DNA of 64,000 nucleotides from Gemmatimonadota bacterium (lineage in GTDB: Bacteria > Gemmatimonadota > Gemmatimonadetes > Gemmatimonadales > Gemmatimonadaceae): positions 124,001-188,000 of the forward strand of contig JAPLKS010000013.1 in the NCBI GenBank assembly GCA_026387915.1, written 5' to 3'. This document shows positions 1 to 64,000 of this stretch, one piece after another. The notes beneath the pieces are model-generated. The model was not told the DNA's origin. It did not search any database and saw nothing but the letters and a program-made list of their open reading frames with translations. Within the stretch, counting starts at the first letter, position 1; the number at the start of each line of letters is the position of its first letter. The position numbers and the translations under genes were made by a program.

Positions 1-381
1 GAGCACAAAGGGCGCGCGTGTCATTGACTCCATACCGCCGGCAATCAGCACATCGCCTTCGCCGCAGCGAATGGCGCGCGCGCTTTGTGCGACGGCACTC
101 AGGCCAGAAGCACACAACCGATTGACTGTTTCGCCGGGCACCGTTACGGGCAGACCGGCGAGTAGCAACGCCATGCGCGCCACGTTGCGGTTGTCTTCGC
201 CGGCCTGATTGGCGCACCCCATAATCACATCAGCAATACGAGCGGGGTCGAGCGCAGGGTTGCGCGCCAACAGAGTGCGAATGGCGTGTGCACCGAGATC
301 GTCGGCGCGCACCGAACTCAGCGCGCCGCCGAGGTTTCCGATCGGCGTACGCACGCCGTCAATGATGAATGCGTCAGTCAT
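1..381 (-). CDS. paaJ: 3-oxoadipyl-CoA / acetyl-CoA acyltransferase (thiolase), N-terminal part
   Basis: The product is the N-terminal 127 residues of a thiolase; the rest lies beyond the left edge of the window. The thiolase start is recognisable (IIDGVRTPIG), followed by the nucleophile motif NRLCASG with the active-site Cys and the GGMESM motif. Thiolases cleave 3-oxoacyl-CoA with CoA; in the phenylacetate pathway the enzyme works on 3-oxoadipyl-CoA and its 5,6-dehydro form. The ATG at 379-381 overlaps the stop of the upstream paaI-like gene by 4 nt (ATGA), so the two are probably translationally coupled. The pathway role is inferred from the paaG-paaH-paaI neighbours; a general acetyl-CoA acetyltransferase is the alternative. 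Confidence 0.85.
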   Translation of the reverse strand, partial: MTDAFIIDGVRTPIGNLGGALSSVRADDLGAHAIRTLLARNPALDPARIADVIMGCANQAGEDNRNVARMALLLAGLPVTVPGETVNRLCASGLSAVAQSARAIRCGEGDVLIAGGMESMTRAPFVL

Positions 382-848
382 ACGGGAGTCGAGGGAAGGC
401 CGAGCGTGTTGCCGAGCTCGGGAAAGTGATCCACCTGCGTGCGATATACGGTTCCGCGAAAATGTCCGACCACGGCGCCGAGTTGATTGCGCACTGTTAC
501 GGTGCAGAACGCGAGGCGCTTACTGGTCGATTCCTGCACGGCCACAGCCGTGAGCCGATCACCTGGACGTACGGCGGCCGGGTAACTCATGGTCGTATCC
601 ACAGCGACGCTGAGGCGTCCACAGTTGTTGGTAGCAAATGCAAACGCGCTGTCGGCGAGCGAATACGCCACGCCGCCATGCGAGGTTCCGAATCCGTTCA
701 CCATTTCGGCGCGGACATCCATCGTGCACGTCGCACAGCCCGGCGCGACGTCCGTCACCTCAATACCGAGCCATTGCGAGAAGGCGTCGTTGCCCATCAT
801 CTGGATGACGACGCGCTCGGCGAGGGTCTGCGGATCGATGGCCGTCAT
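378..848 (-). CDS. paaI: Hotdog-fold hydroxyphenylacetyl-CoA thioesterase PaaI
   Basis: A 156-residue single hotdog domain of PaaI type. The signature GTSHGGVAYSLAD carries the conserved HGG and catalytic Asp, and the length fits the family (about 140-155). PaaI hydrolyses ring-hydroxylated phenylacetyl-CoA and similar dead-end thioesters, releasing CoA and protecting the phenylacetate pathway. The start at 848 (MTAIDP) is chosen because it overlaps the stop of the upstream paaH-like gene by 4 nt and begins right at the family's usual N-terminus; the frame stays open upstream to 980, but that extension is Arg-rich and unlike the family. It sits in the paaG-H-I-J block. Confidence 0.9.
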   Translation of the reverse strand: MTAIDPQTLAERVVIQMMGNDAFSQWLGIEVTDVAPGCATCTMDVRAEMVNGFGTSHGGVAYSLADSAFAFATNNCGRLSVAVDTTMSYPAAVRPGDRLTAVAVQESTSKRLAFCTVTVRNQLGAVVGHFRGTVYRTQVDHFPELGNTLGLPSTPV

Positions 849-2035
849 ACGTTGAGCTTCCCGCCGGCGGCCGCAACGCGGCGCAGGCGCGGACTCGCGC
901 GGTAGCGGTCTTCGTTGTACTCGGCGCGCAGCGCGTCGAGTCGAGCGAGCACGGCGCCCGCGCCAATCTCGTCGGCCCACGCGAGCAACCCGCGTGGATA
1001 GTTCACGCCCTTCGTCATCGCGAGGTCAATGTCCTGCGCCGTCGCCACGCGCAGGTGCAGCGCCTCGGCGGCTTCGTTGATGAGCATCGCTACCACACGA
1101 TCGACAATCTGCTGGCCGAGCGCCGCGTCGGTGTGGGGCTTCGGCGCGACTGCTCCCGCGTGATAGTCGTAGTATCCGCGGCCGCTCTTTTTGCCGAGCA
1201 GACCCGCCTCAACGAGGCGCCGCTGCGTGAGTGCGGGCCGATAGCGCGGATCGTAGTACATGGCTTCGAACACTGAACAGGTCACGGCATAGTTGATGTC
1301 GTTGCCAATGAAGTCCATGAGTTCAAACGGCCCCATTTTGAAGCCACCGATGCTCTTGAGCGCCCAGTCAATGGTGGCGCAATCGGCCACTCCTTCTTCG
1401 AGCAAACGCAACGACTCGCCGTAGAACGGTCGCGCAATGCGATTGACAATAAATCCTGGGGTATCGCTCGCCACGACGACCGTCTTGCCCCAGCCACGCA
1501 CGACTGCGCACGACTCGGCGGTCACCTGCTCCGCCGTCGTGATGGCGGGCACCACCTCCACCAGCGGCATCACGGGCGCGGGATTGAAGAAGTGAATCCC
1601 CACCACGCGCTGCGGGGCTTGGCAGGCTGAGGCGATGAGCCCCACCGAGAGCGACGATGTATTGGTGGCCAGCACGCAGTCGGGAGCGACGATGGCTTCG
1701 AGCGCACGAAAGAGTCGCTGCTTGGCAGACGCGTCTTCGACGATCGCTTCGATGACCAGCGCGCACTCCGCCATCGCGGCAAGGTTGACGTCGCCGTCAC
1801 CGGCGGCATAGTGCAGTCGCGCCACGGCTGCGTCGGCCGCAGCGCGCGTGAGCCGCCCTTTGTCGACCTCGCGATCGAATGACGCACGGTGTGATGCCCG
1901 CGCTTTTTCGATGGCGGCCGGTGCCGTATCGGTGAGGATCACACGGTGGCCACTCACGGCCGCGACCTGGGCGATCCCCTGCCCCATCGCGCCCGCGCCA
2001 ACCACACCGATGACGGAGTCTTGCGAGAGCGTCAT
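845..2035 (-). CDS. paaH: 3-hydroxyacyl-CoA dehydrogenase PaaH
   Basis: A 396-residue NAD-dependent 3-hydroxyacyl-CoA dehydrogenase. Residues 1-190 form the Rossmann domain with GAGAMGQGIA near the N-terminus and the catalytic-His motif HFFNPAPVM. A first 3HCDH C-terminal domain ends near KKSGRGYYDY, and a second, shorter one follows (ending around YNEDRYRASP), the tandem arrangement seen in PaaH. It oxidises 3-hydroxyadipyl-CoA to 3-oxoadipyl-CoA. The start is ambiguous: ATG at 2035 overlaps the upstream stop by 1 nt (TGATG), while an in-frame GTG at 2038 would give a 4-nt overlap and one extra residue. Confidence 0.9.
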   Translation of the reverse strand: MTLSQDSVIGVVGAGAMGQGIAQVAAVSGHRVILTDTAPAAIEKARASHRASFDREVDKGRLTRAAADAAVARLHYAAGDGDVNLAAMAECALVIEAIVEDASAKQRLFRALEAIVAPDCVLATNTSSLSVGLIASACQAPQRVVGIHFFNPAPVMPLVEVVPAITTAEQVTAESCAVVRGWGKTVVVASDTPGFIVNRIARPFYGESLRLLEEGVADCATIDWALKSIGGFKMGPFELMDFIGNDINYAVTCSVFEAMYYDPRYRPALTQRRLVEAGLLGKKSGRGYYDYHAGAVAPKPHTDAALGQQIVDRVVAMLINEAAEALHLRVATAQDIDLAMTKGVNYPRGLLAWADEIGAGAVLARLDALRAEYNEDRYRASPRLRRVAAAGGKLNV

Positions 2036-2826
2036 CACTGTCCCGTGTAGTAGGGCTTTCGTTTTTCGAGAAAGGCGCGCACGCCCTCTTCGTAGTCCTT
2101 GGTCTGCCCCGCCTCGGTCATCGACTTGGCTTCAAAGTCGAGTTGATCGTCGAGGGTGGCGCCAAGGGAATGATTGAGCGCACGCTTGGTGAGGCCGAAC
2201 CCACGCGTCGCCTGCGTAGCGAGTGTGACTGCCAGATGGTGCGTGGTGGCCTGCAACTTCTCGAGCGGCACCACGTCCCAGATGAGGCCCCACTCTTTGG
2301 CTTTGGCGGCCGGAATCTTTTCGGCGAGAAAGAACATCCCTGTGGCCCGTTGGTGCCCGACGAGCCGCGGAATGAAGTAGGTGCCGCCAGTGTCCGGTAT
2401 GAGACCGAGCTTGGCAAAGCTCTCGACGAAGCTCGCTTCTTCGGCGGCGATGGTAATGTCACAGGCAAAGGCCATGTTGGCGCCGGCACCCGCTGCTACG
2501 CCATTCACCGCGCAAAGGACGGGCTTTTCGAGCGCGCGAATGGCACGGATGATCGGGTTATAGCCCGCAATCACCACGGCGCCAATATCCGGCATCGGCC
2601 CACCAGCGGCGGGGAGTACCTCCGCCAAATCCTGGCCGGCGCAAAAACCACGGCCATTGCCGGTGAGCAACACGGCGCGCACGGCCGCGTCTTCCGCGGC
2701 GCGCGCGAGCGCGTCGAGCAAGGCGCGCGCCATGGCGAGGGTAAAGCTGTTGAGGACGTCGGGACGGTTGAGCGTAATCGTCGCAACGCCGGAGTCTACG
2801 GAATAGAGAATGCTGTCGTCGGCCAT
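2035..2826 (-). CDS. paaG: Enoyl-CoA hydratase/isomerase, PaaG-like
   Basis: A 263-residue crotonase. It shows the acyl-CoA-binding segment GRGFCAGQDL, the oxyanion-hole stretch NGVAAGAGANMAFACD, and FAKLGLIPDTGGTYFIPR. In the last motif the hydratase Glu pair is not fully kept (Asp-Thr-Gly-Gly follows Pro), as in PaaG-type isomerases. PaaG converts 1,2-epoxyphenylacetyl-CoA to oxepin-CoA and isomerises later unsaturated intermediates. MADDSI at 2826 is the chosen start because the frame upstream, open to 3021, lacks crotonase character. First gene of the paaG-H-I-J run, divergent from the E1 gene at 3046 with 219 bp between them. Confidence 0.87.
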   Translation of the reverse strand: MADDSILYSVDSGVATITLNRPDVLNSFTLAMARALLDALARAAEDAAVRAVLLTGNGRGFCAGQDLAEVLPAAGGPMPDIGAVVIAGYNPIIRAIRALEKPVLCAVNGVAAGAGANMAFACDITIAAEEASFVESFAKLGLIPDTGGTYFIPRLVGHQRATGMFFLAEKIPAAKAKEWGLIWDVVPLEKLQATTHHLAVTLATQATRGFGLTKRALNHSLGATLDDQLDFEAKSMTEAGQTKDYEEGVRAFLEKRKPYYTGQ

Positions 2827-3045
2827 CGAGGGACCTCGGTCTGTGGGCGCGGAGGGAGGCGGCCGCGTTGCCATCCCTAAAGATACGATGCCGGAGGTGG
2901 CTGGCACACCATACGGAAGGACGAGGTCGCGGACGCCGCGGGGAACGGAGGCTGGCCGATTCGCGTTCAGCCGAGCGTTGGGCCGCCCGACGCGCCAGAG
3001 AACGCCAGCTCTCCCATTCACCCCTGCGCCCGGCCAGATTTAGGG

Positions 3046-5154
3046 ATGGCATCAACTCCGCGCTCCCGCGCCAAACCCCTCGGCGGCTTCGACTGGAAGC
3101 GCATCGCGTACCATGTGCTGGTGTCGCGCGCGTGCGACGACCTCGAGGAGTCCACGAATCGCAATCGGGCGAACGTGCCCCGCGAGCACGTGGTGCTCTA
3201 CCAGTTTTCGGCACGCGGCCACGATGTGGCGCAGGTGATCCTCGGATCGCTGCTGGACCACCGCCACGATGCGGCGGGCGCGTATTACCGTTCGCGCCCG
3301 CTCCTCCTCTCCCTCGGCCTCACGATTGAAGATGCGCTAGCGAGCCCGCTCGGCCGCTCGGGCGGATTCAGCGACGGCCGCGACATTGGTGTGGTGTGCA
3401 ACTTCCCCAACCTTGAGGGCGCGGTGGTGCTGCCGATGTCGGGTGACGTCGGCTCGCAGTACACCCCCGCCGCCGGTTGGGCGCAGGCGATTACGTATCA
3501 TCGTGATCAGCTTGGCGATGCCACATACACGGGAAGTGTGGCCGCGGCGCTCGGTGGCGACGCCTCGGTTGCCACCAGCGGATTCTGGGCCTCGCTTACG
3601 ATGGCGACGACGCTCAAACTGCCGATGCTGTTTTATATCGAAGACAACGGCCTCGGCATTTCGGTCAAGGGCGACATGCAAACGCCGGGCGCGAACATCG
3701 CGGCCAACCTCGCGTCGTTTGCAAATCTGTTCGTGCGCAACGGCGACGGATGCGACCCGCACAGCACCGCCACGCTCCTGAAAGAATGCGTGGCGCATGT
3801 ACGGTCGGGCGCTGGCCCAGCGCTCGTGCGACTCACGGTGCCGCGTCTCTCGAGTCATTCGGGACCGGACAATCAAAAGGGCTACCGCTCCGAAGCGGAG
3901 ATTGCCGCCGACGCCGCACGCGATCCGCTGCCCCGTTTGCGTGACTATCTCGTTCCGGCGGTGATGAGCGCCGCGGAATGGACCGCGCTTGAGGGAGTGG
4001 TGGAGCGCGAAGTGGCCGAAGGCGTCGAAGCCGCACGAGCCCGCCCTGCACCGGACCCCGCCACTGTTTCGCGTTTTGTGTACGAAGAGGTTGCACGGCC
4101 CGGTGACCCAGTGGCCTTCGGTGGCATTACTCCGGCGGCACGGGCGGCGCTCCCGACCACGGAAATCGCGGAGACCGAAGGCGACATGGTGCGTTTCGCT
4201 GAGGCCATTCGCCGCACACTCCGAAGCGAACTCGCGGCGAACCCGCGCGTCGCGGTGTTTGGCGAAGATGTGGGCCGCAAGGGTGGCGTGCATCTCGTCA
4301 CGGAAGGCCTGCAAAAACAATTCGGCGAGGGGCGTGTCTTTGACACGAGCTTGTCCGAAGAAGGCATTATCGGGCGCGCCGTGGGAATGGCGATTGCCGG
4401 GCTGATGCCTGTGGCAGAAATTCAATTTCGAAAGTATGCCGACCCCGCCACCGAACAGTTGAACAACTGCGGCACGCTCCGCTGGCGCACGGCGAATCGG
4501 TTTGCCGCTCCGATGGTGGTGCGGCTCCCCGGCGGATTCGGGAAGGATGTGGGCGATCCCTGGCACTCGTTGAGTGCTGAAGTGACGTGGGCCCATGCGC
4601 TCGGCTGGCAGGTGGCCATGCCGTCGAATGCGGCCGATGCGGTCGGGCTCCTGCGCGCCGCGATGCGCAGCGGGAATCCCACCATCTTTTTTGAACATCG
4701 TTCGTTGTTGATGACCAGCGATGGCAGTGCGCGGTATCCCGGCGACCACTATGTCATCCCATTTGGGCGCGCGAATCATCTGCGCTCGGGAACCGGTATC
4801 ACCGTCGTGAGCTGGGGCGCGATGGCGCTGCGGTGCCTTGCGGCGGCCGATGCGGTGGGCGACGTGGATCTGCTGGACCTGCGCACGATCGCACCGTGGG
4901 ATCGCGAGGCCGTCCTCGACAGCGTGCGGCGCACGGGGCGCTGCTTGATTGTGCACGAAGACACCATCACCGCCGGCTTTGGTGCGGAGATCGCCGCGAC
5001 GATCGCACGTGACGCGTTCTGGCATCTCGACGCGCCGGTGGATCGATTTGCGGTGGCCGACGTGCCGATGCCGTACCACCCCGACTTGCTCGACGTGGTG
5101 GTGCCGACGGCGGAGACAATCGCCGATCGTATTCGCGCGGTCTTGGCGCAGTAG
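3046..5154 (+). CDS. Fused E1 alpha/beta subunit of a thiamine-diphosphate 2-oxoacid dehydrogenase
   Basis: A 702-residue protein joining both E1 halves of a branched-chain or pyruvate-type dehydrogenase. The alpha part (about 1-360) contains the ThDP/Mg region from GGDAS (residue 170) to IEDNG (198-202). The beta part (about 375-702) contains VFGEDVGRKGGVH, SEEGIIGRAVGMA and the LPGG loop. E1 decarboxylates a 2-oxoacid and transfers the acyl group to lipoyl-E2. No E2 or E3 gene is nearby, so the substrate and partner cannot be read from context. The neighbouring paa genes make an acyl-CoA-generating role plausible. It ends 26 nt before the MATE gene. Confidence 0.85.
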   Translation: MASTPRSRAKPLGGFDWKRIAYHVLVSRACDDLEESTNRNRANVPREHVVLYQFSARGHDVAQVILGSLLDHRHDAAGAYYRSRPLLLSLGLTIEDALASPLGRSGGFSDGRDIGVVCNFPNLEGAVVLPMSGDVGSQYTPAAGWAQAITYHRDQLGDATYTGSVAAALGGDASVATSGFWASLTMATTLKLPMLFYIEDNGLGISVKGDMQTPGANIAANLASFANLFVRNGDGCDPHSTATLLKECVAHVRSGAGPALVRLTVPRLSSHSGPDNQKGYRSEAEIAADAARDPLPRLRDYLVPAVMSAAEWTALEGVVEREVAEGVEAARARPAPDPATVSRFVYEEVARPGDPVAFGGITPAARAALPTTEIAETEGDMVRFAEAIRRTLRSELAANPRVAVFGEDVGRKGGVHLVTEGLQKQFGEGRVFDTSLSEEGIIGRAVGMAIAGLMPVAEIQFRKYADPATEQLNNCGTLRWRTANRFAAPMVVRLPGGFGKDVGDPWHSLSAEVTWAHALGWQVAMPSNAADAVGLLRAAMRSGNPTIFFEHRSLLMTSDGSARYPGDHYVIPFGRANHLRSGTGITVVSWGAMALRCLAAADAVGDVDLLDLRTIAPWDREAVLDSVRRTGRCLIVHEDTITAGFGAEIAATIARDAFWHLDAPVDRFAVADVPMPYHPDLLDVVVPTAETIADRIRAVLAQ

Positions 5155-5180
5155 CCACCGCTCTCGTCTCGGAGCTCCCC

Positions 5181-6611
5181 GTGCACAAGCCCAGCGGGTC
5201 CACCGCCGAATTGGCGTTGCCCGACACCCACTCGTGGTGGCGCGACTTGCGCGACGCCACCCGTGGCTCGCACCACGATTACACCGAAGGCAACATTGGC
5301 CGCGCCATATTTCTGTTGGCGGTGCCGATGGTGCTGGAAATGATCATGGAAGGGCTCTTCGCCGTGGCCGACGTGTTCTGGGTCGGTCGGTTGGGGAGCG
5401 ATGCGGTGGCCACCGTGGGACTCACCGAGACGATGATGATCATCATCTACACGGTGGCCATTGGGCTCAGCATTAGCGGTGCGGCCTTCGTCGCGCGGCG
5501 CATTGGCGAAAAGAATGCCGACGCGGCGGCGCGAGGCGCCGTGCAAGCGATCCTCCTTGGCGGCTTCGCGTCTGCCGTGCTGGCTGTAGCGGGCGCCGTG
5601 TTTGCGCCACAGCTGCTGGCGCTGATGGGGGCGTCACCTTCCGTGATTGCGACCGGCACCGGTTTCACGCGCGTGATGTTGGGCGGCAGTTCCTCGGCGT
5701 TCCTCCTGTTCATCATCAACTCGACCTTTCGCGGCGCCGGCGATGCGGCCGTCGCGATGCGCGTCCTCTGGCTCGCGAACTGGATCAACATCTTGCTGGG
5801 CCCAGTTCTCATTTTCGGACTCGGACCCTTCCCCAAGTTGGGGGTGATGGGTGCCGCCGTGGCCACGACCATTGGCCGCGGCACGGGCGTGGTGTTTGCG
5901 CTCTCGCGTCTCGCTCGTGGGTCGGGCCATCTCGCGGTGAAGCGTCGGCATCTCACCGTGGAGTGGAACACGATTCAGACGCTCGCACGCATGTCGGTGA
6001 GCGCGACGGTTCAGTTCACCGTGAGCACGGTGAGTTGGATTGGACTCGTCCGCGTGATGGCGAGCTTTGGCAGTGTGGCGATGGCTGGCTACACGATCGC
6101 GGTGCGCATTATGATGTTGGCGCTCATGCCCGCGTTTGGCATCTCAAGCGCCGGCGCGACGATGGTCGGCCAAGCGCTCGGGGCCCAAAATCCCAATCGC
6201 GCCGCACAGGCCGTTCGAACCGCGGCGCGCTATAACGTGTGGTTTCTCGGAATCGTCGGCGTGCTGTTCTTGATTGGAGCGCCCTGGTTAATCGCGGCCT
6301 TCACGCATGACGAGGCTGTTCGCGACGTGGCCTCGTTCGGCCTGCGCACGATGGCGCTGGGCTTTCCGATGTTCGCGCTCGGCATGGTGTACACACAGGC
6401 GTTCAACGGCGCCGGCGACACGCGAACGCCGACATTAATCAACTTGGCGGTATTCTGGGCGTTTGAGATTCCGTTCGCCTGGCTTCTCGCCGAGCACACC
6501 ACGGCGGGATTCCGCGGGATCTTCATAGCGGTGGCGGTGGCCTACTCGCTCCTCGCGCTCATCAGCCGCGCATTGTTTGCGCGTGGGCGCTGGAAAACGC
6601 GCACGGTATAG
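5181..6611 (+). CDS. MATE family multidrug/sodium-coupled efflux transporter
   Basis: A 476-residue membrane protein with about 12 hydrophobic segments in two homologous halves, each opening with a MATE-type stretch (AIFLLAVPMVLEMIMEGLF in the first, MSVSATVQFTVSTVSWIGLV in the second). The motif VADVFWVGRLGSDAVATVGL and the FNGAGDTRTPT loop are typical of bacterial MATE exporters, which expel organic cations or other toxic compounds by Na+ or H+ antiport. The start is GTG at 5181, with a GGAG ribosome-binding site 6 nt upstream. It follows the E1 gene by 26 nt and may be co-transcribed. The substrate cannot be inferred. Confidence 0.9.
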   Translation: MHKPSGSTAELALPDTHSWWRDLRDATRGSHHDYTEGNIGRAIFLLAVPMVLEMIMEGLFAVADVFWVGRLGSDAVATVGLTETMMIIIYTVAIGLSISGAAFVARRIGEKNADAAARGAVQAILLGGFASAVLAVAGAVFAPQLLALMGASPSVIATGTGFTRVMLGGSSSAFLLFIINSTFRGAGDAAVAMRVLWLANWINILLGPVLIFGLGPFPKLGVMGAAVATTIGRGTGVVFALSRLARGSGHLAVKRRHLTVEWNTIQTLARMSVSATVQFTVSTVSWIGLVRVMASFGSVAMAGYTIAVRIMMLALMPAFGISSAGATMVGQALGAQNPNRAAQAVRTAARYNVWFLGIVGVLFLIGAPWLIAAFTHDEAVRDVASFGLRTMALGFPMFALGMVYTQAFNGAGDTRTPTLINLAVFWAFEIPFAWLLAEHTTAGFRGIFIAVAVAYSLLALISRALFARGRWKTRTV

Positions 6612-6618
6612 AGCGAAA

Positions 6619-6939
6619 CTACTGGAACCGCGCGACCCATGCGGCGAGCGCCACACCGGCCCGCTCCAGCGCTTCGACGTCGCCGCGCAGAAACTCGATT
6701 CCCTTAAGGGCCCCCTTCTCAATATCCTCGGCGATTGCCGCGTATTCCACGGCACCGATGGACCGCGCGCCCCCTTTGATGCGATGCGCCAGCATATTCA
6801 GGGCCTTGGTGTCGCCCGCCTGATGCGCGACAGCAAGGTTCGCGCGGTCTGCCGCATCGCTCCGCACGAAGTCCAGAAGGATTTCCTTCGTGATGGTCCG
6901 ATTGTCGTCGGTCAGGTCGAGCAGATAGTTCGGGTCCAT
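6619..6939 (-). CDS. Stand-alone Hpt (histidine phosphotransfer) protein
   Basis: A 106-residue, helix-rich protein consisting of one Hpt domain. The phosphoacceptor His is in AHRIKGGARSIGA, the HxxKGxxxxxG pattern of Hpt domains. It would shuttle phosphate between a hybrid kinase's receiver and a response regulator in the cytoplasm. It lies 11 nt downstream of the REC-EAL-like gene (6951-8087) on the same strand, so that protein's receiver is the most likely partner. No kinase is adjacent; the hybrid kinases at 48-61 kb are candidates only by inference. The gene ends 8 nt from the convergent MATE gene, leaving almost no room for a terminator. Confidence 0.88.
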   Translation of the reverse strand: MDPNYLLDLTDDNRTITKEILLDFVRSDAADRANLAVAHQAGDTKALNMLAHRIKGGARSIGAVEYAAIAEDIEKGALKGIEFLRGDVEALERAGVALAAWVARFQ

Positions 6940-6950
6940 GCCGACGAGTC

Positions 6951-8087
6951 TCAGCCCGACACGCGCAAGTGCGTCTCGTACGTTTCCGCCGCGCCAGACG
7001 GCTCGCCGACCGCGGCCCCCTGCACCAGATGAACCCGCGCTTCGTGCATCGTGTCGAGCAGCCGCGCCTCATCCACGTTGGTCACACCGACCACCGCGCG
7101 AATCCGGCTCGCGCATTCGTGGACGCGATGCAGGAGCACTGGATCTGATACCCAGCTCGCCGGGCAGGTGATGGTGCTACTCGCCGTGAGGAGGTTCATG
7201 GCGGCGAGGTCTTCCGGCGTCCGGAGATGGACGGTAACGGCGAACTCGTGCATCAGCGCGCGCGCCAACGCAAAGGCCGCCGTGCCCGCGTCTTCGGTAA
7301 ATGCAGCACCCTCGAGCGCAATCGCAAAGGCATGACCGGAAATGCCGTTGATTCGCGCCTGCGCGTGAATCCAGTCGAGCAAATTGTCGTCGCGGAGGGC
7401 CCCGAGGCCAAGTGGCACGATGACCGTCCCGCGCCATCCCATCTGACGCCAGAGCGCGGCACCGAGCATCGCATCGCGCACGATCTGTTTGGCCGCTTCC
7501 GGCGCGGCGGCGAGACGATCCACCGAGGCCAGCGCGGTGATGCCCATGAGGGTTCCGTACTCGCGCGATTCCCAGCGCGGCACGGCCTCAAGCGCCACCG
7601 TACGCAGCGACGTGACATCGAGGATCGGCACATACCACGCCTTGAATTGCTCCATCGCAATACCGCGCTCGAGCCCCGCGAGATCGATGTCGCCGCCGTT
7701 TCCCGACGCGCTCTGCGGATTATTGTGCGCGTGCAACATGGAGGCGAGCGCGTCCTTCCGGATGGGTTTCGCCACGGCTCCGAGCACGCGGAGCCCCGAC
7801 ACCACCGCCAGCGACTCGACGGCGCGCAACACGCTGAGTTCGAGTCCGGACAAAATGATCAGTGAATCCGTGAGTTTTTCTTTGGCTAACTGACGAATAA
7901 ATGTCATGCCGTCCATGCCCGGCATATTCAAATCACTGAGGACGACATCCGGGCGCTGCGCTCGCGCCGAGACCAGCGCTTCCGCGCCATCGCGGCATTC
8001 GGCGATATCGGTTTGGCCGATGTCGTGCAGCAGGCGCACGGTCATCGAGCGCGTGAAATCGTGATCGTCAACGACCAGAATGTGCAT
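6951..8087 (-). CDS. Response regulator with degenerate EAL domain (RocR/VieA-type architecture)
   Basis: A 378-residue protein with an N-terminal REC domain (about 1-125) having DD, SDLNMPGMDG phosphoacceptor and VAKP lysine motifs, followed by an EAL-like domain (about 140-370). The receiver has the long helix ending GLRVLGAVAKP that characterises RocR/VieA-type regulators. The EAL part is badly eroded: EAL reads EAV, ExTE reads ALEG, the DDFGTG loop is absent and the metal and general-base residues cannot be found. It is therefore unlikely to hydrolyse c-di-GMP; it may bind a ligand or a protein when phosphorylated. An AT-rich stretch at 8134-8151 may hold its promoter. It pairs with the downstream Hpt gene. 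Confidence 0.87.
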   Translation of the reverse strand: MHILVVDDHDFTRSMTVRLLHDIGQTDIAECRDGAEALVSARAQRPDVVLSDLNMPGMDGMTFIRQLAKEKLTDSLIILSGLELSVLRAVESLAVVSGLRVLGAVAKPIRKDALASMLHAHNNPQSASGNGGDIDLAGLERGIAMEQFKAWYVPILDVTSLRTVALEAVPRWESREYGTLMGITALASVDRLAAAPEAAKQIVRDAMLGAALWRQMGWRGTVIVPLGLGALRDDNLLDWIHAQARINGISGHAFAIALEGAAFTEDAGTAAFALARALMHEFAVTVHLRTPEDLAAMNLLTASSTITCPASWVSDPVLLHRVHECASRIRAVVGVTNVDEARLLDTMHEARVHLVQGAAVGEPSGAAETYETHLRVSG

Positions 8088-8204
8088 GGGAGGAGCGAGT
8101 TGGTGGAACAGTCCGGGGAGCAGGAGATCGACAACTTATAAATATAATCCTGCGAGCAACCCTTTAGGAAAAAGAGCCACGTTCGGCCGTCGCGTGACCG
8201 CGTC

Positions 8205-9509
8205 CTAGGCCAGCTCCCGCCCCCGCGTCTCCGGAATCCAGCGCCAGGCCAGCGCCGCCAGCAGAAAGGCCGCGCCACTCACGGCAAAGGCCGCAAAGAA
8301 CCCGCGCGAGGCAGCCAATGTTCCGACAATAAAGGGCGCCGCCGCACTGGCCACGCGCCCCAAGTTGTACGTGAACCCCTGGGCGGTGGCGCGAATCTCC
8401 GTGGGGTAAATCTCGGCCGTCAGTGCGCCGAAGCCGCTGTAATAACCCGTCCCGAAGAATGCCACGAGCGGTCCGAGGGCCAAGAGCACCACGGGCGATC
8501 GCATGGCGCCGTACAGTGGCAACAGCACACTCGCCATCAACAAAAACGAGATGTAGGTGCGTTTGCGGCCGGCCGCGTCGCCGATGTAGCCAAAGGAGAT
8601 GTAGCCGAACCACATCCCCACCTGCATGGCGAGCACGAGCCCGCTCATCACGGCCGTACTCACCCCAATGCCACCCTGCGTGGTGGGCAACGAGAGATAC
8701 GCGGGGATCCACGTATTGAGCCCCCACCAGCCGAAGAGCGTGCACGCGTTCATGAACGTGACGGCGATCGTAATGCGGCGTAACGGGCCACGAAAGAGAT
8801 CGCGGAACCCAGGCGCGGGTGTAATCGCGTCCGCATTCGGCACGGCAATACCCGCAGCGCGGTCGGCGGCATCCTTGGCGCGCTTTGCTTTTCGCTCGAG
8901 CCAAAGCGGCGGTTCTTGCACGTTGCGCTGCACCCAAAACACCAGCAACGCCGGGAGCACGCCAACAAAGAACACCGCGCGCCATCCGAAGCGCGGCAGC
9001 ACAATCCACGTCACAATCGCGGCGGCGCCGTAGCCAATGGCCCACGCACTCTGCATCAAGCCCATCGCGCGGCCGCGGTGTTTGGACGACCAGTGCTCCG
9101 ACACCAGCGCCGCACCGCTCGCCCATTCGCCGCCCATGCCGATCCCGAGGAGCACGCGGCAGGCCGCAAACTGCGCGAGGTTCTGCGCCAGCCCGCACAT
9201 CGCCGTAAAGACCGAGTACAGGAGCACGCTCGCCATGAGGGCGCGCGTGCGTCCGAATTTGTCGGCAATGAATCCAAAGAAGATGCCGCCCGCAGCGGCC
9301 GCCAGCAGTGTCGCTGACCCCATCAACCCGGCCTGCGGCTTGGTGAGGCCAAGGTCCGTGATCACCGAGGCGAGCACCATCGCATAGAGCATCACGTCGA
9401 ACGCGTCGAGCATCCAGCCGAACGCCGCCGCCATCAGTGCTTTGCGTGCCGCTGGGGTGCCGGCATGCCACCATCCAAAGAACCCTTCTTCGAGTGCGGT
9501 GTCGGTCAT
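8205..9509 (-). CDS. MFS permease of the aromatic acid/sialate symporter type
   Basis: A 434-residue 12-helix MFS transporter. It has GFIADKFGRTRAL between helices 2 and 3 (motif A), RVLLGIGMGGEWASG in helix 4, and ends with the RWIPETRG motif. These match the sugar-porter-related and aromatic-acid:H+ symporter (AAHS) families. The ATG at 9509 overlaps the paaD stop by 4 nt, making it the last gene of the paaABCD operon, so import of phenylacetate or a related aromatic acid is the natural guess. The frame remains open upstream to 9569, but that extension overlaps paaD and has no membrane character. Confidence 0.87.
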   Translation of the reverse strand: MTDTALEEGFFGWWHAGTPAARKALMAAAFGWMLDAFDVMLYAMVLASVITDLGLTKPQAGLMGSATLLAAAAGGIFFGFIADKFGRTRALMASVLLYSVFTAMCGLAQNLAQFAACRVLLGIGMGGEWASGAALVSEHWSSKHRGRAMGLMQSAWAIGYGAAAIVTWIVLPRFGWRAVFFVGVLPALLVFWVQRNVQEPPLWLERKAKRAKDAADRAAGIAVPNADAITPAPGFRDLFRGPLRRITIAVTFMNACTLFGWWGLNTWIPAYLSLPTTQGGIGVSTAVMSGLVLAMQVGMWFGYISFGYIGDAAGRKRTYISFLLMASVLLPLYGAMRSPVVLLALGPLVAFFGTGYYSGFGALTAEIYPTEIRATAQGFTYNLGRVASAAAPFIVGTLAASRGFFAAFAVSGAAFLLAALAWRWIPETRGRELA

Positions 9510-10006
9510 AGCGGCTTGAACTCGTCGAAGGGTTGGCGGCAGCCACGGCAGACGTGAATCGCCTTGCACGCGGTGGATCCGAATTCACTCTGCAATACCG
9601 TGTCACGCGATCCGCAGTACGGGCACACCGCCGCCGCACGGCGGCGCGTGAGCGTCACGAGCCCACCAGCCTCGACGGGCACAGGCGGGGCGATGCCGAA
9701 CTTTCGCAATTTTTCGCGCGCGTCGGGGCCAATCCAATCCGTGGTCCACGCGGGCGAGTACACGGTGCTGATGCGCACCTCGTGAACGCCGCGCGCGGAG
9801 AAGGCCGCACGGATGTCGTCTTCAATCACGCGCATCGCCGGGCAGCCCGAATACGTCGGCGTAATCGTCACCGTCACGCCGCCGTCCCCTGCCACTGCGT
9901 CGCGCACGATCCCAAGCTCCACGATACTGATCACAGGCACCTCGGGGTCTTTGACCTCTTCGAGAATGCCGAACAGCTCATCGCGCGTGAGCGCGGGGGT
10001 GCTCAC
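9506..10006 (-). CDS. paaD: Phenylacetate-CoA epoxidase maturation protein PaaD
   Basis: A 166-residue protein with an N-terminal DUF59/MIP18-like domain (about 1-110; DPEVPVISIVELGI and TPTYSGCPAM with its conserved Cys). Its C-terminal zinc-ribbon-like tail has two Cys pairs (CPYC and CRGC). This is the PaaD architecture; PaaD is needed for an active PaaABC(E) epoxidase, probably for metal-centre assembly. The start is GTG at 10006, overlapping the paaC stop by 4 nt (GTGA). It lies between paaC and the MFS permease in one operon. Confidence 0.93.
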   Translation of the reverse strand: MSTPALTRDELFGILEEVKDPEVPVISIVELGIVRDAVAGDGGVTVTITPTYSGCPAMRVIEDDIRAAFSARGVHEVRISTVYSPAWTTDWIGPDAREKLRKFGIAPPVPVEAGGLVTLTRRRAAAVCPYCGSRDTVLQSEFGSTACKAIHVCRGCRQPFDEFKPL

Positions 10007-10797
10007 CAGCTGGCGCCGGGATGCGACCGTGCCACAATCTGCATTTCAGCGAGCATGTGCCCTAAATGCTCGGTGTGGCGTCCGCGACGCCCACCCGTGA
10101 CCATCGGCCCAGGCGCCGCCGGCACCACGAGCGTGGCCTCGCGCAGCACGCCGTCCACCAGCGAACGCCAGCGCGCCGCGAGTGCGTCGTGGGGCACAAT
10201 AATGCCCAGCGCGGCGACGGCATCATCAACAGCGTCACGCTCGAACAGCTCACCCGTGTAGCGCCACAGCGCGTCGAGCGACGCCTGCACACGCGCGTGG
10301 CTCTCGGCTGTGCCATCGCCAAGCTTCCGCATCCACTCGCTGGAATGGCGCACATGATACGTGTCTTCTTTGATCGCTTTGGCGGCGATGCCAGCCAGCG
10401 TGGCGTGGCCGCATGACGCGAGCGCTTCCCACACGAGGACGCTATAGCAATCAAAGAGGAACTGCCGGACGATGGTGAACCCAAAATCCCCAATGGGCAG
10501 TTCGGTGATCTGCGCGTTGCGAAACTGGGTTTCGTCACGGAAATACGCGAGGGCATCATCGGAGCGCCCCTTCCCTTCGACGTCTCCAGCAAGCGCCAGC
10601 AATGCCGACGCCTGCCCGGTGTAGTCGAGCGCGATATTGGCGAGGGCAATGTCTTCCTCGAGAATCGGGCCGTGACCGCACCACTCGGCCATGCGGTGGC
10701 CGATCACGAGGCGGTCGTCACCGAGCCGCACGAGAAACTCAAACAGCGGATTCTCGACAGAGGTCGAGCGCGGTCCTGCGGGCGACGTGGCGCTCAA
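10003..10797 (-). CDS. paaC: Phenylacetyl-CoA epoxidase structural subunit PaaC
   Basis: A 264-residue ferritin-like four-helix protein. The start (NPLFEFLVRLGDDRLVIGHR), the segment ALANIALDYTGQA and the later EDTYHVRHSSEW are PaaC hallmarks. PaaC is the non-catalytic di-iron-fold homologue that forms the stable PaaAC core of the phenylacetyl-CoA 1,2-epoxidase. The most likely start is TTG at 10797, overlapping the PaaB stop (TTGA) by 4 nt. This unusual start codon is supported by the same 4-nt overlap at every other junction of the operon. The length is close to the family norm (about 250). Confidence 0.93.
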   Translation of the reverse strand: MSATSPAGPRSTSVENPLFEFLVRLGDDRLVIGHRMAEWCGHGPILEEDIALANIALDYTGQASALLALAGDVEGKGRSDDALAYFRDETQFRNAQITELPIGDFGFTIVRQFLFDCYSVLVWEALASCGHATLAGIAAKAIKEDTYHVRHSSEWMRKLGDGTAESHARVQASLDALWRYTGELFERDAVDDAVAALGIIVPHDALAARWRSLVDGVLREATLVVPAAPGPMVTGGRRGRHTEHLGHMLAEMQIVARSHPGASW

Positions 10798-11081
10798 AAG
10801 ACTTTCACTCCCTTGGGCACTTTATAGAACTGCGGATGCCGATAGGCTTTGTCGTTGCCGGGATCGAAAAAGGGGCCGGCGTCACTCGGAGCAGACGCGA
10901 CAATGGCCGCGGCTGGGACAACCCAGAGGTTGATGGCTTCGCCGCGGCGTGCGTACACGTCCCGTGCGTTCTGCATCGCTTGCTCGGCGTCGGCGGCGTG
11001 CACGCTGCCGGCATGCTCGAATGGCTCGCCTTGGTCACCCTGCGTGAACACTTCCCATAGCGGCCACTGGCTGTCGGTCAT
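10794..11081 (-). CDS. paaB: Phenylacetyl-CoA epoxidase subunit PaaB
   Basis: A 95-residue protein beginning [20 protein letters not shown], the conserved PaaB opening, and containing [12 protein letters not shown]-like and INLWVVP segments. PaaB bridges PaaAC heterodimers in the epoxidase complex. The start at 11081 (MTDSQW) overlaps the paaA stop by 4 nt. The frame is open to 11255, but that extension overlaps paaA entirely and has no homologous character. Length matches the family (about 95 residues). Confidence 0.93.
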
Positions 11082-12070
11082 GCGGCCTCCGTCTTGTGCG
11101 TCATCTTTTTCTCCGCATGAGCCGTCGCGGCCTCGCGCACCCACTGTCCGTTGTCGTGCGCCGCGCGTCGCGCCGCAATGCGCTCGCGGTTGCACGGACC
11201 GTTGCCACGAATCACCTCGTTGAACTCCGCCCAATCGATCGCGCCAAACTCCCACTCCTCAGTGGCAGCATTGTACGTGAGATCGGGATCCGGCACCGTG
11301 AGTCCCACGGCCTGCACCTGCGGAATCGTGAGATTCACAAACCGCTGACGGAGTTCGTCATTCGTCTTGCGCTTGACCTTCCAGCGCAGGAGCTCACCCG
11401 AGTTGGGCGAGTTGGTATCCGACGGCCCAAACATCATGAGCGACGGCCACCAGAAGCGATTCACGGAATCCTGCACCATGGCCCGCTGCGCTGGCGTGCC
11501 CTTGGCGAGGGTCGCCACAATCTCGTAGCCCTGACGCTTGTGGAAGTTCTCTTCCTTGCAAATGCGGATCATCGCGCGGGCGTACGGGCCGTACGATGTT
11601 TTGGCGAGGATCGTCTGGTTCACGATCGCAGCGCCGTCCACGAGCCAGCCGATGACGCCCATATCGGCCCAACTCAACGTCGGGTAGTTGAAGATGCTCG
11701 AATACTTCGCGGTGCCATTGAGCAGCTGCTCAACGAGGTCGTGCCGGTCTACGCCGAGCGTCTCGGTGCCGCAGTAGATGTAGAGCCCGTGCCCGCCTTC
11801 ATCCTGCACCTTGGCAATGAGCGACATCTTGCGGCGCAGGCTCGGCGCACGCGTAATCCAGTTCCCCTCGGGAAGCATCCCGACCACTTCCGAGTGGGCG
11901 TGCTGGGACATCATCCGGATGAGCTGTTTGCGATAGCGCTCCGGCATCCAATCTTTGGGCTCGATGGACTCGCCGGCGGCGATGCGAGCGTCAAAGGCGG
12001 CTTCGCGCGCTACATCGCGGGCCGCTTCGGCGGACGCACCACTGGCGAGTTCTGGGGGATTCGGCATCAT
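11078..12070 (-). CDS. paaA: Phenylacetyl-CoA epoxidase catalytic subunit PaaA
   Basis: A 330-residue ferritin-like di-iron oxygenase subunit. Iron-ligand motifs are visible: [12 protein letters not shown] with Glu and His, and [10 protein letters not shown] with the second Glu/His set. [15 protein letters not shown] and the C-terminal INxAEF-like WAEFNEVI are also typical. PaaA, with PaaB, PaaC and a reductase, converts phenylacetyl-CoA to the ring 1,2-epoxide with O2. It is the first gene of paaA-B-C-D-MFS; two ATGs are adjacent (12070, 12067). Only 52 bp separate it from the divergent hydratase gene, so both promoters must be there. The usual reductase gene paaE is absent from the window. 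Confidence 0.95.
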
Positions 12071-12122
12071 TCCACTAATCTAGAGTTCTTCCAGTCTTTC
12101 GACAATCGAACCAATCCCTGCT

Positions 12123-12902
12123 ATGACGGCCCACGACCAAGGTTCCGCTGCGTCCGGTGGAGTCGTGACCTCGCACCACGCGGGCGTCGCGACCATCACT
12201 TTTGAGCACCCCAAGGGGAATTCGCTCCCCGCCGCCCTGCTCGCACAACTCGCACGCGCGGTGGAGACGGAGGGGCGCAACCCTGAGGCTACGGTGATCG
12301 TGCTCCGCAGTGGTGGCCGCGGGCCGTTCTGTGCAGGCGCCTCGTTTGATGAACTCGTGGCGGTGGACACGCCCGACGCCGGCGCCGAGTTCTTCAGTGG
12401 ATTCGCGCGGGTCATTCTTGCGATGATCCGCGCGCCGAAGTTCGTGGTCACGCGAGTGCACGGCAAAGCGGCCGGCGGCGCCGTGGGGCTCATTGCGGCC
12501 TCCGACTATGCGATTGCCGTGGCGACGGCCCCGGCCAAGCTCAGCGAACTCGCCGTGGGGATTGGCCCGTTCGTGGTGGGGCCGGTCATCGAAAAGAAGA
12601 TTGGCCTAGCGGCGTTCGGCGCCATGTCGGTGGACGCGGATTGGCGGAGCGCCGAGTGGTGTGCCCAGCACGGTCTGTATTCCGCGGTGGCGGCGGACGA
12701 AGCGGCGCTTGACCAGCAGATGGACGCGCTGGCCACCACGCTCGCCGGGTCGAACCCCGATGCGATGCGCCTCATGAAGGAGGCGTTTTGGGCCGGTACC
12801 GAGGGATGGGATGCCCTGCTCGCGGACCGCGCGCGGATGAGCGGTACGCTCGTGCTGAGTCCGTTCACGCGCGCGGCGATCGCGCGGTTCCGGCAGCGAT
12901 AA
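12123..12902 (+). CDS. Enoyl-CoA hydratase/isomerase family protein
   Basis: A 259-residue crotonase-fold protein. It has the CoA-binding and oxyanion segments (GRGPFCAGASFDEL near residue 65 and HGKAAGGAVGLIAASDYAIA near residue 115). The segment where hydratases carry their catalytic Glu reads LSELAVGIGPFVVGPVIEKK, which is only partly canonical. The protein is likely to act on an enoyl-CoA or an isomerisation step of the phenylacetate pathway (PaaF-like position) because it diverges from paaA by 52 bp; the exact reaction is an inference. It converges on the dehydrogenase-like gene ending at 12951. Confidence 0.8.
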   Translation: MTAHDQGSAASGGVVTSHHAGVATITFEHPKGNSLPAALLAQLARAVETEGRNPEATVIVLRSGGRGPFCAGASFDELVAVDTPDAGAEFFSGFARVILAMIRAPKFVVTRVHGKAAGGAVGLIAASDYAIAVATAPAKLSELAVGIGPFVVGPVIEKKIGLAAFGAMSVDADWRSAEWCAQHGLYSAVAADEAALDQQMDALATTLAGSNPDAMRLMKEAFWAGTEGWDALLADRARMSGTLVLSPFTRAAIARFRQR

Positions 12903-12914
12903 GGCCTTCAATAG

Positions 12915-12946
12915 CAGCGCGCGCCTCAGTGCAAGCACGCGCTGCG
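12915..12946. terminator. Weak hairpin between converging genes
   Basis: An 8-bp inverted repeat (gcagcgcg and cgcgctgc) around a 16-nt loop lies between the converging hydratase and dehydrogenase-like genes. It has no T-tract on either side, so it is at best a weak or Rho-assisted terminator. Confidence 0.35.
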
Positions 12947-12950
12947 ACCG

Positions 12951-14132
12951 CTACACCACATCCCCGTAAAGTCCCACCACGGCGTCCTCAAACGATTCGA
13001 CGAACCCACCCGTGCGCACGCGCTCGGTGGCTTCAAAGCCGGCCACTTCAAGCCGTTTGGCCGCTTCGTACAGGGTGTGCACGTCGAACGGCAATCCGAC
13101 GAGGTGCGCCATGTATTCCTCGACGGCGGTGAGATAGCCCATCATCCCGCCGAGTTCGGTGGGCGCGTAGACTTTGCCGGCGTCGCGCAGTTGGAGTGCG
13201 AGTGCGGCATCCGGCATCACCATGTTCTCGGATCCACACACCACGCGGAGACGGGGATTGGCACCGCACGCCTGCACCGCAATTGCGTCGAGCGTGCCGC
13301 CAGCGGCGTTGACCGCAACGGCATCCATGGGCAGCGCGAGAAATGCGACTTTGTCGTCTTTGCCCCACGTGCGAATCCCCATCGCCTCGAGTTCGGCACG
13401 ACGCTCCTCACGCGCTTCCATCGCGAGCACCGTCGCTCCGGCGGTGCGCAGACACTCGAGCATATGCATACCAATATTGCCGCAGCCGAGGAGCCCCACG
13501 GTGGCACCGCGCATGTCGCGGCCGAGCGCGCGCAGCATGCCGTGAAGCAGTTGGTAGTTGCCTTCGCCCGTCGGCTTTGACGTATCGGCGACGACGCTGC
13601 CCTTGTAGCGCGCATTGAGATACGCCAGCGAGGGCGTCACGCCGTCGAACATCGTGCCGTGCCCGAGGTCCTGCCCCGTGGTGAGATAGATGCCAGCCGA
13701 CGCTTCCATGTCTTTTAAGCACGCGACGGCCCAATCAAGCATTGCCGCATCGCGGGGTTGACCCACGCGTGAATCGGATGCGGGGACGAGCACACACTTG
13801 CCGCCGACAATGCGCGTCATGTCGCGCACGGCGAGCGGGCCGCCGACTTTGATGACGCGCGACCAGTGCACCTTTTCTTCCATTCCCATCGCAAGACCAA
13901 TGGCCTCGCGGTCCGGCGTAAAGCCTGGTGCCGAGGTGCGCGATTCCGGCGCAATGCGAAAGCCGCCGAGCGAGAGTTTGTGCGACCCGGGCTCCGCGTG
14001 GGTGGCAATGCTCAGCGTCCAACCGTTGGCAGCGTCGTGGTACTTATAGACCCAGACGTTGGGGTTACGGGTCGCGGCGAGCTCGGGGACGAGTGCGCGA
14101 CTCGCAACGGGGTCCAGCACTTCCTTATGCAT
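12951..14132 (-). CDS. Divergent Glu/Leu/Phe/Val dehydrogenase-like protein
   Basis: A 393-residue protein with the two-domain look of amino-acid dehydrogenases. The N-terminal half has LSLGGFRI, an EEKVHWSRVIKVGG segment and IVGGKCVLVP, resembling the GG-R, MTYKNA and GGGK motifs, with the GGK lysine kept. The C-terminal half is an NAD(P)-binding Rossmann domain with GLLGCGNIGMHML and a conserved CGSENMVMP stretch where family members have GAANNQL-like sequence. The start at 14132 (MHKEVL) is chosen because the 84-residue open upstream part lacks structure. The opening HDAANG and ATHAEPGSHKLS are unusual, so the substrate is open. It sits beside the transhydrogenase genes. Confidence 0.65.
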   Translation of the reverse strand: MHKEVLDPVASRALVPELAATRNPNVWVYKYHDAANGWTLSIATHAEPGSHKLSLGGFRIAPESRTSAPGFTPDREAIGLAMGMEEKVHWSRVIKVGGPLAVRDMTRIVGGKCVLVPASDSRVGQPRDAAMLDWAVACLKDMEASAGIYLTTGQDLGHGTMFDGVTPSLAYLNARYKGSVVADTSKPTGEGNYQLLHGMLRALGRDMRGATVGLLGCGNIGMHMLECLRTAGATVLAMEAREERRAELEAMGIRTWGKDDKVAFLALPMDAVAVNAAGGTLDAIAVQACGANPRLRVVCGSENMVMPDAALALQLRDAGKVYAPTELGGMMGYLTAVEEYMAHLVGLPFDVHTLYEAAKRLEVAGFEATERVRTGGFVESFEDAVVGLYGDVV

Positions 14133-14378
14133 GGCAGACGTACCGAGTAGGCGGTGGCGGCAGGATTGTGACGGTGAACAATCGCCCCTGGGACGTCCGG
14201 AGACAATCAGAGGAAATGCCCGCCGAAGCGGCCGTTTGTGGGGAGAACGCTGACACAACGAAGGGCATCTCGGCATTTGTCGTGAGCAAGCCCCGTACTG
14301 TAGATTTAGGGGTTGTAGCCGTATCGGCGCGCTGCTCGCTGTGCGCGCCCAAAACCGACCCTCGAACCCGTTCGATCC

Positions 14379-15482
14379 ATGCATATAGCTGTCCCACGGG
14401 AACGTGCCGAGCGCGAAGCGCTCGTGGCCCTGGTTCCTGAGAGCGTCGCCAAACTCGTCAAGGCCGGGGCAACGGTCGCCGTCGAGTCGGATGCCGGGCT
14501 GTCCGCCGGTTTCTCTAACGCCCAGTACGAGGCCGCCGGGGCGACGATTGCCGCAGACTTTGCCGCCGTCGTGACCGGTGCTCGGTTGACCTGCAAGGTG
14601 CAGCCACCGACGACCGCCGAATGCCGCGCGCTTCCCGAGGGGAGCGCGCTTGTGAGTTATTGGGCCCCCGCGGGTCAGCCTGACGTGCTTGCGGCCCTCT
14701 CTGGTCGCAAAATCTCCTTGCTCGGCATGGAGCGCGTGCCGCGTATTACGCGCGCGCAGTCCATGGACGTGCTGAGCTCACAGGCGACCGTCAGCGGCTA
14801 CAAAGCCGTGCTGATGGGCGCCGGCGCGCTCCCCAAAATGCTCCCGATGCTTTCAACCGCCGCAGGGACGCTCGCACCGGCCAAGTGCTTTGTGATTGGC
14901 GCGGGCGTGGCTGGGTTGCAAGCGATGGCCACCGCCAAGCGCCTCGGCGCTTTGGTGAGCGGCTTTGACGTTCGCCCCGCAGCGCAGGAGCAGATTCAGT
15001 CGCTCGGCGCCACGCCGCTCAAGATTGAGCTCACCGCCTCCGCTGAAGGCAGCGGTGGCTACGCCAAGCAGCAGAGCGAGGAAGATGCGCGCCTCACACA
15101 GGCCGCCATCGCCAAACATCTCGAACAGATGGATCTCGTGATCACCACGGCCGCGATTCCGGGCCGCAAAGCGCCGATTCTGATCCCCGAAGACGCGGTG
15201 CGCGGCATGAAGCCGGGCTCGGTGATTGTAGACCTCGCGGCTGAAACCGGTGGCAACTGTTCGTTTACGAAGGCCGGCGAAACGGTCGTCGCCCACGGCG
15301 TCACCGTCCTCGGCCCGCTCAACCTGCCGAGCACCGCGGCGTTCCATGCGTCGCAGATGCTCAGCCGCAACTTCCTCACATTCCTCCAGCACATCACGAA
15401 GGACAACGGGATTGTGCTCGACGCCACGGACGAGATCACTGGCCCGATGCTGGTGACGCACGAGGGACAGGCCGTATCATGA
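14379..15482 (+). CDS. pntAA: Proton-translocating NAD(P)+ transhydrogenase, alpha-1 subunit (NAD-binding)
   Basis: A 367-residue soluble dI subunit. It has the AlaDH/PNT N-terminal domain starting IAVPRERAEREALVALVPE, the RITRAQSMDVLSSQ segment, the NAD-binding fold with FVIGAGVAGLQAMATAKRLGA, and IIVDLAAETGGN-like VIVDLAAETGGN. It passes hydride between NADH and NADP+ on the dIII domain of PntB, driven by the proton gradient. This three-subunit arrangement resembles that of Rhodospirillum rubrum. The ATG of pntAB overlaps its stop by 4 nt. The 246-bp upstream region contains no recognisable gene and presumably the operon promoter. Confidence 0.96.
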   Translation: MHIAVPRERAEREALVALVPESVAKLVKAGATVAVESDAGLSAGFSNAQYEAAGATIAADFAAVVTGARLTCKVQPPTTAECRALPEGSALVSYWAPAGQPDVLAALSGRKISLLGMERVPRITRAQSMDVLSSQATVSGYKAVLMGAGALPKMLPMLSTAAGTLAPAKCFVIGAGVAGLQAMATAKRLGALVSGFDVRPAAQEQIQSLGATPLKIELTASAEGSGGYAKQQSEEDARLTQAAIAKHLEQMDLVITTAAIPGRKAPILIPEDAVRGMKPGSVIVDLAAETGGNCSFTKAGETVVAHGVTVLGPLNLPSTAAFHASQMLSRNFLTFLQHITKDNGIVLDATDEITGPMLVTHEGQAVS

Positions 15483-15784
15483 CCCAGATCTTCCAGCTCT
15501 ACGTCTTTATTCTCGCGGGCTTCATCGGCTTCTTCGTGATTTCGAAAGTCCCGCCCCTGCTCCATACGCCGTTGATGTCGGCGACCAACGCGATCTCCGG
15601 CATTTCGCTCGTGGGCGCGATCGTCGCCGCCGGCGGACAGTACGGGAAGGTCTCCACGATCCTCGGCTTCATTGCGGTGATCTGCGCGGCGACGAACGTG
15701 GTGGCCGGCTTCCTGATTACCGACCGCATGCTCGCGATGTTCGGCGGTCCCAAGAAGTCCGCGACGACGGAAGGTGCCAAGTGA
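15479..15784 (+). CDS. pntAB: NAD(P)+ transhydrogenase, alpha-2 membrane subunit
   Basis: A 101-residue membrane protein with about three transmembrane helices, including FILAGFIGFFVISKVP and the conserved PLMSATNAISGI segment of the dII domain. It forms part of the proton channel together with the PntB membrane domain. It overlaps both neighbours by 4 nt (ATGA at its start, GTGA at its end), so the three subunits are translationally coupled. Confidence 0.95.
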   Translation: MTQIFQLYVFILAGFIGFFVISKVPPLLHTPLMSATNAISGISLVGAIVAAGGQYGKVSTILGFIAVICAATNVVAGFLITDRMLAMFGGPKKSATTEGAK

Positions 15785-17250
15785 CCTACGGACTTTTGGT
15801 TCTCGTCGCCGATTCCTCCGCTGCGATGGGCGCGCAGGATTTGTTTGTGCAGGGTTCGTACCTCGTGGCCTCGATTCTGTTCATTCTTGGCCTTCGGTCG
15901 CTCACGCGCCCAGCGGATGCGCGACTCGGTATGCAGCAGGCCGCCCTCGGCATGTTGTTCGCCGTGGTGGGCACGCTGCTGAACCATGAGATCATCACGT
16001 ATCAGTGGATCATTATCGGTTTGGTCATCGGCGCAGCGGCCGGCTATCCGATGGCGATGAAGATCGAAATGACGGCGATGCCGCAGTTCATTGCGTTCTC
16101 ACACGCCTTTGGTGCGATTGCCGCGACGCTGGTGGGCATCGTGGAATACCGCCACGCGTATGCGCCCGGCGCTGAAGGGCTCACGCCCGGACTCACCGGC
16201 GGCACGGCAGCGGCGCTCGGCTTTGAAGTGCTGTTCGGCGCACTGACGGTGACGGGCTCGTTCATGGCGTTCGGCAAGCTGCAGGAACTGATTACGGGAC
16301 GCCCGATCACGTTCAAGGGACAGAACGCACTCAACCTGCTGTTGATGGCAGTGGCGTTTGGCTGCCTCACGATGCTGGTACTCCACCCGGAAACAGCCTG
16401 GGCGTTCTACGCGATGGTGGGCCTCGCCCTGTTCCTTGGCGTGTCGATGGTGCTGCCGATTGGCGGCGGTGATATGCCAGTGGTGGTCTCGCTGCTCAAC
16501 TCGTACGCCGGCCTCGCGGCCGCGGCGACCGGCTTTGCGATTGGCAACAACGTGCTGATCATTGCTGGCGCGCTCGAGGGCGCGGGCGGATTCATCCTCT
16601 CGATGATGATGTCGAAGGCCATGAACCGGTCCTTTGCCAACGTGATCTTCGGAGCCTTTGGCGCCACCCCTGCGAGCAGCGCCAAGAAGGCTGGCGAGGC
16701 CCGCGAGTCGAAGACCATCACGCCGGAAGATGCGGCACTCCAGCTCGCCTACGCGGGCTCGGTGGTGATCATCCCGGGCTACGGCATGGCCGTGGCACAA
16801 GCGCAGCACGTGTGCCGCGAACTGCACGAGCTCATCCAGAAGAAGGGTGGCGACGTGAAGTACGCCATTCACCCGGTGGCCGGCCGTATGCCCGGACACC
16901 TCAACGTCATTCTCTCGGAAGCTGGCATCGACTACGGCGCCCTGCTGACCGACGTGGATGACGCCAACCGCGTGCTCAACACCGCCGACATCGCGGTGAT
17001 CATCGGCGCCAACGACATCGTGAATCCGGACGCCGAAGACGACAAGGGCAGCCCGCTCTACGGCATGCCCATCTTCCGGCCGTGGACTGCTCGGACCGTA
17101 TACGTGATCAAGCGCGGCAAGGGCACCGGATTCTCCGGCGTTGAGAACCCGCTCTTCTTCAAGGACAACACGCTCATGATGTACGGCGATGCCAAGGGCG
17201 TGCTGGGCAACTTGATCAAAGAGATCAAGGCACTGGACGAAGGGCACTAG
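15781..17250 (+). CDS. pntB: NAD(P)+ transhydrogenase, beta subunit
   Basis: A 489-residue PntB. About nine transmembrane segments (residues 20-270; note IGGGDMPVVVSLLNSYAGLAA) are followed by the NADP-binding dIII domain (about 300-489) with IIPGYGMAVAQAQH, HPVAGRMPGHLNVILSEA, GANDIVNPDA and KRGKGTGFSGVENPLF. The start is GTG at 15781, overlapping pntAB by 4 nt. With PntAA and PntAB it generates NADPH from NADH and the proton-motive force. A strong hairpin terminator follows 20 nt after the stop. Confidence 0.96.
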   Translation: MTYGLLVLVADSSAAMGAQDLFVQGSYLVASILFILGLRSLTRPADARLGMQQAALGMLFAVVGTLLNHEIITYQWIIIGLVIGAAAGYPMAMKIEMTAMPQFIAFSHAFGAIAATLVGIVEYRHAYAPGAEGLTPGLTGGTAAALGFEVLFGALTVTGSFMAFGKLQELITGRPITFKGQNALNLLLMAVAFGCLTMLVLHPETAWAFYAMVGLALFLGVSMVLPIGGGDMPVVVSLLNSYAGLAAAATGFAIGNNVLIIAGALEGAGGFILSMMMSKAMNRSFANVIFGAFGATPASSAKKAGEARESKTITPEDAALQLAYAGSVVIIPGYGMAVAQAQHVCRELHELIQKKGGDVKYAIHPVAGRMPGHLNVILSEAGIDYGALLTDVDDANRVLNTADIAVIIGANDIVNPDAEDDKGSPLYGMPIFRPWTARTVYVIKRGKGTGFSGVENPLFFKDNTLMMYGDAKGVLGNLIKEIKALDEGH

Positions 17251-17269
17251 CGGTCGTTGCTGGAAAACG

Positions 17270-17307
17270 AAACGGCGGCGCGGGGAAAATTCCCCGCGCC
17301 GCCGTTT
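17270..17307. terminator. Bidirectional intrinsic terminator
   Basis: A perfect 18-bp stem (17270-17287 with 17290-17307) with a 2-nt loop. The arms begin with AAA and end with TTTT on either strand, so it can stop transcription of pntB on the plus strand and of the LPP20 lipoprotein gene on the minus strand. Confidence 0.9.
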
Positions 17308-17329
17308 TCAATTCTGCACCGCGCCGTGA

Positions 17330-17911
17330 CTACGGCTTCCGCACGCCGCCGGTGCCTTCGTATTTCATGACATCTTCGTAGAGCGCCTTCACCGACTCGG
17401 TGTTCCGGATGCGCTCGAACAGTTGCTCCTGGCTCTTCAGCTGATCTAAGAACCGCTTGCCCGCCACCGGGAACGGCAGTTCCATCAGCACCCAAACGCG
17501 GTACTGCCCCGCTTCGATGGCAAACTGCTGCTCCTTGGCCCGCGTTCCCACGAGCACGGAAGCCACGGCAGCCTTCGTGACCTGCGAGTACGCATCACGC
17601 AGCGTGGCGTCGCCCAATACGCCCGCTTCTTCAGTCGCGCGCGTGGTGAGTGCGCCGAGTTTGACCTCGAGTTGCGCAGCCAACACCGAACGCCCTTCGA
17701 CCTGCGCCTTGTTGACCGCAACCTGCAGATCCTGCGACGTCGCTGTCGCCGGCGCATAGACGTACTTGTTGTCGCTCGCCGGTGGCTTTTTATACCAATT
17801 CGGCATGGCCTTCAACGTGCGCGCGCTCGCGGGCCCCTCCTCAAGCGTCGGGGCCGACGCACACGACATCGCCAATACGGCCAATCCCAGTACTCCCCAT
17901 GACTGTCTCAC
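17330..17911 (-). CDS. LPP20-family lipoprotein
   Basis: A 193-residue predicted lipoprotein. The signal peptide ends in a lipobox-like VLAMSC with Cys at residue 17. A central region with NKAQVEGRSVLAAQLEVKL and a later YRVWVLMELP strand match the LPP20 fold, where a helix rich in A/R is followed by a strand ending in a V/L-rich edge. The start is GTG at 17911 with GGAGG a few bases upstream. It is the third gene of a cassette with the FlgT_N/DUF4384-like protein (37 nt upstream) and the caspase-like protein. The molecular role is unknown; membrane anchoring of the cassette is an inference. Confidence 0.75.
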   Translation of the reverse strand: MRQSWGVLGLAVLAMSCASAPTLEEGPASARTLKAMPNWYKKPPASDNKYVYAPATATSQDLQVAVNKAQVEGRSVLAAQLEVKLGALTTRATEEAGVLGDATLRDAYSQVTKAAVASVLVGTRAKEQQFAIEAGQYRVWVLMELPFPVAGKRFLDQLKSQEQLFERIRNTESVKALYEDVMKYEGTGGVRKP

Positions 17912-17948
17912 CGTCCCTCCACGGTTTCTCTACTGTAGTATCGGTCGC

Positions 17949-18851
17949 CTACGGCACCTTCTGCACTTCAATGGCAACCTGAGCCACCGCCCGCTGGTCC
18001 AGCGGGATCCCCACCAGCCACTTATTGAACTCTCCGAGCGTCAGGACGCCGGTATCGCGCCCCTGACCATTCCCAGCACCGGAAAACAGCGGCACTGGCC
18101 GCAGGGTTGCGACCACCGCCAACAGCTCCGAACGCGATGCCACACCGGCTGGCAACGCGGCCCGGAAGCGGATGCCCGCCTCTCGCGAGGCGGCATCCGG
18201 CACTTCCACCGTCGCACCCGGCGCCGCTTCTGGCGCCTCCACATACGCACTCGGCGCGAGCACGAACACCGAGTCATCTACAATAATCACTACCGTGAGC
18301 GTCGCGCGCTTGGTTGCCGTGATCCGCGCCACCAACTCGTCGTTCCCCTTCAAATCGGCACCGCGCACACGCAAGCGGTCGCTGTTGGGCTGCACACGCA
18401 CCGTGAAGCCCGCGTCCGCTGTGCCAGCCTCGCGCTCTACCCGCACACGCACAATGAGGTGATACACCACCGCGGCGCTCTTCGTGCCCGGCTTGGCGGC
18501 GCTCCACTCTTCTTTGACAACTGTCCACCCCGTCGCGCGCCCAGCAGCATCGAGGCGAACTGCCTCAGCGTAATGGTCCACCACACGTCCAGCAGAATCG
18601 GTACGCGACGAAAACTCCGTCCCCTGCACGCGAACACCAGCGACGCGACGCACGGCCTCCGCGATCGCACCGTAGAGCGCGTCGCGTTTGACGTCGTCGG
18701 ATGAGCGCGATCCCACCAACGGCTCATAGCGCTCCACCTCGACCCACGTGCCCTGTGCACGGATGGTCCCCGCGAGCGAGCATAGCAAGCACGCCGCAGT
18801 GAGTAACATCACGCGCAACCGCACCGGGAGCCCTTCGTGGCGCACCGTCAT
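17949..18851 (-). CDS. Secreted FlgT_N / DUF4384-like protein
   Basis: A 300-residue secreted protein: a signal peptide (about 1-33, ending AGTIRAQ) is followed by two regions. Residues about 35-150 look like the FlgT N-terminal domain: a helix AIAEAVRRVAGVRV, then alternating strands that end VVYHLIVRVRVE. Residues about 150-300 look like DUF4384, with a strand-rich core, a TVEVPDAAS turn and an ALPAGVASRSELLAVVATLRP closing strand pair. The ATG at 18851 overlaps the stop of the caspase gene by 4 nt, so translation is coupled to it. DUF4384 domains often accompany caspase-like peptidases, which supports a joint function. No catalytic residues are visible. Confidence 0.7.
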   Translation of the reverse strand: MTVRHEGLPVRLRVMLLTAACLLCSLAGTIRAQGTWVEVERYEPLVGSRSSDDVKRDALYGAIAEAVRRVAGVRVQGTEFSSRTDSAGRVVDHYAEAVRLDAAGRATGWTVVKEEWSAAKPGTKSAAVVYHLIVRVRVEREAGTADAGFTVRVQPNSDRLRVRGADLKGNDELVARITATKRATLTVVIIVDDSVFVLAPSAYVEAPEAAPGATVEVPDAASREAGIRFRAALPAGVASRSELLAVVATLRPVPLFSGAGNGQGRDTGVLTLGEFNKWLVGIPLDQRAVAQVAIEVQKVP

Positions 18852-21067
18852 GGCAGCTCCACTAACACGCGCCCTTTATTTCGCGCCAAGGCCTGCGGCA
18901 GCTGCTCGCGATCCTGCCGCGCGGCCTGCGGCGGCACCTTGGCGCGCAGAAACTGTTCGAGCTCGCTCACGGTCACGCGGCGATCGGTGTCGGCATCGGC
19001 TCCACCGCGCAGCCCCTTGAGGAGCCAGTAGGTGAAGAGACCGTGCCGTTCGTCGGCGGACACATTCGCGAGTTGGTCTGCGCCGGATGCCGTGAACACC
19101 GCCATCGACTCACTGCGCAGTGCCGGATGTTCCACGCTCACGAGCACATCACGCGCGCCAGGAAAGAGCGATCCGCCCTCGCGCGTGCCGCCGCTGAAGC
19201 AGGCGTCAATGAACACCGTCACCGAATGCGCACCGAGTGCGGCGAGGCGTTGATAGAGTTCGTCGAGCGCGTATCCCGTCTGCGCCGGATAGTTGGCGTC
19301 GGCATCGTTAGGGAGCAAATAGGGCGCGTGCGTCTTGAGATCGGCCACACCGTGACCGGCGTAATAGACCACCACGTCCGTCTCGGCGCTTACCCGGCGT
19401 GCGAGCCATCCGCCGGCGCCGAACACTTTGCGCAGTTCGCTGCCGGTGAGTTCGTCGTCGGTGCGGAAGAACAGACGGTCGGCGTCGTCGCCAATGCCAA
19501 AGAGCCGTGTGGCGTATTCGCGGAACACCGAGGCGTCGCGCCGCGCGAACGGCACGGCTGGCGCATGCTGATACCGTTCCACGCCGAGCACCACCGCTAC
19601 CACGTTGCGCCGTTCGCGTCCGCGGGGAATGCCGCTGTCCACGTCCACCACGAGCGGCGGCGAGGCGGTGACGGCGCGCGTGTCGCGGGCACGTACCACC
19701 AGATCGGGCACACTCGCGAGCGGGCGATCGAGCGCCAGTGGCAGCACGAACGTGGTATCAAAGCGTTCGCGCGCCTCGTGCACCAAAAGCGAAAGCGGGA
19801 AGCCGTCGGCGCGCGAGTTGGTGAACGCGGTGAGGTGCACGTCGCGCACCTCGCCCGCGTGCAGTGTGCCGAGCGCAACGTCGCGGACCGTTTCGGGGGT
19901 GAGGAGGACGCCCGCGCCTGGCGTGATGGTCACGCGCACCTCGCGCGCATCCCCCGCTCCGCGGTTGGCAATGCGTGCGGTGATATCCACAATCTCGCGC
20001 GGCTCAATGCGCCCGTTCCCCGACTGATCGGCCACGCCAATGCCGTCGAGCACAAGGCGCGGCGCGCGCGCGGCGCGTGTACGCACCACGATGCGAAATG
20101 GCGGGTCGAGATCAAAGCCGTTGTCCTCGCGCACGGTCACATCGAGCGGTAGTTCGCCGTCGCCGACCGTGGCACCGGCGGCAATCTGCGCACGGAGGGT
20201 GACGGAGCGGCCCGGGAGAATCGAGTCGGCGCGCGCGGCAGAAACGATGCGCACGGCCGCGTGCGCGCCCGGCGACGTGATGGCGAGCGTGGCACCGTAT
20301 GCGGTCCCCTTGCCGTCGTTCCGCAGCACCACGGTGACGACGGCACCTTCTTCGGCATCGAGCACGCCGTCGTTGCCGTCGTCCACCAGCGTGGCGGTTG
20401 CGGAGAGCGACGCCGGGGCGGTGGGATGTGGGGCGAGGTGCTGCGCCACTGCGCCTGCCGCGCGCACGTGCAGGGTGCGCGCGGGATCGTCCCAGGCACG
20501 GACTTTCCTGTCCGCCACATTCACACGCACCACCGCGCGACCGTAGCGCAGGAACTGCTCACCAACGTCGGCGCGCTCCTGCACGGCGGTCGGGGTTCCC
20601 TCAAGCCGCAGCAGATCGTCGCGCGAGGAGCCCACGGTGAAGGTGGCTTCGCGCGTGGTGTCGGCGCCCGGAGCCATGCGCACCTTGAGCGACCCGGCGT
20701 TGAAAAAGCCCACCACGCGATCTTCGCGGGAGCCGAGGCGGACCCAGCTCTCGCCAAAATGCCACACCTCGTACCCCAGCGAGGTAAGGCGTTCGACCAT
20801 CGCGGGCTTTCCCTGCACCTGCTCCACCAGGGTGGACGGGGAGCCCAGCGTCCAGTTCTTCTGTGCCTGAAGCGGCGTTGGTGCCAGGACGGCAACGGCT
20901 AGGAGGGCGCCGGTCAGGGCGCCGGTCAGGGCGCCGGTCAACACGCCGGTCAACACGCCGGTCAACACGCCGGTCAGGACGCCGATCTGTGCGCGCAACA
21001 TCCCCCCGCCGGACAGGCGGGATTGGAAAGCAGGGCGAGGACCGGATACACGCATCACTCGGAGCAT
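18848..21067 (-). CDS. Secreted caspase-like (C14) peptidase with CARDB-like domains and EF-hand-like loops
   Basis: A 739-residue protein. Residues 1-68 form an extended signal peptide whose hydrophobic core is a VLTG/ALTG tandem repeat (30-53), with cleavage near LQA-QK. Residues 75-200 have a repeated short motif FTVGSSRDDLLRLEGTPT. Two CARDB/Ig-like domains (about 220-330 and 335-445) each contain an EF-hand-like loop (229-240 and 347-358). The C14 domain (485-690) has catalytic His572 in YYAGHG and Cys623 in IDACFSG. A third EF-hand-like loop occupies 691-702. It would be exported to the periplasm or surface and may need calcium. ATG at 21067 is preceded by GGTGAGG. The substrate is unknown. 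Confidence 0.85.
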   Translation of the reverse strand: MLRVMRVSGPRPAFQSRLSGGGMLRAQIGVLTGVLTGVLTGVLTGALTGALTGALLAVAVLAPTPLQAQKNWTLGSPSTLVEQVQGKPAMVERLTSLGYEVWHFGESWVRLGSREDRVVGFFNAGSLKVRMAPGADTTREATFTVGSSRDDLLRLEGTPTAVQERADVGEQFLRYGRAVVRVNVADRKVRAWDDPARTLHVRAAGAVAQHLAPHPTAPASLSATATLVDDGNDGVLDAEEGAVVTVVLRNDGKGTAYGATLAITSPGAHAAVRIVSAARADSILPGRSVTLRAQIAAGATVGDGELPLDVTVREDNGFDLDPPFRIVVRTRAARAPRLVLDGIGVADQSGNGRIEPREIVDITARIANRGAGDAREVRVTITPGAGVLLTPETVRDVALGTLHAGEVRDVHLTAFTNSRADGFPLSLLVHEARERFDTTFVLPLALDRPLASVPDLVVRARDTRAVTASPPLVVDVDSGIPRGRERRNVVAVVLGVERYQHAPAVPFARRDASVFREYATRLFGIGDDADRLFFRTDDELTGSELRKVFGAGGWLARRVSAETDVVVYYAGHGVADLKTHAPYLLPNDADANYPAQTGYALDELYQRLAALGAHSVTVFIDACFSGGTREGGSLFPGARDVLVSVEHPALRSESMAVFTASGADQLANVSADERHGLFTYWLLKGLRGGADADTDRRVTVSELEQFLRAKVPPQAARQDREQLPQALARNKGRVLVELP
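20907..20984 (-). repeat. 12-bp tandem repeat inside the caspase signal peptide
   Basis: Six full 12-bp units plus a half unit. On the plus strand the unit is gcgccggtcagg or acgccggtcaac, with two variant classes. Each unit adds one VLTG or ALTG to the hydrophobic core of the caspase-like protein's signal peptide. The unit length is a multiple of three, so changes in copy number alter core length without breaking the frame. Confidence 0.93.
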
Positions 21068-21091
21068 CGACCCCTCACCCCGAAAAGTTGA

Positions 21092-21139
21092 ATCACAAAT
21101 ATACTATGTTCGATATATCGCTAATATCAGCTTTGTGAT
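21092..21139. promoter_or_regulatory. Nested dyad in the AT-rich region upstream of the caspase gene
   Basis: Outer arms atcacaaa (21092-21099) and tttgtgat (21132-21139) share one symmetry axis (21115.5) with a perfect inner palindrome cgatatatcg (21111-21120). The 48-bp element sits 25 nt upstream of the caspase start at 21067, in strikingly AT-rich DNA for this genome. It looks like an operator for a dimeric or tetrameric regulator and overlaps the likely promoter. Confidence 0.6.
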
Positions 21140-21187
21140 GTTCCGCGTAACATCGTGCTTCTCGCCGAACGCGGCGAACGCACGCCG

Positions 21188-23248
21188 CTACGGCGTGGCC
21201 GTCACTGCCGTTTGGTCGAGAATAAAGGCAAACCGAAAGGCTGTTTCCTTGAGCCGCTCATAGCGCCCGCTCGCTCCGCCGTGCCCAGCCCCAAGATGCA
21301 TCTTGAGTAGCAACGGATTCGTGTCGGTTTTGAGCGCGCGGAGCCGCGCCACCCATTTGGCGGGCTCCCAGAACGCGACCCGTGAGTCGTTGATCCCGCT
21401 CGTGACCAAGAGGCTCGGATAGCCCTTGGCCTCGACGTTATCGTACGGCGAATAGCGACGCATGTACGCATACGCCTCCGCCTCGTGCGGATTTCCCCAC
21501 TGCTCCCATTCCTGTGCGGTGAGCGGAATGGAATCGTCGAGCATGGTGTTGATCACGTCCACAAACGGGACGTCGGCCACCACGGCTTTCCAAAGATCGG
21601 GGCGCAGGTTGAGAATGGCGCCCATCAGCAAGCCGCCAGCGCTCCCGCCGTTGGCCGAAAGCCGCTCGCGCGAGGTGTAGCGCTCGCCGAGCAGATACTC
21701 CGCGCAATCGATGAAATCGGTGAACGAGTTCATTTTGTGCTGCATCTTGCCGTCGTCGTACCAGGCGCGCCCCATCTCCTGCCCGCCTCGCACGTGGGCA
21801 ATGGCGAACACCACGCCGCGGTCCACGAGCGACATGCGAGCCGACGCAAAGGTTGGCTCCATCGTGTAGCCATACGATCCGTAGGCGTAGAGCAGCAACG
21901 GCCGAGCGCCGTCGCGCACAAACGGGGTGCGATACACCATCGAGACCGGCACGAGTGTACCGTCGCGCGCGGGGGCCATCACACGCTCAATGGCGTACTG
22001 CGAGGGATCGTAGCCACCGAGCACTTCATCCTGCTTCACAATGACGCGGGTGCGCGCGGTGAGGTCGTAATCCACCACCGTCGGCGGCGTCACGAACGAC
22101 GAATACAGAAAACGGAGCGCGGGCTGATCGAACTCCGGATTGCGCATCAAGTCCACGCCGTACGCGGCTTCGGGGAACGCGATGTCGTGCTGCGCGCCAT
22201 CGGCGAGCGCCGTCACACTCAGCCGGCGCAGGCCGGCACGGCGTTCCTGCACCACCACGTAGCGCGCGAACACATCAATCCCTTCCACGAACACGCCGGG
22301 GCGATGCGGCATCCATTCTTCCCACGCGCTGGGCTCCTGCACCGGCGCGCGCATCACTTTGAAGTCGCGCGCGCCATCGCGATTCGTGGTGATGTAAAGC
22401 CACGCACCGCCGTGCGCCACATCGTACTCCACATCCGTCACTCGCGGCGCCACCACGCGCGGCGCGGCGCTCGGCTGGTAGGCGTCAATCAGCCACAGTT
22501 CGCTGGTGGTAAAGCTCGCGCTCGAAATGCACAGGTACGCGCCGCTACGCGTGCGCCCCACCCCAACATTGAAGCGCACGTCGGAGTCGTGGTACACCTC
22601 TACGTCACTCGACCGCGCGTCGCCGAGCGCGTGGCGCCAGACGCGGTCCGCACGTTTGGCGTCGTCCGTGGTCAAATAGAAGAGCGTCTGATTGTCGCTC
22701 GCCCACGCGAGTCCAAAGGCGAGCTTTTCAATGCGATCGACGAGCCAGGCGCCAGTCTCGAGATTGCGCACGCGCAACACAAAATCTTCGTAGCCGTTGG
22801 TGTCCTCGAGAATCGCGAGCCAGCGGTGATCTGGGCTGACTTCGAAACCGCCGAGATTATAGAACTCGAGTCCCGCCGCCTCGGCGTTCTCGTCAAAATA
22901 GATCTCCTCGGGCGCATCCACGGTGCCGCGCTTCCGGCAGAAGATGGGATAGGCCTTTCCCTGTTCCGTGCGCGAGTAGTACCACCAGTCGCCGCGACGC
23001 TCGGGTGGGCGGCTGTCGTCTTCCTTGAGGCGCCCGATCATCTCCTGATAGAGCGCCTCTTGCAGTGCCACGGTCGGCTTGGTGATGGCCTCGGTGTAGT
23101 CGTTCTCCGCGCGCAGATACGCGATCACCTCGGGGTTCTCGCGGTCGCGCATCCAGGAGTAATCGTCCACGCGGGTTTCCCCGTGCAGAACGGTCACGTG
23201 CGGAATGCGTGGGGCAACTGGCGGGGTAATCGGAGCAGAGGCGGACAT
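21188..23248 (-). CDS. ptrB: Oligopeptidase B (prolyl oligopeptidase family, S9)
   Basis: A 686-residue S9A peptidase with an N-terminal seven-bladed propeller (about 75-400) and a C-terminal alpha/beta-hydrolase domain. The catalytic triad is visible: Ser in NGGSAGGLLMG, Asp in SGINDSRV and His in GAGHGG. GETRVDDYSWMRDREN near the N-terminus and the RGGQEMGRAWYDDGK motif are also typical. It cleaves short peptides, usually after basic residues for oligopeptidase B. No signal peptide is apparent at the chosen start (MSASAP at 23248), consistent with a cytoplasmic enzyme; the open extension up to 23557 has no family character and is not included. It diverges from the hotdog gene at 23342. Confidence 0.92.
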   Translation of the reverse strand: MSASAPITPPVAPRIPHVTVLHGETRVDDYSWMRDRENPEVIAYLRAENDYTEAITKPTVALQEALYQEMIGRLKEDDSRPPERRGDWWYYSRTEQGKAYPIFCRKRGTVDAPEEIYFDENAEAAGLEFYNLGGFEVSPDHRWLAILEDTNGYEDFVLRVRNLETGAWLVDRIEKLAFGLAWASDNQTLFYLTTDDAKRADRVWRHALGDARSSDVEVYHDSDVRFNVGVGRTRSGAYLCISSASFTTSELWLIDAYQPSAAPRVVAPRVTDVEYDVAHGGAWLYITTNRDGARDFKVMRAPVQEPSAWEEWMPHRPGVFVEGIDVFARYVVVQERRAGLRRLSVTALADGAQHDIAFPEAAYGVDLMRNPEFDQPALRFLYSSFVTPPTVVDYDLTARTRVIVKQDEVLGGYDPSQYAIERVMAPARDGTLVPVSMVYRTPFVRDGARPLLLYAYGSYGYTMEPTFASARMSLVDRGVVFAIAHVRGGQEMGRAWYDDGKMQHKMNSFTDFIDCAEYLLGERYTSRERLSANGGSAGGLLMGAILNLRPDLWKAVVADVPFVDVINTMLDDSIPLTAQEWEQWGNPHEAEAYAYMRRYSPYDNVEAKGYPSLLVTSGINDSRVAFWEPAKWVARLRALKTDTNPLLLKMHLGAGHGGASGRYERLKETAFRFAFILDQTAVTATP

Positions 23249-23341
23249 CGGTTGGACGCAAAAAGGGGGACAGCCACCTTCGCCGCAGGCACAGTTGCCG
23301 CGGGGGAAGCGAACGAGACCACAATAAGATAAGTTCTGCGA

Positions 23342-23827
23342 ATGCCAAGAAACGACTCGCCCGGCCAGCGCCTGCTCAGCACGCACCGTGCCCTCTCCCG
23401 ATTTCCCGGCGGACGGTGGCTGTTCACGCAGCTCGTGAAGTGGATGGTGCCCTACACCGGCTCGGTCAATCCACGGGTCGAAGTCCTTGAACCGGGGCAC
23501 GCGCGCATCAGCATCCGCCAGCGCCGGCGGCTGGAACAGCACTTGGGCTCCATTCACGCCGTGGCACTGATCAACGTGGCTGAGTTCGCGAGTGGCGGTG
23601 CGATGATGACGATGCTCCCACCGGGGTATCGCGGCATCGTCACCAAGCTGTCGATTGAGTATTTCAAGAAGGCGCGCGGCACCGTGACCGCCGAAAGCCG
23701 CGTCACACTCCCCGACCTCACGGTGGAAGCCGAGTACGATTTTACCTCCGACATTACCGACGAATCGGGCGCGCTCGTAGCGCGCGCCACAGTCCGCTGG
23801 CGTCTCGGGCCCACCAAAACATCATGA
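23342..23827 (+). CDS. Hotdog-fold protein of the DUF4442 type
   Basis: A 161-residue protein. LVKWMVPYTGSVNPRVEVLEPGHARI and HLGSIHAVALINVAEFASG match the DUF4442 hotdog thioesterase-like family, where SIHA..L.N..E carries the substrate-binding helix. GVTKLSIEYFKKARG-like VTKLSIEYFKKARGT is the central strand. Its target is unknown; a fatty-acyl or aromatic thioester is likely from the fold. The stop overlaps the start of the nitronate monooxygenase gene by 4 nt (ATGA), so the two are co-translated. Confidence 0.82.
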   Translation: MPRNDSPGQRLLSTHRALSRFPGGRWLFTQLVKWMVPYTGSVNPRVEVLEPGHARISIRQRRRLEQHLGSIHAVALINVAEFASGGAMMTMLPPGYRGIVTKLSIEYFKKARGTVTAESRVTLPDLTVEAEYDFTSDITDESGALVARATVRWRLGPTKTS

Positions 23828-24807
23828 CTGCCACCGCTTTTACTCGACACGCCGGCATCGAAGTACCGCTCATTTGCGGTCCGATGTATCCGTGCAGCAA
23901 TCCGGAACTCATCGCGGCCGTCAGTGAAGCGGGTGGCATTGGCATCGTGCAGCCCATCTCGCTCACGTATGTGTACGGCTACGAATACCGCGAAGGGCTC
24001 CGTCGCATTCGCCAACTCACCAACAAACCCATTGGCTTCAATGCGCTGGTTGAGGCGGGCTCGAGTCTCTACCACGAGCGCATGGTGAAGTGGGTGGATA
24101 TTGCACTCGAAGAAGGCGTCCGCTTTTTCATCACGTCGCTTGGGAATCCCAAGTGGGTGTGCGACCGTGTGCACGCCGTGGGCGGCGTGGTGTACCACGA
24201 CGTGACCGACAAACGCTGGGCCCTCAAGGGGCTCGACGGTGGCGCCGACGGACTCATTGCGGTGAACAATCGTGCCGGCGGCCACACGGGTGGTGCCACC
24301 CCGCAGCAACTGTTCGAAGACCTTGCGTCACTCGGCGTGCCGCTCGTCTCCGCCGGCGGCGTGGGACAACCGTCGGAGTTTGTGGAGCAACTCACACTCG
24401 GCTATGCGGGCGTGCAGCTCGGCACGCGCTTCATTGCCACGCCGGAGTGCATTGCGAGCGACGCCTACAAACAGGCGATTGTCAACGCTGTGGAATCGGA
24501 CATCACACTCACCGAACGACTCACGGGCGTTCCCGTGAGCGTGATCACCACGGACTACGTGCGCCGACTCGGCACCAAGGCGGGGCCCTTTGCGCGGTGG
24601 ATGCTGCGCGGCCGCCGGACCAAGCGCTGGGCGCGTACCTGGTTCGCGCTCAATGCCGTGCGCAAAATGAAGACGTCGCTCAATCAGGGTGTGGGGGAGG
24701 CCGAATACTGGCAGGCGGGGCGGAGCGTGGCCGGCATTCACGCCATTGAGCCCGCCGCGCAGATCGTCGCTGAGTTCGCCGCCGCCGCAGCGGCCGCAGG
24801 CGTGTAG
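23824..24807 (+). CDS. Nitronate monooxygenase (NMO/2-nitropropane dioxygenase family)
   Basis: A 327-residue FMN-dependent TIM-barrel protein. It shows PLICGPMYPCSNPELIAAVSEAGGIG at the N-terminus, a GFNALVE strand, NNRAGGHTGG containing the presumed base His, and phosphate-binding VSAGGVGQPSEF followed by GVQLGTRFIATPE. These are family features of NMO enzymes, which oxidise alkyl nitronates; some members act as enoyl reductases instead. Co-translation with the hotdog thioesterase-like protein hints at an acyl-CoA context, but that is an inference. It ends 42 nt before the spermidine-synthase-like gene. Confidence 0.88.
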   Translation: MTATAFTRHAGIEVPLICGPMYPCSNPELIAAVSEAGGIGIVQPISLTYVYGYEYREGLRRIRQLTNKPIGFNALVEAGSSLYHERMVKWVDIALEEGVRFFITSLGNPKWVCDRVHAVGGVVYHDVTDKRWALKGLDGGADGLIAVNNRAGGHTGGATPQQLFEDLASLGVPLVSAGGVGQPSEFVEQLTLGYAGVQLGTRFIATPECIASDAYKQAIVNAVESDITLTERLTGVPVSVITTDYVRRLGTKAGPFARWMLRGRRTKRWARTWFALNAVRKMKTSLNQGVGEAEYWQAGRSVAGIHAIEPAAQIVAEFAAAAAAAGV

Positions 24808-24849
24808 GCGGGATAAGCAATTTCGGCGGCGAGTGCGTATCGTCTACAT

Positions 24850-27297
24850 ATGTCCACACGCCAATCCGCCTCCGCCGCCGCTCCCGCCAGTAACGCGCTC
24901 CCGCTGCTCCTCCTGCTCTTTGTTGGCAGCGGACTTTGCGCCCTCATCTACGAAGTGGTCTGGTTCCAGCTCCTCGAGCTGGTGATCGGCTCTTCGGCCA
25001 TTTCGCTCGGCGTGCTGCTCGCCACCTTTATGGGTGGGATGTGCATCGGCAGTCTCGCCCTGCCCCGTTTACTTCCCACGCACCATCATCCGCTGCGCGT
25101 GTATGCCGCGCTCGAGTTGGGGATTGGCGTGATTGGCTTGCTCGTGCTCGGGCTGGTGCCGTTGGTAGGGGCGCTCTACTCGCCCGCGGTTGGGCACGGA
25201 GCCGGAGCGATTGTGATGCGAGCCGTGGTGGCTGCGCTCTGCCTACTCCCCCCCACGATTCTCATGGGGGCCACCCTCCCCGCCATCGCGCGCTGGATTG
25301 AGTCGTCGCCGCGCGGTGTGTCGTGGCTTGGGTTCTTCTACGGCGGCAACACGGCGGGCGCGGTGATTGGCGCGATGTTCGCTGGCTTCTACCTCCTGCG
25401 CCGCTACGATCTCTCCACCGCCACATTTGTTGCGGCCGCGCTCAACGCCGCCGTAGCCGGTGCCGCGTGGTTGTTGGCAAAGAATGCGCCGAGTGTGGCG
25501 CAGATTGCCCCCGATGTGGCTGACGTCTCGTTTGTGGGCCGCGGTGCTGGCGGTGTGGCCGCGTTGCCCTTCCGCTGGGTGGTGTACGTGGGAATCGCGC
25601 TCTCAGGCTTGGCGGCATTGGGTGCTGAAGTCGTGTGGACGCGATTGCTCTCGTTGATGCTCGGCGCTTCCACATACACGTTCTCCATTATTCTCGCGGT
25701 CTTTCTCGCGGGGCTCGGCATTGGGAGCGCTGGCGGCTCGGCGATGGCGCGTCGGCTGCGCAATCCGCGCCTCGCCTTTGGTTGGGTGCAGGCGCTGCAG
25801 ATGGTGATGGTGGCCTACGGCGCGTGGATGATCGCCGACGTGCTCCCGTATTGGCCCATCAACCCGTCGCTGGCGCCCAGCCCTGTGTTCACGATGCACC
25901 TCGACGTCACGCGCGCTGCCTGGGCCGTATTGCCCTCCGCGGTGCTCTGGGGCGCGAGTTTTCCGCTCGCCCTCGCCGCAGTGGCCGGTGGTGAAGCGGA
26001 CTCCGGCCGCCTCGTGGGCGGCGTGTACGCGGCCAACACCGTGGGCGCGATTATTGGTGCCTTGCTGTTCAGTCTCGTGCTGGTTCCGCAGGTCGGCACA
26101 CACGGTGCATCGCAGGCGCTGGTGATTGTGTCTGCCGTCGCTGCGTTGCTGTTGTTTGCGAGCGAACTGTTCTCCACGCGCATCGCGGCGCAGGCGGCGC
26201 TCGTCACGACGCTCGTAGGCGCCGTTGCCATCGTCCCCCGCGTGGCCGAAGTACCCGCGCTGTTGGTCGCGTATGGGCGCTACATGGTGACCTGGCTCGG
26301 CCAACTCGACGTGGTGTACGTGGGCGAGGGGATGAACTCGTCCATTGCCGTAGCCACGCTCAAGAGCAGCGGCGCCACGCAGTTCCACGTGGCGGGCAAG
26401 GTGGAAGCGTCGAACCTCTCGCAGGACATGAAGCTCCAACGGATGCTCGCGCACCTGCCGGCGCTGGTGCATCCGAACCCCAAGTCCGTGTTGATCGTCG
26501 GGTTCGGTGCCGGCGTGACGGCGGGTTCGTTCGTCCCCTACCCTGGCGTTGAGCACATTTCCATTTGCGAGATTGAGCCGTTGATTCCGCAGGTGGTGAG
26601 CACCTACTTCAAAAAAGAAAACAACGATGTGATGCACGATCATCGCACCGAGATCACCTTTGACGACGCGCGCAGTTTTATTCTCACCACGCGCGACAAG
26701 TACGACGTGATCACCTCCGACCCCATTCATCCGTGGGTCAAAGGCGCGGCGGCGCTCTACACCAAGGAATATTTCGAGGCGGTCAAGGCGCACCTGAACC
26801 CAGGCGGTGTGGTCACGCAGTGGGTGCCGCTCTACGAGAGCAACCTCGAGGCCGTGAAGAGCGAAGTGGCCACCTTTCTCGCGGTGTTCCCCACCGGCAC
26901 CGTGTGGGCGAACAACATGGAAGGCAAAGGCTACGACGTGGTGTTGCTCGGCCAGAACGAACCACTCAAGATTGATATTCCGGCGCTCGAGCAGCGCATG
27001 CGCGACCCCAAGTACGCTGCGGTTGCCGCGTCGCTCATGGAGGTGGGGTTCCAGTCGCCGCTCGACTTGTTCAGCACGTTTGCAGCCTCCGCGAGCGATC
27101 TCAAGACGTGGGTAGCCGACGCGCAGATCAATCGTGACCGGAACTTGCGGTTGCAGTACTTGGCCGGGACTGGGCTCAACACGTACGAAGGCGGACCGAT
27201 CTTTTCGTCGATGGTGCGTGGGCGGGCGTTTCCGGATGATTTGTTTACGGCGACGCCGGAGTGGAAGGCCGCGTTGCGGGCGCGGATTGGGCAATAG
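24850..27297 (+). CDS. Polytopic membrane protein fused to a spermidine-synthase-like domain
   Basis: An 815-residue protein. The N-terminal ~470 residues contain about 12-14 hydrophobic segments in two MFS-like halves, opening with the CALIYEVVWFQLLELVIGSS and GAEVVWTRLLSLMLGAS duplicated motif of fused spermine/spermidine synthases. The C-terminal ~300 residues are an aminopropyltransferase-type Rossmann domain: VLIVGFGAGVTAGS (cofactor binding), HISICEIEP, and SDPIHPW with an Asp where aminopropyltransferases have the catalytic Asp. Whether it makes a polyamine or transfers another group at the membrane is open. No polyamine pathway genes are adjacent. A 56-bp palindrome and a hairpin terminator follow. 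Confidence 0.85.
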   Translation: MSTRQSASAAAPASNALPLLLLLFVGSGLCALIYEVVWFQLLELVIGSSAISLGVLLATFMGGMCIGSLALPRLLPTHHHPLRVYAALELGIGVIGLLVLGLVPLVGALYSPAVGHGAGAIVMRAVVAALCLLPPTILMGATLPAIARWIESSPRGVSWLGFFYGGNTAGAVIGAMFAGFYLLRRYDLSTATFVAAALNAAVAGAAWLLAKNAPSVAQIAPDVADVSFVGRGAGGVAALPFRWVVYVGIALSGLAALGAEVVWTRLLSLMLGASTYTFSIILAVFLAGLGIGSAGGSAMARRLRNPRLAFGWVQALQMVMVAYGAWMIADVLPYWPINPSLAPSPVFTMHLDVTRAAWAVLPSAVLWGASFPLALAAVAGGEADSGRLVGGVYAANTVGAIIGALLFSLVLVPQVGTHGASQALVIVSAVAALLLFASELFSTRIAAQAALVTTLVGAVAIVPRVAEVPALLVAYGRYMVTWLGQLDVVYVGEGMNSSIAVATLKSSGATQFHVAGKVEASNLSQDMKLQRMLAHLPALVHPNPKSVLIVGFGAGVTAGSFVPYPGVEHISICEIEPLIPQVVSTYFKKENNDVMHDHRTEITFDDARSFILTTRDKYDVITSDPIHPWVKGAAALYTKEYFEAVKAHLNPGGVVTQWVPLYESNLEAVKSEVATFLAVFPTGTVWANNMEGKGYDVVLLGQNEPLKIDIPALEQRMRDPKYAAVAASLMEVGFQSPLDLFSTFAASASDLKTWVADAQINRDRNLRLQYLAGTGLNTYEGGPIFSSMVRGRAFPDDLFTATPEWKAALRARIGQ

Positions 27298-27314
27298 GGG
27301 CACTGCTCGTTTTC

Positions 27315-27370
27315 GGTCGTTTACAGTTAGCCGTTAACCGTTAACGGTTAACCGTAAACCGCAAACGACC
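27315..27370. repeat. 56-bp imperfect palindrome built of CCGTTAA-like heptamers
   Basis: Symmetric about 27342.5, with a perfect 20-bp core (27333-27352) and matching outer arms ggtcgttt and aaacgacc. Inside it, seven-base units (ccgttaa, ccgttaa, cggttaa, ccgtaaa, ccgcaaa) follow one another. It lies between the convergent spermidine-synthase-like and SusD genes. It could be an intergenic repeat (REP-like) or a protein-binding site; it is AT-richer than its surroundings. Confidence 0.75.
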
Positions 27371-27411
27371 AAATACGATCTAGCCTTCGCACCTTGTGAG
27401 CGCACAAATAG

Positions 27412-27449
27412 AAAGAGCCGGCCGGGGCACCTGCCCCGGCCGGCTCTTT
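27412..27449. terminator. Bidirectional intrinsic terminator
   Basis: A perfect 18-bp stem (27412-27429 with 27432-27449) closed by a CC loop, with AAA at one end and TTT at the other. It ends the minus-strand susC-susD operon, whose last stop is at 27472, and may also end the plus-strand gene stopping at 27297. Confidence 0.88.
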
Positions 27450-27471
27450 CCTTTACCCTGCCATCAATCGC

Positions 27472-28875
27472 TTAGGACTTGCGGTCAATGCAACCCGTGA
27501 AGTTCGGGTTGTTGTATTCGTCGGTCGTCACCGGGAAGTTCGTGTCGGTGCCGTACGGGCCACCCTTGAAGAACGTACCCACCGGGAAGACCTTGTCCTG
27601 CGTGCGGCCGTAGACGCGCACGAGGCGGCGGAGGTCGCCCAACCGCTGACCGCGGCCGAACGTCCAGAACGCCTTTTCACGGAAGAACAGATCCACCGCC
27701 GCCGTCTGCGTGGCCGGGTCGGGGAGCGTTGCCATCGCCGCTGGCGTGACAGCCGTGGCGGCGTTGATGCCGATCTGGGGCGGTGCGGTGCGCAACGCAT
27801 TGAGGATGGTCATCATCCCCGAGATGTTGTTCGCGTTGAGCGCCGCTTCCGCTTCGATGAGGCGCGCGTCGAGACCGCTCACGATGTTCGTGGCGTCACT
27901 GCGGCCCCAATTGTTCTGCACAATGAAGTTCGTCGAGCCGTCAAAACCACGGCCAAGCGACGACGTGCCGAGCGTCGTGCCCGTCACCTTCAAACGCGGA
28001 TCGCCGGCCGACGCGAACGGAATCGCGTTGCCGATGACGCCGGACGCATCCATGCTGTCGCCCACCGTCCAGCGCTTGGCGCTGTTGTTCAAGCTCCAAA
28101 TCTGGTTGTCGCCCGACGTGAGCGAGTAGGTGGTGACCAGGCTGGAGAACGACGTCGGGATGCCATTGACGGCAGCCGCGGCGGCGCTGAACTGACCGAG
28201 TTCCACGAGCACCCGAGCCTGCAGGATGAGCGAGGAGTTCTTGATCGCCACCGCACCGGCATCCGTCGCCGGTGTTGCGTTGGCCAGTGCCGTGTCGAGG
28301 TGCGCCTTGGCCAGCGCGTAGATGGCGGCGTTGGTCTGCGGCGCCGAATACACGATGGAGCCAGTGCTGGCATCCGACAGCGGAATGCCGTTGCAGAACG
28401 ACTCAGCCAACTCCACTTCGGCAAGAGCCATCGCAAAGTACATCTGGCTAATGCCCCACGCCGGCGCGGGCTTGTACTGCTTCAGCGCGTTGATCGCTTC
28501 GCGTGCCGAGTTGCGCACGCGGTGGATCTCGCGGTACATCGACTGCACGTTCGCGTTGCTTTCCTGAACCGTGCGCTGATCGGTTTCATTGCGCTGCGAG
28601 AACGTGTCGGACGACTTCCACTCGTCGGCGAGCAGGCCACCCAGCAACCAGGCGCCTTCGCCGCCAGCGGTGATGTTACGGACGCGCGCCAGCGCGCCGA
28701 CGCGCAGGGCGTCGGCGGCGTCAGACGACGTCGCGGTGCTCGGACTAATCAAATCCGGTGTTGCAGCGTCGAGCAGCTGGTGCCGCGTGCCTTCGCACGC
28801 AGCCAGCGACCCGACCAGGACCATGACGGTCCCGGCGGCGGCAACCCGGCGGATGATCTGGTTCATATTGGTCAT
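27472..28875 (-). CDS. SusD/RagB-type outer-membrane nutrient-binding lipoprotein
   Basis: A 467-residue lipoprotein with signal peptide and lipobox SLAAC (Cys near residue 27). It has the helical TPR-like body of SusD proteins, with ARLIEAEAALNANN and VDLFFREKAFWTFGRGQRLGDLRRLVR near the C-terminus, the latter close to the family's conserved E-R-x-x-E and R-x-x-D-L-x-R region. SusD proteins cap a SusC porin and capture oligosaccharide or peptide ligands outside the cell. It lies 21 nt downstream of the SusC gene. No glycoside hydrolase is nearby; the peptidase- and acylase-rich context suggests a non-sugar ligand, but this is inference. Confidence 0.88.
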   Translation of the reverse strand: MTNMNQIIRRVAAAGTVMVLVGSLAACEGTRHQLLDAATPDLISPSTATSSDAADALRVGALARVRNITAGGEGAWLLGGLLADEWKSSDTFSQRNETDQRTVQESNANVQSMYREIHRVRNSAREAINALKQYKPAPAWGISQMYFAMALAEVELAESFCNGIPLSDASTGSIVYSAPQTNAAIYALAKAHLDTALANATPATDAGAVAIKNSSLILQARVLVELGQFSAAAAAVNGIPTSFSSLVTTYSLTSGDNQIWSLNNSAKRWTVGDSMDASGVIGNAIPFASAGDPRLKVTGTTLGTSSLGRGFDGSTNFIVQNNWGRSDATNIVSGLDARLIEAEAALNANNISGMMTILNALRTAPPQIGINAATAVTPAAMATLPDPATQTAAVDLFFREKAFWTFGRGQRLGDLRRLVRVYGRTQDKVFPVGTFFKGGPYGTDTNFPVTTDEYNNPNFTGCIDRKS

Positions 28876-28896
28876 CGTTAGGATCTCGGCCGTGGG

Positions 28897-31800
28897 TTAG
28901 TAACGGAGATTGAGGCGGAACTGGAAGTACGTCGGCGGGCCCGCCGTCAGCAGCGTCTGCTGCGTGTTGGACTCGCTGTAGTTCGCTTCCGGATCCACAC
29001 CCGTGTACTTGGTCCACACCTTGATGTTACGGACGCCGAGGTTGATGCTGGCGCCCTTGGCACGCAGGTAACGCGTGGCCCACTGATCAGCGAGCGTGTA
29101 CGTCGCCGACACTTCACGGAGACGCCAGAACCGGAGCGGCTCGGCGTAGCCCCACTGCGTGTTCAGCGTGCCGAAATCGCGCTCGGCCACCGTCCGCGCC
29201 TGGTTGTACAGCGACGGATGCAGCGTCGAGGTGTACGGACAGCTCGTCGACTGCTGGCAGAGGAACCCTTCTTCGTTGTTGAAGAGGTTCGAACCACCCT
29301 TGTAGTCGGCCAAGATGTTGATGCGCAGACGACGCTGGAGCAGTTCCACGCCCGTCGTGAGCGAGATTTCGTCGCGCGGCTGCGAATAGCCACGGAAACG
29401 CCACACCGTGTCGATCTGCACTTCGTTCGGCGTGATGATGCCGTCGTTGTTGGCATCCGCATACGTGAACGGACGCGACCAGTAGCCAGACACCGGATAG
29501 CCGGCGGCCTGCTGCACGGTCGTGTTGAGGCCCACCGTCGGCAGCGGCTTGCCGGTGAAGTCCTTACCAAGCGACACCAGCTTGTTGCCGTTGTGCGAGA
29601 GGGAGAGCGTCATGTCGATGCCCAGCGCGCGACGGTCAACCACCTGCGCGTTGAGGAGCATTTCGATGCCGGTGTTCTGCGTGCCGCCGAGGTTGTAGCG
29701 GACGCTCGACACGTTCGTACCAGCCGACGGCGCGATCGTGAGGCTGAACAGCGCGTCTTCGGTGTGCTTGTTGTAGTACGTGACTTCGAGGTTCACGCGG
29801 CTGTTGAGCAGCTTGGCGTCAAAGCCGAGTTCGGTCTCCGACGTGCGTTCCGGCTTGAGCTCCGGATTGCCGAGGAGGTTCGAGCGCAGGCCCGAGATAT
29901 CCGTGCCGGCGATCGAGGTCGTGGTGGTCGAGTAGGAACGCAGGGCGTCCGTCGGGCCCGGCTGCACGCCGGAAGCACCGGACGACACGCGCAGGCGGAG
30001 CTGGTCGAGCCACTTCAGGCGCGGGAAGAAGTCTTCGTCCGAGGCCACCCACGAGAGCGAGGCCTTGGGGTAGTACGCGCGCTGGAAGTTCGTGCCGAAC
30101 GCGGAGTTCTGGTCGGAGCGGACGGCGGCCGTCACGTAGAGACGGTCGCGAATCGCGGCCTGCTCTTCAATGAAAGCACCCAGCGTGTTCTGCTGCGTCG
30201 TGCCCGAGCCGATGGACGGAATGGTGCCCGTCGCCGGCGTCTGGGCGCCCGGCGGCAACGTGCTGCCGCGCGCGGTGGTCGCGTCGTTCTTGAAGTTGAT
30301 GTACTGCACGCCGACCGTGGACTTCACGTTCAACCAGGAGCGCGGCTGCCAGGTGGCGGTGCCGCTGAAGTTCGAGGTGAAGTTACGGATATTGGCGCGC
30401 GAATCGGCCGCGGTACCAAGGCGGTTCGTACCGAAGTCCGAGCCCTGGCCAAAGCGGATGAGCTGGTAGTCGTCACGATCGGAAAGATCCATGCCGACGT
30501 CAGCACGAGCCTGGAGCCAGCCGAGCGGACGCCAGTTGGCGTTCACTGAGCTAATGAAGCGCTGCAGGTTCTGGCTCGTGGTGTACTGGAACATTTCGGC
30601 GGGCGTGAAGCTGAGGTAACCCATCAGCGGCTGGCCCAGCGAGCCGACGCCCGTGTAGCCTGGGCCGGCACCCTGCCAACCCGGTCCCATCATCGCGTTG
30701 TACCAGAAGCTGTTCACGTTGTTGTCGACCTGCGGCAGGCGCTGGTCGAGGCGCACGAAGCCAGTGCTCACGGTAAGGTCGAGCTTCGGGCTCACGGCGA
30801 TGTTCATGTTGGCGCGGAACGACGTCTGACCAAGGGCGTTCGGACGGCCCCACTCACCGAGGATCGCGGTCTTGGTGTCCTGCAGGCGACGGTCGCTGAA
30901 GGCCGGCATACCGAACGGCCCCGTTTCCTTCTGGTTGTCGATGCTCACGAAGTAGCGGACGTTCTCCGTGCCGCCGCTCACCTGCGCGCCGTAGTTGTCA
31001 CGGACGCCCAGCTTGATCATCGTGAGATCTTGATTCTTGAAGATGTTGTTGACCGAGACGCTGTCCATCACGCACTGCGTGGAGTTCGACACCGAGAGTT
31101 CCTTGAGCAGGCACTTGCGCTGCGTGGTGGAACCCGGGGTCTTGCCGAGGATGGCGTACTGAGCCGGATAGTCATTGCGGTCGTTGATGACGCCGTGCTC
31201 ACCAAACACCGTCCAGCGCGGGGCGCCGGCACGACCACGCTTGGTCGTGATGACGATGACGCCGTTGGCGGCGTCCGTGCCGTACAGCGTGGCGGCCGAC
31301 GGACCCTTTACGATTTCGATGTTCTCGATTTCTTCCGGGTTGATGTCGTTCACGCGGTTCGGCGCCGTGCCACCCACGCCGATGTTCGTGCCGTTACCCG
31401 ACGTCATACGGATGCCGTCGATGACGTAGATCGGGTCGTTGGAGAGTGCCACGGAGTTGGTACCGCGGATACGCACGCGGCTACCACCAGCGGTCATGTT
31501 CGACGGGAGCACCTGCACGCCCGGCGCCTTGGCCGCGAGCAGATCGCCGAAGTTCTTGACCGGGGCTTCGGCCACGCGGCTGGCCACGTCGATCGTGGCG
31601 ACCGTGTTGCCGAGCTCGACCTTACGCTGCTCACCCGTTGCCGTGGTGACGACTTCCTGCAGTTTCACAACGGAGGCCGCGAGCGAGAAGTCGAGCGTCA
31701 CGTTACCCGAGGCGGGCACGGTGACGGTCTTCTTCATTTCGGTGTAGCCCACGCGCAGCACGCGAATCTCTCGCGCGCCGGCGGGCACGTTCCGCAGGGT

Positions 31801-32004
31801 ATACCGCCCCTCTGCGTTCGTGACCGTAAACACGTTCGTACCAAGAGCGATAACTCGGGCATCCCCGATCGGCTCCTTGTTGTCCTCGGCGGTGACGCGT
31901 CCCGTAATCGTCGCCTGCGCCTGGGCCGCAGCTGCGGACCCCAGAAGCAGAGCAAACGAGAACAAGAACACGCGCACCAAGGTCCGCTGAGCGGCAACTC
32001 TCAT
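28897..32004 (-). CDS. SusC/RagA-type TonB-linked outer-membrane porin
   Basis: A 1035-residue outer-membrane protein. After the signal peptide (ending AAAQAQA) comes a carboxypeptidase-regulatory-like domain (TGRVTAEDNKEPIGDARV, residues about 33-115). The plug domain follows, with RIRGTNSVALSNDPIYVIDG and IEIVKGPSAATLYGTDAANGVI, both SusC signatures, and then a long beta-barrel ending RLNLRY. It imports large nutrients in partnership with the downstream SusD protein, using TonB energy. The ATG at 32004 follows a 390-bp regulatory region. No sigma/anti-sigma pair is adjacent, so the regulation is not of the usual ECF type here. Confidence 0.94.
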   Translation of the reverse strand: MRVAAQRTLVRVFLFSFALLLGSAAAAQAQATITGRVTAEDNKEPIGDARVIALGTNVFTVTNAEGRYTLRNVPAGAREIRVLRVGYTEMKKTVTVPASGNVTLDFSLAASVVKLQEVVTTATGEQRKVELGNTVATIDVASRVAEAPVKNFGDLLAAKAPGVQVLPSNMTAGGSRVRIRGTNSVALSNDPIYVIDGIRMTSGNGTNIGVGGTAPNRVNDINPEEIENIEIVKGPSAATLYGTDAANGVIVITTKRGRAGAPRWTVFGEHGVINDRNDYPAQYAILGKTPGSTTQRKCLLKELSVSNSTQCVMDSVSVNNIFKNQDLTMIKLGVRDNYGAQVSGGTENVRYFVSIDNQKETGPFGMPAFSDRRLQDTKTAILGEWGRPNALGQTSFRANMNIAVSPKLDLTVSTGFVRLDQRLPQVDNNVNSFWYNAMMGPGWQGAGPGYTGVGSLGQPLMGYLSFTPAEMFQYTTSQNLQRFISSVNANWRPLGWLQARADVGMDLSDRDDYQLIRFGQGSDFGTNRLGTAADSRANIRNFTSNFSGTATWQPRSWLNVKSTVGVQYINFKNDATTARGSTLPPGAQTPATGTIPSIGSGTTQQNTLGAFIEEQAAIRDRLYVTAAVRSDQNSAFGTNFQRAYYPKASLSWVASDEDFFPRLKWLDQLRLRVSSGASGVQPGPTDALRSYSTTTTSIAGTDISGLRSNLLGNPELKPERTSETELGFDAKLLNSRVNLEVTYYNKHTEDALFSLTIAPSAGTNVSSVRYNLGGTQNTGIEMLLNAQVVDRRALGIDMTLSLSHNGNKLVSLGKDFTGKPLPTVGLNTTVQQAAGYPVSGYWSRPFTYADANNDGIITPNEVQIDTVWRFRGYSQPRDEISLTTGVELLQRRLRINILADYKGGSNLFNNEEGFLCQQSTSCPYTSTLHPSLYNQARTVAERDFGTLNTQWGYAEPLRFWRLREVSATYTLADQWATRYLRAKGASINLGVRNIKVWTKYTGVDPEANYSESNTQQTLLTAGPPTYFQFRLNLRY

Positions 32005-32394
32005 CGTGAACTCCGTGGTGGGTAGGGAAACGGCACGCAGCAGTCCGGCCCCGGGAGGAGGGAAACGATCGGACGACCGCAGTGCGGGTCGAACAACATG
32101 TAACGTTGAAACAAATATTAACGTTGCACCAGAGGTTCCCGGGGAGGGGTCGGGCCTCTGTTATCTATCTACCCTGCAAGGGATTCTGGCGTCACAACAC
32201 CCCTCAATATTCTGCAGTCTAAAAACGATCCAATAATCAGCCACAAATTAGCAAAATCGGGCATTTTGACCGATGTCGGCTTTTTGGCACCACTTGGCAC
32301 TATCCGATTGCTCTCGCCGTTATGTGAGCTCTATGTTCAGCACATAGACCGCGCTCCCCCCGATCCGGTCGCTTCTGCCTCCGAGGACAGCCCG
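32005..32394. promoter_or_regulatory. Divergent promoter region of susC and the TIGR00266 gene
   Basis: This 390-bp gene-free region is AT-rich between about 32100 and 32330. It contains a direct repeat taacgttg at 32101-32108 and 32119-32126, each with the palindrome AACGTT, 18 bp apart. It also has a hairpin (cagagg at 32130-32135 and cctctg at 32155-32160) in the susC leader. An open frame from 32266 runs into the downstream gene but has no family-like sequence before 32395. Promoters for both directions must lie here; I cannot fix their -35/-10 positions. Confidence 0.5.
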
Positions 32395-33186
32395 ATGCCC
32401 GCCGATATCATCGATTACAAGCTCATTGGCGATGACCTGCAAGGGGTCATTATCACGCTCGATCCTGGCGAAGCCGTGATGGCTGAGGCCGGCGCGATGA
32501 TGTACATGCAGGACGGCATCGAAATGCAGACGACGCTCGACCCCAACAGCCAAGGGGGCGGCCTGTTCACCAAGCTGCTGGGCGCTGGCAAACGCATGCT
32601 GGCCGGCGAGTCATTTTTTGTCACACTCTTTGGCAATGCCGCGACGGTGCGACGGGACGTGGCCTTTAGCGCGCCGGTGCCAGGCAAGATCTTCGTCTGC
32701 GACCTCCAGCAGTGGGGCGGCGAACTGCTGGCGCAAAAAGATGGCTTTCTCTGTGCGGCACGCGGCATCAATCTCGACATTGCATTCACCAAAAAGATCG
32801 GCGCTGGTTTTTTTGGCGGTGAAGGATTCATTCTCCAGCGCTTCACCGGCGACGGCCTCGTCTTTTTGCATGCCTGCGGCGCGCTCGTACAAATGGAGTT
32901 GAAGCCGGGGGAACGGCTGCGCGTGGACACCGGTTGTCTTGTGGCATTGCAGCCCAGCGTGGACTATGACATTCAGCGGGTGCCGGGAATCAAAACGGCG
33001 CTCTTCGGCGGCGAAGGATTGTTTTTTGTGCAACTCACGGGGCCGGGGCGTGTGATTCTGCAAACCCTTCCCTTCTCGCGACTCGCGGACAAGATCGTCG
33101 CGTCCTCGCCCCTCGGCCGAGGGCGCCGTCGCGAAGAAGGGAGCGTGCTCGGCGGACTCGGCTCGCTCATCAGCGGCGACAACTGA
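32395..33186 (+). CDS. TIGR00266 / AIM24-family protein
   Basis: A 263-residue beta-rich protein. VIITLDPGEAVMAEAGAMMY, MLAGESFFVTLF and GLVFLHACGALVQMELKPGE are the repeating features of the TIGR00266 (AIM24-like) family, which folds as a double-stranded beta-helix trimer. Its biochemical role in bacteria is unknown. The ATG at 32395 (MPADII) is chosen because upstream residues have no homology-like pattern. The C-terminal tail is Gly/Arg-rich and short. It sits 16 nt upstream of the penicillin acylase gene and is probably co-transcribed. Confidence 0.88.
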   Translation: MPADIIDYKLIGDDLQGVIITLDPGEAVMAEAGAMMYMQDGIEMQTTLDPNSQGGGLFTKLLGAGKRMLAGESFFVTLFGNAATVRRDVAFSAPVPGKIFVCDLQQWGGELLAQKDGFLCAARGINLDIAFTKKIGAGFFGGEGFILQRFTGDGLVFLHACGALVQMELKPGERLRVDTGCLVALQPSVDYDIQRVPGIKTALFGGEGLFFVQLTGPGRVILQTLPFSRLADKIVASSPLGRGRRREEGSVLGGLGSLISGDN

Positions 33187-33202
33187 CCTTTCTGCTTATC
33201 CC

Positions 33203-35731
33203 ATGACTCCTCCTCCGTCACACTCGCGCACGCGCGAACTGTTCACCACGGTGCTTGCCGCACTCGGGCTAGCGTTCACGCTGTTCATGGGCTCGCGCTC
33301 GGTGGGCGCGGCGCCCGCCCTCGGCCGATTCCTCGACCCTGTACACGGCGTATGGGCGGTGGCCTCGCGCGCGGAACTTCCCGTGAGCGCTGGTGCGACG
33401 ATCCCCGGATTGCGGAGCGCGGTGGATGTGCGCTACGACGACCGCGGCGTGCCGCATGTCTTTGCGCAGAACACCGACGACGTGTACCGCGCGCTCGGCT
33501 ACGTGCACGCGCGCGACCGTCTGTTCGAAATGGAAATGCAGACGCGCGCGGTGGCCGGCACGCTGGCGGAACTCGTCGGCGCACGTGCGTTGCCGCTCGA
33601 CAAAACCGCGCGAGCCCAAGGGCTCGCCTGGTCCGCGGAACGGAGTTTTGCGACGGTCTCGCCCACCTCGCTCGCTGGACGCGCCATGCAGAGTTATGCC
33701 GATGGTGTCAACGCATTCATCGATCAGATGACCCCGAGTGACGTGCCATTTGAGTATCACCTGCTCGGTGCCACGCCCATGCATTGGAAGCCCGTGTACA
33801 CCGCGTATCTGCAGGCGCGGATGGGGCTCACGCTCGCGTACAGCGAAGGGGAACTCCAGCGCGCACAGGTGGAAGCGTTGATTGGTTCGGCGGCGGTGGC
33901 CGCCCTCTTTCCTGAGAACGCGCCGATCGTCGAACCGATTCAACCCAACGGGCAACGCGCCCCGCGGCTCGACTATGTGAGAATTCCTGACCCGCACCCC
34001 ACGGATAGCGTCAAACTCGCGCTGGCGCTCGGGCTCGAGCAGGCGGCGACGCTCGCGGTGAGTGATCGTCCCGGTGGAGAAGTGGTGGTGGGAAGCAATA
34101 ACTGGGCGGTCGCACCGCGCCGTACGGCGGCGGGGCACGCATTGCTCTCGGGCGATCCGCATCTTGCGCTGTCGCTGCCGTCGGTGTGGTACGAAGCGCA
34201 TCTCATCGTACCGGACACGCTTGATGCCTACGGTGTGACCTTTGCGGGATCGCAGCTGGTGGCCATTGGATTCAATCGCGATGTGGCGTGGACCGAAACG
34301 AACACGGGCGCCGACGTCGCCGACTATTACGTAGAAACGGTGGACGACCCCGCGCACCCCACCAAATACAAACTCGACGGCGAGTGGAAGCCACTCACGG
34401 TGCGCGTGGAGCAATATCGCGGCAAGCGTGGCGAGACGCTGGCGGCCGACACGATTTACCATACGCACCGCGGCGCTATGGTGCACGCCGGCGCACGCTG
34501 GATTTCGCGTCGCTGGCTGGTGACCGAATCGTCGGTGGCACCGGTACTCGAGTCGTTCCGTCATACGAACTCCGCGAAGTCGGTGTTCGATGTGATGACG
34601 GCGTGGGAGCCCTACCCCGCCCCCGCGCAGAATGTGCTGACGGCGGATCGTGCGGGGCACATTGGCATTCGCTCAACTGGTCTGTATCCGCGTCGCCCCG
34701 CGCAACAAGCGAAAGGCGACGTGCTAATTGACGGCAGCGTGAGCGCCAACGATTGGCAAGGATGGCGTGCGCTCAAGGAGTATCCGCAGTCGCTCGATCC
34801 CGCGCAGGGATATTTGGCGTCGGCGAATCAGCAGCCCAAAGACCCCAAGGTAGATGCTGGGTATCTCGGCTGGGATTGGCCCACGCCGTGGCGCGCGATG
34901 CGCATCAACGCGTTGTTACGTGCGGACTCGCAGGTGACACCCGACGCCATGCGCCGGTATCAAACAGATCCGCGCAGTGAGCAGGTTGGATTCTTCCTTC
35001 CGGCGCTCCTGCAGGCAGCGGATCACGCGCCGGCACCAGATACCGTTCTCGCGCACGCGGCCCGCATGCTGCGCGAGTGGGATGGTTCGTTTGCGAAGGA
35101 CAACGATCACGCCGCGCTTTATGACGCGATTGTCTCGGAGATTAGCCGTCGCACGTGGGACGAACTCCAACTTCCGGCTCCCACCGGACCCGAGCGCGCC
35201 AAGCGCATTGCCACACCCAACACGATGGTGCTCGCCGAGTTGTTGCAGCAGCCGAATAGTCCCTGGTGGGATGTGCGTGAAACGAAGGATGTAGTAGAGG
35301 ATCGCGACGCGATTCTGCGTCAGTCGATTGTGGCGGGCTACGCCTTGCTGGTGAAGCAGTTCGGCGCGCCTGGTGCAGCGTGGCAGTGGTCGAATGTGCG
35401 GCACGCGAACATCTGGCATTTGTTGCGGATGCCGGCACTCTCACGCCTCGACTTGGCGGTGCCGTCGGCGCCGGCCACCTTGAGCCCGTCGTCGGGCGAT
35501 GGCACGCACGGCGCGAGTTGGCGCATGGTGGTGGAAATGGGCGCAGAGGTGCGCGCGTGGGGGATTTACCCTGGTGGACAATCGGGGAACCCCGTGAGCT
35601 CGCGCTACGACAACCAGCTGCGTAAATGGACTGAAGGCCAGCTCGACACGCTGCGCTTTCCGCGCCGCCCGGCCGATCTCGCAGGCTCGGTGCTGCGGTC
35701 CACACTCACTCTGACACCGGAGCCCCGCTAA
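33203..35731 (+). CDS. Penicillin acylase family Ntn-hydrolase
   Basis: An 842-residue precursor of the penicillin amidase family. A signal-like segment (about 13-37) is followed by the alpha chain (ALGYVHARDRLFEMEMQTR, a family hallmark). A spacer is then followed by the mature beta chain beginning at Ser298 in VVGSNNWAV. That Ser would become the N-terminal nucleophile after autocatalytic cleavage. SGDPHLALSLPSVWYEAHL comes next in the beta chain. Such periplasmic enzymes cleave amides, often N-acyl-homoserine lactones or acylated peptides. The stop overlaps the next start by 1 nt (TAATG). Confidence 0.92.
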   Translation: MTPPPSHSRTRELFTTVLAALGLAFTLFMGSRSVGAAPALGRFLDPVHGVWAVASRAELPVSAGATIPGLRSAVDVRYDDRGVPHVFAQNTDDVYRALGYVHARDRLFEMEMQTRAVAGTLAELVGARALPLDKTARAQGLAWSAERSFATVSPTSLAGRAMQSYADGVNAFIDQMTPSDVPFEYHLLGATPMHWKPVYTAYLQARMGLTLAYSEGELQRAQVEALIGSAAVAALFPENAPIVEPIQPNGQRAPRLDYVRIPDPHPTDSVKLALALGLEQAATLAVSDRPGGEVVVGSNNWAVAPRRTAAGHALLSGDPHLALSLPSVWYEAHLIVPDTLDAYGVTFAGSQLVAIGFNRDVAWTETNTGADVADYYVETVDDPAHPTKYKLDGEWKPLTVRVEQYRGKRGETLAADTIYHTHRGAMVHAGARWISRRWLVTESSVAPVLESFRHTNSAKSVFDVMTAWEPYPAPAQNVLTADRAGHIGIRSTGLYPRRPAQQAKGDVLIDGSVSANDWQGWRALKEYPQSLDPAQGYLASANQQPKDPKVDAGYLGWDWPTPWRAMRINALLRADSQVTPDAMRRYQTDPRSEQVGFFLPALLQAADHAPAPDTVLAHAARMLREWDGSFAKDNDHAALYDAIVSEISRRTWDELQLPAPTGPERAKRIATPNTMVLAELLQQPNSPWWDVRETKDVVEDRDAILRQSIVAGYALLVKQFGAPGAAWQWSNVRHANIWHLLRMPALSRLDLAVPSAPATLSPSSGDGTHGASWRMVVEMGAEVRAWGIYPGGQSGNPVSSRYDNQLRKWTEGQLDTLRFPRRPADLAGSVLRSTLTLTPEPR

Positions 35732-36075
35732 TGCGCACGCTACGCTTTGCGCTCATTGCCGCCGCCTTTGCGGCGGCCACGGTGGCCATCGGTTGGCTCG
35801 GCGTGCTCTTGGTGGGTCTCGCTGATGGCGCGCTGACCGCGCGTCAGCGTGGTGGCGCACTGCTCACCGGACTTGCTGCGATGACATCGTGGGCTGCGCT
35901 CTTGTTGCTCCAATCGGCGCGCGCGCCGATTGGACGCGTCGCCACGGTCCTGAGTGGAGTGCTCTCGGTGAAGCCGGTGGGCGTGTACGCGCTCACGCTG
36001 TGTTTTGCCGGCCTGCTCGCGCTGACGTCGGCGCTGGTGATGCGCGGCGTGGTACGACTCAGCGCGACGCGCTAA
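35731..36075 (+). CDS. Small membrane protein of unknown function
   Basis: A 114-residue protein with four hydrophobic segments: about 5-32, 42-62, 67-80 (weaker) and 83-106. There is no catalytic motif that I recognise. Its ATG overlaps the stop of the penicillin acylase gene by 1 nt, so it is translationally coupled and probably the last gene of the TIGR00266-acylase operon. It ends 3 nt before the convergent MarR-type gene. Confidence 0.75.
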   Translation: MRTLRFALIAAAFAAATVAIGWLGVLLVGLADGALTARQRGGALLTGLAAMTSWAALLLLQSARAPIGRVATVLSGVLSVKPVGVYALTLCFAGLLALTSALVMRGVVRLSATR

Positions 36076-36078
36076 CCA

Positions 36079-36591
36079 TCATTTGGTGGGCGGTGTTCCG
36101 GCTTTCGCGCTGGGACGCGGCATAGAGGCGCGGACTTTTTCGAGCAGCGTCACGAGCTGCAGTTGCTCTTTGTCGGTGAGGCCGGCGCCGCCCGTTTCGT
36201 CGGCGTTCGAAATGACGACGTCGAGTTTCTTGAGCAACGCGAGCCCCTGGGCGGTGATGACGCACATCACCTGACGCCGGTCCGGCGTGGAGCGCTCGCG
36301 CCGCACGAGCTCGGCGGCCTCGAGACGATCGAGCAGTCGCGTGATGCCAGGCGCTTCGTCAATCAACCGATCGCGCACGGTGAGCGTGGGCAGTCCGCCC
36401 TGCCCCGCGCCTCGCAGAATGCGCAGTACGTTGTACTGCGCCGGCGAAATCCCCGCCTGCTCCACGACACCGGCCACCGCGCGCCGAATGAGCGTCGCGG
36501 TGCGCACGATGCTCAGCGTCGCTTCTTCCGCCGTGTTTCGGAACGGACTCTTCTGACGAATGTCATCCTGTAACGCGAGGCGTTCGGGCAT
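36079..36591 (-). CDS. MarR-family transcriptional regulator
   Basis: A 170-residue winged-helix regulator. ISPAQYNVLRILRGAG forms the start of the DNA-binding domain, and the wing region reads LVRRERSTPDRRQVMCVITAQG, with the D-R-R motif typical of MarR proteins. The dimerisation helices flank it. Such proteins repress operons until a small aromatic or other ligand binds. The start at 36591 (MPERLA) is taken because the frame further upstream (to 36723) is low in regulator character. It is convergent with the acylase operon; its target is not evident, though an operator could lie in 36592-36700. Confidence 0.9.
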   Translation of the reverse strand: MPERLALQDDIRQKSPFRNTAEEATLSIVRTATLIRRAVAGVVEQAGISPAQYNVLRILRGAGQGGLPTLTVRDRLIDEAPGITRLLDRLEAAELVRRERSTPDRRQVMCVITAQGLALLKKLDVVISNADETGGAGLTDKEQLQLVTLLEKVRASMPRPSAKAGTPPTK

Positions 36592-36710
36592 GGACGTTCG
36601 GAAGGAGAAACTGTTGACAGGTGAATAGATGCAAACCGCTGGTATGTAGTATCCACCCGTGTTCACGCCAGCGACAGGGGGGAGGGCGGAAGCGCCCCCC
36701 CTAACGCGGA

Positions 36711-36741
36711 CGGCGGGGAGCACACAACGGGCTCCCCGCCG
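36711..36741. terminator. GC-rich hairpin downstream of the M28 peptidase gene
   Basis: An 11-bp stem (cggcggggagc with gctccccgccg) with a 9-nt loop lies 35 nt beyond the stop of the minus-strand M28 gene. There is no T-tract, so termination may need Rho. A second G/C-run hairpin lies close by at about 36675-36702. Confidence 0.5.
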
Positions 36742-36775
36742 ACCACCTACGTGGGAAATAGGGCGTGCGCTCTGC

Positions 36776-38152
36776 CTACCGCGGTAAACGCTGCGGGAGC
36801 TCCGCCACGATGTAGGCCATCACCGCCATTACCGCGACGCACCGCTGCATCTCGGCGGGGCTGAGCTTGTCCATGGTGTCGGCCTCGGTGTGGTGGAACC
36901 AGAAGTAACGACTGTCATCCACTTCGAGCCCCATCAGCGGTACGCCGAGCGGGCCAAGGGGGCCCACGTCTGCACCGCCGCCGGTTGCGCCGAGCGAGTC
37001 GGCGTGAATGCGCGCGAGGAGTGAAGACACTTGGCGCACGATGCTTCGGGCGGAGTCGGAACCGGTAAAACCAAATCCCGCGGGCGAGAACACGCCGCCA
37101 TCGCTTTCGATGGCGAGCACATGCTTGCCGGCTTCGGCTTTATGCGTCTCCGCGTAGGCGCGACCCCCGCGGCTTCCGTTTTCTTCGTTGGTCCATCCCA
37201 CCACGCGAATCGTGCGGCGCGGCGTAAGACCGAGTTTCTTGAGCAGGTTGATGGCTTCCCACGCCACGACGATGCCGCCGCCGTCGTCCATGGCGCCCTG
37301 CCCAACGTCCCACGAATCAATGTGACCGCCGAAGACCACGACTTCGTCGGGGGATTCGCGTCCCTTGAGCTCGCCCACCACATTGCGACTCGGCGCGTCA
37401 GGGAGCGTGCGGGCTTCCATCTCAAGATGCACAACCACCTTTTCACCGCGGTTCGTCATGCGGTGAATCATCATCGCGTCTTCGACGGTGATGGCCGCCG
37501 TCGGGACTTTGGCGACGGTGGTGTCGTACGACATGCCGCCGGTGTGCGGGGTGCGCATCGAATACGGCGTCACCGAACGGACCAGCGCCGCAACGGCACC
37601 AACGCGCGCGGCCGCACTCGCACCGCCACCACGGTACGCCACCGTGGCGCCGTAGTTGGTGAAGGCGACATCAAACAACACGATCTTTCCTTTGGCCTGC
37701 GCGGCTTTCTTGGTGAGATCGTCAAAGCTGTTGACGACGAGCACTTCGGCGGTGATGCCACCGGAAGGAGTCGCAACGCTGCCGCCGAGCCCGAGCATTG
37801 GGAGATTGGCGGCACGCGGCTGCACGAGTGCGGCCGACTCGCGCCCACGCACCCAATGCGGCACCATGGCCGGTTCACCACGGACGTTATCGAGTCCGCT
37901 CTTTTTCATTTCGGCGAGCATCCAGTCAATCGCGCGCTCGAGTGCGGGGGAGCCGCTGAGGCGCGAGCCCGAGAAATCGGTGAAGGCAGCGAGGCGGTTC
38001 CACGCCGCGGTGCTGTCGGCGAGCGCACCATCGATGATGCGGTCGGCGACGGCGCGGTATTGCTGTGCCACTGGGCCAGCGTTCTGCGCGGCCGCGGTGG
38101 AGGTGCCGAGGACGGTGGCGAGGCAGACAAGAGAGGAACGAAACAGACGCAC
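36776..38152 (-). CDS. Secreted M28-family zinc peptidase (carboxypeptidase Q-like)
   Basis: A 458-residue peptidase with a signal peptide ending STAAAQ. A PA-like insert (about 130-240) precedes the M28 catalytic domain. The two-zinc ligands are visible: GGHIDSWD (His, Asp), MDDGGG (bridging Asp), TNEENG (catalytic base Glu and zinc Glu), ESDGG (Asp) and HHTEADT (His). Family members remove amino acids or dipeptides from peptides in the periplasm or outside the cell. It stands alone, 74 nt downstream of the TonB-receptor gene, and could share its transcript. Confidence 0.92.
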   Translation of the reverse strand: MRLFRSSLVCLATVLGTSTAAAQNAGPVAQQYRAVADRIIDGALADSTAAWNRLAAFTDFSGSRLSGSPALERAIDWMLAEMKKSGLDNVRGEPAMVPHWVRGRESAALVQPRAANLPMLGLGGSVATPSGGITAEVLVVNSFDDLTKKAAQAKGKIVLFDVAFTNYGATVAYRGGGASAAARVGAVAALVRSVTPYSMRTPHTGGMSYDTTVAKVPTAAITVEDAMMIHRMTNRGEKVVVHLEMEARTLPDAPSRNVVGELKGRESPDEVVVFGGHIDSWDVGQGAMDDGGGIVVAWEAINLLKKLGLTPRRTIRVVGWTNEENGSRGGRAYAETHKAEAGKHVLAIESDGGVFSPAGFGFTGSDSARSIVRQVSSLLARIHADSLGATGGGADVGPLGPLGVPLMGLEVDDSRYFWFHHTEADTMDKLSPAEMQRCVAVMAVMAYIVAELPQRLPR

Positions 38153-38226
38153 GACGCCTTCCGGGAAAGAAGAGAGTCCCCGCGCGACACGCTACTCGAG
38201 CGCCGCGCGAGGACTCCCGGCGTCGA

Positions 38227-40368
38227 TCAGAACGAGCGGCGCGTTGTGATGAGTACGTTGCGCGACGCCACGGGATAAAAGTAGCGCGTTCCTTCGGCGG
38301 CGTAGCCCCCAGCATAGGCATTGGCGTCGAGCAGGTTGGCGAGTTGGGCCCGCACCAGCCAGCCGCCGTGCTGCCAAGTGAGCCCGCCGTCGGCGAGCCA
38401 GTTGGCAGGGACGACCATCGCGGCGTTGCCGTCGTTGGCGAGGCGCATGCGGTCCACAAAGCGCCCGCCGAGGGAGAGCGACCACTCGGTGGAGAGTTGC
38501 CACTCCACCCGCTGATTGGCTACGACCGGGGGCGACAGCAGGGGTTCGACGTTGTTGTAGGTAATGGCGGCAGCATCGTCGGTGTAGCGATCAATGCGCG
38601 CGTGCAGCAGTGCGATGTTGCCGGTGATGGTGAGGTGCGCCGTCGCCTGCCAGGTGGCATCGAGCTCGATGCCGGTGCGGGCACTGCTCCCAACATTCTT
38701 GCGGAGCGGACTCCCCGTGAGGCTCAGCTGGCCAATGGGGGCGATCTCATTACGGAACTGCATATCAAAAGCGCTGGCCTGCACCGTCAAGTCACCCGCG
38801 TGCCAGGTGGCCCCGACTTCGAGATCGCCGAGTGTTTCGGGTTGGACGCGCGTGAGTGGGAGGACGGAGGCGGCGTTGGTCGCATTGACGTCATCGGCAC
38901 CAGCAAAGAGATCGCCTCGCGCCGGTTCGCGGCCCGTGCGGCCGTAGGAGGCGTAGAGCGTGATCTCGTTGGACGCGCGCCAAGTGACGCCGACTTTTGG
39001 ATTGACGAAGGTCCAGTCAAGGCTCGCTTCGGGAATGCCTGCGTGCGCATCGGGGGCATAGCGGAAGGCAGCCCGACGCAGTTGTAGGTCGGCAGACCAA
39101 CGCCAGGAGCCGGCGTCGTAGGCAAGCTTGGCAAAGGCGCTCTGTTCTTGTTTGTAGCCGGTGTTCGTGTACTCGCGGAGCGAGAGCGTGGGGCGCATGG
39201 CGAGCGCGTGATCGCGGTGGTAGTCGCTCAGGTGCGCGCCGGCATCGAAGGAGAGAGTGCCGCGTCGCACATTGAGCGCGGTAAAGGCGCCGTACCACAC
39301 ATGCGCGAGAAAATAATTGCCGATGGTGCCGTCGCCGAAGTCCACGTCAAAGGCGCCAGCGGCGGAGTTGCGATACGCCGTGGCCGACCAGGTGGTGCCA
39401 GCGCCAATGGAGCGCGAGTACTGCAGACTCGCCATCTCTTGATGAAAGCGATCGCCTTCGTGCTCGGTGAGCGGATTCAGGCGGCGATTGACCGCGAGGT
39501 CTGCTTCGGGTGCGGCGAGGTATGCTTCGCGGATTCCAGAAACGCCCGCGAAGCCGGTGAGCTTGAGCGCAGAGCGGTCACTGAACCAGGCGGCGCTCAC
39601 AAAGCCGGACTGGGCGTCGTTGCCCGAGTGCTCGCGATAGCCGTCGGTGTGTTGCTTGGTGAGGCGCGCGTAGGCGGCAAAGCCACCGTCGAGCATGCCG
39701 GTGGCGCCTTGCACGCTGGCGCGCATCGTGTTGAACGAACCGCCAGTGATTTCAACGGCGCCGCCCCGCGGCGTGGTGGCGAGCGGTACGGGCTGAAAGT
39801 TCAACGAGCCCGCATACGACGCTGTGCCAAAGGCGCTCGCGCCAACGCCGCGCTGCACCTGCACCGATTGCATGCTCGAGAGAAAGTCGGGGACGTTGGA
39901 GAAGTACAGCACTTGATCTTCGGGATCATTGAGCGGCACGCCGTCTACGCTGATGTTGAGGCGTGTTTGATCGACGCCGCGGAGGCGGAGGTAGCTGTAG
40001 CCGGAGTAGCCGCCCGCCTCCGAGTACGAAGTGAGACCCGGAAGCGATTGCAGAAAGAGGGGCGCGTCTTGACCCGCGAAGCGGCGCTGGATGTCGTCGC
40101 GCCCCATCATTGACTGTGCGGTGGGTGCTGCGATGGTGGGCCGCACGGCGGTGATGACCACACGCTCGAGCGAGTCGCGGCGCGCGCGGGCGCTGTCGCT
40201 GGCGGTGGCGGTGGCCTGTGCGTGTGCCACCGCGGGAATCACGCACAACGCCACGAGCGCCACGCGCGTCACGCGCGCGACGCGCGTTGCAAGTGTGCGA
40301 GCACCGTCGAGTCGTGCCGCATGGCGTGAGACGGACTGTGTGTTGACGCTCCGTACGTTCCTGCGCAT
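38227..40368 (-). CDS. TonB-dependent outer-membrane receptor, probable thiamine/precursor importer
   Basis: A 713-residue TonB-dependent receptor. The signal peptide ends VAHAQA; a short TonB-box-like region RVVITAVRP leads into the plug (QSLPGLTSYSEAGGYSGYSYLRLRGVDQTRLNISVDGVPLNDP spans its core motifs). A beta-barrel follows and ends in the terminal aromatic Phe (TTRRSF). The start ATG at 40368 lies downstream of a riboswitch and its terminator, which excludes the longer frame from 40497. TPP-riboswitch-controlled receptors of this kind are known in the Bacteroidota and are predicted to import thiamine, so the ligand is inferred from regulation. No thiamine-pathway gene is adjacent. Confidence 0.88.
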   Translation of the reverse strand: MRRNVRSVNTQSVSRHAARLDGARTLATRVARVTRVALVALCVIPAVAHAQATATASDSARARRDSLERVVITAVRPTIAAPTAQSMMGRDDIQRRFAGQDAPLFLQSLPGLTSYSEAGGYSGYSYLRLRGVDQTRLNISVDGVPLNDPEDQVLYFSNVPDFLSSMQSVQVQRGVGASAFGTASYAGSLNFQPVPLATTPRGGAVEITGGSFNTMRASVQGATGMLDGGFAAYARLTKQHTDGYREHSGNDAQSGFVSAAWFSDRSALKLTGFAGVSGIREAYLAAPEADLAVNRRLNPLTEHEGDRFHQEMASLQYSRSIGAGTTWSATAYRNSAAGAFDVDFGDGTIGNYFLAHVWYGAFTALNVRRGTLSFDAGAHLSDYHRDHALAMRPTLSLREYTNTGYKQEQSAFAKLAYDAGSWRWSADLQLRRAAFRYAPDAHAGIPEASLDWTFVNPKVGVTWRASNEITLYASYGRTGREPARGDLFAGADDVNATNAASVLPLTRVQPETLGDLEVGATWHAGDLTVQASAFDMQFRNEIAPIGQLSLTGSPLRKNVGSSARTGIELDATWQATAHLTITGNIALLHARIDRYTDDAAAITYNNVEPLLSPPVVANQRVEWQLSTEWSLSLGGRFVDRMRLANDGNAAMVVPANWLADGGLTWQHGGWLVRAQLANLLDANAYAGGYAAEGTRYFYPVASRNVLITTRRSF

Positions 40369-40431
40369 TGCCGGGTCGCTCCGCGTGGCGGGTAGTGACG
40401 ATCCGGAGTGGTGCCCGCACGAGCGACGCGC

Positions 40432-40472
40432 AAAAAAGAATGCGCGCCTCCCGAACGAGCGGGTGGCGCGCC
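40432..40472 (-). terminator. Intrinsic terminator (attenuator) of the TPP riboswitch
   Basis: On the minus strand a 7-bp GC stem (40466-40472 with 40442-40448), one A-A mismatch and a further 4-bp stem close a 6-nt loop. It is followed by ATTCTTTTTT. It lies just after the riboswitch and before the receptor start, as expected for ligand-induced transcription termination. Confidence 0.85.
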
Positions 40473-40493
40473 GATGTTCCGATGCGTCACGCC

Positions 40494-40578
40494 GCACTCC
40501 CTACGCCGGTCTAAACCGGGTCAGGTTCCAAGAGACTATCTCAACCCCGGCACTGTGCCGTGGTACCCCTGGCGGCTG
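40494..40578 (-). promoter_or_regulatory. TPP riboswitch (THI element)
   Basis: The minus strand shows the conserved THI parts in order. There is an AGGGG 5' arm, a short P3 hairpin (CGGCAC and GTGCCG) and TTGAGA in place of the common CTGAGA (40539-40544). These are followed by the GGAACCTGA core (ACCTGA at 40521-40526), a P5 hairpin CCGG-TTTAGA-CCGG type stem (40506-40519) and the GCGTAGGGA 3' end. With the attenuator downstream it would reduce receptor expression when thiamine pyrophosphate is plentiful. Confidence 0.92.
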
Positions 40579-40627
40579 TCGAGAGAATGGATAGCGGCGG
40601 CGCGTGCGCGGCGCCAGTGGTCGCGGG

Positions 40628-41569
40628 CTAGAACTCCTGCAGATCCACCGCGCTCACCACTTTCCCCGTGTAGCGCGAACGCACCTCGCGTAGCAGTTGC
40701 TCGTCGCTCGCACCGAAGTACAACTGGTGATAGAGCACGAGCACGCCGGGCTTCGCAGCGGTCGCAACGGCGCCGACTTGAGTGGCGGAGGTATGCGCCT
40801 GCGCGTGATAGGGCTGTCGCGCGGCAGGAACGGTGCTAAAGCCGGCGTCCGAGTACACCTCGTGAATGAGCACATCGCAGCCGTGGCACTGTTCGGCGAC
40901 GGCGGGGTTCTGCCGCGCGTCGCCGCTGATGACGATGGTGCGATCGGGCGTTTCAATGCGATAGCCGAAGGCATAGCGCCACGCGCTGTGCGGCACGGCA
41001 AAGGCACGCACGGTGATGCGCGCATCTTTGTATACAATTCCTTCGGCTATCTCGTGCACATTCGCGTTCCATCCCTCGGCACTTGGGCCACCTGCAGATG
41101 CGACGCGTTCGGCGATGTCCTCGGTGTTGCCGTCGGTGATGCCGCGGAGCAAGCGCGCGGTGCCCGGTGGGCCAAAGAGTTCGAGCGGTTCGCGGCGGCC
41201 CTGAATCCACGGGGTGAAGAGCACGTCCGCGAGGCCGAGCGTGTGATCAGAATGGAGGTGCGTGAGGAAGAGGCGGTTGAGTTGCGAAGTTTTGAGTCCA
41301 GGGACACCATTGCGGAGCGCGGCGCTGGCGCGGCGGACGATCCCCGCCCCGGCGTCGAACAAATAGGGGACGCTATCGACAATGATGGCAACGCCGGGGC
41401 CACTGCGGTCGGGATCGGGGATGGGCGTACCGGTCCCGAGCATCACGATGCGGGTGCGTGACGGGGCGGCGTGAACGGAGCTCTGGCTCGCCACGACGGA
41501 TGGGCCGACGACGACGGCGACCAACAGGATTGCCTTCCCCCAGATGCGGCGCAGGCGCCTGTGCTCCAT
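40628..41569 (-). CDS. Secreted metallo-beta-lactamase-fold hydrolase (RNase Z / arylsulfatase-like)
   Basis: A 313-residue MBL-fold protein with a signal peptide (about 8-30, ending VVASQ). The metal motif THLHSDHTLGL supplies the HxHxDH ligands; ISGDAR (Asp) and VLYHQL (His) supply the rest. The early segment MLGTGTPIPDPDRSGPG is shared with RNase Z and extracellular arylsulfatase/phosphodiesterase relatives; export argues against tRNA processing. The start MEHRRL at 41569 gives a proper signal peptide. Its start region faces the OFA transporter gene (25 nt apart), so the two promoters overlap. Confidence 0.88.
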   Translation of the reverse strand: MEHRRLRRIWGKAILLVAVVVGPSVVASQSSVHAAPSRTRIVMLGTGTPIPDPDRSGPGVAIIVDSVPYLFDAGAGIVRRASAALRNGVPGLKTSQLNRLFLTHLHSDHTLGLADVLFTPWIQGRREPLELFGPPGTARLLRGITDGNTEDIAERVASAGGPSAEGWNANVHEIAEGIVYKDARITVRAFAVPHSAWRYAFGYRIETPDRTIVISGDARQNPAVAEQCHGCDVLIHEVYSDAGFSTVPAARQPYHAQAHTSATQVGAVATAAKPGVLVLYHQLYFGASDEQLLREVRSRYTGKVVSAVDLQEF

Positions 41570-41594
41570 TTTTCTAGCCACTCGAACTTCTCCT

Positions 41595-42965
41595 ATGCCA
41601 CTGTTGACCTTTCTGGACCGCGACCGCTCCATCGCACACGCCGGCTTCAGCCGCTGGCGTGTGCCCCCAGCGGCGCTCGCCATTCACCTTTCCATTGGCC
41701 AGGCGTACGCGTTCAGTGTATTCAATCTGCCACTCTCCACGCTCGTTGGCATCGACCACGCGGCCCCCAACGATTGGAAGCTGAGCACCATCGGATGGAT
41801 TTTCAGCGTGGCGATCGTCTTTCTCGGCCTGTCCGCCTTCACCTTTGGACGGTGGCTCGAAGCAGCCGGTCCGCGCAAGGCGATGTTTGCTTCCGCCTGC
41901 TGTTTTGCGGGCGGGTTTCTGGTCGCAGCGCTCGGCGTCCGGTCGCATAACATCGCGGTGATCTACCTCGGCTATGGGGTGTTGGGCGGCATCGGACTCG
42001 GACTCGGCTACATCTCGCCCGTGTCGACGTTGATGAAGTGGTTTCCCGATCGCCCGGGAATGGCCACCGGGCTTGCCATTATGGGATTCGGCGGCGGCGC
42101 GATGATCGGCTCGCCGCTCGCAGTGGCGCTGATGGCGCACTTTCGCACGGCGAGTTCCATGGGTGTCGCCGAGTCGTTTATTGCGATGGGCGCGCTGTAC
42201 TTCGCGTTGATGATGTTTGGCGTGTTCACGGTGCGACTCCCTGCCCCGGGGTGGACGCCACCGATGGGAGCAGGAGCGGCGAACGCCGCGCGCGCCGCGC
42301 GCGCCGCTGAGGCGCCGCGCGACGTGCATGTGGATCGCGCCATCAAGACGCAGACGTTCTGGTTGCTCTGGGCGGTGCTCTGCCTAAACGTGACGGCTGG
42401 GATCGGCGTGCTCGGCCAAGCGTCGCCGATGATTCAGGAGATGTTTCCCGGCAGCATAGGCGCAGGGGCAGCGGCGGGTTTTGTGGGGCTCTTGAGCCTC
42501 GCCAACATGGCGGGTCGCTTCATCTGGTCATCGTTGTCGGATTATATCGGTCGGCCGCGCACGTACGCTGTGTACTTCGCGCTCGGCGCCGTCCTGTACG
42601 CCGCCGTACCCGGCGTCGGACGCGCGGGGAGCGTGACGCTCTTCGTGGCGTTCTATGTGGTGATTATGTCGATGTACGGCGGCGGTTTTGCCACGATTCC
42701 CGCGTATTTGAGAGACATTTTTGGGGTGCGGCATGTGGGGGCCATTCACGGGCGCCTCCTCACCGCGTGGTCGCTGGCTGGGGTAGCCGGACCGGTTCTC
42801 GTGAACTACATCCGGGAGTATCAGATTGGCCGGGGCGTCCCCAAAGCCGAGGCGTATACCGTTACCATGTACATAATGGCGGGGCTACTGGTCTTCGGTA
42901 TGATGGCCAACGCTCGCGTGCGGCCCGTGGATCCGTCGCTCTGGTGGCGGGGTACGCATGAGTGA
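41595..42965 (+). CDS. OFA-family MFS transporter (oxalate/formate antiporter type)
   Basis: A 456-residue, 12-helix MFS carrier. LSIGQAYAFSVFNLPL in helix 1 and LGYISPVSTLMKWFPDRPGMATGLAIMGFGGGAMI across helices 4-5 are OFA-family signatures. A further motif is FGVRHVGAIHGRLLTAWSLAG in the second half. OFA members exchange or import carboxylates such as oxalate, formate or pyruvate; the substrate here is unknown. The ATG at 41595 is preceded by TTCTCCT-type sequence with no strong SD. It overlaps the following 40-aa gene by 8 nt, which is a common arrangement for this carrier group. Confidence 0.9.
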   Translation: MPLLTFLDRDRSIAHAGFSRWRVPPAALAIHLSIGQAYAFSVFNLPLSTLVGIDHAAPNDWKLSTIGWIFSVAIVFLGLSAFTFGRWLEAAGPRKAMFASACCFAGGFLVAALGVRSHNIAVIYLGYGVLGGIGLGLGYISPVSTLMKWFPDRPGMATGLAIMGFGGGAMIGSPLAVALMAHFRTASSMGVAESFIAMGALYFALMMFGVFTVRLPAPGWTPPMGAGAANAARAARAAEAPRDVHVDRAIKTQTFWLLWAVLCLNVTAGIGVLGQASPMIQEMFPGSIGAGAAAGFVGLLSLANMAGRFIWSSLSDYIGRPRTYAVYFALGAVLYAAVPGVGRAGSVTLFVAFYVVIMSMYGGGFATIPAYLRDIFGVRHVGAIHGRLLTAWSLAGVAGPVLVNYIREYQIGRGVPKAEAYTVTMYIMAGLLVFGMMANARVRPVDPSLWWRGTHE

Positions 42966-43080
42966 GCTATCGCGCGGCGAGCGCTGGAAGGTGGCGCTCG
43001 CGTGGTTGGTGGTGCTGGTCCCGGCGGTCTGGGGAGTAGCGCAGGTCATCGTCAAGTCAGCGGCGTTGTTCGGGCGCTGA
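42958..43080 (+). CDS. 40-residue single-TM partner of the OFA transporter
   Basis: A very short gene encoding a protein with one transmembrane helix: MSELSRGERWKVA, then a hydrophobic run LAWLVVLVPAVWGVAQVI and a short basic/aromatic tail KSAALFGR. The start ATG lies inside the end of the OFA gene (8-nt overlap), and the stop is at 43080. The position, size and SRGERW-type N-terminus match the small companion proteins annotated beside OFA-family carriers (MFS small subunit). It may stabilise the carrier or tune its activity. Confidence 0.78.
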   Translation: MSELSRGERWKVALAWLVVLVPAVWGVAQVIVKSAALFGR

Positions 43081-43102
43081 TCACTTTTGAGGAGAGGCAC
43101 AC

Positions 43103-43777
43103 GTGCGTCGTGCATCATGGTTGATCGTCATTGCGCTGTTCGCGGCTGCGAGTGCGGACGCGCAGCGTGGCATGGGCGGGATGGGCGGCATGGGAGGAAT
43201 GGGCGGCGGCGGTATGGGCGGTCGTCGCGGCGGTGGCATGGGAGGCGGAAGCCGGCAGCCGGAAATCAAGTTTCCAGCGGCGAAGTCTCTCGAGAAATAC
43301 AACCCCGCCACGCTCGTACTCGACAAGCGCAAGAAACTCTCGCTGAGTGATTCTCAGACGACGGCGTTCAAGGCGATGCAGATGCGCATTTTTGAGCGCA
43401 ACGGTTCCCTGCTGGTACGCTACGACTCACTGCAGAAGGATTTTCGTCCGCCGAAGATGGACCCACGCGATGCGTCGGCCAACGATTCGAGCGCGCAAAA
43501 CGCCCGCCGCGTGTCGATCACGCAGATGCGTCAACTGTTGTTGCTCGCCGACTCGCTACAGGACCGTCGGCGCGCCGATGTGCGTGAGGTACTGGAGGCG
43601 CTCCCAGACGACGCGCAACGAAAGAAGGCGGCAGCATTTCTGGATGAGCAGGATGTGGAGTTCAACAACGAGTTCCCGCAGGCCAGATCGCAGGGTGGCG
43701 ATCGTGGTGATGAGCGGGGCGGCCGTGGTGGGCGCGGCGGGCGCGGCGGGCGTCCGGAGCTGAGCGGCTCGCGCTGA
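43103..43777 (+). CDS. Secreted Gly/Met-rich protein with Spy/CpxP-like helical core
   Basis: A 224-residue secreted protein. The GTG start at 43103 follows an AGGAGAGG ribosome-binding site. After the signal peptide (ending ASADAQ) comes a low-complexity stretch of GMGG units with RR insertions (about 22-50). A helical middle follows (LSLSDSQTTAFKAMQMRIFERN, then a Met/Leu-rich second helix pair), reminiscent of Spy/CpxP-type periplasmic proteins. The tail is again Gly/Arg-rich (GGRGGRGGRGG). The Met-rich part could bind metal. It is followed by a strong terminator. The function is unknown. Confidence 0.72.
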   Translation: MRRASWLIVIALFAAASADAQRGMGGMGGMGGMGGGGMGGRRGGGMGGGSRQPEIKFPAAKSLEKYNPATLVLDKRKKLSLSDSQTTAFKAMQMRIFERNGSLLVRYDSLQKDFRPPKMDPRDASANDSSAQNARRVSITQMRQLLLLADSLQDRRRADVREVLEALPDDAQRKKAAAFLDEQDVEFNNEFPQARSQGGDRGDERGGRGGRGGRGGRPELSGSR

Positions 43778-43789
43778 AGATCGCAATAC

Positions 43790-43828
43790 AAAACGTCGGC
43801 GCGGAAGAATATTCCGCGCCGACGTTTT
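43790..43828. terminator. Bidirectional intrinsic terminator
   Basis: A perfect 17-bp stem (43790-43806 with 43812-43828) with a 5-nt loop, followed by TTT on the plus strand and preceded by AAAA. It separates the converging Gly/Met-rich gene (stop 43777) and VOC gene (stop 43841). Confidence 0.92.
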
Positions 43829-43840
43829 TTTGCCCCTCAG

Positions 43841-44692
43841 TTACTCGGCGCGGACGCGCACAGCCGTTCCCCAGGGATCGCGCACCAAGAAACTCGCGCC
43901 CGCCTCATCGAGTGCGCGGCCCGCCGCGTTGAGCCGATCGCGCACAGCGTCGAACCCATCCGATGGAACGCAGAGCGTCCACTCGAGCAGGTGCGCTTCG
44001 TCGTCGTGGGCCGACTCAGCACCGCGGGCCCACGTGTTGACGCCGAGGTGATGGTGATAGCCGCCCGCGGCGAGAAAACTCGCGCCAGGGAGCGCGGCCA
44101 TTTCGGAAAACCCGATCTCTGCACCGTAGAACTGACGCGCCGCGGCAAGATCGCCCACATGCAGATGCATATGACCGATCACCGTCCCCGCAGGCATGCC
44201 GCTCCACGGGATGTTGCCTGCGGCGGGGAGCAGGTCGGCGATGTTCACGGGGAGGGTGGCCATCTCTACGCCATTGGCGGTGCGCGTCCATTGGTCGCGC
44301 GGGCGGTCGGCGTAGACTTCAATGCCGAGTCCGTCGGGGTCCTGCAGGTAGAACGCTTCGCTCACGAGGTGATCGCCGGCGCCGACTTCCACATGCAGCG
44401 CGGAGAGGTGCGCGAAAAATCGTGCGAGCGAGGGGCGGTCGGGGAGTAGAATGGCGAAGTGGAATAGTCCGAGTCGGCCTCGCACCGGCACGTGCGGTGC
44501 ACCCGGACGTTCGTGCAGCACCACGAGGGCGGAGTCACTGCCCTGCGCGGTGAGCGTCACGACCTGGCCGTCGCGAGCGTGCTCCCGAAAGCCGAGGATG
44601 CGGGTGTAGAAATCGAGCGAGGCCGCAAGGTTGCCGACTTGGAGGTCGACGCGGCCGATGTGGCTGTGATCCGGAAGTATGTGTTGCTGCAC
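43841..44692 (-). CDS. Two-domain VOC-family dioxygenase-like protein (CatE type)
   Basis: A 283-residue protein made of two vicinal-oxygen-chelate modules. The first opens HIGRVDLQVGNLAASLDFYTRILGF and has LFHFAILLPDR and GIEVYADRP; the second opens GHMHLHVGDLAAARQFYGAEIGF and has HHHLGVNTW. His and Glu residues sit at the usual metal-ligand positions (GRVDL is a His-less variant at one, HMHLH at the other). The relatives are catechol 2,3-dioxygenase and CatE of Bacillus, or glyoxalase-like proteins; the substrate is probably an aromatic but is unproven. It stands alone on the minus strand. Confidence 0.85.
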   Translation of the reverse strand: MQQHILPDHSHIGRVDLQVGNLAASLDFYTRILGFREHARDGQVVTLTAQGSDSALVVLHERPGAPHVPVRGRLGLFHFAILLPDRPSLARFFAHLSALHVEVGAGDHLVSEAFYLQDPDGLGIEVYADRPRDQWTRTANGVEMATLPVNIADLLPAAGNIPWSGMPAGTVIGHMHLHVGDLAAARQFYGAEIGFSEMAALPGASFLAAGGYHHHLGVNTWARGAESAHDDEAHLLEWTLCVPSDGFDAVRDRLNAAGRALDEAGASFLVRDPWGTAVRVRAE

Positions 44693-44743
44693 TGCGCGAA
44701 CTCCGCCGAGGGGTTGAGGCGGAATTTAGCGACCGAGTGCCAT

Positions 44744-44896
44744 TTATGGCCTGGTGGTGGAGCGGGCCGGGATTAAGAGGTGAACGGTGTCGGTGGGGAG
44801 GACGAACATACGGCCGGTCTGGGTGTCTACCCACACTGAGAGCCCATAGAGTAGCGCGCCCATCACTACACCTGCCGCCGGCGCCCCGCCCAACAT
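44744..44896 (-). CDS. Possible small membrane protein
   Basis: A 50-codon frame with an ATG at 44896 and a TAA at 44744-44746. It encodes MLGGAPAAGVVMGALLYGLS, then a short polar turn and a hydrophobic FVLPTDTVHLLIP segment. The composition looks coding, and the frame continues open upstream without a good start. It lies 74 nt downstream of the pseudopilin gene on the same strand. No family is recognised; it could equally be spurious. Confidence 0.3.
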   Translation of the reverse strand: MLGGAPAAGVVMGALLYGLSVWVDTQTGRMFVLPTDTVHLLIPARSTTRP

Positions 44897-44970
44897 CGGG
44901 CCAGGAAGCGCCAAGAGGCCAAGGCCAAACGCTGCCGACCGAGCGCCAGCGCTCTCGATTTGAGGACGTG

Positions 44971-45420
44971 CTACTTCTTGACCGCCGCAACAGAATCCGC
45001 AGGCGTCGCGGAACAGGTCGCCAGTTCGGAGCCCGCACTGCTCCCAGGGAACACCGCGACGGTGCAGCGGGTGGCCGTGCCCTCTGTGTGCGCCGTGGCG
45101 GTCCACCACTGCGGAGTCACGAGCGTCACGTTGATCTCGACGTCCGCGGAGGGGCGGAACCACGGACGCAGCGAATCGAGCGTCGCCACATACTCGCCCC
45201 CGTGCTCAAAGGCCCACGCCTCTTCGGCCGTGACGAGATTTCGGAGGTCCGATTCCATCACTGCGATGACGGCGCGCTCACGCACCTGTGTGTAGCGGAC
45301 CACGCCCATCGAGGCGAGGATGGCGGCGATGGTGACGGCGATCATGAGTTCTACGAGTCCGAAGCCAGCTCGGGGCCGCAAGCGGGACGGAAACCGGGCG
45401 GTCGTACGCGTCGCGCCCAT
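44971..45420 (-). CDS. Orphan type IV pilin-like / pseudopilin protein
   Basis: A 149-residue protein. A basic leader (RPRAG) is followed by the prepilin cleavage site and N-methylation helix G-FGLVELMIAVTIAAILASM, with the +5 Glu present. The rest is a globular C-terminal domain with two Cys (TRCTV and LATCS) that could form a disulphide. It would be cleaved by a prepilin peptidase and enter a pilus or type II secretion pseudopilus. The start at 45420 gives a normal leader; the frame is open to 45519. No other pilus gene is close. Confidence 0.85.
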   Translation of the reverse strand: MGATRTTARFPSRLRPRAGFGLVELMIAVTIAAILASMGVVRYTQVRERAVIAVMESDLRNLVTAEEAWAFEHGGEYVATLDSLRPWFRPSADVEINVTLVTPQWWTATAHTEGTATRCTVAVFPGSSAGSELATCSATPADSVAAVKK

Positions 45421-45804
45421 CGCGTCATCGGGGGCCCGATCGACAGCCCAGCGTGCATGCGTGCAAGTAGCGTGCATTCCGCAACCGTCGTGAGGGCCCG
45501 CGTCATTTGCCGAACCCACCGCGCGCGCAGGCGCGGAAGTCTGGGAGGGCTAACGAGGTGGAAACCAAGTCGCCGGTCACAATCGGAGCGGCGATGGGTC
45601 TTGGTTACAGACTCATGAGCGGCAGGAAGTGTGCCGTGAACCACATAGGCTACAGCGGCCTCTGACGGACAAACTGTCCAGAAAGAGATTGTTTTGTCCG
45701 CGGGGAGTGGGACAGTTCGTCCCGAACTATTTTGGAAGCCAGCGCGAGTCACACCGCCTAACAGGCAAGGCGTATCCGAGTGAAACCGTTTCCGGCGGCG
45801 ACGG
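45421..45804. other. Gene-free stretch with short palindromes
   Basis: No gene is supported between the pseudopilin start and the rmuC stop. Two related palindromes lie in it: ggaca-aac-tgtcc at 45667-45679 and gggac-agttc-gtccc at 45709-45723; the second overlaps agttc-gtccc-gaact. They are 42 bp apart from start to start, on the promoter side of the pseudopilin gene, and could be operators. I see no terminator with a T-tract for rmuC. Confidence 0.45.
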
Positions 45805-47175
45805 TTACTCCTCGACCAGAAGCCGCTTTGCCTCCCCACCCTCCCCCTCATCCCCCGCCGCCGCCGCCAAATCCGCTGGCATCGCCTTCGTCGGCCGCAC
45901 CCCGAGCTCGCGCAGCATCTCCACCTGCCGCACCAAATTTCCGGCGCCATCAATCAACTTCCCGCGCGCATCGTCATAGCTCCCGCGCGCTTTGGTGAGA
46001 TGATCACCGACCTTTGCGAGGTCTCCCGCGAATCCGACGAACTTGTCGTAGAGCGCCGCCCCCCGCTTGGCAATCTCCTGTGAGTTCCGCGACTGCTGCT
46101 CCTGCCGCCACACATGCGCAATCGTGCGCACCACAAAGAGCAGCGTGCTCGGGCTCACCAGCAAGACGTTCTTTTCCCACGCGAGCTGAAAGAGATCTTT
46201 GTCGCTCGTGAGCGCCGCCATAAAGGCGCCCTCGATGGGCATGAACATCACCACAAAGTCGAGCGATTTGAGCGCGTACAGCGTTTGGTAGTTCTTCTCC
46301 GAGAGCCCCTTAATGTGGCGACGCACGGCCTCGAGGTGCCCTTTGAGCGCAACCTCGCGCAGTTCATCAGTCGTCGCCGCGGTAAACTCGGCGTACGCAG
46401 TGAGCGTGACCTTGGAGTCCACCACCATCTGGCGGTCGTTGGGGAGATAGAGTACCACGTCGGGAATCACGCGCTCGCCATCGCCGTCGCGATGCGACTC
46501 CTGACGCCGGTAGTGCGGTCCCTCAATGAGCCCAGCACTGTCGAGCAGCCTGTCGAGAATCACTTCGCCCCAGTCGCCCTGCGCTTTGGCGTCGCCCTTG
46601 AGGGCTTTGGTGAGGCTTGTGGTCTGGTCGCGCAACGTGCCATTGAGCTCCGTGAGCGCGCGCAACTGTTCGCCGAGCGCACTCCGGTCTTTGGACTCAT
46701 TGACGTACACTTCCTCGACCTTCTGCCGAAAGCCAGTGAGATCGGTTTGCAATGGCGTGAGCAACTGCGTGATAGCCGCCGAGTTGAGCTCGACAAACTT
46801 TTTGCTCTTGTCGTCCATAATTTCGCCGGCGAGCGTGCGGAACTGGTTCGAGAGTTCTTCGCGCGCCGCGGTGAGCAGCGCGAGTTTCTCGCCACTCTGC
46901 GCGCGCTCGGCCTGTAGCGCCGCTGCGGACGCCGCCAGCTCCGCGTGAGCGCGTGACAACTCCGCGCGGAGCGCGCCCATCTCCTCCTGCAGTTTGCGCG
47001 CAGCGCCTTCCCACTCCGCTATGCGCAACTGGCGGGCAGCACCCTCGGCTGTGAGCGTCGCAATTCGCTCCCCCTGCTCCGCGGGGCCGCGGCTTTTGGC
47101 AATAAACCAGCCGGCAACACCCGCCGTGAGGGCAACGACGGCGACGATAACGATGACGCTGAGTTCTGTGAGCAT
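45805..47175 (-). CDS. rmuC: DNA recombination protein RmuC
   Basis: A 456-residue RmuC protein. One N-terminal transmembrane helix (about 6-26) is followed by a coiled coil (about 35-190). The conserved RmuC core contains AQGDWGEVILDRLLDSAGL, VVDSKVTLTAYAEF, and FVVMFMPIEGAFMAAL. RmuC limits inversions and rearrangements at repeats; its PD-(D/E)XK-like core suggests a nuclease. Length and motif order match the family. It is divergent from the REC-EAL-like gene at 47343. Confidence 0.95.
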   Translation of the reverse strand: MLTELSVIVIVAVVALTAGVAGWFIAKSRGPAEQGERIATLTAEGAARQLRIAEWEGAARKLQEEMGALRAELSRAHAELAASAAALQAERAQSGEKLALLTAAREELSNQFRTLAGEIMDDKSKKFVELNSAAITQLLTPLQTDLTGFRQKVEEVYVNESKDRSALGEQLRALTELNGTLRDQTTSLTKALKGDAKAQGDWGEVILDRLLDSAGLIEGPHYRRQESHRDGDGERVIPDVVLYLPNDRQMVVDSKVTLTAYAEFTAATTDELREVALKGHLEAVRRHIKGLSEKNYQTLYALKSLDFVVMFMPIEGAFMAALTSDKDLFQLAWEKNVLLVSPSTLLFVVRTIAHVWRQEQQSRNSQEIAKRGAALYDKFVGFAGDLAKVGDHLTKARGSYDDARGKLIDGAGNLVRQVEMLRELGVRPTKAMPADLAAAAGDEGEGGEAKRLLVEE

Positions 47176-47342
47176 AGCTGGATTGTACGCCGAGGGGATG
47201 ACAGTTGGGAAAGCGCGCGGCCCCTACCGTCGTGCCTTTTGCACTTACGGGGAGCCTCGCTACCTTTAATACAATGTATTTCGGCGGCCGCGCCACTCGC
47301 GGTGCCACTCGCGCCCCGGCGCGCAACGCGGACCCCCCTCCC

Positions 47343-48563
47343 GTGACGGAAGATTATTCGGACCTGAGTGTGCTGGTTGTGGACGACCAGTTGCACGTGC
47401 GCCAATGGGTAAGTGCCGTCCTCGGAAGTTTGGGCGTCGAGCGCATTGCCGAAGCGAGTAATGGGCGGTCCGCGCTTCACGCGGTGACCGAGCCCGGCGC
47501 GGCGTTCGACCTCATTATCTGCGATTTGCGCATGCCCGACACCGATGGCGTGGAGACCATTCGCACGATGGCGCGGATGGGTGTTCGCTCTGCGGTCGCG
47601 ATTCTCAGTGTGGAGCAGGAACGCGTCATTGAGAGCGCTGGGCTGCTGGCGACACTGGGCGGGCTCGACCTTGTGGGGGCCATGGAAAAACCCCTGACGC
47701 TGGAAAAATTGGAACCGGTGCTCCAACGCGTGCGTGCGCGCCTCGCCCCTGCTCCGCAGGCAGCGCCGGAGCTGGCGACGCCAGCGTTGGCCGACCTCGA
47801 CTTGAGCGCCGCACTCACCAACGGCGAGCTCTCGCTCCTCTACAAACCGACGGTGCGAACGAGCGATGGCAGTTGCGTAAGCGCCGAAGCCCACCTCCGA
47901 TGGAATCACCCGTCACACGGCCCGCTCACTGAGGGCGTGGTGATGCAATGTGCAGCACAGGCGCCGACGTTCCTCCTCAACCAGCTGACAACCTTCACGG
48001 TGCGCGAGGCAATTGCCGCCGCTGAACGGTGGCAGGAGAGCGGTAGCGACGTGGGAGTGGCAATCAATGTGTCGCCACTCGAGTTCACGACGCTCGATCT
48101 GCCGGAGTTGATCGAGTCGCTCGCGCTCGAACGTCAGGTACTGGCATCGAAGATCACGATCGAGATGCCAGAGCAAGTGTTGCAAAGCGACGCCGCATCT
48201 GTGATTGATTGCTCGACGCGCTTGCGGCTGAAAGGATTCCGGCTCGCGCTGGACCACTGCACGGGGACGGTACCCGAGATGGCCAAACTCGCCACACTCC
48301 CCTTCAGCGAAGTGCGGCTCGATCCCACACTCGTGCACGGATGCGCAGCGTCGGCGCGCCAGCGGATGGCGATTGAGGCGACCCTGGCGGTGGCACGGAG
48401 CATGCAACTCTCGACGGTGGCGCTCGGCGTTGCCCAGCGCGCCGACTGGGAGCTCCTCGGCGTCCTGCGGTGCGAGGGAGCGCAGGGGCCATTCATCGCT
48501 CCCGCGATGGAGGAATCCGGACTGCTACACTGGATGGCACAGCGTAGCTCGCTACCGCTCTGA
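47343..48563 (+). CDS. Response regulator with degenerate EAL domain
   Basis: A 406-residue REC-EAL-like protein. The receiver (about 1-125) has VVDDQ, CDLRMPDTDG with the phosphoacceptor, and the RocR-type run to MEKPLT. In the EAL part (about 150-400) EAL reads EAH, the N of INVSP is kept, DDFGTG reads LDHCTG, the Lys of KID is Arg (VRLDP), the EGVE Glu is lost (ALGVAQ) and only QG survives. It should be catalytically dead. GTG at 47343 is chosen because VTEDYSDLSVLVVDD aligns exactly with the paralogue start MTDDFSALRVLIVDD. An ATG at 47274 would add 23 residues. Its end overlaps the convergent kinase gene by 12 nt. Confidence 0.87.
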   Translation: MTEDYSDLSVLVVDDQLHVRQWVSAVLGSLGVERIAEASNGRSALHAVTEPGAAFDLIICDLRMPDTDGVETIRTMARMGVRSAVAILSVEQERVIESAGLLATLGGLDLVGAMEKPLTLEKLEPVLQRVRARLAPAPQAAPELATPALADLDLSAALTNGELSLLYKPTVRTSDGSCVSAEAHLRWNHPSHGPLTEGVVMQCAAQAPTFLLNQLTTFTVREAIAAAERWQESGSDVGVAINVSPLEFTTLDLPELIESLALERQVLASKITIEMPEQVLQSDAASVIDCSTRLRLKGFRLALDHCTGTVPEMAKLATLPFSEVRLDPTLVHGCAASARQRMAIEATLAVARSMQLSTVALGVAQRADWELLGVLRCEGAQGPFIAPAMEESGLLHWMAQRSSLPL

Positions 48564-51500
48564 CTCCGCCGACGCGCTCCCAACGACGCTGCGCACTTTC
48601 AGCGCCAGTGCCGCCAGTGTGAATGGCTTGGCCAGAGAGGGAGCCTGCGCATCGAGCACGGGCGTCCCCGACCCCACTTGGGACGAATAACCCGACATGA
48701 AAAGGATCTTCATGTCCGGGCGGCTCTCCGAGAGCATTTCTGCGAGTTGCCGGCCATTCATCCCTGGCATAACCACATCGGTGAGCAAGAGGTGGATCGG
48801 CGCCTGGTACTCCACGGAACGACGGAGTGCCTCGGCGGGGCTGCCCGCACCGATGACAGTGTAGCCAAGTTCGCGCAGGGCCAACTTGGTGAGGTTGAGA
48901 ACCTGCTGTTCGTCCTCAACGAGTAGGATGGTTTCCGTGCCCCCTTCGACCTCTTCCTGTTGCTGTGGAAGGCTTCTCGGCATCACGCCGGTGTGCCGCG
49001 GGATATAGATATCGAAGCTCGTGCCCTCGTTAGGCGCACTGGTCACGAGGATAAATCCGTGACTCTGCTTCACCGCGCCGTACACGGTCGCGAGGCCAAG
49101 TCCGGTGCCCTCGCCCACGGATTTCGTGGTAAAGAACGGCTCGAAGATTCGCGCCCGCACGTCGCTCGACATACCGCAGCCGTTGTCGCGAACGGTCAAT
49201 CGCACGTAGTCACCCGGCTGGGCGTCGATGTGTAACGCGCAGAACTCGGTGTCGAGTCGACAGTTGGAGGTCGCAATCATCACCGTACCAAAGCCAGACG
49301 CGGGGGCGAAGTCGCTGTGACCCATGATGGCGTCTCGTGCGTTCACGCACAGGTTGGCCATGATCTGATCCACCTGCCCCGGATCCATATAGGTTGGCCA
49401 GACGGATTCGCTCGGTTGCCAGTCTAGCGCCACATCCTCGCTGATGAGTCGCTTGAGCAAGTTGATAGAGTTCGCCACTGCCACATTAATATCCAGCACG
49501 ACGGGCATCACCGCTTGTTTGCGCGCGAACGCGAGCAACTGCCGCGTGAGTTCAGCCGATCGTAGCGCGGCGGAATGAATTTCGTTGAGGCCCGCTTTCA
49601 ACTTGGGCGTTCCCTCCACTTGCCGAAGGGCGAGCTCTGTACGGCCAAGAATGACGCTCAACATATTGTTAAAGTCGTGCGCCACGCCGCCGGCCAACCG
49701 CCCGACCGATTCCATTTTCTGCGATTGCCGGAACTGTTCCTCGAGAGATTTTCGCTCGGTGATGTCCTGTTTTACCGCGATAAAATGGGTAATCGCGCCG
49801 GCGTCGTCACGAAGCGGCGTGATCGTAACGTCTTCGGTAAAGAGTGATCCATCCTTGCGTTGATTGACCAACTCGCCAGTCCACGCACGACCTTCACGAA
49901 TCGCCTCCCACATCCGCTCGTACGCGGACCGATTCTGTGGCTCCGTATTTGCGATGTCGCCGGTCCGGCGCCCGAGCGCTTCTTCCGCGGTGTATCCGGT
50001 GGTGGTGGTGAACGCTGCGTTGCACCACTCAATCGCGCCCTCGCGGTCGGTGATCAGAATGGTGCTGGACGCCGCTTCAAGGGCGGCGCCTTGCAAACGG
50101 AGTACCCGTTCGGCGTCCCAACGCGCGGTCACGTCCACCGAGGCTCCGACGATTCCAATGACCGTGCCGCCCGCGTCACGTTCCGGTTCAATCACCATGT
50201 CGGCGACATGCACGATTCCGTCCCGGCGAATCACGAACTCCTCGCGCTCCGCGTTCCCACTCTGCAACACGCGCTGTTTGGTCGTGGTGATCCGCGCGGC
50301 CACATCCGCCGGGAACAGCTCGGCGTCCGTGGCGCCGACAATTGGATCGGATGGCAGGTGCAGCCCCTGTGGATGGTAGATCCACACGTACCGCAACTGT
50401 GCGTCCTGATTGAAGACGGTGGTGCTCGCCGTTTGCAGTCCGAGCCGGAGACGCTTTTCAGAGATGCTCAGCGCCACTTCCGACGCCAAACGCGCTTTTT
50501 CGTTGCTGAAGCGTTCGAGGGCGATGCCGATATTGGCGGCCATATCGACAAGCAGTCGCCGCACTTCTTCATCGAAGACATTCGGCTCCGACGAGTAGAG
50601 CGTCAGAGCGCCCACCGCCTCACCGTTCCTGAACAGGGGAAGCGCGGCGCTCGACTTCCATCCACTTTTCTCCGCGCGCGCCAGCCAGTGCTCCGTCAGG
50701 GGGTCGTGCAGAAACTCTTGCACCCAGAACGGAACACGGTCACGAATAGCGCGCGCGGTTGGCCCCCTGCCCGATGGCAGGTGAGGATCGACCGAGATTT
50801 CGACATTCTGCAAGTAGCCGTTGTCGTCCCCGACGTTCGCGACTGGAACTACGTTCCCCGTGTGCTCGTTGATCACGCCGATCCACGCCATTTGCAACTT
50901 TCCGTAACTCACCGCCGCCTGGCAGATGCCCTCAAACAACTCCCTTTCACTGCGGCTCGACGCCATCGTCTCGTTGGCAAAGGCAATTGCGGCGTAGAAC
51001 TCGCTGAGGCGACGGATGCGTGCCTCTTGCTGCTTGCGCGCGGTGATATCGACGGAGATTCCGAGGAGGCCCGTCACCGCTCCGCTATCACCGTTCACGC
51101 GGATGGGGGTCTTGACCTGCAAATACGTGACGGACTCGCCATTCAGAGCGGACTCGAACTCATTGGTCGCCGGCTCACCACGAACGACTTGCTCGTCGAC
51201 CGCCTGAATGCGCGCGACGGCGTCGGCCGGGAAATAGTCGCGATCATCAGACCCAATCAACTGGTCGGCGGATACGCCGAGTGTGGCGAGCGTTGGCACA
51301 TTCCCGTAGGTGTACCGACCGTGCGTGTCTTTCATGAACACGACGGTCGGCACGTGATCGAGCGCGTCCCGGAAGCGTTGCGCGTCCGCTAGGGCGCCCC
51401 GCAATGCGAGGTCCGCCTGTTTTTGATCTTCGGCGTCTCGGACGGTTCCCGAAAAGCGAAGAGGCATTCCTTCGGCGTCGCGCTCCAGTTCACCGCGGAC

Positions 51501-53510
51501 GTGGCACCAACGGTAGGAGCCGTTTTTCTTCCTTATACGCTGATCAATCGCGTACGGCACATCGGTCGCGGCGTGCGCATCGAGCGCGGCTTGCACACGG
51601 GCACGATCGTCGGGGTGGATCAACTCCATCAGCCGGAGCCCGCCTGCCGCCATCTCGCCGACCTCGTAGCCCAGCAGTTGCTCGCACCGAGGCGAATAGT
51701 AGCGCGACGCGTCGCGGTAGTTCCACTCCCAAATCCCGTCACTGGTGGCGCGCGCCGCACGACCGAACCGGGCCTCACTGGCCGCCCGAGCCTCTGCTTC
51801 CGCAGCTATTTGCCGAGAGAGTTTCAACTCGCGGGCGAGGGCCTGATGGCTCCCTCTCGTCAACTGCGTGGCGACGGCATACGACAGACTCACGACGACG
51901 AGCAGCCCAAGGAGCAGATTGAGCAAGAACGTGCGCCGCACGGGCGTTAACACTTCATCGCGGTCCATCTTTGCCAGCAACACCCATGGCGTCCGTGGAA
52001 CGTGGATGCCTGCGAAGAGCACCGCATGCTGGCGGTAATCCACCGCCCGCCCGGTGAGTTCACCCGGGGAGCGCGCCATCTGCACGAGCGCCAGCTGCGT
52101 CGTCGGATCGTTCGTCGCCTTCTTCGTCATCGCGAGTCCGCGGTCGAATCGCACATCGCTCAAAAACTCTACACTGTCTGGACCGGTGCGCCCAAGCACG
52201 AACTCACCGGTCTCACTCTCAAATGGCCAGTCATGTGTGACCGCAAATAGACTTTGCGCCGCGTTCGACTGAAAGCGGACGACGCCTTGCTGTTCCGCCG
52301 CCCCGCCGGCCGCTCGCCCAACCGCAGCGTAAAAGGCGAGGTGCGTGTGCCCACCAGCCGCGTCGCGATGCAAGTCTTCAAACGCCACCGTTTGCTGGGA
52401 TGCCGAGAACCGGCGTATCGCGGAATCGTCGCCAGCGGTCAAGCCTTCCTCACTGGCGGGAACGGTCAGCACCAGTCGACCCGCGCGATCAAAGAGGGTG
52501 ATGTCTGTGAAGCCTTTGGCATTTCGCATGGCTTCGAACGTCGCCGTCACCTGCATTCGCGTGCGCGCATCGCGAGGGTTCGCTAACAGCGCGCTGACAG
52601 CATTTGCCAACACCGGCGCGCGCGTCACGATCTCGGCGTCCCCGCGGCGCTCGCTCAACCACGTCGTCACCTGCCGTGACCTGGCGTGTACAATGACACG
52701 CAGGTTTTCGCGTACCTCTTGCTGCGCAGCGGCCGCCGCTTGCTCGTACGCGACACGAAACCCGACGACAACAGTTCCGCCGAACACCAGCACCACGAGC
52801 CCGAACGTCGATGCGAACGACAAATGGGCCGACTTGCCCTCGCGATCTACCAGCACGCTCCGCGGCCACTCCGTGCGCTGGAGACGCATGGCGAAGCTCG
52901 TGCCAAGCAACGCAATCGCCAGTGCGCTCGCCGGGGGAAGGATGGTCGTATCGTTCCACTGTAAAGGCGCGCCCAACAGGGCCGACACGAGGGCCGTCCC
53001 GCTGAGGAGGAGGAGGAGCATCGCGAGGAGCCCCCCCAGGCCCATGAGCAGGCGCCGACCATACCGCTGGTAGAGCGCACGGTCGAGCCCCAGCAACGCG
53101 ATCACTCCGAACGGCACTAATACTTGCCACTCGACATAGAACAGCGGCAACAGGGCGTCTGGATCCGTTGCGCGCGTGATCAGCGACAGTCGCGGCGCAC
53201 CAATCTGCCACAGGGTCCACGCCGCACTTTGCAACAGCAACGCGAACGTGAGGGCAGCGCCGGCCACATCATACCGCGCCGTCGTAACGCCTTCGCGCTG
53301 AAGGAGCGCGGATCGGGCCGCAAGCCCGAACGCAAGAAAGAGCAGCGCCACCCCCGGCATCAGCCGTGTGCCATCGGCGACGATCTCCGTCCACCGCGAT
53401 TCGCCGATGCCCCACGCGAGCGCCGTCAAGATCCCCAGCAGGGCGAGCGCTCCACCGAACTGGGAGACACGAGTAAGAGCGATCGTTTCGCTGTCGCGTT
53501 CAACGGACAT
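48552..53510 (-). CDS. Large membrane-bound multi-sensor hybrid histidine kinase
   Basis: A 1652-residue kinase. Residues about 15-210 hold six hydrophobic helices. A further helix (about 235-255) precedes a periplasmic Cache-like region (255-525) and another helix (528-548). Then come PAS (about 580-695), PAS (710-825), GAF (845-1000), PAS (1015-1135) and PAS (1140-1255). HisKA follows with His1278 in [11 protein letters not shown], then an HATPase with [10 protein letters not shown] and DNGCGM-type boxes, and a C-terminal REC domain with [12 protein letters not shown] and LAKPF. All kinase residues look intact. It senses extracellular and redox or ligand cues. It lies 14 nt downstream of a stand-alone REC gene. 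The ligand is unknown. Confidence 0.92.
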
Positions 53511-53524
53511 CGGCGCTCGCGCTC

Positions 53525-53923
53525 CTACCGCGGTGACGAGGGAGAGTCCGCCGGCGGCGTGGCCAGCACCTGCGCTACGGTATCGAGCAACAGCTGCGAC
53601 GAGAATGGCTTTTGCAAGGTGGCCGCTGCACCGAGTGAGGCCGCCATGTCGAGATAGTCGGCGGCGTCGCCCCGCCCACCGCCGGACATCGCAATGATCT
53701 TCAACGCCGGCCACCGTTGCCGGATTTCCATGATGGTCTCAATGCCCTCTTTGTCTGGCATCACAAGATCCGTGACCACGAGATCAAACAACTCACGCTC
53801 GACCGCCGCAATGGCGGATGCGCCGTCGTCGGCCTGCGTGACGAGGTGCGCATCGAGTTCCAGCACCTCGGCCAAGAGTTCGCGAACCGCGAATTCGTCG
53901 TCTACCAGCAGAATCTTCGCCAT
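53525..53923 (-). CDS. Single-domain response regulator (REC only)
   Basis: A 132-residue CheY-like receiver: ILLVDDEFAVRELLAEVLEL, phosphoacceptor Asp in LVVTDLVMPDKEG, the Ser/Thr position in IIAMSGGGRG and the lysine in TLQKPFS. No output domain follows. It is the gene directly upstream of the large hybrid kinase (14 nt), so it likely receives or drains phosphate from it. MAKILL at 53923 is chosen as start over an upstream extension, since the extension lacks receiver character. Confidence 0.92.
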   Translation of the reverse strand: MAKILLVDDEFAVRELLAEVLELDAHLVTQADDGASAIAAVERELFDLVVTDLVMPDKEGIETIMEIRQRWPALKIIAMSGGGRGDAADYLDMAASLGAAATLQKPFSSQLLLDTVAQVLATPPADSPSSPR

Positions 53924-53984
53924 GCTGTCTCCACGCAGTCGTGGCACCCGTTGCCACGCAGTGATCTTCACCGCTGCACCCCTA

Positions 53985-55334
53985 CTACGGTCTAGCCGTC
54001 AGCCGCGCCTCCAGCGCACGGTGTAGTACCTCGTCGACGGTCGAGAGCAACGCATTGACCGTGAATGGTTTGTCCAGAAATGCCACGACCGCCCCGGGCG
54101 CTCCGGCCCAGGATACGGGACCGTGCACGTAGCCGGACATGTAGATCACGCGCACAGCCGGTGTGATGGCCGTGATCTGGTCGATCATCGTCATCCCGGT
54201 CATGCCCGGCATGATCACGTCTGTCACGATCGCTGCAGGACGTCGCGCCTCACCCACCGCAGCAAAGTGGCGGATCGCCTCCTTGGGATCGTCCGTCTCC
54301 CACACGTCATACCCTTCGCCCGCGAGCGCCAGCCGGACCGATTCGCGTACCTCACGGTCGTCATCCACGACAAAGAGACGTTCCTTGCTTGGCGTCGCCT
54401 CGCCTGCTTTCATCGGCGTCACGATCGCTGTCGACTCCGGCGTTGGCACGGCGAACTCCGCTGCGGTGGTGACACGATCGCGTCCCTCACTCTTGGAGGT
54501 GTACAACGCCCGATCAGCGGCGGCGAGGAGTACCTCATATGACCCCATCCCCGGCTGATGCACCGCAATACCCGCGCTCACCGTCTGCCGGCCCCACGCA
54601 AATTGCCGTTCGCGCATTTGGTGCAACACGCGCTCGGCAAACACCGTCGCCGATGCCGCCTCGCTCGCCCGCAACACCGACACAAACTCTTCTCCGCCAA
54701 AACGCGCCGACAGGTCCTGCCCGCGCGTATTGTCACGCAGCACCTCCCCAAACTGGCGCAACGCGTCATCACCTGCGGCGTGACCGTGGGTATCGTTGAC
54801 GCGTTTGAAGTGGTCCAGATCGAACACCACCACCGTGATCGGATGCCCGCGTTCCGCGGCGGCGAACGCCGTCTCAAGTGCCACATCCAACTGCCGGCGG
54901 TTGGGCAAGCCCGTCAGTCGGTCAACAAGCGCCATATCCTCCGCCGACCGCCGCTCACGGTTGAGCGCCTCCGCGAGCACGGCAATGCCAATCGATACCA
55001 CGAGATACACCAGCACAATCGCCAGCAAGAGCGACCAGTTGGGTTCGGCAATGTCGAATGCCACCACGCTCACCTGCGTTGCCGTGATCACCGCCATGCC
55101 GCCGGCGAGTGCCACGGCAACACCACGGAGCCCGCGATAGTACGCGAGCAGAAACGCGGGGATCAGTGCGGGGAGCCACACGAGCGTTCCGAACCCCGCA
55201 TTGGTGAAATCCGGAAAGCTCAACACGGCCACCACGGGCACGGCAAACGCCATGAGGGAAATCACGAGCGCGCGCGGCGGCACGACCCGGTCTTCCGGAC
55301 TGCGGGCGGGCGCGAGTGGAATTCGTGGGGGCAT
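53985..55334 (-). CDS. Membrane diguanylate cyclase with C-terminal receiver domain
   Basis: A 449-residue protein. About five to six transmembrane helices (20-125) lead through a short coil to a GGDEF domain (about 145-300) with DRLTGLPNRR, FDLDHFKRVNDTHGH and active-site RFGGEEF. An RGQD I-site lies five residues before GGEEF, so product inhibition by c-di-GMP is likely. A C-terminal REC domain (about 330-445) has VVDDD, VTDVIMPGMTG and LDKPFT. This is the reverse of the usual REC-GGDEF order. Its ATG overlaps the stop of the upstream REC-EAL gene by 1 nt (TGATG), pairing c-di-GMP synthesis with its breakdown. Confidence 0.92.
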   Translation of the reverse strand: MPPRIPLAPARSPEDRVVPPRALVISLMAFAVPVVAVLSFPDFTNAGFGTLVWLPALIPAFLLAYYRGLRGVAVALAGGMAVITATQVSVVAFDIAEPNWSLLLAIVLVYLVVSIGIAVLAEALNRERRSAEDMALVDRLTGLPNRRQLDVALETAFAAAERGHPITVVVFDLDHFKRVNDTHGHAAGDDALRQFGEVLRDNTRGQDLSARFGGEEFVSVLRASEAASATVFAERVLHQMRERQFAWGRQTVSAGIAVHQPGMGSYEVLLAAADRALYTSKSEGRDRVTTAAEFAVPTPESTAIVTPMKAGEATPSKERLFVVDDDREVRESVRLALAGEGYDVWETDDPKEAIRHFAAVGEARRPAAIVTDVIMPGMTGMTMIDQITAITPAVRVIYMSGYVHGPVSWAGAPGAVVAFLDKPFTVNALLSTVDEVLHRALEARLTARP

Positions 55335-56539
55335 CACGCGACCCGACCCTGCCACTGCGGCACCCACTGTGTGAGTCCTAACTCTGACATGGGCCGCGCC
55401 ACATAGTAGCCCTGCACCATATCGCACCCGAGTTCAGCCAACAGATTCCAGTCCTCTCGTGTTTCCACACCCTCTGCCACTGATGTCATCCCGAGATCGC
55501 GCGCAAGCGCGAGGCTCGCCTCCACCACTGATCGCTGCGTAAACGACGTAGAACAACCGTGCACAAAGCCGCGATCAATTTTGATCTCGTTGAATGGCAA
55601 CTGTCGTAAGTGCGAGAGACCGGAATTCCCAGTGCCGAAATCATCCACGGAGAGATTGAACCGCTTGAGTCGTAGCCGGGTAGATACTTCAGACATTCGG
55701 TTCGCATCGCGTGCGACCTGCGTCTCCGTGAGCTCGAGCGTGATGCGATCATTCGGCACGTTGGCGTCGCGCGCCATCGCCTCAATGCGCTCGGGAAGGT
55801 CCAGCTTGTCGAAGGCGCTCGCCGAGAGATTCACCGCGACCGCGAGGTCTCGTCCATCCGCGCGCCATCGCCCCGCACAGCTAATGGCCGCCTGGAGCGC
55901 ATAGTCATTGAGCTGGTCGGCGAACTCCGTTGAGCTCTCGAGGAACGGAACAAAGGCGCCTGGCAGAATGAGTCCGAGCGTGGGATGCTGCCATCGCACG
56001 AGGGCTTCGGCCGAGCTGAACCGGCCGGACTTCATGTGCACCTTCGGCTGATAGTGCAGGTGCATCTCGCCGCGACGAAACGCCTCGGGGAGATCGCCCG
56101 TCGGAGCCACCACGGCGGCGCGCTGTGGCGTGGCAGCGGCCGTCGTCATTTGCGAGAGGAGCGACGCCATGCGGCGAAGGTCTACCGGCTTTCGCACCGC
56201 GCCGAGCACATGTAGCCCTTGGGCCGCCGCCAACATGCCCGCCGTCTCGAGAATGCGCGGTTCCTCAACGCTCATCACCACCACCCACGCCTCAATTCCC
56301 ACGGCGGCAAGGGCCCGCAGCGTCTCAACGCCGTCAGACTCCGGCATCTGCAAATCGCAGAGGATCAGATCAAACTGTGTGCCCGGCACCGTTACGGCCG
56401 CCAACGCCTCTCGTCCGCTGCCAACCGTCACCACGCGCCCCACGCCGAGCGTCTCGAGTACGAGCCGCACGTATTCGCGCACTTCTTCCTGGTCGTCAAT
56501 GACCAGTGCCGCGTATTGGGCCAACGGAATGGGGGGCAT
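55334..56539 (-). CDS. REC-EAL c-di-GMP phosphodiesterase, RocR-like
   Basis: A 401-residue REC-EAL protein. The receiver (about 1-130) has VIDDQ, CDLQMPESDG, and the RocR-type helix to LGAVRKP. The EAL domain (about 150-395) keeps every catalytic element I looked for: AEALVRW, VNLSAS, ELTET, DDFGTGNSG, IKIDRGFV, AEGVE and VQGYYVARPM. It should hydrolyse c-di-GMP to pGpG under control of receiver phosphorylation. It is followed directly, with a 1-nt overlap, by the diguanylate cyclase gene. Among the four REC-EAL proteins of the window it is the only one that looks active. Confidence 0.94.
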   Translation of the reverse strand: MPPIPLAQYAALVIDDQEEVREYVRLVLETLGVGRVVTVGSGREALAAVTVPGTQFDLILCDLQMPESDGVETLRALAAVGIEAWVVVMSVEEPRILETAGMLAAAQGLHVLGAVRKPVDLRRMASLLSQMTTAAATPQRAAVVAPTGDLPEAFRRGEMHLHYQPKVHMKSGRFSSAEALVRWQHPTLGLILPGAFVPFLESSTEFADQLNDYALQAAISCAGRWRADGRDLAVAVNLSASAFDKLDLPERIEAMARDANVPNDRITLELTETQVARDANRMSEVSTRLRLKRFNLSVDDFGTGNSGLSHLRQLPFNEIKIDRGFVHGCSTSFTQRSVVEASLALARDLGMTSVAEGVETREDWNLLAELGCDMVQGYYVARPMSELGLTQWVPQWQGRVA

Positions 56540-56623
56540 TTCGTAACAGCAGTTCGGGGGGGGTGGCGTCTCGTGATGTGGGTGGCGCTGGTGTTCGGTG
56601 GTGCGTGTGACCGGTGGTGCGCG

Positions 56624-57826
56624 TTATTGGTTGTGCATCATCCATTGCGTGACCCAAATCCCGAGTCCCGCCTCCGGCATGGCATGCGCAATAAAGTTGC
56701 CTTGTCCCACTTCGCATCCGAGTTCGTCGAGCAGATTCCAGTCTGGGCGACTGGCCACACCCGCGCATACCGTCGCGAGCTTGAGACTTCGCGCAAGGGC
56801 GAGGCCCGCTTCGACCATGGCGCGCTTGCTGTCGGACCTGGAACAACCGTCCACGCACTCGCGCGACAACTTTAACTCACCAAACGGAATCTTGAGGATT
56901 TCTTCGATGCCGGAATGCACGCCGGTGAAGTCGTTGAGCGCGAGCCGGAATCCCTTGATACGCAGCCGTGCGGCCACGTCAATCAGGGTGGCGAGATCGC
57001 TTCCAATGGTCGTTTCGCCTACTTCGATCGTGATCCGCGCCGGTTGCACTTTGTGTTCGCGCGCCAACTGCTCAATGAACTCGGGGAGATCGAGTTGCCC
57101 CAGTACCTTGGGCGACAGATTCACCGACACGCCGATCTCGCGTCCATCGGCCTGCCAGCGGGCGCAAGCCGCCACGGCTTCGCGCAAAATAAATTGAGTG
57201 AGCGTGCTCAACTGCGAGCTCGACCGTTCGGCGAGCGCGAGCAAGGCGTCGGACCGAATGACGCCGTGTGTGGGATGCGTCCACCGTACGAGGGCCTCGG
57301 CGCCGACGCACACGCCACTCCGCATCACGATTCTCGGCTGATAGTGAATTTCCATCGCTTTTCGCTCGAGTGCCTCAGCGACCTCGGCTTCGGAAATCAC
57401 CGGTGCGTCCTCGGGAGGCGGTGCCGCAACTTCCGTGGTTCTCCGCAGTACCGCCTCAAGCTTGTCCGCCGTAAGCGGCTTGGAGACCTCGCCGACAATA
57501 TGGAGACCACCGAGCGTGGCCAGCAGGCCGGCACTTTCAATGACGCGCTCGTCCTCAACGCTGAGAATGGCGACCGTGCACTGCAAACCCAGCTTGCCCA
57601 TGGTGCGAATGGTCTCGATGCCGTCCATCTCCGGCATCCGCAGATCGCAGAGGATGAGGTCGAATGCCGCGCCAGGCGCCGTCACCGTCTGGAGCGCGGC
57701 GCGGCCGCTCGACGCCTCCTCGACCTGCGTCACATTGAACATGAGCAGTTGGTCGCGCACAAACTTGCGCACGTGGACTTGGTCGTCAACGATGAGTACG
57801 CGGAGTGCGGAGAAGTCGTCAGTCAT
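56624..57826 (-). CDS. REC-EAL protein with partly lost catalytic residues
   Basis: A 400-residue REC-EAL protein. The receiver is intact (IVDDQ, CDLRMPEMDG, VSKPLT). In the EAL domain AEALVRW, VNLSP, the Glu of EVGET and the QG motif remain. DDFGTG has become NDFTGV (first metal Asp lost), KID reads KLS and EGVE reads AGVA. Without those residues c-di-GMP hydrolysis is unlikely, though binding is possible. It lies 84 nt downstream of nothing on its strand but the pseudokinase gene (start 59412, stop 57859, 32 nt before), so the two are probably co-transcribed. It resembles the protein at 47343 more than the active one at 55334. Confidence 0.9.
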   Translation of the reverse strand: MTDDFSALRVLIVDDQVHVRKFVRDQLLMFNVTQVEEASSGRAALQTVTAPGAAFDLILCDLRMPEMDGIETIRTMGKLGLQCTVAILSVEDERVIESAGLLATLGGLHIVGEVSKPLTADKLEAVLRRTTEVAAPPPEDAPVISEAEVAEALERKAMEIHYQPRIVMRSGVCVGAEALVRWTHPTHGVIRSDALLALAERSSSQLSTLTQFILREAVAACARWQADGREIGVSVNLSPKVLGQLDLPEFIEQLAREHKVQPARITIEVGETTIGSDLATLIDVAARLRIKGFRLALNDFTGVHSGIEEILKIPFGELKLSRECVDGCSRSDSKRAMVEAGLALARSLKLATVCAGVASRPDWNLLDELGCEVGQGNFIAHAMPEAGLGIWVTQWMMHNQ

Positions 57827-57858
57827 GGGGGGCGAGTCTGTGGGAGAAGTTGGGGCGA

Positions 57859-59412
57859 TTATTCGATCGTTCCCGCTGACGCGGGATACAGCGTGGCGTA
57901 AATGGTGCGCACGACGTCCTGCAGCGTGTATGGCTTTGCCAGCAACGGCCAGGCCACTGAGTCAGAGCCGGCCCCTTGCTGCGTACGCGTTGTGCCACTC
58001 GTGACGACGAGCATACGCACGCCGGGGAGCATCCGTTTGCATTCGACGGCCAGCATTCGGCCATCGCCGTCGGCAAACACATCACTTGTCACCAGCACAT
58101 CCACGGTCGTTGTGGGCGAGGCGGCAATCCGAAGCGCTTCGTTGACGGTAGACGCGACCGCCACCTCAAAACCGTGCTCGGCTAGTCCGGCAGAGATCGC
58201 GTCACGCACGAGCGCGTCGGGCTCTACAAAGAGCACGGAAATCGCGCGGGCACCCGGAGTCGGCGGTATCGCTGGCATCGCGGCCACCGTCGCCGCGATC
58301 TGCCTCGGCAACCATACGGTGTACCTCGTTCCGTGCTCTGGGACACTTTCCACCTGAAGCTCTCCGTGCAACGCGCGCACGATGCTACGCACGGCGAGCA
58401 GTCCAATACCAGTCCACACGTCGGGCGAAGCGGGTGGGACTTCCGGCTCAAAGAGTGTTGCGAGCTCCGTAGCACTCATTGCGGCTCCGGAGTTGCTCAC
58501 CGAGAGCCGCACGTACTCCCCCGCCACGAGGACCCCTGCCATCACGTTCGAATCACTCACCGTGGTATTCGCGGTCTCCACCTTGAGCGTGCCACCCGTC
58601 GGCATCGCCCCGATGGCCTGCAGCACCAGCGTCATCACCACTTGTTCAATCTGGCCGGCGTCGGCCAGCACGAGGCCGAGGGATTCGTCGAGCAGAAATG
58701 ATTTATTGATATTCGGAGGTAAGGCGCGCTCGACCGCCGCACGCAGCGTACGGAGGAGCAGATTCAGATCAATCGCACTTATGGCGCCGGCGCTCCGGCG
58801 GCTGAGCGCCAGCAACTGACGCGAAAGCCCTGCCGCCGCTTCCGCCGCCGAATGGATTCGGCCCAGCCGGTCTTTCAACGTCTCGTCGCTCGCTTTCATC
58901 GCCAGCAGTTCGCAATAGCCTTGAATCACGACGAGCAGATTATTGAAATCGTGCGCAAACACATTGGCGAGCTGACTGGCGGCCGCCTGCTTCTGCGCGT
59001 GCCAGAGCTCCTCGACCAATCGGCTCTCGTCCGAAATGTCCGTGCACATCACGCACGCACCGACGCGCGTGCGATCGCTATCGTACACTGGATGGATGGT
59101 GGCACGGAGCCGGTGAGTCAGTGCGTCACCCGAAACGGCTTCCACGCGCACACCGCTGACCGCCACCCCACGTTGCAATGACTCGCGCGCCCGATCTTCC
59201 AGTGAGGGATGCGAGGTCGGGAGCAATGCCGCCAACGTGCGCCCAAGATGATCCGCGTATGGACGGCCCGTGAGCGCCGTAAACGCGGGATTCACCCAGC
59301 GGGCGCACAACTCGGTATCCACGAACGCGACCGCATACGGCGCGTCCTGCCACGCCGCCACTAGCACGGCAGGGAGCGCCTCCCCTGTGAAAACCGGAGC
59401 AGCGGTCGTCAT
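57859..59412 (-). CDS. PAS-histidine kinase-REC protein, probable pseudokinase
   Basis: A 517-residue protein: PAS domain (about 15-130), HisKA with His154 in VFAHDFNNLL, HATPase-like domain (about 215-370) and REC-like domain (about 390-515). The ATP-binding boxes are altered: the N-box Asn is Gln265 (LVLQAIGAM), the G1 Asp is Asn307 (VSNSGAAM), while the C-terminal G2-like TGIGLLAV is only partly kept. The receiver phosphoacceptor aligns with Ser443, next to Asp444. It could therefore be phosphorylated by another kinase on His154 but not autophosphorylate. Its start overlaps the upstream intact kinase by 4 nt, so the two are made together. Confidence 0.88.
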   Translation of the reverse strand: MTTAAPVFTGEALPAVLVAAWQDAPYAVAFVDTELCARWVNPAFTALTGRPYADHLGRTLAALLPTSHPSLEDRARESLQRGVAVSGVRVEAVSGDALTHRLRATIHPVYDSDRTRVGACVMCTDISDESRLVEELWHAQKQAAASQLANVFAHDFNNLLVVIQGYCELLAMKASDETLKDRLGRIHSAAEAAAGLSRQLLALSRRSAGAISAIDLNLLLRTLRAAVERALPPNINKSFLLDESLGLVLADAGQIEQVVMTLVLQAIGAMPTGGTLKVETANTTVSDSNVMAGVLVAGEYVRLSVSNSGAAMSATELATLFEPEVPPASPDVWTGIGLLAVRSIVRALHGELQVESVPEHGTRYTVWLPRQIAATVAAMPAIPPTPGARAISVLFVEPDALVRDAISAGLAEHGFEVAVASTVNEALRIAASPTTTVDVLVTSDVFADGDGRMLAVECKRMLPGVRMLVVTSGTTRTQQGAGSDSVAWPLLAKPYTLQDVVRTIYATLYPASAGTIE

Positions 59413-61535
59413 TGATCGCCTCGTATCGGAGGCGCGCCGGTAGGCGGGTTGCTGTGCATCGCTGCCGTCGCAGGCAGGGGTGCGTCGAGCGCTTCACGCA
59501 CGGTGCGCACGAGCGTGGCGACCTCGAACGGCTTCTGCATCACGCGCGTCACGCTCTCATGTACGAGGCGTTCGGCGTCGGCCAGCGAGGCATCCACACC
59601 ACTCATGGCCACGACGCGAACGTTGGGACGCAGGCGGCGAATCGCGTGGGTCATCGCAATACCGTCGAGGACCGGCATTTTGATGTCCGTCAACACCACC
59701 GCGATGTCATTTCCATCGCGTGCAAAAAGTGCCACGCCCTCGGCGCCGTCGCGCGCGGTCAGCACGCGGAAGTGAAACTGTTCCAAGGTTTCGCGCACTA
59801 GCTCGCGCACATCGTCCTCGTCCTCCACGACCAAGACAAGCTCTCCGTGCCCTTCTGGCGTCCCCACGAATGTGCGAGGTGCGGCCGGCTCTGCGGACTC
59901 TTCGACCACGGGGAGATACACGCGGAACATCGAGCCGCGCCCGACGATGCTTTCGACGCCAATGAAACCGTTGTGCGAGCGCACGATACCCAGGCTCGTC
60001 GATAGTCCGAGCCCGGTGCCTTGCCCCGCGGCCTTGGTGGTGAAGAAGGGTTCAAAGATGCGATCGAGCACACCCGGGACAATTCCAGGGCCGGTGTCGG
60101 TTACGCTGATGCAGATGAAATGCCCCGCTCGTCCACCCGCGATTCCGAGGGCGGCGGCCTGCTCGAGCGTTACCTCCTCCGCGACGATCCGTAGCAGCCC
60201 GTGCCCTTCCATCGCCTGCACGGCGTTGACGCACAGGCTCAGCATCACTTGATGGAGCTGCGCGGGGTCTGCCATCACACTCGGCAACTCTCGCGGGGCC
60301 ACGACCTCGACGCGAACGTCTTTGAGTAATGTATCGTCGAGCATTTTCGCCACATCGTTGACGACGTGCCGAACCGTCATCGCGACTTTTTCTCCCTCGA
60401 GGCCACGCGCAAAACTCAGCACCTGCTTCACCATAGCCGCGCCGCGCGCCGCGCTCTTTTCGATGGTCTTGAGGTGGCGCGAGGCCCGTTCGTCGAGCGG
60501 CAGCCGCTCCAGCAACCCGACGGCCATGACGATGGGAGCGAGCGTGTTGTTCAGGTCGTGGGCGATGCCGCCCGCCAGCGTGCCGACACTCTCGAGCCGC
60601 TGCGTCCGGTGCTGATGCGCTTCGAGACGGCGCACCGCGGCTTCGGTGCGTTGCTGTTCTTCTCGCCGCTCAAGAGCACCGAGCGACGCAGAAATCTCAG
60701 CGGCCACGTCGCCGAGGAGGATCACTTCGTCGTCGCCAAAGGCGCCCGCCTCTGCGGCGAAGACCGTGAGCACGCCGACGATCGTGCCGTTCGCCGTCAA
60801 TGGAAGCGAGGCCGAGGATCGGAGTCCGTACACGATCGCCGCCGCGCGCCACGGTGCTGGCGTAGCATCGAGTTCAAAATCTGCGAACACGACCGTGCGC
60901 CCTTCGCGCGCCGCTTGGCCGAAACCGTCAGGGTCCGCACTGAACGGCAGACCATTCGGGGTGTCGTGGCCGACACCGGCGGTCGCTACTGCACGCAGGA
61001 CCCCGGTCACAGGATCGAGCATGCCAATCCAGGCTAGTCTGAAATTTCCGTCGGTCACCGCGCAGCGGCACGCGTCCGCGAACAACGCTTCACGAGTGGC
61101 GGCGCGACGACTTACATCGGACGCACGGCGCAGGAAGTGGTAGGCGTGCGTCAAGCGAAAGTTCTCGCGCATCGTCTGCTGAAACAGCGTGACATCGCGC
61201 GCCACCACCATAAACCGACCGTCAGTGGAGACGGCGCCCGCCCGGAGGTTCATTTGGCGATACTGACCGTCCTCGCGCGTAAGCCGAAGGCTCAGACTTC
61301 CGAGCGCCACACCCGCGCGCAGGCCGGTCAGTGCGTCCTGCATCCGCGCGCAATCATCCGGATGCACGAGAGTGGCGATATCGCGACCCTGAGTAGCCGC
61401 CACGGACCATCCGAGCGTCGGCACGATTGCCGGATTCACGTCGATAATCGTTCCCGTCCGGTCGAGCAACAAGAAGATGTCGGAGGAGGTCCGCCAACAT
61501 TCTTCGAGGTCGAGGGCGCGCTCGCGATCCGTCAT
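59409..61535 (-). CDS. Soluble PAS-GAF hybrid histidine kinase
   Basis: A 708-residue cytoplasmic kinase: PAS (about 12-125), GAF (145-290), HisKA with His326 in GGIAHDLNN, HATPase with LCVNAVQAM (Asn present), DTGPGI and GTGLGLS, and a C-terminal REC with VVEDED, LTDIKMPVLDG and MQKPFE. All motifs for autophosphorylation are intact. It is the first gene of the kinase-pseudokinase-REC-EAL run on the minus strand. The ATG at 61535 (MTDRER) is preferred; an upstream ATG at 61556 would add seven residues. The GAF domain suggests a small-molecule or light-pigment cue. Confidence 0.93.
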   Translation of the reverse strand: MTDRERALDLEECWRTSSDIFLLLDRTGTIIDVNPAIVPTLGWSVAATQGRDIATLVHPDDCARMQDALTGLRAGVALGSLSLRLTREDGQYRQMNLRAGAVSTDGRFMVVARDVTLFQQTMRENFRLTHAYHFLRRASDVSRRAATREALFADACRCAVTDGNFRLAWIGMLDPVTGVLRAVATAGVGHDTPNGLPFSADPDGFGQAAREGRTVVFADFELDATPAPWRAAAIVYGLRSSASLPLTANGTIVGVLTVFAAEAGAFGDDEVILLGDVAAEISASLGALERREEQQRTEAAVRRLEAHQHRTQRLESVGTLAGGIAHDLNNTLAPIVMAVGLLERLPLDERASRHLKTIEKSAARGAAMVKQVLSFARGLEGEKVAMTVRHVVNDVAKMLDDTLLKDVRVEVVAPRELPSVMADPAQLHQVMLSLCVNAVQAMEGHGLLRIVAEEVTLEQAAALGIAGGRAGHFICISVTDTGPGIVPGVLDRIFEPFFTTKAAGQGTGLGLSTSLGIVRSHNGFIGVESIVGRGSMFRVYLPVVEESAEPAAPRTFVGTPEGHGELVLVVEDEDDVRELVRETLEQFHFRVLTARDGAEGVALFARDGNDIAVVLTDIKMPVLDGIAMTHAIRRLRPNVRVVAMSGVDASLADAERLVHESVTRVMQKPFEVATLVRTVREALDAPLPATAAMHSNPPTGAPPIRGDQ

Positions 61536-61929
61536 AGGCGGCACGCTCCGGCGCACAACGCCACACGCAGACCGGCGGCGCGTTCGGCGCCAGCCGTGAG
61601 TGCTTCAACAAGCCGCGCCGCTTCGTCCGCGTCATCAATGCCTTATGCAGATGGGAGTCGTCTCCCACAATCTGTCGTACAGGAGCGCAAAGGCGCTATC
61701 CGAATATCCCTGACTCCATTGGCCATTCTGTCGTGAAACGGACTTCCGACGGTGGCCGAAATGCGGTCGGCCATCGCCCGTTAAAGCGGAAGTCGCCCAA
61801 CCCTCAGAGGGGTTGGACGACTTCCGCTCTTTTACCGGCGGGCCTGTAACGCCGAGTAGAATCTTCCCTTTTCCCTTACATACGTTAATTCAACGGTCGT
61901 TCCGAGCGCTCAAATCCAGCTGCTTCTGG
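61536..61929. other. Gene-free stretch with a strong hairpin terminator (61785-61828)
   Basis: No gene is supported in these 394 bases. The stem pairs gcggaagtcg and ccaaccc on the left with gggttgg and cgacttccgc on the right, around a TCAGAG-type loop with one mismatch. TCTTTT follows on the plus strand, and the complementary side ends CTTTAA. It ends the minus-strand D-aminoacylase-like gene (stop 61930) at some distance. A second 7-bp hairpin (tggccga and tcggcca) lies at about 61753-61773. The promoter of the kinase operon (start 61535) must also lie here. Confidence 0.7.
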
Positions 61930-63678
61930 TCATTTCCCACCGGAGCGCCACGCCGACCCGCGCACAATGCGCCCCGGCTTCGCCCCCGTGTGACGGCCGT
62001 CCCGCACCACCTCGACGCCGTTGATCAGCACCAGATGCATCCCCGTCGACAGCTGCAACGGCTTTTCGTACGTGGAGTTCTCCCGAATGCGCTGCGGATC
62101 AAAGACGACAATGTCAGCAAACATCCCCGGACGGAGAAGCCCGCGGTCGGTGATCAACAGGCGCTGCGCGACCGCGCTCGTCATTTTGCGCACGGCGTCT
62201 TCGAGCGGAATCACTTTTTCGTCGCGCACGTACTTGCCCAAGATGCGCGGATAAGTGCCGTACGACCGCGGATGCGCCAACGCCTTGGTGCTGTCTGGAT
62301 CGCTACCACCGGCATCGGTGCCAATCTTCATCCACGGCTGCTTGAGCTGAAGCTTGACGTTGTCTTCGTTCATCAGGAAGTACATCGTGCCAATGTCCCG
62401 CCCTTCGGACTTCAGCAAGTCCATGACAGTGTCGAGCCAGTCCTTGCCCATTCCTGCGGCAATCTCCGAGAGACGGTGGCCCGACCACTTTTGGTTTGCG
62501 GGGCTGCGCAGCCCGGCAATCAGCACGCCCTGCGGCGTCGCTTGCTCGCAGAGACTCTCCCAAAAACTCGTGGGGTGCGCGACTTCCGCGCGAATCTTGG
62601 CGCGCTCGGCGTCGCTCGAAATATTGGCGAACAATTTCCCGTCGGCCGACACCGAAGGCGGCAGACAGGCCGCGAGGCCGGTGCCACCGGCGGTGTACGG
62701 ATACATGTTGGCCTGCACATCAAAGCCGGTCGCTCTCGCCGAATCGATTTTGGCGATCATCGCGGCTTCTTTGCTCCAGTTCCCAACGCCCGCCGCCTTG
62801 AGGTGATAGATCTCAACGGGCACACCACCCTCGCGGCCAATGCGCAACGCCTCGTCCATAGCCTCGAGCACCTGATCGGCCTCGGAGCGCATATGCGTGA
62901 TATAGATGCCGCCATAGGGCGCCATCGATTTCGTGACCTCGATCAACTCTTCGGTGCTCGCGTAGTTGCCCGGCGGATAGATCAGAGCGGTGCCGAGCCC
63001 GAAGGCGCCGTCTTCCATGGCATTGCGCATCGCGCCGCGCATGGCATCCATTGCGGCTGGGGTCGCCGCGCCCATCGCCATCCCCATGCCGAACACCCGA
63101 AGCGTGCTCGCGCCAACAAATGCGCCGACGTTTGGCGAGATGCCGTGGGTTTGCATCGCCCTGAGCCAGGCGTCGAATCCGTGCGGCCCCATAAACGGGC
63201 GGGCCGCCGCCGCGGCAGCGGGAGACGAATTCTCAAGTGAGCGCTCGCTGATTGGAGCACCCGTGTATGCCTCACCAAAAATCTCGGTCGTGATACCCTG
63301 CGTCACTTTGCTGACGTCGCGCCCGTCGCCCGAGACGTAGTTGCCGCCCGCCTGAATGTCGATAAACCCTGGCGCGACCACCAATCCGGTGGCGTCAATG
63401 CTGCGGCGCGCCACGAGCCGTTCGGCGGACCCACGTCGAACAATCTTGGCAATGTGATCCCCACGAATGGCCACGTCACCATAGAACCACGCGTTGCCCG
63501 CGCCATCCACAATGCGGCCGTTGGCAATCACGAGATCGTACGGTTCGTCCGCTGCGGGGCTGCCGCTCGTCGCCGAGGTGTGCAAGCCCGCGCACCCCGT
63601 CGCGAACGCGAACGCCATCGCACCCACGGTATGCACGGCTAGGCGGCGGTGCGTGAGGTAGTTCGTCTTGAGTGTCAT
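61930..63678 (-). CDS. N-acyl-D-amino-acid deacylase-like lipoprotein (amidohydrolase)
   Basis: A 582-residue amidohydrolase-superfamily protein exported as a lipoprotein (lipobox FATGC). It shows the family opening DLVIANGRIVDGAGN and the barrel motifs ITHMRSE (His), EIYHLKAAG (His) and MKIGTDAGGSDPD (catalytic Asp). The first metal motif, normally FIDxHxH, reads FIDIQAGGN, and the position of the bridging Cys (NCG in D-aminoacylase) reads GEAYTG. So the metal site differs from that of Alcaligenes-type D-aminoacylase. It would act on N-acylated D-amino acids or a related amide in the periplasm. It begins 4 nt after the upstream hydrolase gene stop. Confidence 0.85.
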   Translation of the reverse strand: MTLKTNYLTHRRLAVHTVGAMAFAFATGCAGLHTSATSGSPAADEPYDLVIANGRIVDGAGNAWFYGDVAIRGDHIAKIVRRGSAERLVARRSIDATGLVVAPGFIDIQAGGNYVSGDGRDVSKVTQGITTEIFGEAYTGAPISERSLENSSPAAAAAARPFMGPHGFDAWLRAMQTHGISPNVGAFVGASTLRVFGMGMAMGAATPAAMDAMRGAMRNAMEDGAFGLGTALIYPPGNYASTEELIEVTKSMAPYGGIYITHMRSEADQVLEAMDEALRIGREGGVPVEIYHLKAAGVGNWSKEAAMIAKIDSARATGFDVQANMYPYTAGGTGLAACLPPSVSADGKLFANISSDAERAKIRAEVAHPTSFWESLCEQATPQGVLIAGLRSPANQKWSGHRLSEIAAGMGKDWLDTVMDLLKSEGRDIGTMYFLMNEDNVKLQLKQPWMKIGTDAGGSDPDSTKALAHPRSYGTYPRILGKYVRDEKVIPLEDAVRKMTSAVAQRLLITDRGLLRPGMFADIVVFDPQRIRENSTYEKPLQLSTGMHLVLINGVEVVRDGRHTGAKPGRIVRGSAWRSGGK

Positions 63679-63682
63679 CGCG

Positions 63683-64000
63683 TCAGTTCCCCGCCCCACC
63701 ACTGCGCCCGCCACGGCCACCGCCGGCCGTCGCCTTGCGCGTGAGCAGCGAAATGTCGGGTGCCATGCCGTAGTACAACCCTGTCACTTTGTTGTCGGGG
63801 GTGACTTCAAACTTGATGAAGGCACTCAGCGCACTAATGGAACCGTTATTCCACCAACGGAAGTTGTTCGCGTTCCAGTATTCGAGCGTTCCGCGCACCA
63901 AACCGCGCGACATTTCGAGCTTGCCGTTCACGAGCGCCACGGTGGCCTCGCCGTACATGCTGTCCACAAACGTGCCCACGTACGTCGTGAGCGGCAGTGG
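63683..64000 (-). CDS. C-terminal part of a serine hydrolase with DUF3471 domain
   Basis: The visible 105 residues read on from the right edge: a YVGTF strand, DSMYGEATVALVNGKLEM, LEYWNANNFRWW and a closing strand pair with a Gly/Arg-rich tail. This matches the DUF3471 beta-barrel domain commonly found at the C-terminus of class C beta-lactamase-like serine hydrolases. The catalytic domain lies beyond the window. Its stop (63683-63685) is 4 nt from the start of the D-aminoacylase-like gene, so both probably form one operon. Confidence 0.72.
   Translation of the reverse strand, partial: PLPLTTYVGTFVDSMYGEATVALVNGKLEMSRGLVRGTLEYWNANNFRWWNNGSISALSAFIKFEVTPDNKVTGLYYGMAPDISLLTRKATAGGGRGGRSGGAGN

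Follow-up and report, generated by a model that had tools for sequence, protein, structure and literature searches.

What does a caspase do when it is built for export and inherited with two cell-envelope proteins? To our knowledge, bacterial caspases have been studied almost entirely as cytoplasmic cell-death or defence proteins. The window analysed here, a 64,000-nucleotide stretch of the Gemmatimonadota contig JAPLKS010000013.1, carries on its minus strand (17330–21067) three genes, all with predicted export: a caspase, a FlgT_N/DUF4384-type protein (MID) and an LPP20 lipoprotein. The original prediction had placed these genes and their strands, with a 4-nt overlap between the first two and a 37-nt gap from MID to LPP20, and the open reading frames bear this layout out. 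Export of all three proteins, proposed at the same time, agrees with the export signals visible in each of them and in most relatives.

Sequence and predicted fold of the three proteins

The genes and their immediate surroundings are as follows.

18848–21067, minus strand: caspase-fold protease with predicted export, 739 aa (ORF; Peptidase_C14, E = 3e-11; AF2 model)
18848–18851, minus strand: 4-nt stop/start overlap of the caspase and MID genes (ATGA; sequence)
17949–18851, minus strand: predicted exported partner MID, 300 aa, SHS2/FlgT_N-like domain plus DUF4384 beta sandwich (ORF; model)
17330–17911, minus strand: LPP20-family lipoprotein, 193 aa (Pfam LPP20; profile match to 5ok8)
21092–21139, no strand assigned: putative operator-like nested palindrome upstream of the operon, ATCACAAA...CGATATATCG...TTTGTGAT

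The 4-nt overlap recurs in G057, G091, G170 and G028, and the palindrome is kept in G082 despite differing spacers. Promoter and terminator scans gave results at about chance level.

Within the caspase the following parts were distinguished.

20864–21067, minus strand: signal sequence, residues 1–68, ending LQA/Q (sequence; model)
20904–20984, minus strand: 12-bp tandem repeat, 6.8 copies (GVLTG/GALTG), within the signal sequence
20483–20860, minus strand: residues 70–195, two alpha-beta4 repeats (model secondary structure; no Pfam assignment)
20075–20416, minus strand: residues 218–331, first CARDB-like beta sandwich (model)
19718–20062, minus strand: residues 336–450, second CARDB domain (Pfam CARDB, E = 4.8e-5; model)
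18851–19615, minus strand: residues 485–739, caspase domain (Pfam; AF2 model; fold comparison)
19535–19537, minus strand: Asp511, predicted S1-pocket acid, corresponding to TbMC2 Asp95 (38/39 in A6, 18/18 in A1)
19352–19354, minus strand: catalytic His572 in an invariant AGHG (39/39 in A6, 18/18 in A1)
19205–19207, minus strand: Asp621, predicted S1-pocket acid, corresponding to TbMC2 Asp211 (38/38 complete copies in A6, 16/17 in A1)
19199–19201, minus strand: catalytic Cys623 in DACFSG (38/38 complete copies in A6, 17/17 in A1)

The caspase fold, on whose presence the original prediction depended, is seen in both the AlphaFold model and the fold comparison. The model has a pLDDT of 80.8 overall and ~90 or higher across most of residues 485–739, and it resembles metacaspases, MALT1 and caspases with Z ~20–23 (22.9 for metacaspase 4, 22.4 for MALT1). 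Pfam Peptidase_C14 covers residues 490–727. A PDB search with the single caspase sequence returned no match, a family profile being required for matches, and the nearest NCBIfam model, NF047832, gave a score of 74.5 against its 140-bit cut-off. The N-terminus is modelled as disorder followed by a hydrophobic helix (residues 48–61), and the 12-bp repeat of the signal sequence is missing from the close relative G082. Of the two CARDB-like domains originally proposed, the second is recognised by Pfam (residues 346–417, score barely above cut-off), whereas the first has no Pfam call and is a beta sandwich by model only; TIGR03900 matched residues 219–432 weakly.

The His572/Cys623 dyad named in the original prediction is intact and conserved in all complete copies. 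The metacaspase S1 pocket contains two Asp residues (PMC6426788), with which Asp511 and Asp621 were paired by motif position through TbMC2. Since these two residues match the metacaspase S1-pocket acids, the caspase is predicted to cut after Arg/Lys, and their conservation reduces the earlier choice between Arg/Lys and Asp substrates to Arg/Lys.

The partner proteins contain three further features.

18432–18752, minus strand: MID residues 34–140, beta-alpha-beta4, that is, the SHS2 fold with an extra beta hairpin of FlgP/FlgT type (model; Foldseek)
17952–18425, minus strand: MID residues 143–300, DUF4384 beta sandwich (profile; model)
17861–17863, minus strand: lipobox Cys17 (AMSC) of the LPP20 protein (pattern)

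In the window's MID, Pfam DUF4384 (PF14326) falls below cut-off (E = 0.013, 16 versus 27 bits), but it matches 33 of 37 aligned relatives (best 4.6e-18). The FlgT_N model (PF16548) matches 6 of the 37 weakly (best 0.0014) and the window's MID not at all. Thus the DUF4384 part of the original label holds through the family, while its FlgT_N part is weak. FlgT was likewise a weak match in the PDB profile search with MID (E = 0.079), and a Foldseek search with the SHS2-like domain matched FlgP (9hmf_A, prob 0.99); the hairpin is predicted with modest confidence (pLDDT ~50–60 in residues 71–100). FlgP, Lpp20 and FlgT have the SHS2 fold in common (PMC12222027). For the DUF4384 half, the VIA-align matches listed were generic beta sandwiches (Z ~8) that name no function. 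The lipoprotein scores barely above the Pfam LPP20 (PF02169) cut-off (E = 1.2e-5, 26.1 versus 25.9 bits), its profile matches the solved LPP20 structure 5ok8 (E = 3.7e-6), and the lipobox pattern is found in 34 of 47 LPP20-profile relatives.

Conservation and co-inheritance of the gene set

The set is found, often at unrelated loci, in ten Gemmatimonadaceae genomes. Most of these keep its order, so the gene order expected by the original prediction is conserved in related genomes. The same three genes are present in G082, G031, G057, G114, G101 and G155, and also in G091 and G089 across contig breaks; in G029 a gene-sized gap precedes LPP20. The flanks vary between genera. Kinases of mixed type adjoin the cassette at some loci (a histidine kinase in G091, a Ser/Thr kinase-FGE fusion in KSB1).

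By profile searches of ten whole genomes, DUF4384 partner genes occur beside the caspase in all ten and nowhere else, usually in single copy, and LPP20 is present once per genome in nine. Among 200 genomes, the caspase is present in 13/13 with the partner and 14/15 with LPP20 (Fisher p ~1e-14). Across 80 caspase loci from about a dozen phyla, the DUF4384 partner is present at 40 (same strand in 39) and LPP20 at 23; 37 have neither, some because the contig ends. Distances for caspase and partner are correlated (r = 0.89; 0/2000 permutations), indicating co-divergence, and at L123 an LPP20-DUF4384 fusion, both parts above their Pfam cut-offs, adjoins a caspase. Of 26 matching plasmid records, those listed match in the caspase domain only, at ≤35.7% identity, and no record covers 80% of the query; the cassette is therefore not known to be carried by plasmids.

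These observations support the cassette as real, conserved and exported, with the active site of its caspase intact. The export signals of all three proteins, the complete dyad with its acidic pocket and the co-inheritance across phyla are established at the level of sequence, and the wide recurrence of the set across phyla points to an undescribed cell-envelope protease module.

Candidate roles of the cassette

We favour, as somewhat probable, a dedicated protease module of the cell envelope, coupled in translation, whose SHS2-type scaffolds hold a caspase specific for Arg/Lys and control its switching. The LPP20 lipoprotein would sit on the periplasmic face of the outer membrane and anchor the caspase. 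The SHS2-hairpin/DUF4384 protein would oligomerise on it, by analogy with its structural relatives FlgP and FlgT in flagellar rings, and the caspase may dock through its CARDB domains onto the LPP20/MID scaffold. Crowding, or a signal borne by DUF4384, could then activate the caspase for cleavage of an envelope or surface protein; its loops may be stabilised by extracytoplasmic calcium, which is not necessarily the switch. It is rather unlikely, in our estimate, that the scaffold is an outer-membrane-anchored SHS2 ring or disk, kin of the flagellar FlgP/FlgT disk, that carries the caspase and controls it by assembly in about a dozen phyla, with a tie to the flagellum in some lineages.

The original prediction read calcium as the switch itself, with three EF-hand-like loops binding it outside the cytoplasm and turning the protease on.

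20348–20383, minus strand: EF-like loop 1, residues 229–240, DDGNDGVLDAEE
19994–20029, minus strand: EF-like loop 2, residues 347–358, DQSGNGRIEPRE
18962–18997, minus strand: EF-like loop 3, residues 691–702, flanked by helices 677–689 and 700–717 (model)

All three 12-mers lie where they had been placed, but the strict EF pattern matches loops 2 and 3 only. Two strict matches arose in only 2 of 5000 shuffled caspase sequences, and the CARDB region of the family profile is matched by 8bl6, a designed Ig domain that contains an EF loop (E = 6.7e-4). Loop 3 has canonical residues at positions 1, 3, 5, 8 and 12, lies between two modelled helices and is conserved in most relatives. However, loop 3 is also found in same-phylum caspases outside the cassette and recurs widely among bacterial caspases; being uninformative about the cassette, it was discarded as a cassette-specific feature, and G170 and G028 have lost it. 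Loop 1 deviates from the EF pattern: most relatives from other phyla have E or P as its first residue, and it is gone together with its domain in cassette members G029 and G155. Pfam EF-hand scores are far under cut-off. In the model loops 1 and 2 lie between beta strands at the entrances of the beta-sandwich domains, so that they may bind calcium structurally or, just as possibly, not at all. Calcium-dependent activation is thus not supported by the three loops, and we regard it as doubtful.

On a flagellar reading, an accessory disk made of LPP20 and the FlgT-like protein would sit at the outer-membrane ring of the flagellum and carry the caspase there. In Gemmatimonadaceae the canonical cassette is confined to flagellated genomes: flgI is present in 10/10 genomes with the canonical set, and the set in 0/143 sampled flgI-negative genomes (p = 1.9e-6, uncorrected). 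In the window's genus it is present in 4/4 flagellated genomes and 0/3 others, in G031 it lies just beyond a flagellar-chemotaxis cluster, and the SHS2 fold is shared with flagellar proteins. This is suggestive, not general. The set is missing from 27 flagellated genomes of the family, and by our reckoning the association is not significant at genus level. Related variants in genus g2 (3 genomes) lie in genomes without flgI, which is also absent from 6 of 8 tested other-phyla genomes with related sets; because most of the latter lack it, a general flagellar role was rejected, and the flagellar reading as a whole is distinctly unlikely. Maturation of exported surface proteins, as by gingipains, which are Arg/Lys-specific and belong to the same clan as caspases by fold, would suit the predicted basic P1 specificity. 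The set runs on into large Big_2-repeat surface-type proteins in g2 genomes and has an exported transglutaminase-like protein alongside it in 9 loci, yet the window's own family has no constant adjoining substrate candidate, and we consider this role improbable. An anti-phage defence or suicide caspase is suggested by a PADLOC match (38.7 bits), but to a generic caspase model only; the partners have no PADLOC match, no defence genes were seen among the neighbours, viral contigs gave just three weak caspase matches, and the caspase carries a predicted export signal. The generic match and the weak viral matches led us to set defence aside as very improbable.

Comparison with known systems

On the favoured reading of an envelope protease module, a caspase that is exported and widely conserved together with constant envelope partners suggests that the fold has a second, extracytoplasmic role. 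The module is testable because the set is small; should its partners form a ring, the module would also show the origin of scaffold-driven caspase activation without cytoplasmic adaptors. We found no described system matching the caspase-DUF4384-LPP20 set in the literature searched, in line with the original prediction. Some metacaspase operons contain cell-surface, OmpA or flagellar proteins (Asplund-Samuelsson et al., 2012; PMC3501461); the one Gemmatimonadetes sequence then known had a dyad that was not intact, and the main text of that paper describes no such module.

Bacterial orthocaspases and metacaspases (PF00656) share with the window's caspase the fold, the His/Cys dyad, the acidic S1 residues and the C-terminal EF-like loop, whereas the latter is predicted to be exported, carries two beta-sandwich domains and is accompanied by a fixed pair of partner genes for envelope proteins. 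DUF4384-associated caspases of cyanobacteria and Alphaproteobacteria likewise link a caspase domain to DUF4384, but in a single polypeptide (PMC7475262, PMC6426788); in the window DUF4384 is on a separate, predicted exported protein with an SHS2-like domain. With the flagellar disk proteins LPP20, FlgP and FlgT (PMC12222027), the set shares the LPP20 family by sequence and, in MID, the same beta-alpha-hairpin-beta-beta order. In contrast to those proteins, it stands in an operon with a protease, related sets occur also without flgI, and its similarity to FlgT_N is weak.

A conserved exported gene set

The window, drawn from contig C13 of a 3.58-Mb genome, carries three consecutive genes:

18848-21067, minus strand, caspase, 739 aa
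17949-18851, minus strand, MID (FlgT_N/DUF4384-type partner), 300 aa
17330-17911, minus strand, LPP20 protein, 193 aa

The stop codon of the caspase gene overlaps the MID start codon in the sequence ATGA; a 37-nt gap lies between MID and LPP20. Together with export signals predicted at the N-termini of all three proteins, this layout bears out the original prediction of an exported three-gene cassette. Peptidase_C14, CARDB and LPP20 were above the Pfam cut-off in the window proteins and DUF4384 in the window MID was below it; across the MID family, DUF4384 was clear in 33/37 members and FlgT_N faint (6/37, best 0.0014). A lipobox pattern was present in 34 of 47 LPP20-profile relatives.

Of 200 phylum genomes, 24 carry the caspase, 13 carry MID and 15 carry LPP20; the caspase was co-present in 13/13 MID-bearing and 14/15 LPP20-bearing genomes. 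The order caspase-MID-LPP20, proposed as a check on the cassette, was recovered in G000, G082, G031, G057, G114, G101 and G155; it spans contig breaks in G091 and G089 and is interrupted by a gene-sized gap in G029. Genomes G028 and G170 have the rearranged order LPP20-caspase-MID, also with 4-nt overlaps. Since the flanking genes vary from genus to genus, this conservation is not mere chromosomal synteny. In profile searches of ten whole genomes, MID copies occurred only adjacent to a caspase, and LPP20 was single-copy in nine. These results demonstrated a conserved exported gene set.

A scan of genome contigs using caspase similarity alone yielded 80 loci from Gemmatimonadota, KSB1, Cloacimonadota, Marinimicrobia/Fidelibacterota, Zixibacteria, Krumholzibacteriota, Latescibacterota, Poribacteria, Bacteroidota, Ignavibacteria, Elusimicrobia and delta-proteobacterial lines. 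MID was present in 40/80 and LPP20 in 23/80; at least one partner accompanied 24 of the 34 caspases with 3 kb present on each side. Caspase and MID distances correlated (r=0.89, 20 loci; 0.90, 11 non-Gemmatimonadota loci), as expected for jointly inherited genes. A single ORF directly upstream of the L123 caspase (L123:2-1957) fuses LPP20 and DUF4384, with a weak FlgO match, and the L067 caspase bears an LPP20-like N-terminus (custom family profile match only). The L067 contig, titled Nanoarchaeota archaeon, carries a bacterial-type cassette and is probably a contaminant of the archaeal bin.

Upstream element, repeats and neighbouring genes

Two further features lie at the caspase 5' end:

21092-21139, upstream of the caspase, nested palindrome ATCACAAA-N11-CGATATATCG-N11-TTTGTGAT
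20904-20984, in the caspase signal sequence, in-frame 12-bp tandem repeat

The palindrome is retained in G082 despite differing spacers, CGATATATCG occurs just 4 times genome-wide, and the element may serve a dedicated regulator as its operator. The 12-bp repeat is missing from G082 (94% identical). In-frame 12-bp repeats (LPFA) also lie near 9000-9150 of L054, apparently in the MID signal sequence, with fewer in L053; signal-peptide length varies in two cassette genes, the caspase (window) and apparently MID (L054).

A transglutaminase-like protein of roughly 500 aa, exported in most copies, is repeatedly encoded next to the caspase module across several phyla, with conserved DCEDR...YPGH...DPTY and a weak Pfam match in one copy:

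L058:13272-14909
L067:4430-5938
L076:2545-4077
L090:819-2684
L115:3667-5136
L117:4273-5784
L120:2-1369
L129:10807-12273
L130:4404-5888

Tandem caspase arrays, some with extra domains, occur in L046 (five, G003, 5708-16406), L074 (three) and L065 (two), with LPP20 genes near those of L046 and L065. In genus g2, large Big_2-repeat surface-type proteins, possible caspase substrates, adjoin the cassette (L043:8242-11097, L044:1-1626). In G027, which has neither caspase nor flgI, an LPP20 homologue has a 4-nt overlap with the gene of an exported 580-aa protein that matches no Pfam family (L047:5630-7959).

Caspase fold, predicted specificity and calcium loops

The caspase was modelled with AlphaFold2 from 39 aligned sequences (mean pLDDT 80.8). 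In model comparisons its C-terminal domain aligned to metacaspase 4 with Z 22.9 (over 219 residues, at 2.6 A) and to MALT1 with Z 22.4, confirming the expected caspase fold; a pair of alpha-beta4 repeats and a pair of beta sandwiches precede it. Gly571-His572-Gly573 and Cys623 (in DACFSG) are conserved in essentially all complete copies, which upholds the proposed His572/Cys623 active site, and Asp511 and Asp621 are conserved likewise. The caspase is intact. In the type I metacaspase TbMC2, basic side chains at P1 are held by the acidic residues Asp95 and Asp211 (PMC6426788). Asp511 and Asp621 were placed at these positions by motif matching, and cleavage after Arg/Lys is therefore predicted from sequence.

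The three EF-hand-like 12-mers (loops 1-3) were found at residues 229-240, 347-358 and 691-702. Loops 2 and 3 meet the strict EF pattern, and two strict matches arise in 2/5000 shufflings of the protein. Loop 3 is conserved and flanked by helices on both sides in the model. Calcium binding is plausible. The proposed calcium-dependent activation was not supported: about ten non-cassette caspases, encoded elsewhere in the phylum, also have loop 3; in most other phyla position 1 of loop 1 is E or P, and G029 and G155 lack this loop together with the first CARDB; and Dx[DN]xDG is found in many unrelated folds (PMC3123361).

MID structure, possible flagellar association and known systems

In the MID model (pLDDT 84), a beta-alpha-beta4 domain precedes a beta sandwich. 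Its Foldseek matches include 9hmf_A, at a probability of 0.99 but with E no better than 0.025 and a target TM of only 0.45. This chain belongs to the Campylobacter periplasmic scaffold and, judged by its length of 106 residues, is probably FlgP. FlgP, Lpp20 and FlgT share one SHS2 fold, in which ring formation has been linked to a hairpin between the helix and the second strand (PMC12222027). The modelled MID strand order agrees with such an insert, as in FlgP/FlgT proteins, the hairpin region being a low-confidence prediction.

Because of this likeness to FlgP-type proteins, the distribution of flgI, a flagellar marker gene, was examined. It was present in 10/10 genomes with the canonical set, and the set in 0/143 flgI-negative genomes (p=1.9e-6, not corrected for kinship); within the window's genus, the set occurred in 4/4 genomes with flgI and 0/3 without. 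In G031 the set closes a flagellar-chemotaxis cluster (genes named from reading of the proteins). The cassette may thus have a flagellar role in the window's family. However, the set is absent from 27 flagellated genomes of the same family, the g2 genomes that carry rearranged variants have no flgI, and flgI is missing from 6/8 genomes of other phyla with related sets, some possibly incomplete. A flagellar role therefore cannot be general.

The proposed mechanism would place a scaffold at the outer membrane, where assembly would switch on the caspase for cleavage at basic P1 residues. No description of the caspase-MID-LPP20 module was found in the literature searched, which was open-access only, so that this absence is no proof of novelty. 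A 2012 operon survey includes cell-surface categories. The caspase-DUF4384 links described have both inside single proteins, whereas in the window cassette the DUF4384-type MID is a separate gene.

Follow-up and report, generated by a model that had tools for sequence, protein, structure and literature searches.

Catalytically degenerate receiver-EAL (REC-EAL) proteins of one clade, D1, are encoded next to an orthologous hybrid histidine kinase, and that kinase often lacks its ATP site. Two D1 members lie in the window, by which we mean the whole 64,000-nucleotide stretch analyzed here (G000:C13:124001-188000, part of a 3.58-Mb genome). The reading that we favor, with a probability of about 0.5, is that a cognate kinase and REC-EAL pair decayed stepwise and has been retained to regulate, by reading phosphorylation, the live phosphodiesterase next to it. 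It is a more tentative proposal that the whole pair lost both activities in step and now forms a selected dead module regulating both the adjacent phosphodiesterase and the adjacent cyclase. Equally tentatively, Gemmatimonadaceae may display the stages of this decay as a series, early in genomes G003 and G129 and late in G000/G017 (the window genome and its sister) and G124/G125.

That EAL domains can lose catalysis is well known, most examples being GGDEF-EAL proteins or proteins with EAL alone. The present cluster contains dead receiver-EAL proteins together with live twins; the orthologues show successive degrees of decay, and a neighboring kinase is decaying as well. Such natural intermediates let one ask in which order the halves of a signaling pair die and what selection keeps. 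The finding is real, under selection, and richer than a first-pass annotation had reported.

The locus and the catalytic residues of its REC-EAL proteins

Genome-wide profile matches comprise nine EAL, eight GGDEF, one PilZ, and six Hpt, so that c-di-GMP signaling is probably in use. As the first-pass annotation had said, four open reading frames of the window carry Response_reg and EAL domains by Pfam (Table 1; genes are named by their first coordinate), with EAL scores descending from 217 bits (55334) through 179 (56624) and 137 (47343) to 38 (6951). That annotation had overlooked a fifth REC-EAL of the same type, intact and on another contig (G000:C23:48318-49649), as well as the degenerate kinase 57859 and the Hpt gene 6619. 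The best NCBIfam match of all five is PvrR (NF052596; 229, 293, 260, 134, and 298 bits), and each falls below its cut-off of 580 bits; by best match, the window REC-EALs are classed as PvrR/RocR-like while lying below the PvrR family cut-off. The genes of the minus strand run from kinase 59409 through kinase 57859, 56624, 55334, and GGDEF-REC 53985 to receiver 53525, with gaps that are short or overlapping. The locus is predicted to be a PvrR/RocR-type c-di-GMP control cluster made up of a kinase, a degenerate kinase, dead and live REC-EALs, a GGDEF-REC cyclase, and a receiver.

Table 1. Features of the window discussed in the text
Feature	Coordinates	Strand	Remarks
REC-EAL pseudo-phosphodiesterase (D1 clade), putative	56624..57826	-	D295N, D318S, E352A, E355A; receiver intact
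REC-EAL pseudo-phosphodiesterase (D1 clade), putative	47343..48563	+	Q161K, D296H, K316R, E352L, E355A; receiver intact; GTG start, common to the G017 orthologue
REC-EAL phosphodiesterase, full catalytic residue set	55334..56539	-	Pfam and alignment
REC plus highly degenerate EAL domain, separate family, at least 8 genomes	6951..8087	-	predicted EAL barrel fold
Hpt phosphotransfer protein	6619..6939	-	Pfam Hpt, 39.2 bits; starts 11 bases past the 6951 stop
Hybrid histidine kinase, degenerate ATP site, H-box HDFNN kept	57859..59412	-	ends 32 bases before the 56624 start
Hybrid histidine kinase; N-box Asn, G1, G2 intact	59409..61556	-	4-base overlap with the next gene
GGDEF-REC (diguanylate cyclase) with GGEEF and RxxD motifs, hydrophobic N-terminal part	53985..55427	-	coordinates of the open reading frame as listed; true start probably later
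Single-domain receiver protein, common to G017	53525..53971	-	identified by reading the sequence
Hybrid histidine kinase; N-box, G1, G2 intact	48552..53714	-	convergent with 47343; absent in G017; start of the open reading frame probably too far upstream

Residues were read off a MAFFT alignment and numbered after RocR by alignment to PDB 3sy8. Alone among the window REC-EALs, 55334 keeps every catalytic residue (E175, N233, E265, D295, D296, K316, E352, and Q372), as had been claimed, and so does the fifth copy on the other contig (G000:C23:48318). The reported loss of the first metal aspartate, the KID aspartate, and the EGVE glutamate from 56624 likewise matches its D295N, D318S, and E352A changes; E355 has become Ala, and E175, N233, E265, D296, K316, and Q372 are retained. 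For 47343, the first-pass annotation had added the loss of EAL and DDFG. The L of EAL (to H), D296, and the G of DDFG (to T) have indeed changed, along with the other residues given in Table 1, but four metal ligands (E175, N233, E265, and D295) as well as D318 and Q372 remain, so that the claim was overstated. Almost everything has gone from 6951, as described: it carries N233P, E265A, and E352V, its DDFG and KID regions are not alignable, and little is left besides R179 and Q372-G373. The proposed gradation across the four proteins therefore stands in its order, its degree having been exaggerated for 47343. All four receivers retain the acidic pair and Ser/Thr in addition to the phosphoacceptor Asp and Lys that had already been noted.

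The eight-residue set of active phosphodiesterases is thus incomplete in 56624, 47343, and 6951. E352 is missing from all three, and 6951 also lacks N233, E265, D295, D296, and K316; by their residues they are assigned outside the active enzyme class. The losses are not chance, since they recur in the sister-genome orthologues and in another genus. The available text of PMC12943098 reports that E703A in TBD1265, which affects the glutamate equivalent to E352, abolished activity, and by analogy E352 loss should abolish hydrolysis. We infer that the degenerate REC-EALs are very probably inactive as enzymes. A change of E355 to Gln was set aside as a mark of inactivation: E355 is Gln in most otherwise intact copies, and the second motif Glu of TBD1265, E706, was changeable without effect in the same available text (PMC12943098). 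The 56624 model has a confident EAL fold (pLDDT 85.2; against 8arv, Z 34.5 and rmsd 1.7 over 254 aligned residues).

Two differences from the sister genome G017 were seen around the cluster. The 5-kb hybrid kinase gene 48552-53714 is missing there, a 4.95-kb presence/absence difference, and the flanks matching window positions 48553 and 53508 lie only about 36 bases apart. The cluster itself (53508-58406) has 79.7% DNA identity to G017, against 89 to 91% for flanking stretches (5301-20913 and 41144-44858), and its dS is about 0.7-0.8 versus 0.2-0.3 in flanking regions; an exchange of the cluster between lineages, or its faster evolution, may lie behind this.

Origins of the degenerate REC-EAL proteins

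We searched 179 genomes of the family, most of them MAGs, and scored the best 10 or fewer REC-EAL candidates per genome, so that member counts are given as "at least." Removing four broken or cut frames (L059, L061, L097, and L112) from 63 REC-EAL frames and adding five 6951-type rows gave a set of 64 sequences, on whose tree the mapped catalytic residues mark out two degenerate clades, D1 and the 6951 family. Among the matches listed, D1 has eight members in at least six of the 179 genomes, spread over two genera: 47343, 56624, their G017 orthologues (76% and 90% identical, respectively), and one copy each in G003, G129, G124, and G125. Its support is 100/99, and 99 after masking 62 motif columns. 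E352 is absent from all eight listed members, with Ala, Leu, or Val instead. Because 47343, 56624, and their six relatives form one clade without E352, the loss happened once and further decay followed; separate origins for the losses in 47343 and 56624 are ruled out by the tree, whether motif columns are masked or not. Alignment, tree, and purifying selection all bear out the suggestion of the first-pass annotation that catalysis was lost after duplication while receivers stayed intact. Its further suggestion of repeated conversion holds at the level of families, 6951 representing a distinct ancient one, but not for 47343 and 56624, whose supposedly separate conversions go back to one common origin.

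Decay within D1 has reached different stages. The G003 and G129 copies keep all metal ligands, 47343 lacks D296, 56624 lacks D295, and the copies in G124 and G125 lack N233, D295, and D296. Over the 64 REC-EALs, the tree requires at least six changes at E352 and eight at D296; all eight core residues are retained in 38 of the 64 (L110 was scored as not intact solely from an alignment gap at K316). Copies without E352, other than those of the 6951 family, occur in at least eight genomes, and in 8/8 of these there is also an intact REC-EAL. Two REC-EALs, in G005 (L045:6748-8136) and G001 (L046:5137-6618), have Lys in place of E352 with the other seven core residues intact, making them candidates for recent single-residue inactivation.

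The 6951 protein was used to query the 179 family genomes and 288 genomes of the order. Among the 179, it matched 13 genomes; five matches, at 28-31% identity, came via other REC-EALs and were excluded, leaving a family of at least eight members: two among the 18 genomes of the genus and six in genus g29. In the 64-sequence tree, the branch of this family measures 2.4 changes per site, and its eight-row alignment has 102 invariant columns, 44 of them past residue 140. The 6951 model consists of REC plus an EAL barrel (pLDDT 84.3) with RocR as the top Foldseek match, and its EAL part aligns with 8arv at Z 24.4 and rmsd 2.5 over 227 residues. The 6951 protein is a member of an independent, far older degenerate family distinct from D1. 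An Hpt gene stands directly behind the 6951-type gene in three of the eight family genomes (the window genome, G017, and G125). A tblastn search of the remaining 6951-type loci, those of genus g29 (L136-L140), revealed no Hpt relative, and neither did inspection of the open reading frames listed for L136 and L138. The 6951-type gene of G125 adjoins yet another degenerate REC-EAL (L100:3876-5180; D296N, D318S, E352V).

A decaying kinase beside the D1 genes

In 6/6 loci, a D1 gene lies directly behind an orthologous 57859-type hybrid histidine kinase gene and shares its cluster with a live REC-EAL; GGDEF-REC accompanies them in five, G003 being the locus whose stretches showed none. A contig end truncates the G017 kinase; the other five, which are complete, group in a single clade (SH-aLRT 100 in a quick tree with long branches). 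All five retain the H-box HDFNN. The ATP site is lost in three (window, G124, and G125), and their phospho-histidine motif stays. In 57859, the N-box Asn has become Gln, the G1 Asp Asn, the second G1 Gly Ala, and the first G2 Gly Trp; of the residues that a functional histidine kinase needs, the H-box His is thus retained, and the N-box Asn, G1 Asp, and G2 Gly are lost. HATPase scores are 84 to 85 bits for the G003 and G129 kinases and 43.9 bits for the window kinase, and Pfam recognized no ATPase domain in the G124 and G125 kinases. Within the G124/G125 pair, dN/dS is 0.21 for the DHp part and 0.47 for the much less constrained ATPase part.

The two intact kinases, in G003 and G129, adjoin the two least decayed D1 copies. 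With five complete kinases, representing no more than two independent events, this pattern suggests that the more decayed REC-EALs accompany dead kinases. Among 50 H-box kinases near these REC-EALs, six lack the N-box Asn or G1 Asp, including three of five D1-linked kinases versus 3 of 45 others (Fisher p 0.009, with rows that are not independent). A strict rule by which a dead REC-EAL means a dead kinase fails, since the dead copies of G003 and G129 have intact kinases. Degenerate kinases also adjoin intact REC-EALs (L058 and L096), and G003 has a second degenerate kinase (L042:11330) beside an intact REC-EAL copy. The kinases L058:7564-8772 (G006) and L096:8010-9167 (G120), with Leu or Gln in the N-box and no G1, form a second degenerate histidine kinase clade.

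Selection, possible roles, and known relatives

Selection was estimated by NG86 against the G017 orthologues, at dS values (0.7-1.2) that are high for this simple method. Whole-gene dN/dS is 0.090 for 55334, 0.088 for 56624, 0.189 for 47343, and 0.159 for 6951, and bootstrap upper limits for the three degenerate genes are at most 0.26. Purifying selection at 0.09-0.19 means that 56624, 47343, and 6951 are not pseudogenes, and the pseudogene reading, which the first-pass annotation had named as a possible refutation, is ruled out: dN/dS is well under 1 and the frames are open. By part, dN/dS is 0.105 (REC) and 0.078 (EAL) in 56624, 0.053 and 0.267 (95% 0.190-0.366) in 47343, and 0.042 for the EAL domain of live 55334.

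What probably remains in the degenerate proteins is a folded, phosphorylatable receiver-EAL able to touch kinases and sister EAL domains, and regulation of the live enzyme is their most likely role. We infer a mechanism for this that is possible, though short of even odds. The EAL domain would have lost E352 in a single event that preceded the split of the two genera or a transfer of the genes between them; in two lineages the metal ligand D295 would then have been lost too, while the adjoining kinase lost its ATP site and kept HDFNN. The dead pair would have been retained because it still reads phosphorylation, the REC-EAL receiving its phosphoryl group through a relay or from a different kinase. 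By binding the kinases and the live REC-EAL, it could tune the phosphodiesterase 55334, either by forming mixed EAL dimers or by competing for phosphoryl groups. The two window proteins may differ in role: the whole-length constraint on 56624 would suit a scaffold or mixed dimer, and the constraint on 47343, which falls mainly on the receiver, would suit a decoy or phosphate sink. The earlier term "phosphorylation-controlled scaffold" would fit the regulator reading.

If the proteins were phosphate sinks only, the receivers would act as decoys that take phosphoryl groups away from the kinases, the EAL domain being a passive remnant. The contrast between receiver and EAL in 47343 and the intact receiver residues of all degenerate REC-EALs agree with this, but the EAL domain of 56624 is as constrained as its receiver, and the 6951 family preserves its 44 invariant columns past residue 140, in the EAL part, across eight genomes; we regard a pure sink as rather unlikely.

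The first-pass annotation had also offered c-di-GMP receptors, which like FimX and LapD would bind without cutting and signal under receiver control. In its favor, 56624 and its G017 orthologue retain Q161, ExLxR, N233, E265, and Q372, and the predicted fold of 56624 matches the FimX and LapD EAL domains at Z 26 to 28.5. However, E352, lost in 8/8 D1 members, is equivalent to LapD E617 by both sequence profile offset and structure offset, and E617A severely reduces c-di-GMP binding according to the available text of PMC3032545; by analogy, E352 loss should weaken binding. ExLxR, a named receptor motif (PMC10333796, available text), is broken in six of eight D1 members, persisting only in 56624 and its G017 orthologue, and in 8/8 of the 6951 family. 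With the E617 equivalent gone from all three window proteins and ExLxR from 47343 and 6951, we do not file them as FimX/LapD-type, and a receptor role is disfavored and unlikely; 56624, which keeps ExLxR, might still bind some c-di-GMP. Chance survival of genes decaying towards loss is highly improbable: few genomes listed have degenerate copies (D1 at least 6 and the 6951 family at least 8, of 179) and broken REC-EALs do exist (a TGA in G010, two fragments in G012), but open frames, the low dN/dS and its upper limits, and gene order kept across genera speak against it.

Among known systems, RocR resembles 55334 in full-length REC-EAL sequence and has a full catalytic residue set, unlike the D1 clade without E352. 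FimX and LapD share with D1 an EAL fold without catalysis; they bind c-di-GMP, whereas D1 lacks the LapD E617 equivalent and mostly ExLxR. YdiV/RflP, BluF, and CsrD, likewise degenerate EAL proteins, work through contact with other proteins and are not known to have a receiver domain or a linked kinase. Retention of degenerate EAL domains without enzyme activity is reported for RflP, BluF, and CsrD (PMC5635695, available text). We found no literature joining Gemmatimonas, c-di-GMP, and EAL, and titles and abstract openings of related literature mention no dead kinase paired with a dead REC-EAL. PvrR, the REC-EAL phosphodiesterase of Pseudomonas aeruginosa PA14, is an active enzyme, whereas the D1 proteins are predicted to be inactive. 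In the PvrSR/RcsCB operon, as here, a REC-EAL is encoded with hybrid kinases, which there split kinase and phosphatase roles; the available text of that account (PMC3842833) describes neither a dead twin nor a degenerate kinase. A precedent for 57859 as a possible reader of a phosphorylated receiver is Caulobacter DivL, a histidine kinase that does not usefully bind ATP and is kept as a reader of DivK~P (PMC4211667, available text). The two differ in that Tyr replaces His in DivL, whereas 57859 retains its His and has lost the N-box Asn and G1 Asp.
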